Positions 1-64,000 of a stretch of 64,000 nucleotides of DNA are shown here, in pieces; the first letter of the stretch is position 1; the number at the start of each line of letters is the position of its first letter. The stretch spans positions 10,595,903-10,659,902 of the forward strand of contig CM046332.1 of assembly GCA_025403435.1 (NCBI GenBank), written 5' to 3'. The notes beneath the pieces were generated by a model that searched no databases, was not told the origin of the DNA, and saw only the letters and a list, made by a program, of their open reading frames with translations. Source of the stretch: Artocarpus heterophyllus. Lineage: Eukaryota; Streptophyta; Magnoliopsida; Rosales; Moraceae. The translations under genes were made by a program, and so were the position numbers.

Positions 1-1080
1 TTCTTCATTGTATGATTGTAACTTGTATTTATATGGAGTCTCATTCATAGTTCTTGGACTTTCGAAGGCCCTTTCCTTGTTCCGAATGGTGGATACAAAC
101 ACATTATTGAATCATGTTAAATCTTTGTGCTCTCTTCTTTTTTTCTTTTTTTTTTATACTGGTTTAATTTTCTATAATATCCCACCTTATGGTGAGAATA
201 GAGAGATGGTTTTTAACTTAAAATTAGAACTACGCATTTACAGGTTCTCCTTTAATTTTTTTGTCCTAAAAAAGTATATAAATGTCTAGGATAAATTGAA
301 GTATCAATTCGTACCTCATAAGATAATTACATAAAATCACCTTTAACACTTTCGTAGTTTGATGCCTAAATGTAAAGGCACATCTCAAACTACTTTTTAG
401 ATGAGTTAAATTTCAAGAACTGTACAATTCACATACTGGTGAGTGTTAGGATTTTCAATCCCACTTTTGTTGGCATTTTGATTATCAAATATTTAAATTA
501 GGCGGTCGTTTGACATCTCAGTTGATACCTTTGGTTTCAACCAACAAACAACGTAAAACCCTCAACAGTTACAATAAAAAGCAAAAAATAACTACAATGT
601 AAAGCTCTCATATGCTGTAATTTTCAAACTAATATTTTCAGTGTCAGCTGCTCTCCCAAACACTCTATTTGCTGAATTATAGTTTGTTAAGTTTGATTTT
701 GATTTTAGTATTGTTCATTATGTTTAACCGGATTTAGGTTTTCATGGTGCTAATATTGTTTAAGTGGTATAAGTTCATTAAGGGGTACTTCAGTAGCTGG
801 GTGTTTTATTCTCCCAAGTAATATGAGGCGTTTGGATTGATTGCGTGGCTGTGATGAGTCGAAGGGACAAAAGAATTATTGATAACCTATTGCTATCGGT
901 AACCGGTTAAATCCTGGCTTATGTATCCCTTTTTTTCTTTTTTTCTTTTTTTCTTTTTTGGTTTTTTAAGCGTTATTCTTTGAAAACAACACGAGATTTG
1001 GTAGATTTATTTAACTTTTGTTTTATTGTTACTTCATATCGCATATGAAGGAAATTTTTTCACTCAGTAATGTTGGGTTA
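1..1080. other. AT-rich intergenic DNA, no gene seen
   Basis: Long T and A runs, for example around 140-165 and 925-960, and no frame with recognisable protein similarity. The 93-codon open frame at 8-289 has no recognisable domain and a T-run-driven composition. I see no RNA gene, terminal repeat or tandem array. Confidence 0.6.
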
Positions 1081-1081
1081 C

Positions 1082-1430
1082 TTTAATTCTTTAGCACAAC
1101 GGGAAACTTCACCAAATCCTTGGCCTCCTTCAGCCCCAAATCTGTGAACTTCCTCACCTCCTTGATGATCTTGATCTTCGCCGCCGCCTCGAACTTCGCG
1201 AACTTGATGTCGAATGCAATCTTCTTCGCCTTCGCCTAGCCGGTGCCCGCGTCCCCAGATCCAATGGCCGTTCCGGGAGCCATAGAGACAGGTGGGCCGT
1301 AGCAATCAAGGCCCATCTTGAGGCCAAAGAGTACGGCGTAGTCGTGCCTCTCGAGCTTGGTGAGGTCGAGAAAGCTCGTTAGCAATTCGCTCGAGCTTCT
1401 GCTTACGGCTCTTGGCGGCGGGGACGATGG
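1082..1430 (-). pseudogene. Mitochondrial ribosomal protein bL12m (L7/L12) pseudogene fragment
   Basis: On the minus strand one frame reads through the L7/L12 C-terminal domain, including KIKIIKEVRKFTDLGLKEAK followed by DLV, the signature helix of this ribosomal stalk protein. Upstream in the same frame is a hinge-like Ala/Gly segment and an N-terminal dimerisation-type stretch (ANELLTSFLDLTKLERHDYA). In a living gene the product would sit on the stalk of the mitochondrial large ribosomal subunit and recruit translation factors. The copy is dead: an in-frame TAG lies between the hinge and the C-terminal domain (about 1238), the C-terminus is short, ending soon after the KFPVVLKN stretch, and no start codon or transit peptide is visible. 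Its GC content is far above its AT-rich surroundings, fitting insertion of a processed or captured copy. No poly(A) tract marks the 3' end clearly. Plastid L12 is the alternative; the KIKIIKEVR and FTDLGL wording favours the plant mitochondrial form. Confidence 0.8.
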
Positions 1431-2695
1431 ATTCTGGTGGCTATGGAAGACATTGTTGGGGAATTAGGAGATTTCGATTTTGGATTTTGTTGTTTCTGTT
1501 CTCTGTCTATTTCTTTAGAAACTTTGTTCTTCCTTTTCGTGGTTTTCATTTGGCAATAGATCTGTGCCCCTTCTCCGACTCGCGACGGCACGAGGTCGAT
1601 GTTGAACTGCACTCAGTTTGTTGCCCCTCTCCCCGTGCAATATCGCCTTTATGACGGACGATGTAGTAAATGCCCTATCGTAATATATGAAATTCTCAAA
1701 CCAGAGCAAAAAGAAAAAAAAAATTCTTCAAAAAACTCCAGATATTATTATGTTTCACGTTCAGACCAAAAGAAAATAATGCTTCGTTGTTTTTTTTTTT
1801 TTTTGAAGTTAAATGCTTCATTTTTTTTCAAATATATGTTTTTGAGTTTAAACGTCAGTATTAGATATTCCTTCTTTAATTTTTCTATGTTTTCGGGGGA
1901 TTTTAATTAATTTTAAATTTTTTTAATGAATTTAGTTTTTAATGATTACTTTTAATTTAGTCCAATCTAACATCTTACCAAACAGGATAGGAATATGTAT
2001 AACCTTATTCTATCTAATCTAATCCTAACTCAATAATTCTATCTAATCCTACATATCAAATAAGGCCTAAGTATTTGAAATTTGCACTAGAAAGCTTTCA
2101 AATCTGAGAAAAGTGAGGTCCACACTGTCACATTTTTGCTTTTGTATGCAAATACTTACGTGATCGTTTGCTTAGTAGGATCCGTACTATCATTGACTCC
2201 AATTTTCCCTTGAAAGGAGCATATAATTACATCTTTCGCCAATCGGCAACAGCCTATAACCGGTTAGAGTGACTTAAAGGACAATCTGCCAAGTTAAATA
2301 CAAAAAAAAAAAAAAAAAAAGCATGCTTTACTTTTAACTAATCGTGGCACGTGGTGGTGTATAAACTATTAGAATCCTAACTTCATTTAAAGATTAACTT
2401 GGTTACTATAGGGTTTATTATCAAAAATCATATTCAAAATCAGAATTTGATATGTTTTGTTACTAACGGATAATGTTTTCTAGAGACTGAATTTTTCTAA
2501 ATGGCAAAATAAGATTCGCCTGTCAACATAATCGGGTGTTAGAATCATGTGAAGAAATTCGTAGAGATTGACAGCAAGAACTTGAAACTGATTTAAAAAT
2601 TGAATATTATCTGCAACTAAGTCAAGTGATCACACTTTGTGATTCATATTTTTTAGAGCTTTTAGAGAGAGAGAGAAAAAAAAAACCAAAGCATT
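1431..2695. other. Intergenic, low-complexity, no gene seen
   Basis: Open frames at 1412-1654 and 1599-1910 continue into T-rich sequence without domain similarity. Homopolymer runs occur at about 1788-1805 and 2302-2320, and a GA/A-rich run at 2662-2688 directly abuts the Copia-1 insertion site. A short segment near 1985-2065 has outward-facing CCAAACAGG- and AAATAAGGCC-like ends, suggestive of but not enough for a MITE call. Confidence 0.5.
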
Positions 2696-2700
2696 CTTGG

Positions 2701-2973
2701 TTTTACAACTAATAAAATGATGAGTTAGTCATTAGTTAGTTAATTAGTTGATAGTTAGTTAGTCGGTTTGTTAATCTGTTAATAATGTTGAGCTGGCAAT
2801 TACGATTGTATTTATTGAGCATTGTTCTATTTTCAGTTTCTATTTTTTTTTTCAAGTTGTATATAAATCAACAACTCTTGTATTACTCAATGAATGAGAA
2901 GAATTCTTTCTCTCAATTCACGTTTTTCATCCAGTTCTCTCAATTCATGTTTTTCATCTAGTAGAGCTTAATA
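2701..2973 (+). repeat. Copia-1 5' LTR
   Basis: 273 bp, matching the 3' LTR almost base for base. Begins TTTTACAACT and ends GAGCTTAATA. Internally it holds tandem TTAGTTAGTTAATTAGTTGA-like sequence near its start and a TATA box at 2861. Confidence 0.93.
2861..2868 (+). promoter_or_regulatory. TATA box in Copia-1 5' LTR
   Basis: ATATAAAT, preceded by GTTGT, about 110 bp before the LTR end, as expected for the U3/R junction of a short copia LTR. The 3' LTR has the same box at about 5931-5939. Confidence 0.6.
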
Positions 2974-2985
2974 TGATATTAGAGC
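2974..2985 (+). other. Copia-1 primer-binding site (initiator Met tRNA)
   Basis: TGATATTAGAGC directly follows the 5' LTR and differs at two bases from TGGTATCAGAGC, the complement of the plant initiator-methionine tRNA 3' end used by most plant LTR elements. This placement fixes the LTR end. Confidence 0.8.
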
Positions 2986-3130
2986 GAAATCTCTACTGCC
3001 TTCTGCTGCTTCATCGGAGTTCCAACTCTGTGATTCGACCTTCGATCTTCATAGGTCTTCCTCTTTGCCTTGATCTTTTCTCCTTTCTAGACGATATTCA
3101 TCTTCCTCTTGCTCCTCTCATCTCCTTTCC

Positions 3131-3567
3131 ATGGAGTCTTCAAATCCTAGTGTTGTCCTTACATCAATTGGCAAATCCGCCATTGATGACCCCTTAAGCC
3201 CGTACTTCCTTCATCACTCTGATTCTCCTAGACTCATCCTCGTCTCTCAACAGTTGACAGGTGATAACTATGCCTCTTGGAGCCGTGCCATTTAGATTGC
3301 TCTTTTTGTCAAGAATAAACTTGGGTTCATTGATGGATCCATCACGAAACCCATAGGTACTGATCAAACTCTTCTTCAATCTTGGATCAGAAATAACAAC
3401 ATGGCGATTTCTTGGATCTTGAATTCAGTTTCTAAAGAAATTTGTGCCAGCGTCGTATTTTCTGAATCTGCCTATGAGATTTGTTTGGATCTTAAGGATA
3501 GATTTCAGCAAAGTAATGGCCCTGGCATTTTCCAATTGTGGTATGAATTGGCCAATCACACTCAAGA
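3131..3567 (+). pseudogene. Copia-1 gag, N-terminal part
   Basis: From an ATG at 3131 (MESSNPS...) the frame shows the typical plant copia Gag opening: a PYFLHHSDSPRL-like segment, then LTGDNYASWSRA, and KNKLGFIDGSI. Gag packages the element RNA into cytoplasmic virus-like particles. The frame has an in-frame TAG just after SWSRAI (about 3293) and is cut at 3568, where inverted LTR sequence begins just after the stretch reading LANHTQDQ. The continuation of this same gag is found further on in opposite orientation (3787-3929), so the gene was broken by an inversion rather than by simple decay. Confidence 0.85.
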
Positions 3568-3786
3568 TCAACATTATTAACAGATTAACAAACCGACTAA
3601 CTAACTATCAACTAATTAACTAACTAATGACTAACTCATTATTTTATTAGTTGTAAAATTTTACAAGCAATTTACAACTAATAAAATGATGAGTTAGTCA
3701 TTAGTTAGTTAATTAGTTGATAATTAGTTAGTCGGTTTGTTAATCTGTTAATAATGTTGAGCTGGCAATTACGGTTGTATTTATTG
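3568..3786. repeat. Two LTR fragments in inverted orientation inside Copia-1 gag
   Basis: 3568-3658 is the reverse complement of the first ~90 bases of the Copia-1 LTR, and 3671-3786 is the direct copy of the first ~115 bases, separated by about 12 bases. The two arms form a near-perfect ~90-bp hairpin. Both fragments begin at the LTR outer end, as if two LTR termini had been joined head to head. See the finding on this inversion. Confidence 0.88.
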
Positions 3787-3929
3787 ATAGGGGGAAGAGG
3801 ATCCATGAGCAACAACTGACTCCTAATTTGAGCATAGGACTTGTTTAAACCCATAAGGAAAGCCATAATGTACTCCATTTGGTAGTACATAGTCATTCTC
3901 CTTGATGCCTCCACACGTACATTTGCCAC
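3787..3929 (-). pseudogene. Copia-1 gag, middle part, inverted
   Basis: Read on the minus strand this gives a Cys-rich CGKCTCGG-like segment and then, after a frameshift, MEYIMAFLMGLNKSYAQIR and SQLLLMDPLPPI, the segment that normally follows the part of Gag broken off at 3567. Neighbouring pieces therefore belong to the same gag but lie in opposite orientations, with the inverted LTR fragments between them. Downstream (+ strand, 3930 on) the element jumps straight to sequence preceding the reverse transcriptase. Non-functional. Confidence 0.85.
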
Positions 3930-4025
3930 AGGTGCAAATGGGCCTGAAATTATTCAATTCTTCTCAAAGCGTTTTCAGCTTAGTGAAGTAGACACTTATG
4001 GAATGTTGATTGCCAAGTTATTCCT

Positions 4026-5282
4026 AGAAGATCATCTCGTCTTACTAAACCTCCTTCCTACTTACAGGATTTTCATTGCAACCTTCTTTCTCACCAGCAT
4101 ACTACAGACAATTCCTATGATTCCATCTACCCTCTATCCTATTATCTCTCTTATAATTCAATATCTAACCAACACAAGCACCTTGTCCTCACCATTTCAT
4201 CCCAATATGAACCCCAATTCTACCATCAAGCTGTCAAATATCCTGAATGGAGAGCAGCCATGAAAACTGAGCTCGATGTTATGGAATCAAACAATACTTG
4301 GTCAGTGGTTCCCCTACCCCCATAAAAACACACCAATGGATGCCGATGGATATATAAAATCAAGTTTCACTCTAATGGCACTGTCAAAAGATATAAAGCT
4401 TGTCTAGTAGCCAAGGGCTACACATAACAAGCAGGGATTGATTTCATTGATGCTTTCTCTCCTGTGGCCAAACTAGTGACTGTTAAAGTTTTGTTGGCCT
4501 TGGCTACAAGTCAAGTTTGGCACTTGACTCAATTAGACATTAACAATGCATTCCTTAATGGGGATTTATTTGAAGAAGTGTACATGGACATTCCTCTTGG
4601 TTATCGATGTAAGGGGGAGCAATACTCGCAAGGAACCAAGTTAGTTTGCAAATTAAATAAGTCCATTTATGGCCTTAAACAAGCCTCACGACAATGGTAC
4701 TCTAAATTTTCTCATTCTCTCATGCAATTTGGCTTTACTCAATCAAAATCTGACTATTCCCTATTCACAAAAGGGTCAGGTCCTACCTTCATTGCTCTAC
4801 TTGTTTATGTAGATGACATAATCATTACTAGTCCTTCTATTGAAGCCATCAATTCTCTAAAATCTTTTCTACATACTCAATTCAAACTTAAAGACCTTGG
4901 TGACCTGAAATATTTCCTTGGCCTTGAAATAGCAAGATCTCATAAAGGGATTGTACTCTCTCAACGACATTATACCCTACAGTTGCGAGAAGATGTTGGC
5001 TTTCTAGGATCTAAACCTACTTCCCTACCTATGGATCCAAATATCAAGCTTAATGCTTCAAATGGTGAATTACTTCCTAACTTTACTCAATATAGACTAC
5101 TCATTGGTCGCTTACTATACCTCACCTTGTCCAGGCCAGACATTACATTCACTGTACACAAATTAAGCCAATTTCTGGCACAGCCATGTACTCTTCACTT
5201 GCAAGCTGCACATCATCTTCTTCGATATCTCAAGTCTAATCCTGGCCAAGGATTATTTTTCTCCTCTTCTTCTTTTTTGTAA
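4026..5282 (+). pseudogene. Copia-1 reverse transcriptase region of pol
   Basis: The frame opens with PRRSSRLTKPPSYLQDFHCNL, the usual integrase-RT linker of this copia group, then YPEWRAAMKTELDVMESN at the start of RT. The RT core is well kept from about 4464: LDINNAFLNG carries the first catalytic Asp, KLNKSIYGLKQASRQWYSKF follows, and YVDDIIIT is the catalytic YxDD box. LSRPDITFTVHKLSQF marks the connection region. RT copies the element RNA into DNA in the particle. Defects: TAA codons near 4323 and 4426 and a stop at 5281-5283 before RNase H. The open stretch 4464-5282 (272 codons) begins inside the domain, so its first Met is not a real start. Confidence 0.9.
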
Positions 5283-5763
5283 CTGCGTGCTTTCTCAGAT
5301 GCCGATTGGGGATCATGTTTCGATTCCAGAAAATCTGTTACAGGATTTTGTATTTTTTTAGGTGACTCTCTCATCTCCTTGGAAGGCTAAGAAGCAAACA
5401 ACCATATCTAGATCCTCTGTAGAAGCAGAATATCGAGCATTGGCTTCAACCACCAGTGAGCTTATTTGGCTAACATAACTCTTGAAAGACTTTCAAATTT
5501 GTATACCTTCTCCAGCTCTCATTTTTTGCAACAATCAAGCTGCTATTCATATAGCAACTAATCCAATTTTCCACGAACGAACAAAACATATCCAGATTGA
5601 TTGCCACTTTGTACGTGATAAAGTAACTACTGGAGCAATCAAAATCCTTCCCATTCGTTCTCAACATCAACTTGCAGGCATGTTTACAAAGGCCTTGCCC
5701 TTATCCTCACTTCGACCATTACTGTCCAAGATGGCTGTAAAGAATATTTACAGTCCATCTTGA
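5283..5763 (+). pseudogene. Copia-1 RNase H, frameshifted
   Basis: [20 protein letters not shown] (first catalytic Asp of RNase H) appears just after the stop at 5283. After frameshifts and stops around 5390-5480 the C-terminal part returns as [20 protein letters not shown], then [13 protein letters not shown], and ends [20 protein letters not shown] before the polypurine tract. RNase H degrades the RNA strand during reverse transcription. Several frame breaks make it inactive. Confidence 0.85.
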
Positions 5764-5770
5764 GGGGGAG
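5762..5770 (+). other. Copia-1 polypurine tract
   Basis: GAGGGGGAG lies immediately before the 3' LTR: the RNase H-resistant primer for plus-strand DNA synthesis. Confidence 0.8.
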
Positions 5771-6044
5771 TTTTACAACTAATAAAATGATGAGTTAGTC
5801 ATTAGTTAGTTAATTAGTTGATAGTCAGTTAGTCGGTTTGTTAATCTGTTAATAATGTTGAGCTGGCAATTATGGTTGTATTTATTGAGCATTGTTTTGT
5901 TTTCAGTTTCTATTTTTTATTTTCAAGTTGTATATAAATCAACAACTCTTGTATTACTCAATGAATGAGAAGAATTATTTCTCTCAATTCACGTTTTTCA
6001 TCCAGTTCTCTCAATTCATGTTTTTCATCCAGTAGAGCTTAATA
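5771..6044 (+). repeat. Copia-1 3' LTR
   Basis: 274 bp, same ends as the 5' LTR with few base differences, followed by the CTTGG TSD at 6045-6049. High LTR similarity argues for a fairly recent insertion despite the ruined interior. Confidence 0.93.
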
Positions 6045-6049
6045 CTTGG

Positions 6050-7704
6050 CTTACTTTCATAGCTCTCATCTTGTTGCCTTGTGCAATCAACCATCTAGAA
6101 TAAGTTCAACCTTGTTGCCTTGTGCGTTCAACCATTCAACCATCTGTAATAAGTTTAAGTAAGAGCTGAAGGTGAATCACGTGCTTGGAGTATATCAAGG
6201 ACTAAAGGTGAGCAAGCAAGTTTGAAATATGTTAGTTGAACAGAAGGCAAACTGTATACGTGAAGTGGGGCTTTGCATCCAAAGGTGGGTCACTCGGGAA
6301 GAAAACAACATAAATTTTGAGTTGGTGAAATTTTTCTACAACTTATAATTCCAAACAATTATGACCATAATTCGAAAGTTAGATCATTCTGTCATTTAGT
6401 ATAATTAGCATCCGCGGTTTTTCTCCAAGGAGTTTTGGCCATATGTTAAATAACTATATTTAGTGTATCTTTACTTTCTTAGGGTTATTTTATTTTTCGC
6501 AAGCTTTTTATATTTAAATTTGTAACAACATAGTAAGTTTCCACTGTCTTCAAGTGCTTTTGTCCACACAAAACAATGTTATATATTATAATTTGGAAAA
6601 TATGTGTAATTATGCAGCCATGTATGCATGGTTTGAGTCCATGTAAGTTTTCACTGTCTTCAAGTGCTTCTGTTCATGCCATTGTCACCATGTATGGATG
6701 GTTTGAGTCCAATTTTTAAGGATCGTAAGCCACAAGCACTGGTGCTTGAACAAATAAAAGTTAGTGATACACTGTTGATTGGTCATACATCCCTTTTCTG
6801 GCTAAGAATATATCCTCTATATATCATATGTATACAATTGGAGGATTTAAAGAACATGTAAAATGACATCATGTACTCATTATTGAATGCTATAATCGTG
6901 CAAGGACCACATAGAAAATATTTTGATTTTCTAGTTGGGGTAGCTCCAAGATCATTTACTATAATCTTTTACTTGCATAAGCGTGTGTATATATATGTAA
7001 AAGAACATGTATATTTAGATGTAACTCTGTATGTGTGTGTTTGGATAAACATTAAATAAATAATTTCTTAAAAACAAACTAAAAAATTTGCATGATGTTT
7101 GTACATTTTATCCTATTATTCCTCTTCCACATTGCCAAGTGGCTGAGATGGTGGATTAATGGATCCTGTTCTGCGGCCAAAGCATTGCTTTTCTCTGTTT
7201 GATGTAGCTCACCATGTAAAAGGACCAATATAGAGTTAATAAATATCGCCTAAAGTTGGAGCATAGGGTACCATTCCATATGAAGAATCTAGATGTGATT
7301 TTCTGATAAAGATGATATTAAGTAATTTGGGTCCCATTTATAATCACTGAATTTTAAGTGAGTCTCTTTTTAATGTGATTTTTTGAAACTCATTAAGTAC
7401 GTAGATTTTTCCATTTTTTCAAACTGAACATGATATAAGAGGAAATTATGAAAGATCTAGAATAAGCAAAACTACTTGGTGAATGTAAAACCAATAAATT
7501 GTTGATCTAAGTGCTAGTTCATTCACATTGATAGCTAGATTGGTTTTTGGGCTTTGGGAATATTTTTTGTGCAATGAAAGTCATTACTTTAATTAGGTCA
7601 AAAGATAACGTATAATTTACCTTTACAATTGGTACATCTTTTACGTATAGACCATAGGGATAGTGGATTTTGTTGTAATATTATTTTTGAGGTAAAAATT
7701 ATTA
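6050..7704. other. Intergenic, with a small dispersed duplication
   Basis: No protein similarity in any frame. A short segment (GTAAGTTTCCACTGTCTTCA onward) at 6532-6562 recurs at 6643-6673, and CATGTATGCATGGTTTGAGT at 6619 recurs with one change at 6689, so two ~25-30-bp words are interleaved over 180 bp. AT-rich otherwise. Confidence 0.5.
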
Positions 7705-7712
7705 GTCTGGAC

Positions 7713-7975
7713 AAGTGTTGCAAGAACGGGCCGGCCCGGCCTAGCCCGTTCTCCTTAGGCCCACACGGGCCGGGCCGGGTCGGCCCATGAATTTGTGGTC
7801 TGGGCCGGGCAGCCCACATTAAAAATAACTTGGCCCGGCCCGACCCACGGGCTAATTTTATATGGGCCGTGTCGGGCCGTGCCGTGACCCGTGTTGGGCC
7901 TTGCCATGAGCCTTAAATAGGCTGGCCCATCTTGGCCTATCATGAGTTTAAATAGGCCAGTCCATCTAAGCATGT
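7713..7975. repeat. hAT left subterminal repeats (GGGCC/GGCCC words)
   Basis: Dense repeats of GGGCCGG, GGCCCGGCC and GGCCCA in both orientations, for example ACGGGCCGGCCCGGCC at 7726, thinning out by about 7975. hAT transposases bind such short subterminal motifs besides the terminal repeats. The right end has the same composition. Confidence 0.75.
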
Positions 7976-8228
7976 AATTTTTAATTTTTTTTATTTTTGA
8001 ATTTTTAAACAAGTTAATAAATATAAAAGTTTGAATAGTTAAGAGAAATATAAAAAATGATATTTTATTTACGATTGCCTCATTAAAAACCTTTCCAAGG
8101 AAAACCCAGTAGCACAAAACTTTGGTAAGAAAAAAAGAGTACAATCAGGATAATTATACATTAGATGTTTACAAAATTACTAAAAACAAAAAAAAAAAAA
8201 AACATAAAAAAATATTGTTCATAATTAA

Positions 8229-9832
8229 TTACAACGTATTACTCCCAATGGGAGTATCAGAAATGTCTAAATTTTCAAAGTCATTAACCCAATCATCTTG
8301 AACTTCTTGGCTTCTTCTGCAAGCATCCTCCCAATTTTTGACGCACATTACTGCTTCCAGAATATCGTCATTCATATGTGCACGCCGTTCATCAAGTACT
8401 CTACCACTGCAACTAAATACTTGTTCACTTGCAACTGTGGATACTGGTATGGTTAGTATATCACAAGCCATTTTAGAGAGCACAGGAAAAGTTCTTGACT
8501 GTGATCTCCAAAATGACAAAAGATCAAACTTATTGAAATCATGACCACCACCTTGCTCATTGAAAATGAATGTCGCAAAATTTGTTTCTAGATAGTTTTC
8601 CAATTCACTGCGTGTTGAAGATGTAGACGATGCACTGAAACCAAATCCAGTGTAGCTAATCATACTTGCCCATGAAGAACCATGTGGTACAGAAGTAGTA
8701 TTTGCTAAAGGTGCAGGGGATATTGTTTGGCCTCCATATTTTTCATTATATGCAGTAAATATGTTGTTAACTTTTACTTGCACATTTTGAATGGTTATGA
8801 TGTCAGAATGCATCCTTAATTTTCCCCTATACCCTTAAGCAAATATTCAACATCGGCTAATTTAACTCTTGGATCCAATACAACGGCTATGCAATACAAA
8901 GGTGGAACATGCTCCCAATATTTTTTGAATTTTTGTTCCATGAACTCAACAGATTCCCTAAACATGTCAAAATCTCTATGCATATCGAAGGTTGTAGTAA
9001 TGTTGTACAACTTATGTAATGCATGAGGAGAAGTGGGATAATACACACATGAGAGTTGGAGAATGGCTTCATAAAAAACCTTTAAGAAATTGTAAAAGCA
9101 TGAAGCAATTTGCCAATCAAATTCTTGAAGTGGCTCAGTTGGATTCTTCAAGTTGTAATACGCGGTTATGACCTATTTGTATGGTAGGCATGCATTCAGC
9201 ATCAAATATGTTGAATTCCACCGGTGTCCTATGTCAGTAGGAAGTTTTCTAGGTTTCATGCTTACTCTCTTGCAAAGCTTAGCAAACTCTTCAATTCGAG
9301 AGCCAAAACTTGCAATGAAACCCAAGGCCGTTCGAATATTTTTCAAATAACCTTGAAAAAATTTCATGCCATCTTGAACACACAAGTTAATAATATGACA
9401 ATCACATCTTTGGTGAAAAAGTGTTTCGCCATGTTGTGGTCTCAATGTTGTTTTGAAAAGGTTAATAGCAGCAGTATTAGCAGATGCATTATCAAATGTG
9501 ATGCTCAAAACCTTTTCTTTAATGCCATAAAAATAAAAAACTTCCATGATGACATCATGAATGGCCTTGGCATCATGCGGATAAGGCATTGGTCGAAAAG
9601 CAATTAATCTTTTTTGAAAAGACCAGTCTTTATCTACATAATCTGTAGTTACACAGATATAACTAGTTTTGGTATGACCTTCCCACAAATCAGATATGCA
9701 TGCAACAAATGTAGTGAATAAATTGAATTCAGTTACTAACTTTTCCCTCATTGAATGAAAAACTTTCATGGTGTCAGCTCTTGTGGTAGTTCTTGAAACA
9801 CACCTATATTGTGGATTATAAGCATTTTGGAT
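8229..9832 (-). pseudogene. hAT transposase, catalytic and C-terminal part
   Basis: Read from 9832 down: FVACISDLWEGHTKTSYICV and a following ITFDNASANTAAIN segment (RNase H-like fold, with the conserved Asp in TFDNAS), FHQRCDCHIINLCVQDG (the strongly conserved CxxH region), then DIGHRWNSTYLML. The last exon-like stretch gives the hAT dimerisation domain: FDLLSFWRSQS, FPVLSKMACDILTIPVSTVA, then SEQVFSCSGRVLDERRA. Transposase cuts and pastes the element by a DDE mechanism in the nucleus. Breaks: an in-frame TAG after LMLNACLPYK (about 9173) and a one-base frameshift near 8815 separating the domains. The 5' part lies beyond the gypsy insertion at 18750-19228. Closest in style to the RICESLEEPER/Ac-like group. 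Confidence 0.9.
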
Positions 9833-9837
9833 GTACT

Positions 9838-11914
9838 TGTCACGCCCCGGGATACGGGAGGTGACGTGACAGATTATTTAAATTAATTAAAAGAAAATTT
9901 AATTAGAAATCAGGAGTTTAGGGGTTAAGTTAAATAATAAAATGTGAAAGTTTCAAGAAAGCCATTGCATGAAAAATAAACAATAAACGTAGCGAGTATG
10001 GGTCTCACAGACCCACAACTTGTGCACACACATGGTACTGACAATATAATAATACAACTATAGTCCAAACACAAAGAAAGTTTAGGAACATTACATGCCT
10101 TGTTTAATTTATACAAACAGTCTAATAAATCCTTCTAATGCTCCTGAGTTTAGTCTGTTGAATCCTCTCTGAACCTAAATAGGAAACCACCTAGAAGGGG
10201 GGGAAAATTTGAAAACAGAGAAAATGTGAGCGAAAGGCTCAGTAGGACAGTATTTTATCAAATTAGTTAAAAGAAACATTGAATAAATAAATAAATTTAA
10301 ATAAAACCGTTCTTACCCAAAACAGTTTACTCGGACAACCAAAATTATCATTTTCTTTTCCTAGGCAAACCATAAGAATATCACCACCGTAGTGGCCCAG
10401 CTGGGTTTCAGGACTTGCCCCCAAGGTCGATCGCTACATGACCCGATCTCTGATACGGCATCATGCCTATGTGTTTATTTTCATCATCATTCAAAACCCA
10501 TTTACCGAGTATTGTCATTTACATTTATTATGAAGTTCATTTCAATTCACGGTATATTAAAATACAACCGATAAATTCATTTTTAAAGCCAACTCATTTT
10601 GAAACTAGGCTATCAAGAAATAGGGTAGAAATCCTACCTCGATACTCGTGCCAGTGTCCCCATACCGTAATCCCGGTCCGTTATACGTTAGCTCCGCGGA
10701 ACCACGAATGATCCTAGATACACAGTAAGTCGATCAATATCTAGTTCGAGACATTCTATGTTACTAAACCATTTCATGATGTCCTAGTGTGCCATTTGTA
10801 TCTTTAAAATCATTCTACAAAGTTGGAATTTAAATCGGGGTTCAAAGTAGTGAAAACGGGTGAAAAATCACAAAATTTCCCATGCCCGACCGGCCTGCCG
10901 GACTCCCTGCTTCGGCCGGCCGAACTGTGTAGTTTGGCCTGCCGAAAACCAGGTCCGGTCGGCGGGACATTCCTAGGTTCGGCCTGCCAGACAGATGAAC
11001 TCCGGCCTGCCGATCCTTAATCCGGCCTGCCGAACACGTAGTTTGCCCTGCCAAACTGGGAAAACCAAGAAATTCCAACCACGGGTTTTTCGATCCCCAA
11101 AATCCAAATCTTGATTTTAACCTGTTTTTCTCAAATCTCAGGCATGAAAAACAATCATAGATGATAGAAAAGCATACTAGAATACTTTTGAACTCATTTA
11201 AACAAGATTTAAACACAAAAATCCAAAAATGGGAAAATGAGGAGAAAAATGAAAAATCTTGAATCCAATCCGTTTTTCTTCAATCTAAGCTTAGATTCTA
11301 GTTGTTCTAAGTTCATTTAACTCAATTCAAAGGTTTTCTAAGCTCAAGCGAACTTAAATCTCAAAAATGCACAAATTGAAAATTTTGGAAAAAGTTTAGA
11401 AATTTCAAAACTAACCTCAAATCGAAGCTTTAATCCGCGTTCTCGGTTGCCAAATCACGTTCCCGAGCTTCCTTCTAGCTAACCCGAAGCTTGGATTCGA
11501 ATTTGATTCAAAAATTTGAGAGAGAAATGAGAGAGAAGAGAGAAACCAAGAGTGAACGAGAGAGAGAGAGCTCACGAGTGGGAGAGGAGAGAGAGAGATC
11601 TGAGTGAGTGAGGAGAAAGGAAGGGAAGAGAAAATAAATAAAGAGAAATGGTGGGCGATTTTACTGTGCAAAAATCAAAGGCCACCCACGGTTTTGTAAA
11701 ACGGGATATTTTTAACATTTTACAAATTGTTGTGTTTTAAAACTCAAAACATCATTTTAAAACAATAAGAAATCATTTGAATTCATCAAATTAACAAAAC
11801 AACCAAAATTCAAAATTTAACCAAATAATCAAATTAATGTTGAAACATTAATTATGGCACACCAATTCATCATTTTACATTACAATAACATTAAAAAAAT
11901 TTCGGGGCGTTACA
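9838..11914 (-). repeat. Gypsy 3' LTR (left copy)
   Basis: 2077 bp. On the plus strand it starts TGTCACGCCCCG and ends CGGGGCGTTACA, a 12-bp terminal inverted repeat with one mismatch. Contains a GA-rich stretch (11510-11625; CT-rich in the sense strand) following a T-rich TATTTATTTTC-like sequence, which looks like a plant core promoter with a pyrimidine-rich leader, and the dyad array at 10890-11054. By eye it matches the other LTR with only scattered differences. Confidence 0.95.
10890..11054. promoter_or_regulatory. Phased dyad array in gypsy 3' LTR, eight copies
   Basis: Twelve-base units near TCGGCCTGCCGA start at 10890, 10912, 10934, 10955, 10979, 11002, 11022 and 11043, that is steps of 22, 22, 21, 24, 23, 20 and 21 bases. 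Each unit is an imperfect palindrome with half-sites (T/C)CGG and CCGA/CCGG; the 8-12 bases between units vary. If the promoter is at the T-rich/CT-rich junction near 11625-11640, the array lies several hundred bases downstream of it, in transcribed LTR. Function unknown. Confidence 0.85.
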
Positions 11915-11930
11915 ACTCTCCACCCCTAAA
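11915..11930 (-). other. Gypsy polypurine tract
   Basis: Minus strand reads TTTAGGGGTGGAGAGT directly against the 3' LTR: plus-strand primer site. Confidence 0.8.
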
Positions 11931-11962
11931 AGAAATTTCGCCCTCGAAATTTACATCTCATT

Positions 11963-13268
11963 TCAGAAGCAAAACAAATGCGGATACAACTCCCGCATAC
12001 TCGACTCTAGTTCCCAAGTGGCTTCATCAACCCTGTGATGCTGCCACATGACCTTTACCAATGGTATCTCACGACGACGCAAACTAATCACTTTCTGGTT
12101 GATGATCTGAATCGGCACTTCTTCGTACGTCGTATCCTCTCGAACCTGCACATCACGAAATGAAACTATCTTACCCTGCTCAGGCGGACACTTCCTAAGC
12201 ATCGAGACATGAAACACATCGTGAACATGAGAAAGTTTGGGCGGAAGATCAAGCCGATAAGCAACCACACCAATACGCTGAGTGATCTCGAACGGCCCAA
12301 TATACCTCAGCGCGAGCTTACCACTCACTCCGAACCGCATAGTTCCCTTACGAGGCGATACCTTCAAGAGAACGAAATCTCCAACCACAAACTCTAAGGT
12401 TCTACGTCTCCTATCTGCATAACTCTTCTGCTGACTCTGAGCTGCCCTCAATCGACCTCGAATCATAGCAACTTTCTCGTTGCTATCACTGATCTCATCC
12501 GGCCCAAGAATAACCCTGTCTTCCTGGCTCGGCCCAACACACTGGTGACCGACACGGTCGCCTATACAACGCCTCAAATGGTGCCATACCAATACTCGCC
12601 TGATAACTGTTGTTGTACGCGAACTCTGCCAAATGCAAATATTGCTTTCAATTCCCGTCGAAGTCTAACGCACAGGCACGTAACATATCCTCAAGAATCT
12701 GAATAACCCGCTCAGACTGCCCATCAGTCTGAGGATGAAACGCCGTACTGAAGTTCAAATCCGTACCCAAGGCCTCCTGAAAAATCCTCCAGTACTTAGC
12801 ATTAAACCTGGTGTCTTGATTAGAGGTGATGGACAAAGGAACTTCCATGCAACCTCACAATGTTCTGCATATACAAATCCCCGAGAATCTTCCTCGAACA
12901 TGTCAACCTAAACGGAATGAAATGCGCCGATTTCATCAACCTGTCGACCACGACCGAAACTGCATCATGCCGCTACTCCGTCCTCGGCAAACTTGTGAGA
13001 AAATCCATCGTCACATGCTCCCATTTCCACCCTGGAATAGGAAGCGGCTGAAGCTGACCTGCAGGCTTCTGATGCTTGGCTTTCACTTGAAGACACGTCG
13101 TACACTTGGCCACGTACTCTCGAACATCTTTCTTCATGCCTCTCCACCAATATTGCCTCTTCAAATCGCGATACATCTTTGTGCTCTCTGGATGAATAGC
13201 GAACTGAGACCTATGAGCTTCATCCAAAACGGCTTTCGTCACCTCGGTGATAGCTGGAACTGCGAGAC
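11963..13268 (-). pseudogene. Gypsy integrase with chromodomain-like tail
   Basis: In minus-strand order: HPESTKMYRDLKRQYWWRGM with H and later CTTCLQVKAKHQKP give the HHCC zinc finger; WKWEHVTMDFLTSLP contains the first catalytic Asp; SNQDTRFNAKYW the second (an SDRDxRF variant); AFHPQTDGQSERVIQ the catalytic Glu. The stretch [20 protein letters not shown] follows in another frame. The C-terminal GPF/Y-like domain reads [16 protein letters not shown], then [14 protein letters not shown] and the chromodomain-like [20 protein letters not shown]. Integrase inserts element DNA into chromosomes; the chromodomain can steer insertion toward marked chromatin. The frame is broken between 12850 and 12965 and again near 12590-12650. 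Confidence 0.9.
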
Positions 13269-13272
13269 ACTC

Positions 13273-15411
13273 TCAGAAATACAACGATCCATCTGCATGC
13301 ACGCTCCATTCTTCAAACTGCTCCCTGTTCTGAATCTGCGACCAAATCCCTTGCAAATGCTGATCCTGCCACTGACTTTGCTTCACCATCTGAATAAGAG
13401 CCGGGGTCGCCTCCACATGATATACCGAAACTCGATCATAGTCTTCATGATACAATAACCCGTACTCACTCACTATCGCATCCTTGCTCCAGTCCTCAAA
13501 AGCCAAACAAGCAAGAATCCCTGAAGACTTCCTGCTAAGCACGCCCACGACCACATTAGCTTTCCCGGGATGATACTGCAACGTAAAATCATAATCCTCC
13601 ATATACTCTATCCATCTATGCTGCCTCAGATTAAGATCCCTCTGAGTGAACAGATACCTCAAACTCTTATGCTCAGAGAAGACCTGAAACGACGCTCCAT
13701 ACAAATAACACCTCCAAATCTTCAGCGCGTGAATCACCGCCGCGAGCTCCAAGTCATGAGTAGGATAATTCCGCTGTGACGTCGTAGCTGTCTCGATCCA
13801 TACACAACCACACGTCCATGCTGCATCAACACGCACCCAAGCCCACGTCCTAAAGCATCTACGTAAACCCTCATACGGCTCGTCACTGCTAGGAATAACC
13901 AACACTGGAGCTGAAGTCAACCGGTTCTTCAATTCTTGAAAAGCAAGCTCACAATCTTCACCCCACTCAAACCTGACATTTTTCTTGATCAATCTCATCA
14001 ACGGAGCTGCTATCTTCGAAAAGTCCTTTAAAAATTTCTTGTAATAACCAGCAAGACCTAAGAAGCTGCGAATCTCCGCTATGTTCCTTGGTCATTCCCA
14101 TTCCACTATGGCTTCAATCTTGGACGGATCCACAGAAATGCCATGCTCCAAGATGACATGACCTAGAAACTTGACCTCAGTCAACCAAAACTCGCACTTT
14201 TCCCTCTTAGCATACAATTGGTGCTCCCGCAGAGTTTGAAGTACGATCCGAAGATGTTGCTCATGCTCCTCCCAAGTCTTAGAATACACAAGAATGTCAT
14301 CGATGAACACGATCACAAACTAATCCAAATACGGCCTAAATATCCTGTTCATCAAATCCATGAAAGCTGCTGGAGCATTCGTCAACCCAAACGACATAAC
14401 CAAAAACTCAAAGTGTTCATATCGAGTCCTAAAAGCTGTCTTGGGAATATCCTCTTCCTTAATCCTAAGTTGATGATAACCCGACCACAAATCAATCTTT
14501 GAGAAGTACCGCGAACCTCCCAACTGATCAAACAACTCATCAATCCTAGGCAAGGGATACTTATTCTTCACTGTAGCACGATTCAGCTGCCAATAATCCA
14601 CACACAACCTGAGAGTCCCATCATGTTTCTTAGCAAACAAAACCGGTGCTCTCCACAGAGATGTGCTATTCTGAATATACCCTTTATCAGCAAGCTCCTG
14701 AAGTTGCTTACTCAATTCTTTTATTTCTACCGGCGCGATCTGATAAGGTGCTATAGAAATCGATGCTGTTCCCGAAAACAACTCGATACCAAACTCAATT
14801 TCCCGATGAGGTGGTAACCCTGGCAACTCGTCGGGGAAGACATCCTCGAACTCATCAACCACCGGAATCGCTACACTTCCTCTCAAAACATAGGGCCCGC
14901 AATCTAGATTCGCAAGAAAAGCACAAAAAACTAGATTCCTTCGCCCTCCTAGACACGACTTCATGAGACGCTGACTCATTAACCAATCATCACCACCCTG
15001 GTAAGTGATCATCGTCCCCCTATCAGACACTAGGGTCACTTTTCTAAGTTGGCAGTCTACAACCGCATTATACCTGGACAACCAGTCCATCCCTAGAATT
15101 ACATCATATGAGCTCATGGGGAGTATAATCAAATAACTTTTCAAAATCTCATCCCCAATCTTTATTTTACAAGATTTACGGACACAATTCACACTCACCC
15201 GCCCCAAGGGAGAGGTTATAACTAGGGGTTCATTAAACTCTTCTACCTCTAATCTCAAGGCATGTACAAAAGAACTCAAAATGAGAGAATAAGAGGCACC
15301 TGTATCAAATAAAACGCGAGCTAAAGATCGAGAAACTAAGATCGTACCATCGACAACTGCGTTACCAACATGAGAATCTGAACCTCCAGATGCCATTGCA
15401 TGAACCTGCAC
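13273..15411 (-). pseudogene. Gypsy protease, reverse transcriptase and RNase H
   Basis: The 363-codon frame from 15411 holds the aspartic protease ([12 protein letters not shown], with DTGA as active site; [13 protein letters not shown]) and the first half of RT ([51 protein letters not shown] with a catalytic Asp). A TAG at about 14317 interrupts just before [11 protein letters not shown], which carries the catalytic [18 protein letters not shown] is followed by another stop at about 14092, then [20 protein letters not shown] and RNase H ([40 protein letters not shown]). A frameshifted patch near 13780-13880 replaces the usual Asp-containing RNase H segment. Together these would mature the polyprotein and make cDNA. 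Three or more breaks make it inactive. Confidence 0.92.
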
Positions 15412-15659
15412 TGGTGCCTTTCATTTTCCTCTACCAACATTGCTGGGTCCAGGATTATCCTGTCGATGCTGCTAGGATGGAGATGACTGCACACTAGCTG
15501 TACTTGACGCTCGATATTGAGGGACGCTACGCTGGAAGTGCTGCGGCTGCTGCCCTCGTACCAGATACGAAAACTGCTGAGGAGAGAACTGAGGATACTA
15601 CAACTGCGGATACTACTGAGGCGAAGGTAGGGTCTAAGGCTGAGACTGACGACTGGCAT

Positions 15660-16551
15660 CCTCCCCGGTCTAAGATCCAAGACGGGCACTCTTGATCGGG
15701 CAGTTCCTCTTGATGTGTCCGGGTTGCTGACAGAAATGACAATGGAAGCTGTAGGGATTGCTGCGCCTGCTACCAGATGAACTGTTGCTGCCACTGTTCG
15801 CGCCACCCTGCTTGCTCTTTCCCAAAGTTGGATGGCTACTGGTGATCTTCCTACCGCTCCTCTGTGATCCTCCTGAAGCCTTTGCTTGATCCTCACAATA
15901 CTGCGCATAATCATTTTCCACTGATATCGTTGACGACACAAGCTCTTCAAAACTCCTAAGTCGCAGAGCAACCAACTGTCGCCGAATAGGAGCCTTGAGT
16001 CCTTCCTAAAATTTAATGCACCTCTCACATTCCGATGCAACTGCTGATGGAGCAAACCTGGCCAACTCATTAAACCTTGCCTTATATTCCCGAACTGACA
16101 AATGACCCTGCTGCAACCTATAGAACTCAGCTGCCTTCTAATCTCTATACCCCTGCGAAAAATATCGATCATAGAACAGCTCCTCGAATCTGTCCCAACT
16201 GATATCACCGCCGCGTTCCAAACGCTTAGCCTGTTTCCACCAAGTGTTAGCACCACCCTCAAGCTTATATGCAGGAAACTCCACACGGTACTCCTCAGGC
16301 ACACCAAGGGTATCCAAATGCTTTACGATCGAATCCAGCCAATATTCTGCCAACTGCGGATCCCCATTACCATCAAAAGTTAGAATAGACGCACGCTGAA
16401 ATTTCTTAAAGTACGTATGCCAACGACCAACATCAAAATCCTCTAGTCTAACCTTGGCTGCCATCTGTTGGAAAGCCACAAACATAGACCTCATCATACC
16501 CTCATCATTTCTGAACTCTGCGTCAGCTGTCGAACGACGTCTAGGTGCCAT
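15660..16551 (-). pseudogene. Gypsy gag with CCHC zinc knuckle
   Basis: Starts MAPRRRSTADAEFRNDEGMM at 16551. The capsid-type domain shows HTYFKKFQRASILTFDGNGD, PQLAEYWLDSIVKHLDTLGV, WWKQAKRLERGGDISWDRFE and, after a TAG at 16138-16140, LQQGHLSVREYKARFNELAR. Another stop follows near 16008, then the frame continues through a Ser/Gly-rich segment to the zinc knuckle CHFCQQPGHIKRNCP (CX2CX4HX4C, intact) at about 15690-15735. Gag forms the particle and binds the element RNA. The start is about 105 bases from the LTR, a short leader. The two stop codons and the ending before the protease frame make it a pseudogene, although length and motif order are normal. Confidence 0.92.
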
Positions 16552-16641
16552 TCTCTCACTTTTGAAAATAAATTTTTGGACTGTCAGAGGTATTTCATTG
16601 CCAAACCTATGTGTGCATAATTTCCAAGGTTAATAACCTTG

Positions 16642-16653
16642 AGCTCTGATACC
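16642..16653 (-). other. Gypsy primer-binding site (initiator Met tRNA)
   Basis: Minus strand TGGTATCAGAGC, an exact match to the standard site, four bases from the 5' LTR. Confidence 0.92.
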
Positions 16654-16657
16654 ATTC

Positions 16658-18744
16658 TGTCATGCCCCGAGGTACGGGAGGTGACGTGGTGGATTATTTA
16701 AATTAATTAAAAGAGAATTTAATTAAAAATCAAGAGTTTAGGGGTTAAGTTAAATAATAAAATGTGAGAGTTTCAAGAAAGCCATTGCATGAAAAATAAA
16801 CAATAAACGTAGCGAGTATGGGTCCCACAGACCCACAACTTGTGTACACACATGGTACTGACAATATAATAATACAACTATAGTCCAAATACAAAGAAAG
16901 TTTAGGAACATTACATGCCTTGTTTAATTTATACAAATAGTCTAATAAATCCTTCTAATGCTCCTGAGTTCGGTCCGTTGAATCCTCTTCGAACCTAAAT
17001 GGGAAACCACCTAGAAGGGGGGGAAAATTTGAAAACAGAGAAAATGTGAGCGAAAGGCTCAGTAGGACAGTATTTTATCAAATTAGTTAAAAGAAACATT
17101 GAATAAATAAATAAATTTAAATAAAACTGTTCTTACCCAAAACAGTTTACTCGGACAACCAAAATTATCATTTTCTTTTCCTCGGCAAACCATAAGAATA
17201 TCACCACCGTAGTGGTCTAGTTGGGTTTCGAGACCTGCCCCCAAGGTTGATCGCTACACGACCCGATCACTGATATGGCATCATGTCTATGTGTTTATTT
17301 TCATCATCATTCAAAACCCATTTACCGAGTATTGTCATTTACATTTATTATGAAGTTCATTTCAATTCACGGTATATTAAAATACAACTGATAAATTCAT
17401 TTTCAAAGCCAACTCATTTTGAAACTAGGCTACCAGGAAATAGGATAGAAGTTCTACCTCGATACTCATACCGGTGCCCCATACCGTAATCCCGGTCCGC
17501 TATACGTTAGCTCCGCGGAACCACGAACGATCTTAGATACATACTAAGTCGATCAATATCTAGTTCGAGACATTCTATGTTACTAAACCATTTCATGATG
17601 TCATAGTGTGCTATTTGTATCTTTAAAATCATTCTACAAAGTTGGAATTTAAATCGGGGTTCAAAACAGTGAAAACGGGTGAAAAATCACAAAATTTCCC
17701 ATGCCCGGCCGGCCTACCGGACTCCCTGCTTCGGCCGGCCGAACTGTGCAGCTCGGCCTGTCGAAAACCAGGTCCGGTCGGTCGAAAATTCCCAGGTTCG
17801 GCCTGTCGGACAGATGAACTCTGGCCTGTCGATCGTTAATCCGGCCTGCCGAACACGTAGTTCGCCCTGCCGAACTGGGAAAACCCAGAAATTTCAGCCA
17901 CGGGTTTTTCAATCCCCAAAATCCAAATCTTGATTTTAACCTGTTTTTCTCAAATCTCAGGCATGGAAAACAATCATAGATGATAGAAAAACATACTAGA
18001 ACACTTTTAAACTCATTTAAACAAGATTTAAACACAAAAATCTCAAAAATCTAAAAATGGGAAAATGAGGAGAAAAATGAAAAATCTTGAATCCAATCCA
18101 TTTTTCTTCAATTTAAGCTTAGATTCTAGTTGTTCTAAGTTCATTTATCTCAATTCAAAGGTTTTCTAAGCTCAAACGAACTTAAATCTCAAAAATGCAC
18201 AAAATTGAAAATTTTGGAAAAAGTTTAGAAATTTCAAAACTAACCTCGAATCGAAGCTTCAATCCGCGTTCTCGGTTGCCAAATCACGTTCCTGAGCTTC
18301 CTTCTAGCTAACCTGAATGCTTGGATTCGAATTTGATTCAAAAATTTGAGAGAGAAATGAGAGAGAAGAGAGAAACCAAGAGTGAACGAGAGAGAGAGAG
18401 CTCACGGGTGGGAGAGGAGAGAGAGAGATCTGAGTGAGTGAGGAGAGAGGAAGGGAAGAGAAAATAAATAGAGAGAAACGGTGGGCAGTTTTACTGTGCA
18501 AAAACCAAAGGCCACCCACAGTTTTGTAAAACGGGATATTTTTAACATTTTACAAATTGTTGTGTTTTAAAACTCAAAACATCATTTTAAAACAATAAGA
18601 AATCATTTGAATTCATCAAATTAACAAAACAACTAAAATTCAAAATTTAACCAAATAATCAAATTAATGTTGAAACATTAATTATGGCACACTAATTCAT
18701 CATTTTACATTACAATAACATTAAATAAATTTCGGGGCGTTACA
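16658..18744 (-). repeat. Gypsy 5' LTR (right copy)
   Basis: 2087 bp, same ends (TGTCATGCCCCG...CGGGGCGTTACA) and same internal order as the left LTR: leader-like CT-rich strand at 18350-18470 and dyad array at 17709-17873. Small insertions and base changes only. Confidence 0.95.
17709..17873. promoter_or_regulatory. Phased dyad array in gypsy 5' LTR, eight copies
   Basis: Unit starts at 17709, 17731, 17753, 17774, 17798, 17821, 17841 and 17862, the same steps as in the other LTR (22, 22, 21, 24, 23, 20, 21). Units include CCGGCCTACCGG, TCGGCCGGCCGA, TCGGCCTGTCGA and CCGGCCTGCCGA. Base changes relative to the other LTR fall inside as well as between units. Confidence 0.85.
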
Positions 18745-18749
18745 GTACT

Positions 18750-19228
18750 CCTCAAAGGCTGGATCATCAGCAAGACTAATTGGTTGTTGAGCACTAGCCA
18801 AATATCTAGCATGCCATTCTCTTACTCTTTGTTGGTCATATGACCAATTGGTAACACTACCATCAGGGCTAAATTGAAGTGTTTGTTGACGACAATCAAC
18901 ACCACCTACACTATGCTTAGCTTCACATTTTTTGCGATGCCTCTCTAAGTGACCAGTGCCAGAAGAGGATTTATTTGTGTAGTCTTGTTTGCATACTTTG
19001 CAAATTGCGTCCTCTTCTGTTACACCATGCTCGTTTGTATGTGCTACGAGATCAAAGTAATTCCAAACTAGTGAAGTTTGTTGAATTTTCCTTTTGCCCT
19101 TACGAGTGACTTCAGAGGAGCCATCAACTTGAGATAGCAAGTCAACTCCAATTTCTTCTAGTGGATCATTAAATTGTTCTTCTTCGTTGATCACCAATGA
19201 ATGTTGCTCTCCCTCTAGTGTGATGATG
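18750..19228 (-). pseudogene. hAT transposase, N-terminal BED zinc finger part
   Basis: The frame is open from about 19228 (after a TGA) and reads YGIITLEGEQHSLVINEEEQ without an ATG in that stretch, so the true start is upstream, perhaps across an intron whose acceptor would be the TTTTTTATTGAAG sequence near 19232-19244. The BED finger is SLVWNYFDLVAHTNEHGV then AICKVCKQDYTN ... GTGHLERHRKKC, with Cys pair and His residues in place; it binds the element ends. Further down come REWHARYLASAQQPISLADD and the sequence stops in PAFEEY at the gypsy insertion (TSD GTACT). The gene resumes at 9832 going left. Apart from the insertion this half has no frame break. Confidence 0.88.
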
Positions 19229-19631
19229 CCATAGCTTCAATAAAAAATAACAATAAATTAACGTAACATAAAAATTAAATAAAATAATTACATAATAAAA
19301 TTAACTTATAACAATACAAAATTAATGAACAACAAATGAAATAAATTATACCTTCAAGTTTTTTTTCCTTTCTGAAAAACTCTAAGTAATCTAAAAAACA
19401 AGACAATACATAAGATCTTAGAAGTTTGTTGAATGAGTATCTCTGTGAATGTTCTACGTTTATTTATAGGTAAAAAAGTTTATTTTTTTTATTTTTTTAT
19501 TTTTAAATCTTTTTTTTTCTTTCAAGTGTAACTTGATTAGACAATTCGCTGAAGACTTAACGTCTCAGCTTTGCACATTGCAGGCCTTCCTTCTGAGCCT
19601 CTATGTTAGGCCTGCCCCTTTATAATTGCAT

Positions 19632-20510
19632 AGGGGAATCTAATGCCATGTTCACTCACGGGTGAATATGGCATGCATAAATTATATAATATTTAATCAT
19701 TATGTGTATTAAATAATATATATATATATTAAATGTATAGTATTTTGATGTGATAATACATGACCTATAGACTCAATATCCGATTCTTAGCTTTGCTTCT
19801 CCAAAGCAAAGCATACCTTATGTAAAAAACCTAAACTACCCCTATGTAAAATAAACTTGCATAAAAATTTTTTACCCAGGGGGCTCCGCCCCCTACAATC
19901 CCTGGGAGGGGGGTTTACCACCCCCCTTCCAACCCTCACGTCGACCTTACCACGAAGGTTGATCCGTGTACAACCTCTGCGTAGGGACAATCTGCGTTAG
20001 GGTAATAATTAAGCTCTACACATACTAACAATGCCTACAAGAAAAAAATTAAAAAAATGCAAAGAAAAGAAAAAGAGCTTGTCAGGCCTATTGCAATATG
20101 ATGTGCATGGGGGATCTAATACTATGTTCACTCACAGGTGAATATGGCATGTATATATATTATATAATATTTAATTCTTACATGTATTAAATAATATATA
20201 TATTAAATGTATAGTATTTTGATGTGATAATACATAACCTACAGATTCAGCATCTGATTCTCAACTTTACTTCTCAAAAGCAAAGCATGCCTACAAGGAA
20301 AAAAATAAAAAAATAAAAAGAAATAAAAAGAAAAGAAAAAGAACTTGCCAGACGTATTGTGATGTGATTGCATTGGGAAAATTTCATGCCATATTCATTC
20401 ACGGGTGAATATGGCATGTATATATATTATATAATATTTAATTCTTATATGTATTAAATAATATATATATTAAATGTATAGTCTTTTGATGTGATAATAC
20501 ATGACTTACA
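19632..20510. repeat. Three direct repeats in the hAT right end
   Basis: A unit containing TTCACTCACGGGTGAATATG, an AT-rich ATATTTAAT/TTAAATAATATATAT segment and TAGTATTTTGATGTGATAAT recurs starting about 19640, 20111 and 20385. The palindromic TTCACTC...GGGTGAA part is kept in each. The spacing differs because copy 1 contains a GC-rich insert. The repeats lie upstream of the transposase, in promoter position. Confidence 0.8.
19815..20030. other. GC-rich insert within hAT repeat copy 1
   Basis: Copy 2 reads CAAAGCATGCCTACAAGG without a break; in copy 1 about 215 bases separate CAAAGCAT from GCCTACAAG. The insert contains GGGGGCTCCGCCCCCT (a perfect short hairpin) and CCCTGGGAGGGGGG, and differs sharply in composition from its flanks. 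I found no convincing TSD or poly(A), so its class is open. Confidence 0.55.
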
Positions 20511-20599
20511 ATGGGCCTTCTATGACTTACTAGGGGAGGCCATACTCAATCATGTTCACCCGTGAATGAACATGAAAAGATATATCTATATATATATAT

Positions 20600-20950
20600 T
20601 TATATGAAATTGGGCCACAATGGGCTGGCCCATTGTGGGCCTGTATAGGCCTAGATGGGTCAGCCCATTGTGGGCCTAGATGGGCTGACCCAGCCTAGGC
20701 CGGTGGGCTGGCCCATTGTGGGCCGAGGTGGGCCGGCCCCGCCCGACCCAGGCTTAGCTCAGCCTAGCCCGACCCATGATTTTTCATGAGCCGTGTTGAA
20801 CCGACCCATGAGTCAACATATATTGGCCCAGCCCAACGTACAAATATTTATGGGGCTGTAAACAGTGTCGAGTCGTGTTAGTCCGATCTATCACTGTAAC
20901 AGGATAGGTTCAGGCTGACCCATAGATCCTGGCTCATTGTTACATCTCTA
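20600..20950. repeat. hAT right subterminal repeats
   Basis: Repeated GGGCTGGCCCATTGTGGGCC-like words, CCGACCCA and GGCCCAGCCC, mirroring the GGCC-rich left end (7713-7975), then the terminal TACATCTCTA before the TSD. Confidence 0.75.
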
Positions 20951-21537
20951 GTCTGGACTAACATTTTCAGTAAATGAAAATTATTACTTTTATAACGTGC
21001 GTTGGGTACCACGGGTTATAGAAAAGTGGGCCCAATTTTCGACTCTCGTATTTTGTGACTTGGTAATTTCTCACGTGGAGAGGGTGCTTTTTGACCACCG
21101 GTGGTTACTTTTGTACCAGCTCTTTGGATCAGACTTCAATAGTTAAAAAGCCATACGTTTTCTACACTTTCATTGGACCGCGCTTACATAATTGAATCCA
21201 ATGAGATTTTCAACATTAATGATGGAGCCCATGATTTTTACTTGTTGGTGAAGGAGTTCCTAACGTGCCAAACGCTACGAGTGCAAGCCACGCACACATC
21301 AAGTTGGACGAGCACGCATGGATTGCATGGATTGCAAGCTTTTAAAGCGCTGGGTCCCGCTGCGCAGGTGGACGTGGTCCAATTTAGTGCTGACACGTGT
21401 CACAAAATAACAAAGGCCACACGGATGAGAGAGAAAAATAGGAGTTTTGGCTCCCAATTTGGTGTTTTTTACGCCTTTTTGTTCCTTTTGCTCTAGATTA
21501 TTTTAAATCTACAGACAAATAATTAGAGCAAAATTAA

Positions 21538-22605
21538 GGATTACTTTCATAAATTCTTCCTGCCTTTGATTTTTTAAAATTAGTCAAAATGCCTCTGACT
21601 TATAAAAAAACTGTCAAAATACTCTCTTCGTCCAATTCCATCTACAAACTTAATGGAATTGTTGACGTCACACCTCATTAAACATTAAAAAATATATTAA
21701 AATTATAATTAAATATATAAAAATAATTAAATATTAATTTATAATTAAAACTTTTAACTTTAATTTTTTTCTTTTTTTTTTCACTCCTCCCTCTTCTCCA
21801 TGCTCTCTTTGTCTTTCCTTTCTCTCTTTCTCTATTGTAAATGTTTAGACCAATCCCTTCAAAAAAAAATTTCAGACCAAAAAACCCAATGGAACCCCCT
21901 AGCGATCCCCCCTTGTGCTGCCTGTCCCTACACGCTCAATTCCCCTTCCTATGCCATAACCCCGCGACGGCCAGTCTTGGCCTCACATCGCCATCCCCAC
22001 ATGTTCTGGTTGTATTGGAACTTTAGTTCCAACCATGGATTCTTATAGCGATCCAATTTCTTCCTAATAGCTTTCATAATCTTATCTTTTTGAGAAATCC
22101 TAGCTTCGCCTCTTTCAACATTTTTTATAATTCGATCATAATCTAGAGGGGACATTATATCAAACCCAATTAAAATCAACCTTCTTATTAGACTAGAAAA
22201 AAGAACCTTTCATTTCAATTAGGGTCCTGTGTAGCACAACCTCAGGTCAAAAGATATAAAGTCCTAGTTCAACTGATTTCGACTTTTCTGAAACTCACAA
22301 TTTGCAATGATGTGTGATAAAGAAGAGGGAGGAGTGAAAAAAGGGGGAAAAAAATTAAAGTTGAATGTTTTTTTATTATAAATTAATATTTAGTTATTTT
22401 TATATATTTAATTATAATTTTAACATATTTTTTAATGTTTAATGAGGTGGCACGTTAGCAACTCTGTTAAGTTTGTAGGTGAAACTGGACGGAGGGAGCA
22501 TTTTGACAGTTTTTATGGATCGATGGGCAGTTTGATCGATTTTGAAAAATCAGGGGGCAAAGTCAATTATGGTACATAGATCAGGTGGATTTATGAAAAT
22601 AAACC
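21538..22605. mobile_element. Pack-MULE (Mutator-like, gene-capturing)
   Basis: Terminal inverted repeats of about 260 bp: the left starts GGATTACTTTCATAAAT, and the right read inward starts GGTTTATTTTCATAAAT. Both continue through matching blocks such as CTGTCAAAAT, CCTCATTAAACATTAAAAAA and TCACTCCTCCCTCTTCT. A 9-bp TSD (CAAAATTAA at 21529-21537, TAAAATTAA at 22606-22614, 8 of 9 matching) fits Mutator. The right repeat has diverged in its outer part. The core holds a piece of host coding sequence (22020-22186), so this is a gene-capturing, non-autonomous MULE. Confidence 0.85.
22020..22186 (-). pseudogene. Captured fragment of an ISWI chromatin-remodelling ATPase gene
   Basis: Minus strand encodes LDYDRIIKNVERGEARISQK followed by DKIMKAIRKKLDRYKNPW and LELKFQYNQN. 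This closely resembles the segment just before and into the SLIDE domain of plant ISWI proteins (Arabidopsis CHR11/CHR17 type), where the chain grips linker DNA and the nucleosome. About 55 codons are open; upstream sequence (LIRRLILIGFDIMS) may be the start of an exon or intron. No other ISWI domain is present. It lies antisense to nothing else recognisable, and whether it is transcribed from the MULE terminal repeats cannot be told. The protein match is from memory of the family, not from a search. Confidence 0.75.
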
Positions 22606-22699
22606 TAAAATTAACTAATTTATGCACAAAATATTTATAGAAATTAAACAAATATTTTTTTAAAGTAAAATAATTTAAAGAACACAAAACACATTAAAA

Positions 22700-22940
22700 A
22701 TACTTAAAAACACATATTTATGTTATTTTTGCAGAATTGACTCAAAATAGTTATTTAATGCACAAATGTTGTAATTGAAAGACTAGAAATACATATTTAT
22801 GCGCTTTTTACCGAATTGACTCAAAATAATTATTTAACGCATGAATGTCGTAATTAAAAGACTAAAAATACATATTTATGCGGTTTTTGGCGAATTGACT
22901 GATAATAATTTTTTAACACACAAATGTTCTAATTAAAAAC
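22700..22940. repeat. About 80-bp tandem repeat, three units, inside the left inverted repeat
   Basis: ACATATTTATG recurs at about 22711, 22791 and 22870, each followed by GAATTGACT(C) and a TTTAA(T/C)GCA(C/T)(A/G)AATGT word. The right arm has the same units in reverse (42855-43120). Confidence 0.8.
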
Positions 22941-23334
22941 CTAATAGGCTGTTTGGTACGTAGGTTCAAGATCATTTAAGCCAATTCAAACCATGGAGGA
23001 GGTTCAAACTAACATTTAATGGAATAATAATTTAGTCTATTTAAACTATGAAGGCAGTTTTAAACCAAACAAAACCTCAAAAATCTAAACTTTGCTCCCT
23101 CTCCCCTCAAGTTCATACATTTTGAACCATTTTCTGTAGTAAAAACCATTCTCGATCTCGTTTTCCTTCATAAACCATAGTTTTACAAATACCAGTTCTA
23201 GTTTTAAACTTAATGTGATGTTTTAATTTCGTTTTAAACTTTTACGTCCCAAATGTCAATTCAAAACAACTATTTAAACCATATAATTTAAAACACACAG
23301 TTTAAACTATAAAGTTCTAAACTACACCATTCTA
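22941..23334. other. Interior of the inverted-repeat element; no coding sequence
   Basis: Begins GGCTGTTTGGTACGTAGG and consists of AT-rich sequence with repeated TTTAAACC/GGTTTAAA-like words. On the right side only a remnant, GAAACTGCATACCAAATG, remains next to copia B. The GGCTGTTTGGTA start and TAA flanks hint at an embedded Tourist-like MITE, not proven. Confidence 0.45.
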
Positions 23335-25072
23335 AGTTGGAAAAATAGTACGCAGCGGAAGTTTTAAAATTTTTATATTAGAGTATTTTCTAAAACACAA
23401 GTTTGATGCGCTACATGCATAAATTAACTAGATCTTACTAACCTTATATACGCCGAAAAGCTACCATAATCAGTGAAGAGAAGTAATGTTGTAGAAGGAC
23501 CTCGACCAACCAACCTTCTTTGTTATTCTTTATCCATGGTCAGAGTGAGTATGGGCTCACGTCGTTCAGCTTTTTCACCAGGTGACTCTTCTTCCAACTA
23601 ATTGAGAAATACCCAAAGCTATAGTTCGTGATTTGTGAACAACAGCTTTCCCGGGAGTTGTAAAGTCTTACTCTAGATTTCTCAACTAATCTAAATAATA
23701 ATGAGACTCATTCCCCTTTATGTAGAGGTTGGGCCCAAGAGTCAATCCTTATCAGATAAGGCCTCAAAATTTGAATCAGAATCAATATCTAATAAAATTT
23801 TGCATGAAAACATGTGATACTTTTATCGCCAGGTCGGCAAGCCTAACTGGAAGATCAGTCTGCCGATCCTCCTCAATCGGTAAACCGAACTTAAAGATTG
23901 GTCTGCCAAACCTTCGATAAAAGATCCTTGCAAATCTTTATTTCCCACTCGAGATTCTTCGGATAGAGCATCAGTTTTAATTCAAATAACCCAATAGAGA
24001 AGTTATCTGATTAAAACAGTCATATCTAGATAATCTCTAGGAGGATAAATATTCTTGATAATTCAATAAGTTTATCTTGAATTAATTCAAAATTAATCCA
24101 ACTAATAAACAAACATGAATTATCTAATCCCAATAATTCGACAAGTTTATCTTGAATTAATTTTATCACAGAATTAATTCAACTGATAAACAAACATGAA
24201 TTATCTGATTTTTACCGAATTTCAACCAATCTGATAAATCTCACATAAGTTACCAATTATTAAAAAAGCACGCTGTATCGTTATAGGATTTTTGTGAGCT
24301 AGCAAGGGGACCTGATGGACCTATATAGTTCAAGCTCCCGATAATTATGAAACCCAATGTCCAAAATATACATTTCATAATTATCAACTCTAATGTTACT
24401 TCACTAAAAGCTTGGAGCTACACTCTCGAACCATATAAAATTACAAAACCCAAATAGCTAAGTCTTTATGACATATCATAGTGTATTGTATGGCTATAGG
24501 ATTATCTATAACCGGATTAAGGACAAGTTCTGTCTTACTTTCCTGATTAGTTTTATCTTACGTTCCATTATCTCACCATCAAAAAACTTACCCTCAAAAG
24601 GTGGTATACCATTTGGTTACACCTATGTATCCAAGTGGTTGGACGCTCTAGTTTTTCAATTATAAGATAACACATATAAGAGGATATCAACTACTCCTAA
24701 AGAGGAGCTATAGATTCCATATCTATGAATAATAGGTCTACGCTATCAAGAGTCATGCCTCTACGTACTGGCATGCGTGCCATTATTAAAATGTGGATGT
24801 CACCCTTTGGTATATCAAAAGACATAAGTCAAGACAACGGGCCCATTATTCATCTCAGGATTAAGATACAATACATATAATTGTCTAAAGTGAATCGATT
24901 TGCTGAGACATAATTATTAATCTAAATCAATTCACTTTATGTCCCGACTCAACACATCGTCACCTATGACAATGTGCTAATGTTTCTATTTGCGGAGTCC
25001 ACCTCCAATGGTCAAGACAAACCATCTCCCGTTACAGATATAGACAACGTAACAATCTTTGCATGAATAAAG
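23335..25072 (-). repeat. Copia B 3' LTR, outer portion
   Basis: About 1.74 kb of the LTR up to the TAAAG where A inserted; the remaining 272 bp are at 34752-35023. Contains a dyad array with unit starts at 23834, 23855, 23877 and 23898 (steps 21, 22, 21), and, about 115 bases away on the downstream side for the minus strand, a TATA-like CCCCTTTATGTAGAGG (plus-strand text) near 23712. Confidence 0.88.
23834..23909. promoter_or_regulatory. Phased dyad array in copia B 3' LTR, four copies
   Basis: TCGGCAAGCCTA, TCAGTCTGCCGA, TCGGTAAACCGA, TTGGTCTGCCAA at steps of 21, 22 and 21 bases, upstream of the LTR TATA region on the minus strand. Confidence 0.8.
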
Positions 25073-26514
25073 TGTTAGACATGTATGCCCTAAGGAGTAA
25101 AAATGTAATACGTTTTTGGAGACATTTTTTATCAATAAAGAATTTATTCATTTATATATACCAAATCTTGTCCTCTTTACGTTCATATTTGTTGAATGTA
25201 TGATAAGTAAATAGTAGTTTGAGACTGTCGATCTAAACCTTAAGAATTGGGCATATGATGGTATGATTATGCAAAAGACACGATTCTTAAGGTGACGGTC
25301 TAAAACATATGATCCGCAATTGAGGGAATAAAGTTGGGTGCTTTATTCATGTAAAGATTGTTATGTTATCTATATCCCTATAAGGAGATGGTTTGTCTTG
25401 ATCATCGGAGTTGGACTCCGTGAATAGAAACATTGACATGTTGTCATAGGTGATGATGTGTTGGATCGGGACATAAAGTGAATTGATTTGGATTAATAAT
25501 TCTATCTTGGCAAATCGATTCACTTTAGACAGTCATTTGTATTGTATCTTAATCCTGAGATGAATAATTGGCCCGTTGTCTCGACTTGTGTCTTTTGATG
25601 TGCCAATGGCTGACTCCCACATCTTAATAGTGGTATGCATGCCGGTACGTTGGAGGCATGACTCTTGATAGCGTAGACTTATTATTCATAGATATGGAAT
25701 CCATAGCTCCTCTTTAGGAGTAATGATATCCTCTTATATGCGTTGTCTTGTAAATGAAAAACTAGAGTGCTCAACCATTTGGATACATAGGTGTAACCGA
25801 ATGGTATACTATCTTTGGATGGTAAGTTTTCTAATGGTGAGACAATTGAACGTAAGATAAAAACAATCCGGAAAGTAAGACAGAACTTGTCCTTAAGCCG
25901 ATTATGGATTATCATATGGGGATACGATACACTTTGATATGTCATGGAGACTTAGCTACACGAGATTCGTAATTCTATAAAGTTCAAGAGTGCAGCTCCA
26001 AGCTTTTAGTGGAGTAGCGTTGGAGTTGATAGTTGTGAAATGTATATCTGGGATATTGGGTTTTATAATTATAGTGAGCTTGAACTTTATAGGTCCATTT
26101 TGGTCCCCTTTGCTAGCTCACAAAATCCTGTAACGACACGGCGTGCTTTTCCAATAATTGGTGACTTATGTCGGAATTATCAGATTGGTTTAAAATTTGT
26201 AAGAATCAAATAATTCATGTATGTTTATTGGATGAATTAATTTTTGTAATAAAATTAATTTAAGATAAACTTGTTGAATTATTGGGATCAGATAATTCTT
26301 GTCTGTTTATAGGTTGATTTAATTTTGGATAAATTAAATCAAGATAAACTTGTAGAATTATTGTGAATTGATTTATTTTCTTAGAGATTATCTTGATAAA
26401 GTTTGTTTTGATAAGATATTTTCTCTATTAGGTTATTTGAATCAAAAATGAGACTTTATCCTATAGAATCTCGGGTGGAAAATAAAAGATTCGCGGAGAT
26501 TTTTTCACAGGAGT

Positions 26515-26569
26515 TCGGCCTACCGAATGACGTGTTCGGCCTACCGATGGGGTCTGTTCGGCCTGCCGA
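26515..26569. promoter_or_regulatory. Phased dyad array in copia A 5' LTR, three copies
   Basis: TCGGCCTACCGA at 26515 and 26536 and TCGGCCTGCCGA at 26558 (steps 21 and 22). The array ends about 119 bases before the TATA box, the place of an upstream enhancer in U3. Confidence 0.85.
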
Positions 26570-26680
26570 TCAGCGAGCGATAAGATTACGCGTTTTCACG
26601 TGGATCTTATCAGATATTGATCTGAACTTGATTCTGTTTCGAGTTTTTGAGACCTAATCTGATAAGGACTAACCCTAGGA

Positions 26681-26695
26681 CCAATAGCTATAAAG
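26681..26695 (+). promoter_or_regulatory. LTR promoter of copia A (CCAAT and TATA)
   Basis: CCAATAGCTATAAAG combines a CCAAT-like word with a TATA box; a transcription start would be expected near 26720. The 3' LTR keeps CTATAAAAG at about 34354. Confidence 0.65.
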
Positions 26696-27086
26696 GGGGA
26701 GTGAGTCTCATGATTTACTCATATTAATGAGAGATTAAAAGTGATACTGTTCTAGTGAGCATCTGAAAACTCCCTAAGAGCTTTTGTTCACATATCACGA
26801 ACACCAGCTTTGGGTTCTCTCTCTTGGTTGGAAGCAGAGTCACCGGTGGAAGAGCTGAATGTGTGAGCCCACACTCACTCCGGTTGTGGATAGAGAATAG
26901 CAAAGAAGACCAGTTGGTTGAGGCTCTTCTGGAACATTACTTCTCTACATAGGTTGTGGAGGTTCTTCACACAAAGGTTAGTAAGATCTGTCTAATTTAT
27001 ACATATAGCATGTCAAACTTGTGTTTTGGAAATTACTCTGACGAAAAAATTTTTAAAATTCCGTTGCGCACCGCGTTTTCAACAAA

Positions 27087-27099
27087 TGGTATCAGAGCC
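27087..27099 (+). other. Copia A primer-binding site (initiator Met tRNA)
   Basis: TGGTATCAGAGCC, an exact match to the standard site, two bases after the LTR. Confidence 0.92.
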
Positions 27100-27596
27100 A
27101 TGGTTTTTACATAAATTTACAAGTTTGTGATCATGATATATGCATAAATTTTGTGATCTTTATCTCTCCTATGCTTGAATTGAATTTTATAGAGAGATGG
27201 CACTTTAGGTTTCCATATAATATATATGTTGTCATGGATTATGTGGTGAATGTTTATTAATTAATTATGGTTGATTAAATCGTTGTTTAATTATTTATTA
27301 ATTAATTAATACCGGTTATGGTTCCTTAGAGTTTAGAATATGTATCTAGGTTTTTCATGTAATTAGATGGCGAACTATCATCTTCGTCTAGGAATTATTA
27401 TTTATTTTAAATTTATAAAATTTTGTAATTAAATAATTATTCGGAGAAGACGGATCTAGAAAATGGATCTAGAAGAATGATGATGGTGCCCCCAGGTATT
27501 TCCTGAGTCTCTAATTTTATGTTTTTGAATTGTTGAAAATAAAATTAATGAATTGCATTAAAATTGTATTTTTTGGAATGAGGGATTACTGCTCGG

Positions 27597-27799
27597 TCGG
27601 CATGCCAGACATCACAGTGTGGCAGGCCGATGGTCACAGATCGACAGGCTGGACATGTGGTTCGGCAAGCCGACAGTGGGGCAGAAATTGGCTGGCTCTG
27701 CTGGCAGGCCAAACTTTTAGTTCGGCAGGCCAAACTTTCATGGGTCGGCAGGCCGATGAAGCATGACCGGCAGGCCGATCACCCAGATCGGCCTGTCGA
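27597..27799. promoter_or_regulatory. Phased dyad array in copia A leader, nine clear copies
   Basis: Unit starts at 27597, 27619, 27641, 27662, 27701, 27722, 27745, 27767 and 27788: steps 22, 22, 21, 39, 21, 23, 22, 21. Most read TCGGCAGGCCGA or a close variant, the reverse complement of the LTR motif; the last (TCGGCCTGTCGA) has the LTR orientation. A degenerate tenth site may sit in the 39-base gap. The array lies in the untranslated leader about 1.0 kb before gag. Confidence 0.85.
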
Positions 27800-28290
27800 C
27801 CAAGAGCTGAAAAATTTTCAAAAAATGTGCAATTTTTGCAGTACAGTTTTAATTTTATTTTTGAGGTGATTCTGAGAAACATTAAATTTGGATATGACCA
27901 AAAATATGAAGTATTTGATTCATACGGGATTGAAGACTTGAAGATGGGTATTACATGAAGAAGGATACATCTTGAGGATTCAAGGATGAAGAATCGATAA
28001 AATGTCTCGATTATTCTCTTGTAATCTTAGTTTTTTATTCTCTAGGGTGAAACCATAATATTACGGTTATTATTAATTTGCTTGTAGCTTTGCTTGATTG
28101 CTTTGCTTGTCTGCATTATAATATGATTTGCCATGTATATTGATAACATGTTAGATAGAATAGGGAGTGCCGCTCATATTAAAATTGTTCATGCATATTC
28201 TTAAAATAAAATCTTGACTTCAAAAGATTGAGTGGGAAAAGGTTTTCGAAGAAAGGACCTAAGGCCTCCATCGTTGGTCCATAGGCAGAA

Positions 28291-28620
28291 CATGGTGGTC
28301 CCGACCCCTAGGAAGGGATTTCTATCATGTACCAAATTGGATCTCTGAAAAGATAGGGTATTTTAGTGTGATTTATGGTTGCACACCCCTAGGTGGTGAT
28401 TATAAATCATGGATAAAATATTGAAACGATGGTTATACACTCACGTTAATTTTATTATTAACCTCCCCTAGGAGCTCTATTAATAAATTTATTGGCCAAA
28501 GAAACGATTATTAATATATGCTGGATCATACGGTCCTGGATGGCATATATTAATCAGGAGGGGATCCGTGTTCCTGATTGAATTTGGAATGACTCCCCTA
28601 GGAGCTTGTTGAATTCTGAG
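28291..28620 (+). promoter_or_regulatory. Four leader stem-loops built on CCCCTAGG, copia A
   Basis: CCCCTAGG occurs at 28305, 28386, 28465 and 28595. Each sits at the centre of a local inverted repeat: ACATG...CATGT with TCCC...GGGA (first), TGATTTAT...ATAAATCA with CACC...GGTG (second), TTATTAA...TTAATAA with CTCC...GGAG (third), GAATT...AATTC with CTCC...GGAG (fourth). Located in transcribed leader 190-500 bases before the gag ATG. The same four are found in B and C. Confidence 0.75.
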
Positions 28621-28661
28621 TTGGGAATTATCGTTGTAAGGTTGTGATATTTTCAAGGTTT

Positions 28662-28737
28662 TGACACATAAACACATTTGTATGATTTACATGATTGTGT
28701 GACACATAAACACATTTGTATGATTTACATGATTGTG
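28662..28737 (+). repeat. Perfect 38-bp tandem duplication before copia A gag
   Basis: A 38-base unit beginning TGACACATAAACACATTTGT and ending ACATGATTGTG occurs twice head to tail. Elements B and C have a single copy, so the duplication is specific to A. Confidence 0.9.
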
Positions 28738-28805
28738 TTATCTTACTAAATTATTATTTTATGTTTGCTTATGTTTGGTATATGATTCTTTATTGTAGAT
28801 TGAAA

Positions 28806-29072
28806 ATGTCTAAAAACGCTTTATCATCGATGCTTGACAAAAACCAATTAACCGGTGAGAATTATAACAATTGGAAACAGAACCTGGACATGGTCCTATC
28901 CTTTGAGAAACTGAAATATGTACTGACAACCCCTTGTCCTCCCAAGCCTACGGGAGACTCAAGTAATGAGCAATTCCAAGCGTACGATTGCTGGAAAGAT
29001 GCTAATGATCAGGCCCACTGCTATGTTATGGCTAGCATGAACAACGTGCTGCAGGCTCAACTAGGATTATGA
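28806..29072 (+). pseudogene. Copia A gag, N-terminal part
   Basis: ATG at 28806 gives MSKNALSSMLDKNQLTGENY and NNWKQNLDMVLSFEKLKYVL, the opening of plant copia Gag (nucleocapsid and particle protein). I chose this ATG because B and C start at the same place and it follows the leader hairpins; an ATG 90 bases upstream is also in frame but precedes leader-type sequence. The frame meets TGA at 29070-29072 because of a small indel near 29060; the normal reading continues one frame over (DYETAK, then a TAG near 29083) into the next open stretch. Confidence 0.88.
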
Positions 29073-29088
29073 GACTGCGAAGTAGATC

Positions 29089-30243
29089 TTGGATAATCTT
29101 GAGGTTATGTTTGGAGGCCAGGCCATAACAAAGCGGCAAGAGGCTTTTCGGAAACTCTTAAACTGTAGACAGAGACCAGGGACATCTGTAAAGGAGCACA
29201 TGATGTTGGTCATGGGTTACCTCGCTGAGGCTCAAACCAATGGAGCCGACATCGATGCTGAAACTCAGATGACTATGGTCTTTGAGACTCTGTCTAAGGA
29301 ATTTATTCTGTTTAGAGCTACTTTTAATTTAAGCAATAGACGGGATATGACCTTGATAGAACTGATGAAACAATTACAGGAGTTCGAACTGCTGATCAGG
29401 GAGTCTCCTGCTGGTGGTGAGCCCAACATGGTGGCTGCTTCTGGTTCCAATCCTAACTTAGGGAATGGAAAGAAGCAACGGGCCAAGAACGGGAAGTCTT
29501 CTATTCCTGCAGCTACCAAGAGCAAGAAAAAGAAGAAGAGGAACCCAAAGAAGCTTAAGTGCTTCTTCTGTGGAAAGGTCAGGCATATTAAGAAGCATTG
29601 CAAGGACTTCCTTTTCAAAGGAGGTAGGTGTGATCTTCCATATTTAGAAACTTGTTTGGTTGAGGAATCCAGTGACATCTGGGTCATAGATTCTGGAGCA
29701 ACTAATCATGTTTGTGTTTCTCTGCAGGGATTCAAAGATACAAGAAGTCTGCTACATGAGGACTTCACGCTTCGGATGGGCGATGGATCCTTGGTCTCAG
29801 CGGAAGCAGTGGGAGATGTCCATCTTTACTTTGATAATTATAGGAATTTAATTTTGCGAGATTGTTTTTATGTTTCTAAATTTAAAAGGAATTTAATTTC
29901 TGTATCTTGTTTATTTAAAGACTCCTACATGGTATCTTTTAATGAAAAAGTGGTGATTTGTAAAAACAAATCTTTTATCTGTTCTGGATGGATGCAAAAT
30001 AATCTATATTTTATCAAACGTAAGATGGACTTATTGCTTAATGCTGAGATAAATGATAATGACTCTAAAAGACTTAAAACTTCTCACTCTAATAAGACCT
30101 ATCTTTGGCATTTGCGCCTTGGTCATATTAACCTGAACAGAATTCAAAGGTTAGTAAGGGATGGACCTTTAAGTCACTTAAAGGTGGAATCTATACCTCA
30201 ATGTGAATCTTGTTTGGAGGGTAAAATGACCAAAAGACCATAA
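29089..30243 (+). CDS. Copia A Gag C-terminus, protease and pre-integrase segment
   Basis: Open for about 385 codons; the first in-frame codon is not a real start since the reading continues from the broken N-terminal part. Order: UBN2-type Gag body (RQRPGTSVKEHMMLVMGYLA), a Lys-rich run, zinc knuckle CFFCGKVRHIKKHC (CX2CX4HX4C, with the usual Gly before His changed to Arg), protease active site WVIDSGATNHVC (DSGA), then the pre-integrase domain WHLRLGHINLNRIQRLV with CESCLEGKMTKRP. The stop at 30241-30243 lies at the entrance of the integrase core, where the B copy reads on. These parts build the particle, cut the polyprotein and begin integrase. Relics rather than a working protein, but unusually intact for this window. 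Confidence 0.9.
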   Translation: MDNLEVMFGGQAITKRQEAFRKLLNCRQRPGTSVKEHMMLVMGYLAEAQTNGADIDAETQMTMVFETLSKEFILFRATFNLSNRRDMTLIELMKQLQEFELLIRESPAGGEPNMVAASGSNPNLGNGKKQRAKNGKSSIPAATKSKKKKKRNPKKLKCFFCGKVRHIKKHCKDFLFKGGRCDLPYLETCLVEESSDIWVIDSGATNHVCVSLQGFKDTRSLLHEDFTLRMGDGSLVSAEAVGDVHLYFDNYRNLILRDCFYVSKFKRNLISVSCLFKDSYMVSFNEKVVICKNKSFICSGWMQNNLYFIKRKMDLLLNAEINDNDSKRLKTSHSNKTYLWHLRLGHINLNRIQRLVRDGPLSHLKVESIPQCESCLEGKMTKRP

Positions 30244-31228
30244 AGGTCTAAGGGCAATAGGGCCGAAGGGGTTTTGGAACTTGTGCATAGTGATGTTTGC
30301 GGACCGATGAACATCCGGACACGAGGAGGGTATGAGTACTTCGTCACTTTTATTGACGATTACTCAAGATATGGGTATGTGTACCTGATGCACCACAAAA
30401 AGCAAAACTTATGATAAGTTTAGGGAATTTTGGGCTAAAGTGGAAAAGCAATTGGGTAGACCCATAAAGGCACTTCGATCTGATCGAGGTGGGTAATACC
30501 TTTCTGATGAGTTCTTGGGACACTTGTTAGAGAATGGGATTTTATCCCATTTGACTGCGTCGGGCACTCCGCAGCAGAATGGCATAGTGGAGAGAAGAAA
30601 TAGGACTTTGTTGGACATGATTAGGTCCATGATGAGTTATTCATCATTGCCTTTATCCTTTTAGGGATATGCACTACAAACTGCATGTTATCTTTTGAAC
30701 AATGTGCCTTCAAAATCGGTCTCTAAAACTCCTCACGAGTTGTGGACAAGAAGGAAGACATCCTTAAACCATATTCGCATATGGGGATGTCTGGCTCATG
30801 TCTTGTTTAAGGATCCGTATAAGTTGGAAGCACTTTCAAAAGTTTGCGTGTTTGTAGGATATCCAAAAGGGACTAAAGGGGGTTATATTTATAACCCAAA
30901 GGAAAATAAAGTCGTGGTTTCAACTAATGCAACTTTCCTTGAGAAGAGTTACATGGACGACTTTAAACCTCGAAGCAAAGTGGTGCTTGAGGAGTTAAGG
31001 GGTGATCCATTCACTCCGGAGGTTCCGAACGAAACCATTCCGATCGGTGTAGAAAAACCAAACAAACCTGAACAACAACCTCATGGGCTTCGACGTAGTG
31101 GGAGGATCGGGCGTCAACCTGAGAGGTATATGTTCAATGGGGAGGTCTTCTTGGCTGAACCGGATGAACATGACAAGGATCCTTATACTTATGTAGAAGC
31201 TATGGAGGATGTTGATTCAAGACTCTAG
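30244..31228 (+). pseudogene. Copia A integrase, frameshifted
   Basis: ELVHSDVCGPMNIRTRGGYE holds the first catalytic Asp of the DDE core and FVTFIDDYSRYGYVYLMHHK follows. A one-base change near 30398 shifts the frame; the second Asp segment (LRSD..GG) and the catalytic Glu segment (NGIVERRN) are readable in another frame around 30470-30600. From 30695 a 177-codon open stretch gives the C-terminal part: KTPHELWTRRKTSLNHIRIW then GCLAHVLFKDPYKLEALSKV, VFVGYPKGTKGGYIYNPKEN, and the basic linker GLRRSGRIGRQPERYMF. A TAG at 31226 closes it ten bases before the RT frame. Integrase would insert the cDNA; this copy cannot. Confidence 0.9.
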
Positions 31229-31237
31229 ACAGAGGCC

Positions 31238-32758
31238 ATGAACATAGAGATGAAATCTATGGAGACTAATCGGGTCTGGGAGCTTGTGGATCTTTTCGAA
31301 GGGGTAAAACCTATAGGGTGTAAGTGGATCTACAAGAGGAAAAGAGGAGTGGATGGAAAGGTCGAAACTTTTAAGGCTAGACTGGTAGCTAAGGGTTATA
31401 CGCAAAAGGAAGGAATCGATTATGAGGAAACCTTTTCGCCTGTAGCCATGCATAAGTCTATCCGAATTCTCTTGTCCATAGCTGCCGCTCTCGACTACGA
31501 GATTTGGCAGATGGATGTCAAGACGGCTTTTTTGAATGGCTATCTTGATGAGTCCATTTATATGATACAACCAGATAGGTTCAAGGTCGCGGGTCAAGAG
31601 GGTAAGGTTTGTAAGTTGCTAAAGTCAATTTATGGACTTAAGCAGGCATCCCGTTCTTGGAACATAAGATTTGATCAAGTGATCAAGACTTATGGGTTCT
31701 CACAAAATGTGGATGAACCATGTGTTTACAAACACATAAAGGATGGGAAGGTGGTTTTTCTACTGCTCTATGTAGATGACATTCTGCTAATTGGCAATGA
31801 CGTTGGGGCGTTGTCATCGGTTAAATTATGGTTGACCAAGCAGTTTGACATGAAGGACTTGGGTAAGGCTAATTTTGTTCTCGGTATCCAGATCTTTCAG
31901 GATAGGAAGAACAAAATGATAGCTTTGTCACAGGCCGGCTACATAGATAAAATTCTTAGGAGGTTTGCAATGCAGGATTCCAAGAAAGGTGGGCAACCAT
32001 CTAGGTCTGGAATTACTCTTTCTAAGAAAGACTCTCCAAAGTCTTATGAAGAAAGAGAATACATGAAGAAGGTGCCTTATGCTTCGGCAGTGGGTAGTCT
32101 CATGTATGCCATGCTTTACACACGACCGGATGTTAGCTATGCGGTCGGGATTGTAAGTCGATTTCAGGCGGATCCAAGACCAAACCATTGGGTTGCAGTA
32201 AAGCATATTTTCAAGTACCTGAGAAGGACTCGAGGGTATATGCTTGTGTATTCGGGTGAGGACTTAACTCCTCTAGGATACACTGACTCAGATTTTCAAT
32301 CCTGTCTGGATTCTAGGAAATCTACTTCAGGGTTTGTGTTTACTCTAGGCAGCGGTGCCATTAGTTGGAGAAGTGCGAAGCAAGATTGCACTTCGGATTC
32401 AACGATGGAGGCCAAGTATGTGGCGGCTAGTGATGCTTCAAAAGAAGCAGTGTGGCTCCGCAAGTTCCTTGGGGATCTTGAGGTAGTTCCTGGTATGGAT
32501 AAAGTGGTATCACTGTACTGTAATAACAGTACGGCGGTAGCTAATGCTAAGAAACCAAGATTTCACAAGAGGAGTAAGCATATTGATCGGAAGTATCATG
32601 TGATAAAGGACTTCGTTGAGGGTGGGCATGTCGCGGTGTGCAAGATCGCGTCAGAGGACAATTTAGCTGATCCATTTACGAAGACACTTACTGGGAGAGT
32701 CTTCGAGAGGCATTTGGAAGCTATGGGGATGCGAAATTTGCTGTATTTACTCACTTAG
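31238..32758 (+). CDS. Copia A reverse transcriptase and RNase H, open frame
   Basis: 506 codons without a stop. RT opens MNIEMKSMETNRVWELVDLF and [40 protein letters not shown] has the first catalytic Asp, KLLKSIYGLKQASRSWNIRF follows, LLYVDDILLIGND is the YxDD box. Connection: YTRPDVSYAVGIVSRFQADP. RNase H: LGYTDSDFQSCLDSRKSTSG (Asp), STMEAKYVAASDASKEAVWL (Glu), YCNNSTAVANAKKPRFHKRS and KHIDRKYHVIKDFVEGG. The usual YCDNS has become YCNNS, replacing a catalytic Asp with Asn, and YTDADFQ has become YTDSDFQ. In the element this is the tail of a longer polyprotein, so the Met at 31238 is not a natural start. The 3' end lies 14 bases before the LTR. Confidence 0.95.
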   Translation: MNIEMKSMETNRVWELVDLFEGVKPIGCKWIYKRKRGVDGKVETFKARLVAKGYTQKEGIDYEETFSPVAMHKSIRILLSIAAALDYEIWQMDVKTAFLNGYLDESIYMIQPDRFKVAGQEGKVCKLLKSIYGLKQASRSWNIRFDQVIKTYGFSQNVDEPCVYKHIKDGKVVFLLLYVDDILLIGNDVGALSSVKLWLTKQFDMKDLGKANFVLGIQIFQDRKNKMIALSQAGYIDKILRRFAMQDSKKGGQPSRSGITLSKKDSPKSYEEREYMKKVPYASAVGSLMYAMLYTRPDVSYAVGIVSRFQADPRPNHWVAVKHIFKYLRRTRGYMLVYSGEDLTPLGYTDSDFQSCLDSRKSTSGFVFTLGSGAISWRSAKQDCTSDSTMEAKYVAASDASKEAVWLRKFLGDLEVVPGMDKVVSLYCNNSTAVANAKKPRFHKRSKHIDRKYHVIKDFVEGGHVAVCKIASEDNLADPFTKTLTGRVFERHLEAMGMRNLLYLLT

Positions 32759-32763
32759 TGCAT

Positions 32764-32772
32764 GTGGGAGAT
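32764..32772 (+). other. Copia A polypurine tract
   Basis: GTGGGAGAT immediately precedes the 3' LTR. The B copy at 35024-35035 has the same tract in reverse. Confidence 0.75.
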
Positions 32773-34751
32773 TGTTAGACATGTATGCCCTAAGGAGTAA
32801 AAATGTAATATGTTTTGGAGACATTTTTTTTCAATATAGAATTTATTCATTTATATATACCAAATCTTATCCTCTTTACGTTCATATTTGTTGAATGTAT
32901 AATAAGCAAACAGTAGTCTGAGACTGTCGATCTAAACCTTAAGAATTGGGCATATGATGGGATGATTATGCGGAAGACACGATTCTTAAGGTGACAGTCT
33001 AAAACATATGATCCGCAATCGAGGGAATAAAGTTGGGCGCTTTATTCATGTAAAGATTGTTATGTTGTCTATATCCCTATTGGGAGATGGTTTGTTTTGA
33101 CCATTGGAGTTGGACTCCGTGAATAGAAACATTGGCATGTTGTCATAGGTGATGATGTGTTGGATCGGGACATAAAGTGAATGGATTTGGATTAATAATT
33201 CTATCTTGGCAAATCGATTCACTTTAGACAGTCATTTGTATTGTATCTTAATCCTGAGATGAATAATGGGCCTGTCTGTGTCTCTTGATGTGCCAATGGC
33301 TGACTCCCACATCTCAATAGTGGTATGCATGCCAGTACATTGGAGGCATGACTCTTGATAGCGTAGACTTGTTATTCATAGGTATGGAATCCATAGCTCC
33401 TCTTTAGGAGTAATGATATCCTCTTATATGTGTTGTCCTATAATTGGAAAACTGGAGCGCTCAACCATTTGGATACATAGGTGTAACCAAATGGTATACT
33501 ATCTTTGGATGGTAAGTTTTCTAATGGTGAGACAATGGAATGTAAGATAAAAATAATTGGGAAGGTAAGACATAACTTGTCCTTAAGCTGATTATGGATT
33601 ATCATATGTCCTGGAGACTTAGCTACACGAGCTTCGTAATTCTATAAAGTTCAAGAGTGCAGCTCCAAGCTTTTAGTGGAGTAGCGTTGGAGTTGATTGT
33701 TGTGAAATGTATATCTGGGATATTGGGTTTCATAATTATCGTGAGCTTGAACTTTATAGGTCCATTTTGGTCCCCTTTGCTAGCTCACAAAATCCTGTAA
33801 CGACACAACGTGCTTTTTCAATAATTGGTGACTTATGTCGGAATTATCAGATTGGTTTAAAATTTGTAAGAATCAAATAATTCATGTCTGTTTATTGGAT
33901 GAATTAATTTTTGTAATAAAATTAATTTAAGATAAACTTGTTGAATTATTGGGATCGGATAATTCTTGTCTGTTTATCAGTTGATTTAATTTTGGATAAA
34001 TTAAATCAAGATAAACTTGTAGAATTATTGTGAATTGATTTATTTTCTTAGAGATTATCTTGATAAAGTTTGTTTTGATCAGATATTTTTTCTATTGGGT
34101 TATTTGAATCAAAACTGAGACTTTATCCTATAGATTCTCGAGTGGAAAATAAAAGATTCGCGGAGATTTTTTCACGGGAGTTCGGCCTGTCGAATGACGT
34201 GTTCGGCCTGCCGATGGGGCCTGTTCGGCCTGCCGATCAGCGAGCGATGAGATTATGCGTTTTCACGTAGATCTTATCAGATATTGATCTGAACTTGATT
34301 CTGTTTCGAGTTTTTGAGACCTAATCTGATAAGGACTAACCCCAAGACCAATAGCTATAAAAGGGGAGTGAGTCTCATGATTTACTCAGATTAATTGAGA
34401 GATTAAAAGTGATACTCTTCTAGTGAGCATCTGAAAACTCCTTAAGAGCTTTTGTTCACATATCATGAACACCAGCTTTGGGTTCTCTCTCTTGGTTGGA
34501 AGGAGAGTCACCGGTGGAAGAGCTGAATGTGTGAGCCCACACTCACTCCGGTTGTGGATAGAGAATAGCAAAGAAGACCAGTTGGTTGAGGCTCTTCTGG
34601 AACGTTACTTCTCTACACAGGTTGCGGATGTTCTTCACACAAAGGTTAGTAAGATCTGTCTAATTTATACATATAGCATGTCAAACTTGTGTTTTGGAAA
34701 TTACTCTGATGAAATTTTTTTAAAATTCCGTTGCGCACCGCGTTTTCAACA
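32773..34751 (+). repeat. Copia A 3' LTR
   Basis: 1979 bp. Dyad units at 34182, 34203 and 34225 (steps 21, 22). Lacks a short segment present in the 5' LTR near 25918-25935, and keeps the TATA box. Followed by TSD TAAAG. Confidence 0.95.
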
Positions 34752-35023
34752 TAAAGTGCCTAACTTTATTTCCTCGATTGCGGATCTCATAATTTAGACT
34801 GTCACCCTAAGAATCGTGTATTCCGCATAATCTATCCATTATATGCCCAATTCTTAAAGTTTATACTGACAGCCTCAGACTTTTGTTTACTTAACATACA
34901 TTCAACAAATATGAACGTAAAGAGGACAAAATTTGGTATATAAATAATAAATAAATTCTTTATTGATAAAAATGTCTCCAAAAACATATTACATTTTACT
35001 TCTTAGGGCATACATGTCCAACA
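34752..35023 (-). repeat. Copia B 3' LTR, inner 272 bp
   Basis: Reads TAAAGTGCCTAACTTTATTT to CATACATGTCCAACA, continuing the LTR interrupted at 25072. The CCAACA end and adjoining polypurine complement (ATCTCCCAC) mark the border with the B interior. Confidence 0.92.
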
Positions 35024-35079
35024 ATCTCCCACTTGCACTAAGTGAGTGAATATGAAAAATCTCACATCCCCATAGCTTC

Positions 35080-36560
35080 CACATGCCTCTCAAAGACTTT
35101 CCCAGTAAGTGTCTTCATGAATGAATTAGCTAAATTGTCCTCTAATGCGATTTTACACACCATGACTCGCCCGCCCTTGACGAAGTCCTTTATCACATGA
35201 TACTTTCGATCAATATGCTTACTCTTCTTGTGAAATCTTGGTTCTTAGCACTAGCTACAGCTGCACTGTTATCACAATATAACAATACCGCCTTATCCAT
35301 GCTAGGAACAACCTCAAGATCCCCAAGGAACTTGCGGAGCCACACTACTTCTTTCAAAGCATCACTATCTACCATATACTCGGCCTCCATCGTTGAATCC
35401 GAAGTGCAATCTTACTTCACACGTCTCCAACTGATGGCACTACCACCCAAAGAAAACACAAAACCCGAAGTCGATCTCCTAGAATCCAGACAGGATTGGA
35501 AATCTAAATTAATGTATCCTAGAGGAGTTAAGTCCTCACCCGAATACACAAGCATATGCCCTTAAGTCCTTCTTAGGTACTTGAAAATATGCTTCATCAC
35601 AACCCAGTGGTTCGGTCCTAGATCTGCCTAACATTGACTCACAATTCCGACCACATAACAAATATCTGGTTGTGTGCAAAGCATGGCATACATTAGATTA
35701 CCTACTATTGAAGCATAAGGCACATTCTTCATGTATTCTCTTTCTTCCTCAGACTTTGGAGAGTCTTTCTTAGAAAGAGTAATTCCAGACCTAGATGGTT
35801 GCCCACCTTTCTTGGAATCTTGCATTGCAAACCTCTTAAAAATTTTATCTATGTAGCCGGCCTGGGAGAAAGCTATCATTTTGTTCTTCCTATCTCGAAA
35901 GATCTAGATACCGAGAACAAAATTAGCCTCACCCAAGTCTTTCATGTCAAACTACTTGGTCAACCATAATTTGATCGATGACAACACTCTAACGTCATTG
36001 CAAATTAACAAAATGTCATCTATAGAGAACAATAGAAAAACTACCTTCTCATCCTTAATGTGTTTGTAAACACATGGCTCATCGACATTTTGTGAGAACC
36101 CATAAGTCTTGATCACTTGATCAAATCTTATGTTCTAAGAACGGGAAGCCTACTTAAGTCTATAAATTGACTTTAGCAGCTTACAAACCTTACCCTCCTG
36201 ACCCTTGACCTTGAACCCGTCTGGTTGTTCTATATAAATGGACTTATCAAGATAGCCATTCAAAAAGGCCGTCTTGACATCCATTTGCCAAATCTCATAG
36301 TCGAGAGCGGCAGCTATGGACAAGAAAATCCGGATAGACTTAAGCATGGCTACAGGTGAAAAGGTTTCCTCGTAATCGATTCCTTCCTTTTGTGTGTAAC
36401 CCTTAGCTACCAGTCTAGCCTTAAAGGTTTCGACCTTTCCATCCACTCCTCTTTTTCTCTTGAAGATCCATTTACACCCTATGGGTTTTACCTCTTTAGG
36501 AAGATCCACAAGTTCCCAGACCTGATTAGTCTCTATAGACTTCATCTCTGTGTTCATGGC
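35080..36560 (-). pseudogene. Copia B reverse transcriptase and RNase H, broken
   Basis: Minus-strand pieces parallel element [21 protein letters not shown] and [20 protein letters not shown] at 36557-36470, [20 protein letters not shown] (first catalytic Asp) near 36270, [10 protein letters not shown] ending in a stop near 36150. The YxDD region around 36020 reads with a stop in the box (TATAGAGAAC in place of the YVDD codons on the plus strand). RNase H fragments follow: SQAGYIDKIFKRFAMQDSKK at 35879-35628 and DSDALKEVVWLRKFLGDLEV with YCDNSAAVASAK at 35390-35193, where the catalytic Asp of YCDNS is kept, unlike in A. At least five stops or frameshifts separate these. Confidence 0.88.
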
Positions 36561-36599
36561 CTCTATCTAGAGTGTCGAATCAACATCCTCCATAGCCTC

Positions 36600-37640
36600 T
36601 ATGCAAGTATAAGGATCCCTATCATGTTATCCAGTTCAACCAAAAAGGCCTCATCATTAAACATATACCTCTCGGGTTAACGCCTGATCCTCCCACTACG
36701 CCGAAGCCCCTTACGTTGTTGTTTAGGTTTGTTTGGTTTTTCTACACCGAATGGAGTGTTTTCTACTAGAACCCCCGAAATGATTGGATCATTCCTTAAC
36801 TCCTTAAGCACCACTTTGCTTCGAGGCTTAAAGTCATCCATGTAACTCTCCTCAAGGAAAGTTGCATGAGTTGAAACCATGACTTTATTTTCCTTTAAGT
36901 TATAAAAATAAGCCCCTTGAGTCCCTTTTGGATATCCTACAAACATGCAAACTTCCAAACATGTTTCCAATTTATTCGCATCCTTAAACAGGACATGAGC
37001 TGGACATCCCCATATGGAAATATGGTTTAAGGATGTCTTCTTCCCCATCCACAACTCGTGAGGAGTTTTAGAGATCGATTTTGAAGGCACGTTGTTCTAA
37101 AGATAACATGTGTTTTGTAGTGCATATCCCCAAAAGGATAAAGGCAATGATGAATAACTCATCATGGACCTGACTATGTCTAATAAAGTCCTATTTCTTC
37201 TCTCTGCTACACCATTCTACTACGGAGTGCCCAACGCAGTCAAATGGGATAAAATCCCATTCTCTAATAAGTGTTCTAAGAACTCATCAGAAAGGTATTC
37301 TCCACCTCGATCGGATCGAAGTGCCTTTATGGGTTTACCCAATTGCTTTTCCACTTTAGCCCGAAACTTCCTAAACTTATCAAAAGTTTTGCTTTTGTGG
37401 TGTATTAGGTACACATACCCATATCTTGAGTAATCGTCAATAAAAGTAACGAAGTACTCATACCCTCCTCGTGCCCGGATGTTCATCAGTCTGCAAACAT
37501 CACTATGCACAAGTTTTAAAATCCCTTCAGCCCTATTGCCCTTAGACCTGAATGGTCTTTTAGTCATTTTACCCTCCAAACAAAATTCACATTGAGGTAT
37601 AGATTCTGCCTTTTAGTGACTTAAAGGTGCATCCCTTACC
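36600..37640 (-). pseudogene. Copia B integrase, broken
   Basis: 37579-37220 is open: EGKMTKRPFRSKGNRAEGIL, LVHSDVCRLMNIRARGGYEY (first catalytic Asp), FIDDYSRYGYVYLIHHKSK and IKALRSDRGGEYLSDEFLEH (second Asp), stopping just before the Glu segment. 37090-36677 gives the C-terminal part, KSISKTPHELWMGKKTSLNH to GLRRSGRIRR. Because this copy reads through the point where A stops (30241) and keeps the RSDRGGEY wording, it is useful for inferring what the family once encoded. Not functional. Confidence 0.88.
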
Positions 37641-37779
37641 AACCTTTGAATTCTATTCAGGTTAATATGACCAAAGTGCAAATGCCAAAGATAAGTCTTA
37701 TTAGAGTGAGAAGTTTTAAGTCTTTTAGAGTTATTATCATTCATCTCAGCATTAAGTAGTAAGTCCATCTTAGGTTTGA

Positions 37780-38950
37780 TAAAATATAGATTATTTTACA
37801 TCCATCCAAAATAGATAAAAGATTTATTTTTACGAATTACTACTTTATTGTTAAAAGAAATCAAATAGGAGTCTTTTAATAAATAAGCTATAGAAATTAA
37901 ATTCCTCTTAAATTTAGGAACATAAAAACAATCTCGCAAAATTATATTCCTATAATTATCAAAATATAGATGGACATCTCCCATTGCTTCAACTAAGACC
38001 ATGGATCCATCACCCATCCGAAGCGTGAAGTCTTCACAGAGCAGACTTCTCGTTTCTTTGAACCCCTACAGAGAAACACAAACATGATTAGTTGCACCAG
38101 AATTTATGTCATAAATATCACTGGATTCCTCAACCAAACAAGTTTCTAAATATAGAAGATCACACCTACCTTCTTAGGAAATGAAGTCCTTGCAATTCTT
38201 CTTAATGTGCCCGACCTTCCCACAGAAGAAGCACTTAAGCTTCTTCGAGATCTTCTTCTTCTTTTTCTTGTTCTTGCCATTTACAGGAACAAAAGACTTC
38301 CCGTTCTTGGCCCGTTGCTTCTTTCCATTCCCAAGGTTAAGATTGGAACCAGAAGCAGCCGCCAAGTTGGCCTCGCCACCAGTAGGAGACTCCTTGATCA
38401 GTAGTTCAAACTCCTATAACAGTTTCATTAACTCCGTCAAGGTCATATCCTGTCTATTGCTTAAATTAAATATAGCTCTAAACGGGATAAACTCCTTAGA
38501 TAGAGTCTCAAAGACCATACTCATTTGAGTTTTAGCATCAATGTCGGCTCCATTAGTTTGTGCCTCAGCGAGATAACCCATGACCAACATCATGTGCTCC
38601 TTTACAGACCTCCTCTGTCTCTGTTTATAGTTCAAGAGTTTCCAAAGTGCTTTTTGCCGCTTTGTTAGGGCTCTCATAATCCTCATGTTGAGCCTGCAGC
38701 ACATTGTTCATGTTGGCCATAACATAGCAGCGGGCCTGATCATTAGCATCTTTCCAACGATCATATGCTTGGATTTGATCGTTGGTGGAATTTTTAGTAG
38801 GCTCGGGAGGACAAGGGGTTGTCAACACAAATTTCAATTTCTAAAAGGAGAGGATGATATTTAGGTTCCATTTCCAATCATTATAATTCTCTCTGGTTAA
38901 TTGGTTTTTGCCAAGTATCAATGATAAAGCATTTTTAGACATTTTTAATC
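37780..38950 (-). pseudogene. Copia B gag and protease, broken
   Basis: From the ATG at 38943 (MSKNALSLILDTWQK-like, with a stop in LSF..KLKF) the pieces run: KFVLTTPCPPEPTKNSTNDQ at 38837, RQRRSVKEHMMLVMGYLAEA at about 38620, then GKKQRAKNGKSFVPVNGKNK and an intact zinc knuckle CFFCGKVGHIKKNC at 38174-38365. The protease segment (DINSGATNHVC-like) is damaged by a changed Asp region near 38110, and 38017-37796 carries GDGSMVLVEAMGDVHLYFDN. Stops occur at nearly every domain border. Confidence 0.85.
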
Positions 38951-39099
38951 TACAATAAAGAATCATATATCAAACATAAGCAAACATAGCATAATAATTT
39001 AGTAAGATTACACAATCATGTACAAAACATACAAATATGTTTATGTGTCAAAACCTTGAAAATATCACAACCTTACAACTATAATTCCCAACTTAGAAT

Positions 39100-39425
39100 T
39101 CAACAAGCTCCTAGGGGAGTCATGCCAAATTCAATCAGGAACACGGATCCTCTCCTAATTAATATATGCCTTCCAGGACCCGTATGATCCAGTATATATT
39201 AATAATATTTTCTTTGGCCATTAATTTTATTAACAGAGCTCCTAGGGGAGGTTAATAATAAAATTAACATGAGTGTATAATCATCGTTTCAATATTTTAT
39301 CCATGATTTACAATCACCACCTAGGGGTGTGCAACCATAAATCATGCTAAAATACCTTATTCTCTTGGAGATCCAATATGGTACATGATAGAAATCCCTT
39401 CTTAGGGGTTGGGATCACCATGTTC
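39100..39425 (-). promoter_or_regulatory. Four CCCCTAGG stem-loops in copia B leader
   Basis: Plus-strand text shows CTCCTAGGGGAG at 39109 and 39239, ACCTAGGGGTG at about 39321 and TTCTTAGGGGTTGGGA (centre changed to CTTAGGGG) at about 39400. Flanking arms still pair as in A. Confidence 0.7.
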
Positions 39426-39675
39426 TTCCTATGGACCAACGATGGAGGCCTTAGGTCCTCTCTTCGAAAACCTTCTCCCACTCAATCTTTTGAAATCAAG
39501 GTTTTATTTTAAAAGACATGCATGAACAATTTAAATGAGCGGCACTCCCTATTCTATATGGCATGCTATCAATATACATGGAAAATCATATTATAATATA
39601 GACAAGCAAAGCAATCAAGCAAAGCTACAAGCAAAATAATAATAAATAACCGTAGTATTATAGTTCCACCCTAAA

Positions 39676-40352
39676 GAATAGAAAATAAAGATTACAAGAG
39701 AATAATCGAAACATATTATCATTTTTTATGTAATGCCCATCTTCAAGTCCTCAATCTCGTATAGATTGAATACTTCATATTTTCGGTCATATCCAAATCT
39801 TAATGTTTTTCAGAACTGTCCTAAAAATAAAATTAAAACTGCATCAAAAACTGCACCTTCTTTAGAAAAATTTTTAGCTCTCTATCGGCAAGCCGATCTG
39901 TGTGATTGGCCTACTGAATTGAAAAGTTTGGCCTATCGCCAAAGCCACCAGATTTCTGCCCCATTAACAACCTGCCAAACCTCATGTCTGGCCTACCGAT
40001 CTGCTACCATCAAAGAATAGAAAATAAAGATTACAAGAGAATAATCGAAACATATTATCATTTTTTATGTAATGCCCATCTTCAAGTCCTCAATCTCGTA
40101 TAGATTGAATACTTCATATTTTCGGTCATATCCAAATCTTAATGTTTCTCAGAACTGTCCTAAAAATAAAATTAAAACTGCATCAAAAACTGCACCCTCT
40201 TTAGAAAAATTTTCAGCTCTCTATCGGCAAGCCGATCTGTGTGATCGGCCTACTGAATTGAAAAGTTTGGCCTATCGCCAAAGCCACCAGATTTCTGCCC
40301 CATTAACAACCTGCCAAACCTCATGTCTGGCCTACCGATCTGCTACCATCGG
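39676..40352 (-). repeat. 339-bp tandem duplication in copia B leader, carrying dyad arrays
   Basis: A 339-base stretch beginning AGAATAGAAAATAAAGATTA is repeated head to tail with only a few differences. Each copy has dyad units: starts 39885, 39906, 39928, 39967 and 39988 in the first and 40224, 40245, 40267, 40306 and 40327 in the second, then 40349 and 40368 beyond it. The step pattern 21, 22, 39, 21 matches the A leader. The duplication is absent from A and C. Confidence 0.88.
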
Positions 40353-40768
40353 CCCACCGATCTACGATCGATCTGCCAACAATTGGTATTCAAAAACAGC
40401 CTGCTACCGTCTTTTTTGAATGATTATTTAATTATAAAATTCTTACAAATTTAAAAATAAATAATAATTCCTAGATGGAGATGATAGTCCGCTATCTAAT
40501 TACATGAAAAACCTAGATACACATTCTAATCTCTAAGGAATCATAACCAGCATAAATTAATTAATTAATAATTTAATTAAATAATAATTTAATTAACCAA
40601 AATTAATTAATAAACATTCACCATATAATCCATGACAACATATAAATATATAGAAACCCTAGAGTGCCCACTCTCAAAAAAATTAAATTCAAGTATTGGA
40701 GAGATCAATATCACATAATTTATATGTATAGCATGATCACAAACTTGCAAATTTATGTAAAAACTATG

Positions 40769-40780
40769 GCTCGGATACCA
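40769..40780 (-). other. Copia B primer-binding site
   Basis: Minus strand TGGTATCCGAGC, one mismatch to the initiator-Met site, two bases from the LTR. Confidence 0.85.
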
Positions 40781-40782
40781 AT

Positions 40783-42803
40783 TGTTGGAAAAATAGGACG
40801 CAACGAAATTTTTAAAATTTTTATATTAGAATATTTTCTAAAACACAAGTTTGACATGCTATATGCATAAATTAACTAGATCTTACTAACCTTATATATG
40901 CCAAAAAGCTACCGCAATTAGTGAAGAGAAGTAATGTTCTAGAAGGACCTCAACCAACTAGCTTTCTATGATATTCTCTATCCATGATCGGAGTGAGTGT
41001 GGGCTCACGTCGTTTAGCTTTTCCACCAGGTGACTCTCTTTCCAACCAGTTGAGAAATACCCAAAGCTATAGTTCGTAATTTGTGAACAACAGCTCTTCG
41101 AGGAGCTGTAGAGTCTCACCAGTAGAGTCTCACTATAGATTTCTCAACTGATCTAAATAATAATGAGACTCACTCCCCTTTATATAGAGGTTGGGCCCAA
41201 GAGTCAGTCCTTATCAAATAATGCCTCAAAAATTCAAATAAGAATCAATATCTAATAAAAATCTGCATGAAAGCACATGCTTCTTTTATTGTCTGATTGG
41301 CAGGCCAAACTGGAAGATCAGTCTGCCGATCCTCCCCAATTGGCAGACCAAACTTAAAGATTGGCCTGCCAAATCTTCGATAAAAGATCCCTGCGAATCT
41401 TTATTTTCCACCCGAGATTCTTGGGATAGAGCCTTAGGTTTAATTCAAATAACCCAATAGAAAAGTTATCTGATTAAAACAATCATATCTAGATAATCTC
41501 TAGGAAAATAAATATTCTTGATAATTAAATGAGTTTATCTTGAGTTAATTCAAAATTAATCCAGTCGATAAATAGACATGAATTATCTGGTCCTGATAAT
41601 TCAATAAGTTTATCTTGAATTAGTTTTATCACAGAATTAATTCAACTAACAAACAAACATGAATTATTTGATTTTTATCGAATTTCAGCCAATCTGATAA
41701 ATCGGACATGAGTCATTAATTATTGGAAAAGCACGCCGTATCGTTACAGGATTTTTGTTAGCTAACGATGGGGACCTGACGGACCTATATAGTTCAAGCT
41801 CTCGATAATTATGAAACCCAATATCCCAAATATACATTTCATAATTATCAACTCTAATGCTACTCCTTTAAAAGCTTGGAGCTGCACTCTCGAACCATAC
41901 AGAATTACAAGTCTGAATAGCTAAGTCTCCATGACATATCATAGTGTATCATATCCACATAGAATTATCCATAATCAGCTTAAGGACAAGTTCTGTCATA
42001 CCTTCCCGATTATTTTTATCTTACGTTCCATTGTCTCACCATCAAAAATCTTACCATCTAAAGACGGTATACCATTTGGTTACGCCTATATATCTAAGTT
42101 GTTGAGTGCTCCAGTTTTCCAATTACAGGATAACGCATATAAGAGGATATCAACTACTCCTAAAGAGGAGCTATGGATTCCATATCTATAAATAATAGGT
42201 CTATGCTATCAAAAGTCATGCCTCCAATGTATCGGCATGCGTACCATTATTAAAATGTGGATGTCACCCTTTGGTACATCAGAAGACATAAGTCAAGACA
42301 ACGGGCCCATTATTCATCTTAGGATTAAGGTACAATAATATGATTGTCTAAAGTGAATCGATTTACTAAGGCAGAATTATTAATGCAAATCAATTCACTT
42401 TATGTCTCAATCCAATACATCGTCACCTATGACAATATGACAATGTTTCTATTTGTGGAGTGTACCTCTAATAGTCAAGACAAACCATCTCCTGTTACGG
42501 ATATAGACAACATAACAATCTTTTTATGAATAAAGTGCCTAACTTTATTTTCTCAATTGCGGATCTCATAATTTAGACTGTCACCTTAAGAATCGCGTCT
42601 TCTGCATAGTCTGTCCATCATATGCTTAATTCTTAAAGTTTATATCAACAGTCTCAGACTTTTGTTTGCTTAACATACATTCAACAAATATGAACACAAA
42701 GAGGACAAGATTTAGTATATAAACGATAAATAAATTCTTTATTGATAAAAATGTCTCCAAAAACATATTACATTTTTATTCCTTAGGGCATACATGTCCA
42801 ATA
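40783..42803 (-). repeat. Copia B 5' LTR
   Basis: 2021 bp, from TGTTGGAAAA to CATGTCCAATA. Dyad units at 41297, 41318, 41340 and 41361 (steps 21, 22, 21). TATA-like CCCCTTTATATAGAGG in plus-strand text near 41177, about 115 bases downstream of the array on the minus strand. Confidence 0.92.
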
Positions 42804-43409
42804 GAAACTGCATACCAAATGAATAATAAAAATACATATTTATGTGGTTTTTACTGCATAAATATGCATTTTTAGTCTTTTAATTAGAACATTTGTGTGT
42901 TAAAAATTTATTTTGAGTTAATTTGGCAAAAATTGCATAGACATTTGTTTTTAGTCTTTTAATTACAACATTTATGTGTTAAAAATTCTTTTGAGTCACT
43001 TCAGCAAAAACTACATAAATATATATTTTTAGTCTTTTAATTATAACATTTGTGCGTTAAATAAGTATTTTGAGTCAATTTGGCAAAAACCACATAAATA
43101 TGTGTTTTTAAGTATTCTTAATGTGTTTTATGTTTTTTAAATTGTTTTAGTTTTAAAAAAATGTTTAATTTTTATAAATCTTTTGTGCATAAATTAATTA
43201 ATTTTACTCTAATTATTTATGTATATATTTAAAATCTAGAGCAAAAATGAGCAAAATGATATAAAAAAAAAACCAAATTAAGCGCAAGAACACCAAATTT
43301 TCTCTCTCATCCGCGTTAGCCTTCATCAGTGTGCATGACACGTGTCAGAACTGAATTGAAGCATTTTTGCCTATGTCCGCACCCAAGTTAGCAGGACCTT
43401 GTCCGTCAA
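42804..43409. repeat. Right long terminal inverted repeat, inner portion
   Basis: From about 42855 this is the reverse complement of 22606-22940 joined to 21330-21537, without the Pack-MULE, giving the empty site GCATAAATTAATTAATTTTA followed by CTCTAATTATTT. It holds about four 80-bp tandem units, and its first 50 bases form a small palindrome around CATATTTATG/CATAAATATG. Interrupted at 43409 by copia C. Confidence 0.82.
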
Positions 43410-45347
43410 TGTTGGAAAACTAGTACGCAGCGGAATTTTAAAAATTTTAAATTAGAGTATTTTTTAAAACATAAGTTTGACATGCTATATATATAAATTA
43501 ATGACAGATCTTACTAACCTTTTGTATGCCGAAGAGCACTAGCAATCAGTGAAGAGAAGAACGTTTAGAAGAGTCTGAACCAACTAGTCTTCTTTGCTAT
43601 TCTCTATCCACGATCGGAGTGTATGTGGTCACACGTTGTACAACTCTTCCTCCGATGACTCTCATTCCAACCAATTGAGAAGACCTATTGCTAAGGTTAT
43701 TGATTGTGAACAATAGCTCACAGGCAGTTTCAGAGTTTCTCACACTAGAGTACTCACTCTATACTTCTCAACTAATCTAAAGAACTGAGAAAATTAACCC
43801 TTTATTTACAGAGATTGGACCTGGGGTTAGTTATTATCAGATAAAGCCTCAAAATTCGAATCTGGATCAACTCCTAATGAAAATCATGTCTAAAAGGTGT
43901 AAACAGATTATCGCATGATTGGTAGTCCAAACTTACCTATCGGCCTGCCGAACTTACTCCATTGGTAAGCCAAACTAGCAGATCGACCTATCAAACTTGC
44001 GATAATATGATCCTTGAGAATCTTTTATTTCCTATCCAAGATTCTTATATAAAGCCTCAGTTTTCATTTAAATAGCCCAATAGAAAAGTTATCTGATCAA
44101 AACAATCATATATGGATAATCTCATAGAAATGAAAATATTATCCCAATAATTCAACTTTTTTATCTTAAATTAATTCACAAAATTAATTCAACCGATAAA
44201 CAAACATGAATTATTAAATCTGATCCTCTCGAATTTTAGTCAATCTAATGATAAGTCACCAATATGTAGGAAAAACACGCTGTATCGTTACAGTATTTAT
44301 TAAGACCTAGAAAAGAGGACCTAATGGACCTATGTAGTTCAAGCTCCTATAATTATAAAATACAATATCACATATACATATTTTATAATTATCAACTCTA
44401 ACGCTACTCTACTAAAAGCTTAGGGTTGTACTCTCGAACTATATAAAAATTATGAAGCTTCAAGTAAGTTAAGCGTCCCTGACATATCATAATGTGTCAT
44501 ATCCCCATAGGATATTCATAATCAGCTTAAGGATAAATTCTATTTTACTTTCCCAATTATTTTTATCTTACGTTTTGTTATCTCACTATTGAAAAACTTA
44601 CTATCCAAAGACAGTATACCATCCGGTTACACCTATGCATCCAAATGGTTCAGCACTCTAATCATCCAATTACAGGATAACGCATATAAGAGAAAATCAT
44701 TAACTCTACAAAAAGAGCAATGGATTCTATATCTATGAATAATAGGTCTATGCAACCAAGAGTTATGTCTCCAACATACTGATATGCGTATCATCATAAA
44801 GTTAGGATGCTACGCTTTGATACATCAAAAGACATAAGTCAAGAGTATGGGCCCATTAGTCATTTCAAGATTAAGATATAACATATATGATTGTCTAAAG
44901 TGAATTGATTTGCACAAACAAAATTATTAATCCAAATCAATTTAATTTTATGTCCTGATCTAATACATCGTCATCTATGATAATGCACCAATGTTTCTAC
45001 TCACAGAGTCCCATTCCGATGACCAAGTCAAGCCCCGTTAGGGATGCAGACAACATAACAATCTTAGCATGAATAAAGTGCCTAACTTTATTCCTTCGAT
45101 TGCAGATCTTGTTATTTAAGCCATCACCTTTGAGATTCATGTCTTCCACATAATCTGTCTATCATATGCACGATTCTTAAAGATTTAGACTAACAGCTCA
45201 GACTTTTGCTTACTTATCATACATTCAACAAAAATAAACATAGAGAGGACAACATTTAGTATATGAACAATAAATAAACTTTTTATTGATAAAATGTCTC
45301 TAAAAACATATTACAACATTTTACTTTTTAAGACACCATGTCTAATA
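43410..45347 (-). repeat. Copia C 3' LTR
   Basis: 1938 bp, TGTTGGAAAA...TCTAATA. Dyad units at 43919, 43940, 43962 and 43983 (steps 21, 22, 21), reading TTGGTAGTCCAA, TCGGCCTGCCGA, TTGGTAAGCCAA and TCGACCTATCAA. Confidence 0.9.
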
Positions 45348-45419
45348 ATCTTTCGCTTGCACTGAATAAATATGATATGTTAGCATCCCTATAGCCCTGA
45401 TAGGCCATAATGTCCTCAG

Positions 45420-46830
45420 ACACGATTAAACATATTTCCACATTTCCACTCACCATGTTGTCCTTTATCACATGATACTCTCAATGTACATGCTTACTCT
45501 TCTTGTCAAATCTTGGTTTATTAGCATTAGCTATCCCTGCAGTGTTATCATGATATAGCAATACCGCCTTATCCATATCAGGAACTATCTCAAGATCCCC
45601 AAGGAACTTGTAGAGCCACACTGCTTCTTTCAAAGCATCACTAATTGCCATATACTCGGCCTCCATTGTTGAATCCAAAGTGCAATCTTGCTTGACACTT
45701 CTCTAAACAATTACACAGCCACCTAAAGCAAACACAAAACTAGAAGTTGATCTTCTCGAATCTGGACTAAATTGAAAATCCAAATCAGCGTATCCTACAG
45801 GTGTTAGACCCTCACCTGAATACAGAAGCGTCTTTCTTAGGTATTTGAAAATATGCTTAACCGTAACCCAATGATTTGGTCTTGGATCTAATTGAAATCG
45901 ACTTACTGCCTATTGTCCTGACCACATAACAAATGTCTGGTCGTGTGCAAAGCATAGCATACATAAGACTACCTACTGTCGAAGCATAAGGCACCTTCTT
46001 CATGTATTCTCTTTCTTCATTTGACATTGGTGAGTCTTTCTTAGAAAGAATAATTCCAGACCTATATGCTTGCCTTCCTTTTTTGGAATTCTGTATTGCA
46101 TACCTCTTGAGAATTTTATCTATATAGGCCGCTTAAGATAAAGCTATCATTTTGCTCTTCCTATCCCAAAAGATCTAGATACCGAGAACATATTTAGCTT
46201 CACCTAAGTCTTTCATGTCAAACTGCTTGGTCAACCATAATTTGACTGATGACAATGCCCTAATGTCATTACCAATTAGCAGAATGTCATCTACATAACG
46301 CGGTAGAAAAACCACCTTCTCATCCTTAATGTGTTTGTAAACACATGGTTCGTCTACGTTCTGTTTAATCCCATAAGTCTTGATCACCTGATCAAATCTT
46401 ATGTTCCAAGATCGGGAAGCCTACTTAAGTCCATAAATGACTTTAGTAGCTTACAAACCTTACCCTCTTGACCTTTAGCCTGGAATCCATCTGGCTGTAC
46501 CATATATATGGACTCATATAGATAGCCATTGAGAAACACCGTCTTAACATGCATCTACAAAATTTCGTAGTCGAGAGCGGTAGTTATAGATAAGAGAATG
46601 CAAATGGACTCAAGCATAGCTACAGGTGAAAAGGTTTCCTCGTAATCGATTCCTTCTTTTTGCATGTATCCTTAAGCTACTAGTCTAGCCTTATAGGTTT
46701 CGACTTTTCCATTTGCTCCACTTTTTCTCTTATAGATCTACCTACACCCATGAGTTTTACCCTTTTGGAAAGATCCATAAGTTCCTAAACCCAATTAGTC
46801 TCCATAGACTTCATCTTAGTTTTCATGGCT
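45420..46830 (-). pseudogene. Copia C reverse transcriptase and RNase H remnants
   Basis: Pieces: IKTYGIKQNVDEPCVYKHIK and DEKVVFLPRYVDDILLIGND (YVDD kept) at 46387-46175, and DSTMEAEYMAISDALKEAVW with KFLGDLEIVPDMDKAVLLYH at 45678-45481, where YCDNS reads YHDNT. The catalytic [11 protein letters not shown] segment near 46540 is spoiled (MHVKTVFLNG-like with a changed Asp). Many stops. Confidence 0.85.
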
Positions 46831-46835
46831 TTTAT

Positions 46836-47900
46836 CTAGAGTTTTGAATCAACATCCTCCATAGCCTCTTCATAACTATAAGGATCCCTATCATGTTTAA
46901 CCGAGTCAGCCAAGTAGGCTTCACTATTGAACATATACCTTTCGGGTTGATGCCTAATCCTCCCACTACACGGAAGCCCCTTAAGTTGTTGTTCGGTTGG
47001 TTTTTCTGCATTGATTGGATTGGTTTCTACCAGAACCCCCATGAGTGATTGAATCACTCGCCAACTCCTCGAGTACCACATTACTTCAAGGCTTAAAGTC
47101 GTTCATGTAACTTTCCTCAAGGAATGTTGCATTCGTTGAAACCTCGACTTTATTTTCCTTTGGATTATAAAAATAACCCTCTTTAGTCCCTTTTAGATAT
47201 CCTACAAACACGCAAACTTCTAAACATGCTTCCAACTTATTCACTTCCTTATACAGGACATGAGCCGGACATCCCCATATACGAATATGGTTTAAGGATG
47301 TCTTCCTCCCCGTTCACAACTTGTGAGGAGTTTTAGGAACTGATTTTGAAGTCATATTATTCAAAAGATAATATGCGGTTTATAGTGCATATCCCCAAAA
47401 GGATAAAGGTAATGTCGAATAACTCATCATGGATCTAACCATGTCCAACAAAGTCTTGTTTCTTCCCTTAGCTACGCCATTCTACTGCAAAGTGCCTAGC
47501 ATAGTCAATTAGGATAAAATAACATTCTTTAATAAGTGTTCCAAGAACTCATCGGAGATGTATTCACCACCTAAATCGGATCGAAGTGCCTTTATGGGTT
47601 TACCTAATTGCTTTTCCACTTCAACTCGAAACTCCCTGAACTTATCAAAAGTTTTGCTTTTATGATGCGTTAAGTAGACATTCCTATACCTTGAGTAATC
47701 ATCAATAAAAGTGTCAAAGTACTCATACCCTCCTTGTGTCCGGACATTCATGGGGCCACAAACATCACTATGCATAAGTTCTATAACCCCTTTGGCCCTA
47801 TTGCTCATAGACCCAAATGGCCTTTTTGTCATTTTGCCCTCCAAACAAGATTCACATTGTGGTATAGATTCTACCTTTAAGTGACTTAAAGGTTCATCCC
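46836..47900 (-). pseudogene. Copia C integrase remnants
   Basis: 47844-47509: EGKMTKRPFGSMSNRAKGVI, LMHSDVCGPMNVRTQGGYEY, FIDDYSRYRNVYLTHHKSK, ALRSDLGGEYISDEFLEHLL; both catalytic Asp residues of the DDE core remain while R in RSDRGG is lost. 47081-46836 holds the C-terminal LPCSGRIRHQPERYMFNSEA linker. Frame breaks between. Confidence 0.85.
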
Positions 47901-47939
47901 TTACAAACCTTTAAATCCTATTCAAGCTAATATGACCTA

Positions 47940-49175
47940 ATTGTAAATGCTAAAGATAAGTCTTATTAAAGTGAGAAGCCTTAAGTCTTTTAGAGCTATT
48001 ATCATTAACATCAATGTTAAGCAGTTTTCCCATCTTAGGTTTGATAAAATAGAGATTGTTTTGCATCCATCCATCAGATATAAAAGATTTGTTTTTACAA
48101 ATCACCACTTTATTATTAAAAGAAATTGAATAAGAATCTTTAAATGAACATGCTACAGATATTAAATTCCTTTCACGTCTAAGAATATAAAAACAACCTT
48201 TCAAAACTAAAATCCTATAATTATCAAAGTAAAGATAGACGTCTCCTACTGCTTCAGCCAAAACCAAGGATCCATCGCCCATCCGAAGCGTAAAGCCTTC
48301 ATGCAATAGACTTCTTGTTTCTTTAAATCCCTTCAGAGAAACACAGACTTGATTAGTTGCACCAGAATCTATGATCCAAGTGTCACTTGATTCTTCGACT
48401 AAATAAGTCTCAATTACCAAAAGATCACACCTACCTCCTCGAGAAAGGAAGTTCTTGTAATTCTTCTTTATCTGCCTAACCTTCCCATCCTTAGCCCTCT
48501 GCTTTGTTTCCATTCCCTAGATTAGGATTGGAACTGGATACAATGCCAAGTTCACCTCACCACTTGCAGGAGTTTCCCTGATCAGATTTTCAAACTCCTA
48601 AAACTGCTTCATCAGCTCAATTAATGTCACATCCTGTCTATTGCTGAAACTGAATAAAGCTCTAAACAGGATGAACTCCTTGACAGAGTCTCAAAAACTA
48701 TAGTCATCTATGTCTCGACATTGATATCAACTCCATGGATTTGAGCCTCAGCAAGGTAACCTATGACCAACATCATATGCTTATTCATAGGAGTCCCTGG
48801 TTTTTATTTGTAGTTCAAAAGTTTTCAGAAAGCCCCTTGCCGTTTTGTTAGGACTTGGCCTCCAAACATGTATTCAAGATTATTTAAGATCTACTTCGCA
48901 GTCTCATAATCTTCATGTTGAGCTTGTAGCATGTTATTTAAGCTAACCATAACATAACAACAGGCCTGATCAGTAGCATCTTTCTAGTGATCATACATTT
49001 GGATTTGCTCATTAGTGAATTCCCCGGTAGGTTCGGGAGGACACAATATTTTCAGCACAAATTTTAGTTTCTCAAAAGATAGGATGATATTCAGGTTTCT
49101 TTTCCAATCATTATAATTCTCGCTAGTTAATTGGTTCTTATCGAGTATCAAAGATAAAGCGTTTTTAGACATTTT
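47940..49175 (-). pseudogene. Copia C gag and protease remnants
   Basis: ATG at 49172: MSKNALSLILDKNQLTSENY and NDWKRNLNIILSFEKLKFVL, closed by a stop near 48984. Gag middle is unreadable in one frame. 48513-47950 is open for 187 codons: the zinc knuckle is lost (a deletion joins GKKQRAKDGK to VRQIKKNYKNF), but the protease site TWIIDSGATNQVC (DSGA) and LRMGDGSLVLAEAVGDVYLY remain. Confidence 0.85.
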
Positions 49176-49324
49176 AATCTACAATAATGATTTATTTACC
49201 AAATATAAGCAAACATTCCATATCAATTTAGTAAAATAACACAATCAAGTAACTTATAATTATGTTTATGTGTCAAAATCTTGAAAAAATCACAACCTTA
49301 CAACGATAATTCCCAACTTAGAAT

Positions 49325-49640
49325 CCAACAAGCTGCCTAGGGGAGACTTTCTAGATTTAATTAGGAACATGGATCCCTTCCGATTAATATATGCTATCCA
49401 AGACCCGTCTGATCTAGCATATATTAATGATCATTTTCTTTGGCCATTAATTTTATTAACAGAGCTCTTAGAGGAGGTTAATAATAAAATTAATCTTGAG
49501 TGTACAAGCATTGTTTCAACTATTTTATCCATGATTTATAATCACCACCTAGGGATGTACAATGATAAATCATGCTAAAATAAATTATCTCTTTGGAGAT
49601 CCAACCTGGTATATGATGATATCCCTTCCTAGGGGTCGAA
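49325..49640 (-). promoter_or_regulatory. CCCCTAGG stem-loops in copia C leader, partly decayed
   Basis: Counterparts lie at about 49334 (GCCTAGGGGAG), 49467 (CTCTTAGAGGAG), 49547 (ACCTAGGGATG) and 49630 (TTCCTAGGGGTCG). Two of four keep CCTAGGGG exactly; arm pairing is weaker than in A. Confidence 0.6.
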
Positions 49641-50093
49641 ACCACCATGTGCTACCCATGGACCAATGATGAAGGCTATAGGTCCTCTCTTAAAAAAACT
49701 TCTCCCACTCAAATTTTGAAAACCAAGGTTTTATGTTAACATGAATGAATCAACATACATGGCAAATCATATTATAATGCAGACAAGCAAAGCAATATGC
49801 AAAGCCACAAGAAAAATAATAATAAATAGCTATAATATCATGGTTCCATCATAGAGAAAATAAAATAAAGATTACAAAAGATCAATCGAAACATATTATT
49901 GATTCTTCAGCCTTGTATCTTCAAGTTGTATCCTTTTTCATGCAGCATCCATCTTTAAGTCTTCAATCCCTCATAGATCAAATGCTTTATTTTTTAGGTC
50001 ACCATAAAATTTCATGTTCCTCAGAATTGTCTCAAAAATAAAATCTAAACTACACTAAAAAATGCACCTTTTCTGATAAGCTATAGCTCTCTA

Positions 50094-50232
50094 TTGGCCA
50101 GCCAGTCATAACCTATCGACCTGCCAAATTTGAGAGTTCGGCCTGCCACTAGAGCTGATAGAATATTTCCCCATAGACGGCCTGTCGAACTACGACCATT
50201 GGCTTGCCGAACCTAAGGGTTTGGCTTGCCGA
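50094..50232. promoter_or_regulatory. Phased dyad array in copia C leader, six copies
   Basis: Starts 50094, 50116, 50138, 50177, 50199 and 50221: steps 22, 22, 39, 22, 22. The 39-base step in the middle is the same as in A and B although C is the most decayed copy. Confidence 0.82.
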
Positions 50233-50730
50233 TCAAGCTAAATTCACATTTTTGCAAAAAAAACAGTTTTTAAGCAATTTTTTCATCTTTTTTTCAACAA
50301 TTTAAAAACATAAAAATTTTAGAAACTCAGGAAAAACTATGGAACCTCTATCATCTATCTTCTAGATCCGTCTTTACTCTGAATGATTATTTAATTACAA
50401 AATTTTTACAAATTTAAAATTAAAATAATAATTCCTAGATGGTGATGATAGAATGGCATCTAATTACATGAAAAATCTATATACACATTCTAATCTCTAA
50501 GGAACTATAACCGGCGTAAATTAATTAATTAATAAATAATTAACTAATAATTTAATCAACCATGAATTAATTAATAAATATTCATTATATAATCTCATGA
50601 CTACATTTAAATATATAGAAACCCTAGAGTGCTAACTTTCTAACAATTAAATTCAAGCATAGGAGAGAATAAGAACACATAAGTTATATATATAACGTAA
50701 TCACAAACTTATAAATTTACGTTAAAAATA

Positions 50731-50744
50731 TGGCTCTGATACCA
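50731..50744 (-). other. Copia C primer-binding site (initiator Met tRNA)
   Basis: Minus strand TGGTATCAGAGCCA, exact over the standard core, two bases from the LTR. Confidence 0.9.
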
Positions 50745-50746
50745 AT

Positions 50747-52672
50747 TGTTGGAAAATGAGTACGCAGCAGAATTTTAAAAATTTTAAATTAGAGTATTTT
50801 TCAAAACACAAGTTTGACATACTATATACATAAATTGATGATAGATCTTACTAACCTTGTATGCCAAAGAGCACCAGCAATCACTAAAGAGAATAAGGTT
50901 CTAAAATAGCCTCAGCCAACTGGTGTTCTTCCCTATTCTTTATCCACAATTAGAGTGTATGTGGTCACACGTTGTACAACTCTTTCTCCAGTGATGCTCC
51001 TTCCAACTAATTGAGAAGACCTAGAACTAAGATTCTTGATTATGAACAATAGCTCTCAGGGAGTTTTAGAGTTTCTCACACTAGAGTGCTCACTCTATGC
51101 TTCTCAATTGATCTAAATAACTAAGAAAACTCAGCTTCTATTCATAGAGGTCAGACCTGGGGTTAATCATTATCAGATAAAGCCTCAAAATTCAAATTTG
51201 GATCAATTTCTGATGAAAATTGCATCTGAAAGGCGTAAACAAATTATCACACGATTGGTAGTTCGAACTTACCTATCGGCATGCCAAATTTACTCCATCG
51301 GTAGGCCGAACTTGTGATAATATAATCCCTAAGAATCTTTTATTTCCCACCTAAGATTCTTAGATAGAGCCTCAGCTTTAATTCAAATAACCCAATGGAA
51401 AAGTTATCTTATCAAAATAGTCATATCTAGATAATCTCATAGAAAATAAAATATTATCCCAATAATTCAACATGTTTATCTAAAATTAATTCACATAATT
51501 AATTCAACCAATAAATAGACATGAATTATTGAAAATGATCCTATCAAATTTCAGTCAATCTAATAATTTAACATAAGTTACTAATATGTAGGAAAAGCAC
51601 ATCGTATCGTTACAAGATTTATTATGAGCTAGCAAAGGGGACCTGATGTACCTATATAGTTCAAGCTCCTAAAATTATAAAATGCAGTATCCCAGATACA
51701 TAGTTTATAATTATTAACTCAAATGCTACTCCATTAAAAGCTTAGAGTTGTACTCTCAAACTATATAAAAATTACGAAGCTTCAAGTAATCTAAGCGTCC
51801 ATGACATATCATAATGTGTTATGTCTCCATAGGATATTCATAATTAGCTTAAGGATAAATTCTATTTTACCTTCCCGATTATTTTTATCTTACATTCTGT
51901 TATTTCACATTAGAAAGCGTACTATCCAAAAATAGTCTACCATTCGATTACACGTATGCATCCAAATGGTTGAGCGCTCTAGTCTTCCAATTACAAGATA
52001 ACACATAAAAGAGATATCATTAACGCTACAAAAAGAACTATGGATTCTATATCTGTGAATAACAGGCCTATGCAATCAAGGTTCATGTTTCCAATGTACT
52101 GGTATGTGTACCATCATAAAGTACAGGAGTCACCTTTTGGTCCATTAAAAGACATAAGTCAAGAGTATGAGCCCATTAGTCATTTCAAGATTAAGACACA
52201 ACACTTATAATTGTCTAAAGTGAATTGATTTGCACAAATGGAATTATTAATCTAAATCAATTCAACTTTATGTTCTAATCTAATATATTGTCATTTATGA
52301 TAATGCACTAATGTTTCTACTCACAGAGTCGCACTTCGATGACCAAGATAAGCCATCTCCTATTAGGGTTATAAACAACATAACAATCTTAGCATGAATA
52401 AAGCACCCAACTTTATTCCCTCGATTGCGGATCTTATGATTTAGACCATCACCTTTAGGATTCATGTCTTCCGTATAATTTGTCCATCATATGCATGATT
52501 CTTAAAGATTTAAATCAATAGTCTCAGACTTTTATTTGTTTATTATACATTTAATAGAAATGAACATAAAGAGGACAACATTTGGTATATAAACAATAAA
52601 TAAACTCTTTATTGATAAAATGTCTCAAAAAACATATTACAATATTTTACTCCTTAGGGCATCATTCTAATA
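50747..52672 (-). repeat. Copia C 5' LTR
   Basis: 1926 bp. Dyad units at 51255, 51276 and 51298 (steps 21, 22); the fourth unit seen in the partner LTR is missing through a deletion of almost exactly one period. End reads ATTCTAATA in place of TCCAACA. Confidence 0.9.
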
Positions 52673-52677
52673 GTCAG

Positions 52678-52975
52678 AAGCTTGCAATCTCTGCACGAGG
52701 TGTGCGTTTCTCACACCGTCTAACCTAATGTGTGTGTGCCTTGCAATCGCCTTGTTTGGTGCTTTAGGAACTCTTCCACTAGCAAGTCAAAAATGTGGGC
52801 CCCATCAATAATGTTAGACATCCGATCGGATTCAATTATGTGTGTGCTCTCCAATGAAAGTTTAGAATAGGCATGGCTTTTTTAACCATTGAATTTTCAT
52901 CTTATGGTTAGTATGAAAGTGATCCATGGGTGGTCAAAAATGGTGTTCCCACCATAAAAATGCCCTTATGACTTA
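52678..52975. repeat. Right long terminal inverted repeat, outer portion
   Basis: Starts AGAAGCTTGCAATC and pairs with the reverse complement of about 21345-21070: shared words include TTAGGAACTC, ATCAATAATGTT against ATCATTAATGTT, GGATTCAATTATGT, TCCAATGAAAGT and GGTGGTCAAAAA. Similarity fades beyond 52960. Confidence 0.78.
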
Positions 52976-54386
52976 TCTTTAACATAAATATAAAGAGAGA
53001 GTAAATTTCATGTGGTGCTTCCAGGGTGCTCGAAACTCGAAACGTTTTGTCGTTTTGTTTTTAAAACCTTTTTTTTAAGCAAAATGCTTTTAAGGTTTTT
53101 TGAAACATTTTTTTTTCCTTTTAGGCTTCTGAATCTTTTTTTTTCATTTTTTTCTTTTGAAACGTTTTTTTATTTTTTTTATTTTTTTGTTAACATGCTT
53201 CGCGCATGCTTTTTAACTAGTGTTTTACTAATGTGTGTTGTTGAATATTGTTGAAATTTCCAACATGGTTCTTAAAATTATTAATTTAAGATAGTTTTCT
53301 AAATATAGCCCAACCTAGCCCATGTTGCTTAGAGGGTAATATTAGTTAGGTCAGACTTGCATGAAGCAGCTGACCAACCTAATAAAGAAAACATGCGCTC
53401 TTACCTGACCTTGTAACCTAATGAGTCGGTTCGAGCTCAATGTTTTATATGATTTTTATGTCTTTTAGAAAATAGACTAAGCAAATCAAGTCCGGTAAGA
53501 TTATGCTAGCTAGAAACTTAGTCCTCGCTTGAATGTATGGCCTTTATCAGGACTTGAATGTATGGCCTTTATCAACCCAACTTGTGCCCTTTTTTTGGTC
53601 TATCCATGCCCAACACCAAGCCAAATTAGCAGACTGACCTATTTGTCCCAACCCATATTTATAGCTTTAGCTTAGGGTATTGAACCCTCACACCGTGTGA
53701 GTAGTTGGATCCTTTTTAAGAGCCATGTGACACCTTTTAAGGATTTGATGTACAAAAGAGTAGGAGACCATCGAAAATTCTAAGGTGAGATCATTGAACC
53801 TCTCTTAAACAAAGTTTGAAAGAGCTTTGTACCTCAACCATTCAAGACAGCCAACCATCAAGCACTTACTTGGTAGAGGGCTTGGTTGGCCAACTAGGTC
53901 TCGACCAAGCACTTGGTCAGCAGACTCAACTAAGCACTCAAGTCAGACAAGTACCTCGTTGACTTGGCCAAGTACATGGTTGGAAAGCAAACTGATCGTT
54001 GCAAGCTCCTCAAGCCCAATTAAAGATCATTTAGACATACTCTCCTAAACATGCAAACGTAACATGTATGGGGATAAAAAATGAATGGGAAAATAATATT
54101 CTTTTTGTTTGCTCCAACTATAAAATACATAGCTCACCTGAGAAAGTTAAAGAGTGTTAATAGTTGCCTTTTTTTATAACCCTTTCCTTACCTCTTATTA
54201 AGAGGCAAAAAGGGTGTGGACACTCAAAAAAGGAAAACATTTTAGGAAAACTTTCAATTCTCTATATATTTGCTACTATTCTCATCTCAGTTGTCATTTA
54301 CTGCAACATGCTTTCCATCGAGATCTTGCTGCTACAAGCATTGAAAACACCCCAACTAATTGAAAACAGAGTTTTCTTCCAAACTT
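52976..54386. other. Intergenic, no gene seen
   Basis: Contains T-rich stretches with repeated GAAAC(G/A)TTTT words (53030-53180) and a degenerate repeat of AAGCACTTGGTC/CAAGTACNTGGT words (53860-53990), which alone accounts for the 73-codon open frame there. No domain similarity. Confidence 0.5.
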
Positions 54387-54411
54387 CACTACAACAAATT
54401 GTGGTTTAGAC

Positions 54412-54580
54412 TATGGTTTTTTGAAAAACCATAGTTATATCTAGTGCAGCACAAAAAACTCTGTCTTTCAAAAAACTGTACCACACTTTAAATGACAGTT
54501 TTAAAAAGATGACGTCACCTGATCTGTAACTTTATACAATGGTTTTTAGGAAACCGTCGTCTAATATCAAATGGCCTTTT
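54412..54580. repeat. CACTA left subterminal repeats
   Basis: TTAGACTATGGTTTTTTGAA followed by AAACCATAG, then ACAATGGTTTTTAGGAAACC and GTCGTCTAA: imperfect inverted pairs that match the right-end repeats at 58765-58980. Confidence 0.7.
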
Positions 54581-55799
54581 TAATTTTTTGAATAATATGA
54601 TATATCCGTGCCCCCATCCTCTCCCTCTTTTCCTCGACCTCTCCTTTGATCTCCCTTTCCCTTTCCCTCGTCCTCATCGCCACCATTGTCATAGCCCAAA
54701 TCTCCCCTCTACCTTGCCCCCTCCACTGCCATTGTCGTCACCTAACTACCCTCGAAGACCATTGCCCACCTTCGCCTTAGCCCTCGATCGTCTCACCTTG
54801 CCTCCATCACCCTCACTGCCCTCTATTGCACCTTGTCATTGTCCCTCCGTTGCACCTCATCATCGTCCTTCAACCGCTGCTTTGTGTCGCCATTGCCGTC
54901 GCTGTCTCTAGTTCGGTAATTGCTTTTTATATTAATTGTTTTCTTTAGTTATTTAGGTTTTGTAAATGAATTTTGTTATTAGAAATTATTTGAAATTAGT
55001 TATAAATTAATTATATAATATGTTGTGAAACTGTAGTTGATTGATTTGGTTATGTTATTTTTAGTTTTCTTTTGTTATTAAGCTAATTAGGTTTAACTTT
55101 AGGTTTTGTAAATAGATTTGTATTGCAAATTACTTCATTTTTTTGATTATTTAGTTTCTTTGAAAAAATTTTATTGTTATATTTTATTTAGGTTTTGTAA
55201 AATTATTGGATTATTGTTAGAAATCATTAGAAGTTATTTTGAATTTTTTGTTAGACAATTTTTTATGAGATTGAATAAAATTTCATTTGATTTTGTAGCA
55301 ATCGATAAGAAATGAACGTATGCTTATAGGATTAGTGATCAATATGAGAAAGGGGTTTGTGACTTTTTCGAAGTGTTATGATTTTTTGTCCTTGTCTAGG
55401 TTATAGAAATATTAGAAAAAAATCATATGATGATGATATTAGGTTTCATTTGTATTGATATAGGGTTAATAGAAATTATCAAATATGGATATAGCATAGT
55501 GAAGAAGCCCTACTTCATGATTGATGGTACGGGGGAACGTCTATGTTAGTCATGTTGATGAGGAGTATAACAGTAGTAACATGCTTGATATGATGAATGA
55601 TATGGAAAAAGACTTTGTGCACCAACTAGAGTTGTTTGAGCCAGTGATGGAGGTAGGAAGACATCATTGTATAGCGGATGTTCGAAGTATGCTAAACTAT
55701 CCAATTTCTTTAGATTATAGAATTTAAAGGCATCAGGTAGGTGGTTCAATTCAAGTTTCACAAGAGTTTTAGAATTTTACATGATGTGTTTCTAAATAA

Positions 55800-58345
55800 T
55801 AATAAAGTATCAGCAACTAAGCATAAGGCAAAGAAGACGTTGAGTACTCTAGGAATAGATACAAGAAGATACAAGCTTGGCTGAATAATTGTGTGCTAAA
55901 GAGCGTGAAGACTTAGATGAATACCTAGTGTGTAACGAGCCTAGGTGGAAGAAAGCTAAGAACTCATTGGAGGGAAAAAAAGATATACATGCAAAAGTGT
56001 TGTGATACATTCTAGTAGAATTCCAATTGAAGCAATTGTTTAACAATGCAGATCATGCAAAGGATTTAACTTTGCACCATGATAGGAGGATCCATGATGG
56101 CATATTGAGACATTTGGCCAATTCATTATAGTGGAAGACATTTGATGCTAAGAATCAAGAATTTAGTATAGAACTTTAGAATCTTTGTCTTGCTTTTTCC
56201 GCGGATGGAATAAATCCTTATAGTAATTTTAATAGTAAGTACAATACTTGGCATGCCATTCTTGTCAACTAAATCTTCCACTCGACTTATGCATGAAGTG
56301 AAAGTTTTTGATGTTAACTTTGTTGATCTTTGGACCTAATCAACTGAGAAATGACATTACCATGTACTTGGCATCATTGATCAATTAGTTAAGGAAATTG
56401 TGTGAAAATGGTATACAAGTCCAAGATATTTTTGTGGGGAGACCTTAACACTTCGAACAATGTTGATGTGGACTATTAATGACTTTTTTGTATATGAAAA
56501 CCTATCAGGTACTCAGTCAAGAGTTCGATAGGTTGTCCTGTTTCCATGACACTATCTTTATTTCGATTAAAGCATGGTAAGACGACAATTTATGATGGCC
56601 ATAGGCAGTTTTTGCCTATGAACCGTCCATATCGTTGACAAAAGAAAACATCTAATGGAAAGACTGAAGGAAGACGAGCTCCAAGACTTTTGATAGGTCA
56701 CCAAGTGTTTGAGATGGTAAGGAATATCAAAGTGGTTATCAAAAAGAGGAAAAATAAGAATAATGCGTCGATAGGAGAAGGACCTTAGAAAAAGAAGTTA
56801 ATTTTCTTCCAACTTCTATGTTGGAGTACTTTTTTCATTCGCCATAGCTTGGATGTCATGCATATTGAGATGAATGTTTATGAATCGATAATGGGTGCAT
56901 TGTTTTATGCTCCCAACAAAACTGAAGATGGTCTCAATGCACGTTGGATCTTATTGAAATGAATATAAAAGGAGATTTGGCTTCGGAGAGAAGGGGTGCT
57001 CGGACTTACTTTTCTTTGGCAAAGTACACTTCATTGAGACAAGAGAAGAAAAAGTTTTGTGATTGGCTTCCTTCAGCTAAAGTTTTGGAAGGGTTATCTT
57101 CAAACTTCAAAAACTTGGTGTTAGTTAAGGACCTAAAGCTTGTTATCATCAAGACACACACGATTGTTATACTTTGATGCAACAATTGTTGGCAATTGTG
57201 TTACATGCAATTCTTTCGTTGGATTTGAGATATACACGTACAAAGTTTTGTTTCTTCTTCAACTCTATATGCTCTAAGGTGTTAGATCCAATAAAGCTCG
57301 ATACAATACAAGCGAAGTTGTTGAAGAGCTTATGCATGCTTGAAAAGTACTTTCCACCATCGTTTCATATTATGATTCATTTAATGGTGCACTTAGTACG
57401 TAAAGTTAGGCTTTGTGGGCTAGTGTACTTGTGGTGGATGCACCATTTTGAAAGATAGTTGAAGATTTTGAAGGCCTTTGTCAAGAACCAAAATAGGCTA
57501 AAGGGTTGCATTTTACAAAATTTCATAGCTAAAAAAGCCGTAGAATTTTGCTCAAAATACTTGTCTTCTAGTACTCCATCATCCGTTTCTGATGAGAAAT
57601 AGCATGCATGTCTTTATGTTTTACACAATACCTATGTGGTTGAACCATTCGTAAAGGTCCACATGAAGGAAATAAAAGCAAATCCCAAAAAAGGAAAGAA
57701 TGAGATGTGGTTGTACTATTAAAACAACCACACTTTTAGAGAATAGATATGAGCACACATACATAACAAGGTTCAGGAGTCTCGAAGCGAAAGTGTCTTA
57801 GAAGATTTGTTTAAGTTGGCCTAAGGATACTCATTCATGGACTTGAGATATACTTCGTATTTAATAAATGGTTATACTTTCTACACATATGAAAGAGGTG
57901 AGATACACCCGGTCCAAAATAGTAAAGTGTGTCTTCATGTCTATTCTATACATGTTTCCTCCACAAAAGACAAGAATCATGTGTATGGAATAGTTATATC
58001 AATGACATATAGAAACTTGACTATTGCAGACTTCAAGTAACTCTCTTAAAGTGCAAGTGGACCAACAATAATTACGTGAAAGATGATAATAACGGCAATA
58101 TGGTGGTAGATTTTTTGTTCATCATGACATCACAAGCAAAGTAAGCTTTCTATACTACCAAACCTAAAGAATTGGAGTTGTCATTAGTCATGCTGATGTA
58201 ACCAAGAGCAATTAGTGATAGAAATGAGGATGATGACAAATGCAATGATATTTCATCTTTTAGCCAAGGATTGCCACCAGTGGAGAAGGTTGATGTTTTT
58301 GAGGATGATGATTCACACGTAGTCCATTTAAATGTTGAATAGACT
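55800..58345 (+). pseudogene. CACTA transposase (TNP2 family), broken
   Basis: Recognisable pieces in family order across three frames: KHKAKKTLSTLGIDTRRYKL (55815), PRWKKAKNSLEGKKDIHAKV (55940), DGILRHLANSL and KTFDAKNQEFSIEL (56095), CLAFSADGINPYSNFNSKYN then TWHAILVN (56190-56270), HGKTTIYDGHRQFLPMNRPY (56574), LDVMHIEMNVYESIMGALFY (56850), LMQQLLAIVLHAILSLDLRY and FPPSFHIMIHLMVHLVRKV with GLVYLWWMHHFER (57174-57458, the DUF4218 region), GYTFYTYERGEIHPVQNSKV (57860) and ASQAK-type tail (58130), the DUF4216 region. The transposase binds the subterminal repeats and cuts the element out. Stops are frequent (over a dozen) and no start is identifiable. The Pro-rich frame at 54588-54911 upstream is not recognisably part of it. 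Confidence 0.85.
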
Positions 58346-58759
58346 TGTGTTAATACACTAATAAAGGTAAGAGGAAAAAGTAATCATCTACGTTTTATTG
58401 TATTTTTTTTATTAAACTATTCCATTATTCATGCATTGTGATTTACTATATTGTATTTCATTTCCTTATTGTTGTATTGTATTTTACTTTGTTGTATTTT
58501 TATTTCAACCATTCATTGCACGAATTATGGTTAGTGTAAAAGTTTATTGGCTTACTCTGATAAATGTGTATAATTTGTTAATTTTTTAGTTTAATTTATG
58601 TTTAATTTAAATATTTTACTTTTTATTAATTTATTTTTACAAGTGTAGAATATAGTAACCAAAATCAATGAATTATAAGGTCAAAGAATGAATAAATCAC
58701 TAGATTTTAGGCCACCTGTGGGAAAAATAAGCAAAACAACATTTATTTTGTTTTTCAAT

Positions 58760-58985
58760 TAGTGACATTAGACAATGGTTTCCTCTACTTTTTTTTTTCT
58801 AGGAAAGCATTGTCTAAGAGCTTACTTTAGACAATAGTTTTATGTGGAAACCATCGTCTAAGTCTAGAAACTAGCACTTTAGTGGACATTAGACAACACT
58901 TCATAACCATCATCTAATGTGCACGACCTATTATGTCATTGGATTACACGATCATTCACTCTTTGGACGATGGTTTATAAGGTTC
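58760..58985. repeat. CACTA right subterminal repeats
   Basis: GACAATGGTTTCCTC, GCATTGTCTAAGAGC, AGACAATAGTTTTATGTGG, AACCATCGTCTAAGTC, ACCATCATCTAATG and GGACGATGGTTTATAAGG in both orientations over 220 bases. Confidence 0.75.
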
Positions 58986-58999
58986 AGCCTGTAGTGGTG

Positions 59000-59508
59000 C
59001 GTTTCAAATGGCTTCCATGAGAAATCTCCATTCTCCATGTAAGTTATGTTATTTTATATTTATTTATTTATTATTTATTTAGTTTTTTAAATGATAATAA
59101 ATAAATAAAAATAAATTTAAGTGGTCTAATATATGCATATTTTCTAAAGGGTATCAACCAAAGGATATCTCTGAATTGTTATCACGCTTCAGAAAGAAGG
59201 CCTTGTTTCAGGGATACCTCTTGATGGTAACACACCTTGATGGTGGGTGTCTATAAATATCACGTAAGAGGGTCCCTAAGCCTGTGCAATTATTTTAGAA
59301 ATACACCATCTCTCAAAGTTGCAAAAGGTTTAAAAGATTCTCTTTCTTTAGAAATTCTTGCAGAGATTCTCCATTCTTAATGTATTTGTCAATGGTTGGA
59401 GGTTAGATTTCTTTTCATTAACGTTTCCGCATTTAGATGATTTTTATGCAATTTGGTTTATACATAAATGTTGAAAATCATAATTCTATATATGTAAATT
59501 TTCTTACA
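59000..59508 (+). repeat. Probable 5' LTR of copia D, start undefined
   Basis: Ends TTCTTACA just before the primer-binding site. Contains GTGTCTATAAATATCACG (TATA box at 59251-59258), about 250 bases before the LTR end. The left limit lies somewhere after the CACTA end at 58996. Confidence 0.5.
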
Positions 59509-59524
59509 TTTAGTATCAAGAGCA
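59509..59524 (+). other. Copia D primer-binding site, degenerate
   Basis: TTTAGTATCAAGAGCA resembles TGGTATCAGAGCA with an extra A and changes at the start. Confidence 0.55.
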
Positions 59525-59805
59525 TGGTTTTTTCTCTGCCTTGATATGTTTGAATGGAGTTTTATGGAGGTTGTCAAAATACCCAAAACTTTGTTGTATT
59601 TGAAATCATTTTTTGATGATTTTTGATGAAAACCAACATTAGAAATCATTAAGAAATTGATTTTCTAACATTTCTAGGTTTTAAAACGTCAATTTTGATG
59701 CCCATAAGGTATGGAATTAACTGAGTCTTTAATTGGACCCATTTGGATCAAATTCAAGTGAAGAAGACCCAATTCGGCTAAAAATTCTATTTTAGGGGGG
59801 CTAGA

Positions 59806-59972
59806 AATGACATGTCATTTTAGCCCTTGAAGGGCGCGTTATCAACAACAAAATGACATTTCGTTTTTCATTGAGAAAAATGACACGTCGTTGCACTAGG
59901 GGAGAGGCCATTCTTGTCGTTTCAAAACGACATGTCATTTTCTTTCAGTAATGAAAACGACATAGTCGTTTT
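59806..59972. promoter_or_regulatory. Palindrome cluster in copia D leader
   Basis: AAATGACATGTCATTT (perfect 16-base palindrome, 59806), AAATGACATTTCGTTTT (59851), AAATGACACGTCGTT (59878), AAAACGACATGTCATTTT (59924) and AAAACGACATAGTCGTTTT (59954). Half-sites AAA(A)(T/C)GAC / GTC(A/G)TTT. Spacing is irregular (27-47). Sits about 300 bases after the LTR, as do non-coding motif clusters of the other copia elements. Confidence 0.7.
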
Positions 59973-60685
59973 CAAGGGGCATTTTTTGACCCAAAAATCC
60001 AATTTTTTTTTTAATTTTTTTAGATTTTTAATTTGGGTATTTTGGGAAATTGCTTTTTAATAAATCTAAAATTAATTTTAATGAAATCCAAAATTTTATT
60101 GTTTATGTTTAAAAAAAATTTTAGAAATTTATTTTAAATATGGTTTTGAATTTATGCATAATTTATTTTGCATGTATTCTTTGGTTGTTATTTTTAATAC
60201 ATGCAAATTCATGAATATTTTATGCATGAAAAATAAATGTCCTGAGTGATTTATATAATTTTAATTGATCTAAGAGTAGCCACAACATCTTTGATTACGT
60301 TAAAATTATACATTAAGTTTGCTAAATCACATACACTTAAACGGATATTAATTGTAACTAATTATGTTTGGTATAATGAAATTTATCCTACAGGAAATTT
60401 TATTATATTAAATATGATTGGTTAGGATGAAATATTAAACTGTTTTTCTTAATTTGTCAACAGGGATTAAAAAATGGAATATAGTTTAATAGTTTTATCA
60501 TAAGTGTATGTGAATCAATATGAATTAGAAACTTAGCCTACAGGCAGTTTTTATGTCATATGATTCATAATTTTTGTAGCATGATTCACATTGGTACAAC
60601 ATGACATATAGTTATTAGCTTCAAATTTTATGACATGAGCATGTATGGTTGATGTATTGCAGTAATTCAACCTGTTAATTTATCT

Positions 60686-61480
60686 GGCATGAAATGTGAT
60701 ATTTTCGAGCTTAAGGGTGAAACTATAAAGTCTAGAAGGAGAGGATTCTCTTTCATTTGGGGTAGATGGACATTGACTATGCCATTAGAAAGGATGAACT
60801 GCCCTCCATCATTAAGACCAACACTCCAGATGATGTTGGTTGGTATGAAAAATGGGAGTGATCTAATCATCTCTCAGTTATGTTCATAAAGACCAAAATC
60901 TCTTTGGGATTAGGGGTTCGGTTGATCAATATAATAATGTTCGAGCACTACTGAAGGCTATTGATGAGCAATTTGAGTCTTCAGATAAGGCATTGGCAAG
61001 CACCCTAATCATGCAATTTTCATCCTTGAAGCTTATAAGTATTAAAGGCATGCGTGCGTGAGCATATCATGCACATGAAGGACATTGAGGCTCAATTAAA
61101 GACACTTGAGGTTGACATGTCTGATTCTTTCCTAGTTCATTACATTCTAAACTCTTTATCCCTATAAGTATGGTCCCTTTAAGATCTCTTATAACACATA
61201 AGGACAAATGGTCAATTAATAAGCTGTTGACCATGTGTGTTTAGGAGGAGGGAAGACTCATCATGGAAAAGGGAAAGAAAGTAAATTTGGCAATCCAGGG
61301 TAAAAAGAAACATCAGACCAAGCAAAAGGGGAAAGACAAGGTTCCTGCCTAGCCTGATATTAAGAAGCAGTTCAAGTGCTTCTTTTGTAAGAAGAAGGGG
61401 CATGCAAAGAAGGACTAATCTAAATTCTGGGAATGGCTTGATAAGAAAGGTACTCAACTCTTACTTGTCTGTTATGAATC
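60686..61480 (+). pseudogene. Copia D gag, frameshifted
   Basis: Pieces in order: MKCDIFELKGETIK (60689), FHLGWMDIDYAIRK-type segment and TPDDVGWYEKWE (60750-60850), VMFIKTKISLGIRGSVDQYN (60882), ALLKAIDEQFESSDKALAST (60945), LITHKDKWSINKLLTMCV (61190) and a Lys-rich tail into the zinc knuckle CFFCKKKGHAKKD at about 61378, where the final Cys codon is now a stop (KKD then TAA). Gag would package element RNA. Stops around 61060-61130 and two frame changes make it dead. Confidence 0.85.
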
Positions 61481-61499
61481 CAATATGATTAATGTTAAT

Positions 61500-62840
61500 T
61501 ATAACACATAATGGATTGACTCCGATTCCACAATCCATGATTACCAATTTTCTACAGGGATTACAAAACCTGCAGAAGCTAGTGGGAAGTGAGCAAAGCA
61601 TCTATTCTGGAAATAAGATGCACTCACATGTATAGGCTGTAGCAACGTTCAAACTAGTCTTAACTAGTGGCTTTGTTTTGTGTTTGGAAAAGACATTTCA
61701 TATTCCTAGTTTTTCTAGAAATTTAATTTCAGTTTCCAGACTTGTATTACTTGGATATTCCTTTAAATTTTTAGAATCTTCATTCAGTTTATTTTATAAA
61801 TTTGATTTTATTGGATATGGTACTTTGTCTGATAGTCTTTTTCGTCTTAATTTACAAAATGGTGCCAATTATACAACTTTGCATGTTCATGAAAATGTTG
61901 GTATAAAGTGATGTGTTGTAAATGATGAATCCTCTATGTTGTGGCATCAGAGATTGGGACATATCTCCATTGAGAGAATTAAGAGATTAGTAAATGATGT
62001 AGTACTTAGAATTTTAGATTTTATTGATTTTGATACTTGTATGGACTACATTAAGGGTAAGCAGACCAACAAGTAAAAGAAGGGTGCCAATAGGAGTTTT
62101 GATTTATTGAAAATCATACATAGAGATATTTGTAGTCCAGACATGGATGCATACTCTTAAAGGTACTTCGTCTCTTTCATAGATGACTACTCACGATACA
62201 TGTATCTCTACTTGCTTAACAACAAAAATGAAGCATTGATGCTTTTAAGGTCTTTAAAGCGAAAGTAGAGAAACAATGCGGAAAGCAAATTAAGAGAGTC
62301 AGATCAAATAGAGATGGAGAATACTATGGTAGATGCACTAAGCATGGACAAGCACCTGGTCCATTTGCTAGGTTTCTTTAAGAACATAGGATTGTTGCCC
62401 AGTATACTATGCTTGGTTCTCCAGACCAAAATGGTGTAGCTGAAAGAAGAAACCAAACAAAACATTATTGGACATGGTGTGGAGTATGCTTGCTAGCTCC
62501 AAACTTCCAAAGTCCTTGTGGACTAAAGCTCTTAAGATGGCAGTGTACTTATTGAACCGAGTTCCAACCAAGGCTATCCCAAAGACACCTTTTGAGTTAT
62601 TCAAATGTTGGAAACCGAGTTTGCAACATGTACGCATTTGGGGATGCCCATCAGAGGTAAGAGTTTATAATCCACAAGAGAAGAAGTTAGACCCAAGGAC
62701 CATAAGTGAATATTTTGTTGGTTACGCTGAACTGTCTAAGGGATATAAATTTTCTTGTCCATCTCACAATACTAGATTTGTGGAATCAAGGAATGCAAAA
62801 TTTCTTGAGAATGACTTAATTAGTGGGAGCGATCGATCCT
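61500..62840 (+). pseudogene. Copia D protease and integrase, broken
   Basis: The protease site reads WIDSDSTIHDY where DSGST/DSGAT is expected, so the active-site Gly is lost. 61678-61911 is open: FHIPSFSRNLISVSRLVLLG and LFRLNLQNGANY. Pre-integrase: MLWHQRLGHISIERIKRLVN (61937). Integrase core: HRDICSPDMDAYS then YFVSFIDDYSRYMYLYLLNN (62118-62220), followed by frameshifts, and 62468-62842 open with SSKLPKSLWTKALKMAVYLL, NRVPTKAIPKTPFELF, HVRIWGCPSEVRVYNPQEKK and YFVGYAELSKGYKFSCPSHN. Confidence 0.85.
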
Positions 62841-63189
62841 AGAACATTATTCCTGAGAAAGATCATATAGATGCTCAACCTTCCACTTCTTGTGATAGAT
62901 TGTTTATTGTACATAACATGCCTAAAGTTCAAATGTGTGATGAACAACAGCAAGTCATTCAAGTTCCATAGACTTCTAATCAATAAATAGTGGATCCAGC
63001 TGAACAACAGATATAAGAACCTGTTGAATAGTCTATTGAACAACATACTTCTCAAGAGAATATTGAACCAACATTAAGGACATCTACTAGAGGAAAGTGA
63101 TCGGTGATACCCAGTGATTATATTTTGTATCTACAAGAGTTTGACTACAATGTTAGAGCCGAAAATGATTCTAAAGCATTTTCATAGGC

Positions 63190-64000
63190 TATGAGTTCTA
63201 AGGAATTTGACTTATGGTATAGTGCCATGAAAGACGAAACGGATTCTATGGCATCTAACAAAGTTTAGGATCTTGTTGAGTTACCTAATGGTGTAAAAGC
63301 CAATAGATGTAAGGGGGAGTCTTTAAAACAAAGAAAGACTCATTGGGCAACATTGAGAGACATAAGGCAAGACTTGTTCCCAAAGGATTCACTCAAAGAG
63401 AAGGAATTGACTACTCAAAGACCTTTTCTTCTGTATCTAAAAAGGATTCTCTTCAAGTTATTGTGGTATTGGTTGCCCATTTTGATTTGGATTTGAATCA
63501 AATGGATGCGAAAATGGCCTTTGTTAATGGTGATCTAGAGGAAGAGGTTTATATGGAACAATCAGAAGGATTTTCCTCTAGTGATGGTGAGCATTTAGTC
63601 TACAAGCTTAAGAAATGCATATATGGATTGAAACAAGCCTCTCGTCAGTGGTGTTTGAAGTTCCATAACGTTATATCTTCATTTGGTTTTGAAGAGAATA
63701 TCATGGATCAATGTATATACCAGAAGGTTAATAGGAGTAGGATTTGTTTCCTTGTGCTATATGTGGATGACATATTGCTTGCAACTAATGATAAGGGTTT
63801 GCTATATGAGGTGAAGCGATTTCTTTCAAAGAACTTTGATATGGAGGATATAGGATAGGCATCTTATGTCATTGGCATTAAGATCCATAGGGACAGATCT
63901 CGAGGTATTTTGGGTTTGTCTCAAGAGACCTATATCAACAAGGTTCTAAAGAGGTTTCGGATGAAGGATTGTTCACCAAGTGTAGCACGCATTATGAAGG
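63190..64000 (+). pseudogene. Copia D reverse transcriptase, cut by window end
   Basis: MSSKEFDLWYSAMKDETDSM opens RT with a stop just before it and another in SNKV*DLVELP. 63343-63858 is open: RHKARLVPKGFTQREGIDYS, LNQMDAKMAFVNGDLEEEVY (catalytic Asp kept; MDVKTAF changed to MDAKMAF), KLKKCIYGLKQASRQWCLKF and LVLYVDDILLATNDKG (YVDD). A TAG at 63856 follows FDMEDIG, after which the frame continues with SYVIGIKIHRDRSRGILGLS and NKVLKRFRMKDCSPS to the edge of the window. Confidence 0.9.

Follow-up and report, generated by a model that had tools for sequence, protein, structure and literature searches.

One palindromic site, TCGGC-AG-GCCGA, recurs in the genome of Artocarpus heterophyllus in stepped and directional arrays carried by four families of LTR retrotransposons, two of them Ty1/copia lineages and two Ty3/gypsy. 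With a confidence slightly above even, we read these arrays as rows of duplex DNA sites for one putative sequence-specific nuclear protein that would be dimeric (or near-symmetric), a reading reached by comparing sequences. The presence of one stepped, oriented site in four families of two superfamilies implies a common trans-acting partner and suggests that the control modules of retrotransposons may follow the host genome instead of the phylogeny of the elements; it also provides thousands of natural arrays and a defined bait for finding the putative partner. The starting point was a stretch of 64,000 nucleotides of contig CM046332.1 (hereafter, the window), where a first-pass annotation had pointed to the same dyad and step size in a gypsy element and in the leader of a copia element, copia A.

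Dyad arrays in the window

The copia A element lies on the plus strand (25073..34751), encodes copia Pfam domains and is bounded by LTRs of 2012 and 1979 bp (25073-27084 and 32773-34751) and by a 5-bp target duplication, TAAAG. Its leader contains an array of dyads of the form TCGGC-NN-GCCGA (27597..27799, plus strand; centres mostly AG on the sense strand) that start at 27597, 27619, 27641, 27662, 27701, 27722, 27745, 27767 and 27788. The count of nine dyads and the steps of 22, 22, 21, 39, 21, 23, 22 and 21 given in the first-pass annotation proved exact, although calling all of them clear was generous: the arm mismatches to TCGGCNNGCCGA are, in order, 2, 2, 3, 0, 3, 1, 0, 1 and 1, the arms thus being perfect in two of nine. 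Most dyads had also been described as one 12-mer; only one of the nine is exactly TCGGCAGGCCGA. The density of the motif is another matter, as the 7 matches at no more than 2 mismatches were never approached in 2000 dinucleotide shuffles of the GC-rich stretch that holds the array (27590-27805, GC 0.60; shuffle mean 0.15, maximum 3), which set aside the concern that such density might be expected by chance. The whole window has 51 strand-matches, versus 0.92 expected.

The previous picture of copia A was incomplete, since it included the leader array and overlooked two more in the LTRs: three dyads with steps of 21 and 22 are found at 26515..26569 in the 5' LTR (plus strand, centres CT on the sense strand) and three with the same steps at 34182..34236 in the 3' LTR (plus strand). 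The 5' LTR array occupies positions 1443-1497 of the 2012 bp, in the lower half of the LTR, and sits 120 bp 5' of a putative TATA box, CTATAAAGG (26688..26696, plus strand). The AG/CT centres of the arrays at 26515-26569 and 27597-27799 face opposite ways.

The primer-site junction of copia A, from 27083, is CA/AATGG/TATCAGAGC, and it reads CA/ATTGG, the form typical of Sireviruses, in a related copy elsewhere in the genome (locus L026). Only 14 bp separate the stop of the pol ORF from the 3' LTR, and the single AGGGGGAG of the element, at 26694, falls inside the 5' LTR; copia A is not a Sirevirus, as it is devoid of a long linker carrying several AGGGGGAG PPTs. The named relatives of its reverse transcriptase (RT) are from Citrus, Vitis and Acer, at about 70% identity. 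A protein labelled Clostridioides difficile (P0046) shares 70% identity with this plant RT and is probably contamination.

Copia A was inserted in an LTR of copia C, with copia D beside it, forming a nest of one copia lineage at 23336-52673. Copia C and copia D are older, minus-strand relatives of copia A that carry arrays at the same two places, LTR and leader. In copia C, four dyads with steps of 21, 22 and 21 are present in the 5' LTR (41297..41372, minus strand) and in the 3' LTR (23834..23909, minus strand), the latter being the LTR interrupted by copia A; its leader array (39885..40379, minus strand) is decayed and lies partly within a 339-bp tandem duplication of the leader (39673-40350, 98.8% identical), which takes in part of the dyad array. 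In copia D, the leader holds six dyads with steps of 22, 22, 39, 22 and 22 (50094..50232, minus strand), the 3' LTR four dyads with steps of 21, 22 and 21 (43919..43994, minus strand), and the 5' LTR three with steps of 21 and 22 (51255..51309, minus strand), one 21-nt unit short of the 3' LTR.

The gypsy element, gypsy W (9838..18744, minus strand), has LTRs at 9838-11914 and 16658-18744 that are 94.8% identical, and protease, RT, RNase H and Tf2-1-like SH3 Pfam domains. Each LTR contains eight dyads, with steps of 20-24 in the 5' LTR (17709..17873, minus strand) and the same steps in the 3' LTR (10890..11054, minus strand). Some of the eight in-register positions carry 3 or 4 mismatches; the 6 matches at no more than 2 mismatches, where 2000 shuffles gave 0.24 on average and never more than 3, confirmed that the array first noticed there is real. 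A clear TATA box was looked for in the gypsy elements and was not found. As previously claimed, no other sequence is visibly shared with copia A, given that a blastn self-comparison of the window (E 1e-5, over 60 bp) detected nothing linking the gypsy element to the copia elements. The gypsy element is flanked by ORFs at 8229-9769 and 18721-19197, which resemble relics of hAT-type transposases; Pfam identified a zf-BED domain in the second and no match in the scanned part of the first.

Four families and one site

We surveyed the 985-Mb assembly from which the window comes for perfect dyads that occur in pairs with a gap of 0-30 bp. This search found 10573 pairs, 8238 of them with a gap of 9 or 10 bp, equivalent to a step of 21 or 22; the reversed control gave 0 on both counts. 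The loci taken were eight of 3 kb (L017-L024), twenty of 10 kb picked for varied spacers, twenty of 3 kb from a consecutive list on contig C1, and three with odd-looking spacers; by coordinates, they cover 45 of the 50 listed pair places. All were chosen for holding a perfect pair, arrays of decayed dyads alone being outside the sample. An array was defined as at least two dyads at no more than 2 mismatches (three, or one perfect), which misses decayed arrays such as those of the copia D LTRs and splits some arrays in two.

In the window and 48 loci, 95 of 95 arrays could be assigned through their flanking sequence to one or other of four LTR families, a count that includes L017-L024, several of which lie inside larger loci, and in which some loci overlap and not all arrays are distinct. 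The four arrays in the three loci with odd-looking spacers also belonged to these families, for a total of 99 of 99 (51 loci plus the window). L017-L024 were left out of the analyses of co-variation, centre orientation and inner spacers described below. The families are copia A, a Sirevirus, gypsy W and a second gypsy family, gypsy-2, so that the claim of a motif and step common to two superfamilies was borne out and strengthened, all four carrying both. The loci of copia A and the Sirevirus gave no alignment at all when compared, and those of gypsy W and gypsy-2 none beyond an RT-region match. The RT identity of gypsy W and gypsy-2 is 65% in L038 (189 aa) and 44% in L043 (373 aa). It follows that the arrays are not bound to one lineage.

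The Sirevirus is represented by L036, L037 and L040, which fit this group by their junction, linker octamers, env-like ORF and palindromes in the LTR and before env. In L036 the junction is CA/ATTGG TATCAGAGC, i.e. CAATTGGTATCAGAGC, and the linker contains three AGGGGGAG octamers in L037 and four in L040. Its RT is 37% identical to that of copia A over 499 aa. Arrays occur in the LTR and just after pol, 5' of the env-like ORF (order in L040); the LTR array lies at 422-736 of the 1492 bp in L036, within the upper half and about 560 bp 5' of a TATA-like box, CTATAAATAG. The env-like ORF (L040:5163-6401, 412 aa), which lies directly 3' of a dyad array, matches Pfam PF20167 (Putative plant transposon protein), and only two distant homologues of a 361-aa part of it were present in the protein collection. 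As for gypsy-2, its LTRs are about 3.3 kb long, with two arrays in each.

The site common to these families is TCGGC-AG-GCCGA, usually with an outer G...C pair: (G)W-TCGGC-AG-GCCGA-W(C). In every family, G is the top base two positions outside the dyad (50-83%, both sides pooled), with mostly T or A at the intervening position. The six-position flank profiles of the families correlate at 0.68-0.91, a fit equalled by 1-17 of 720 permutations of the columns; these figures count gypsy-2 as two families (F3 and F4, merged after alignment). Array 1 of gypsy-2 has no preference for the outer G...C, its left side showing A and its right side G. Depending on the array, 80-100% of the sites have AG or CT at the centre. 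Among the 70 arrays in which three or more dyads have an oriented centre, 58 are uniform in direction; of the other twelve, ten belong to copia leaders and deviate in a single dyad each. On the sense strand the centre is AG in the copia leader, gypsy W and gypsy-2 array 1, and CT in copia U3, gypsy-2 array 2 and the Sirevirus. The two arrays of one element oppose each other in centre direction in gypsy-2 (L042 and L043), and do not in the Sirevirus.

Steps of 21 or 22 account for 70/92 in copia leaders, 50/54 in copia U3, 26/49 in gypsy W, 32/53 and 39/107 in the first and second arrays of gypsy-2, and 15/33 in the Sirevirus LTR; off-phase steps of 18, 26-27, 39 and 49-53 recur. The GC content of the arrays is 0.47-0.64, and the CpG observed/expected ratio is 1.59 in copia A U3, 1.10 in gypsy W, 1.00 in the Sirevirus LTR, 0.98 in gypsy-2 and 0.68 in the copia A leader.

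Between the dyads, similarity is lost. When the spacers were trimmed by two bases at each end, fifteen comparisons of these inner spacers between arrays revealed no likeness across families beyond shuffles once the fifteen tests were allowed for (best, 18/300); the best of the fifteen was between the two gypsy-2 arrays (7/300). Untrimmed spacers of the gypsy array and of the reverse-complemented copia leader were slightly alike (8/500 shuffles), a low value that we put down to the outer flank bases. Within one lineage, low untrimmed values were obtained for copia leader versus copia LTR (3/500) and for the copia A and copia D leaders (9/500). Thus, the first-pass annotation's question of whether likeness extends beyond the 12-mers has a divided answer: the outer G...C is found in each family with sides pooled, though not in every array, and the inner spacers differ.

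A pattern scan of GTDB yielded ten bacterial records, and the one examined, a MAG contig (CAITRH010000420.1, L009:4990-5260), carries a 22-bp tandem repeat that was set aside as an unrelated bacterial minisatellite. Its unit starts with TCGGCAGGCCGA, continues with TGGACCACAG and comes close to a unit of the copia leader (GGCAGGCCGATGGTCACAG); in a minisatellite so rich in GC, the resemblance is probably coincidental. From a pattern scan, six GC-rich contigs of IMG/VR (GC 0.59-0.73) were judged chance matches, and two RT scans of that collection gave no match.

Proposed rows of binding sites and the alternatives

In all four families the arrays are located in non-coding control regions: the copia A LTR 5' of the TATA box and the leader, the Sirevirus LTR and the region 5' of the env-like ORF, and the LTRs of the two gypsy families. 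We infer a dimeric protein with an activating or anti-silencing effect, for which each family acquired sites separately. Bound dimers would line up next to each other on the same face of the DNA, as the sites are mostly about two helical turns (21-22 bp) apart; the putative protein would activate the LTR promoter or keep the region free of silencing, and the four families would have come to depend on it. Its source could be the host or a transposon, in the latter case as an anti-silencing protein of the VANC type. Among host factors, those that bind the DRE/CRT element (DREB/CBF) have RCCGAC as their core, and they were rejected because C follows GCCGA in just 3-26% of the half-sites, depending on the family. 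A search of the open-licence PMC literature for a link to LOB-domain proteins gave nothing on point.

The way in which the arrays change is consistent with a function of the dyads. Between the two LTRs of one element the dyads changed more than the spacers (30/216 versus 8/135 differences), as expected for methylated CpG, whereas among copia A, C and D they changed less (108/350 versus 106/265) and were better kept in 14 of 15 comparisons (LTR 12/12, leader 2/3). This contrast (Fisher p = 0.0013 for the 2x2 table, with comparisons that are non-independent and units that may be misassigned) is indicative, and it is the outcome that selection on the dyads during the active life of the elements would produce. 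The exception is the leader of copia A versus copia C, with differences of 58/85 in dyads and 55/71 in spacers. Whole units also come and go: among copia A, C and D the indels measure 21 nt in the LTR and either 21 or 44 nt in the leader, the 3' LTR of copia D has one 21-nt unit more than its 5' LTR, and the Sirevirus LTR has a 155-bp higher-order duplication with 83.9% identity.

Several observations count against rows of binding sites. The AG centre is asymmetric, which is odd for a plain homodimer site; the steps are not all in phase, and array 1 of gypsy-2 is without the outer G...C; the Sirevirus array is some 560 bp from the TATA-like box instead of adjoining it; and the leader exception just mentioned and the RNA folding of the leader and gypsy arrays, discussed below, point the same way.

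A possible alternative, which we consider the strongest of the rivals though clearly less probable than the reading that we favour, is common descent, in which recombination or template switching would have passed the module from one element to another, with divergence afterwards. The identical 12-bp majority sequence of the four families, AG centre included, argues for it, and so does the slight likeness of the untrimmed gypsy and copia leader spacers; against it, the trimmed inner spacers are unlike across families and the array flanks are unrelated. Spacer identity among copia A, C and D is already about 0.5, which implies that an old transfer would leave no trace. The first-pass annotation had proposed either transfer of a cis module or convergence on one host factor, and of these the unlike inner spacers favour repeated acquisition for one factor over recent transfer, while an old transfer is still compatible with the data.

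It is unlikely, in our opinion, that the binding protein is encoded by a transposon, as a VANC-like anti-silencing or trans-activating factor whose target sites were taken up by unrelated LTR families for shared protection. The directionality of the arrays, the turnover of their units and the location of 99 of the 99 arrays examined in transposable elements agree with such a factor, and, according to the accessible part of the VANC study, VANC6 motifs are also present in AT9TSD1, an unrelated element that shows hypomethylation in VANC6 lines (PMC5735166). However, VANC motifs are not palindromic in that same part of the study (PMC5735166), and no candidate gene was found here, the sole accessory ORF seen in the four families examined being the env-like ORF (PF20167) of the Sirevirus, in one of them. 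We hold with similarly low confidence a broader proposal, drawn from the sequences compared here, in which a single sequence-specific protein, transposon-encoded or diverted from the host, would act as a shared anti-silencing commons, thanks to which LTR retrotransposons of two superfamilies stay active in this genome; each family would have built its own stepped directional arrays independently. If this were true, the motif would be set by the genome and not by the ancestry of the elements.

Rather improbable is that the module acts as RNA, with the palindromes, singly or paired, forming hairpins for packaging, dimerisation or small-RNA silencing. The copia A leader and the gypsy array did fold better than their shuffles (z -4.47, 0/200, and z -3.50, 3/200), and maize Sirevirus palindromes are described as small-RNA hotspots in the available sections of two reports (PMC10760457, PMC5311732). 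Nevertheless, palindromes fold by construction, and the copia A U3 array was not significantly better folded (z -1.26, 26/200). Watson-Crick co-variation was without clear excess (lowest, 64/1000 shuffles, in copia U3). Sense C>T changes, of the kind tolerated under RNA pairing, did not predominate overall (113, versus 144 G>A); only the Sirevirus arrays lean to C>T (6 to 1 and 1 to 0). Moreover, centre orientation varies between arrays, so that the would-be loops differ, and hairpins need no fixed two-turn step. A duplex binding site is favoured by this lack of co-variation and of C>T bias, together with the two-turn step and the occurrence of arrays in both sense orientations, which a duplex site tolerates. 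Any RNA behaviour, as a siRNA target, may be a side effect of the DNA function.

Finally, the capture by several elements of a neutral minisatellite or a dispersed satellite, for which the slippage seen in unit-sized indels and in the 155-bp Sirevirus duplication could speak, and of which the dispersed satellite had been named in the first-pass annotation as one possible refutation, is very improbable, given that the array flanks are family-specific, that spacers inside one array are no more alike than shuffled ones (93/500 in the copia leader, 99/500 in gypsy) yet the dyads are kept, and that one motif is found with unrelated spacers in four families, every examined array being in an LTR element.

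Comparison with known systems

The first-pass annotation knew of no described module of this form. In this respect it has to be corrected, because the RM palindromes of Sireviruses have been known since 2010, and it stands for the sharing across superfamilies, of which we found no report among open-licence PMC titles and abstracts. As described by Bousios et al. in the text available to us (PMC2829016), the RMs are palindromes with a CGG-CCG core, located in the LTR 5' of the TATA box and also in the linker 5' of env; the authors considered them specific to Sireviruses and absent from classic copia elements. Promoter activation or freedom from silencing has been proposed as their effect. The present arrays have the same CGG-CCG palindrome core (TCGGCNNGCCGA), and the Sirevirus of this genome (L036, L037 and L040) fits the RM layout. 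At least eight copies per element are part of the RM definition, and copia A has nine in the leader plus three per LTR and gypsy W eight per LTR. The RM clusters are further characterised by a location in the upper half of the LTR, close to the TATA box and 5' of it, and by the CpG island that they define; as given above, the array of the copia A 5' LTR is in the lower half and 120 bp from its TATA box, that of the Sirevirus LTR is in the upper half and about 560 bp away, and the CpG observed/expected ratios go from 0.68 to 1.59. In contrast, the restriction to Sireviruses does not hold here, as the same motif is present in copia A, a non-Sirevirus element that carries it in LTR and leader alike, as well as in two gypsy families. 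The step of 21/22, the outer G...C and the uniform centre are features of the arrays described here that are absent from the RM description, as far as its accessible text goes (PMC2829016). No protein partner of the Sirevirus palindromes is named in the portions of the literature examined.

The targets of the VANC proteins of VANDAL transposons offer another parallel. In the portion of the report by Hosaka et al. at hand (PMC5735166), these are dense, same-orientation motifs in non-coding regions, with gain and loss as tandem repeats, and promoter activation or anti-silencing was shown for them in Arabidopsis. Like the arrays of A. heterophyllus, they consist of a short, dense motif with one orientation per array (here in 58/70), are non-coding and are also found in an unrelated element. 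VANC systems differ in that they belong to DNA transposons, have a 9-bp non-palindromic motif, and have a known binding protein encoded by the element itself.

In maize, structured palindromes were reported in the LTRs of Copia elements, with the same palindrome in Helitrons and with Ty3 elements generally showing no peak, according to the accessible part of that study (PMC10760457). The likeness to our case is that one palindrome extends across classes of transposable elements of one genome. The differences are the motif, CACCGGACNNNGTCCGGTG, the framing in terms of RNA structure and small RNAs, and the mostly absent Ty3 peak, whereas here gypsy elements carry arrays.

Among open-licence PMC titles and abstracts, with subscription papers falling outside this scope, none was found on one palindrome array common to copia and gypsy, and the letters of the motif retrieved only matches on other subjects from the open-licence PMC literature. 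Taken together, what was already known is the Sirevirus RM, and what is new is one identical, stepped and directional site across superfamilies in one genome.
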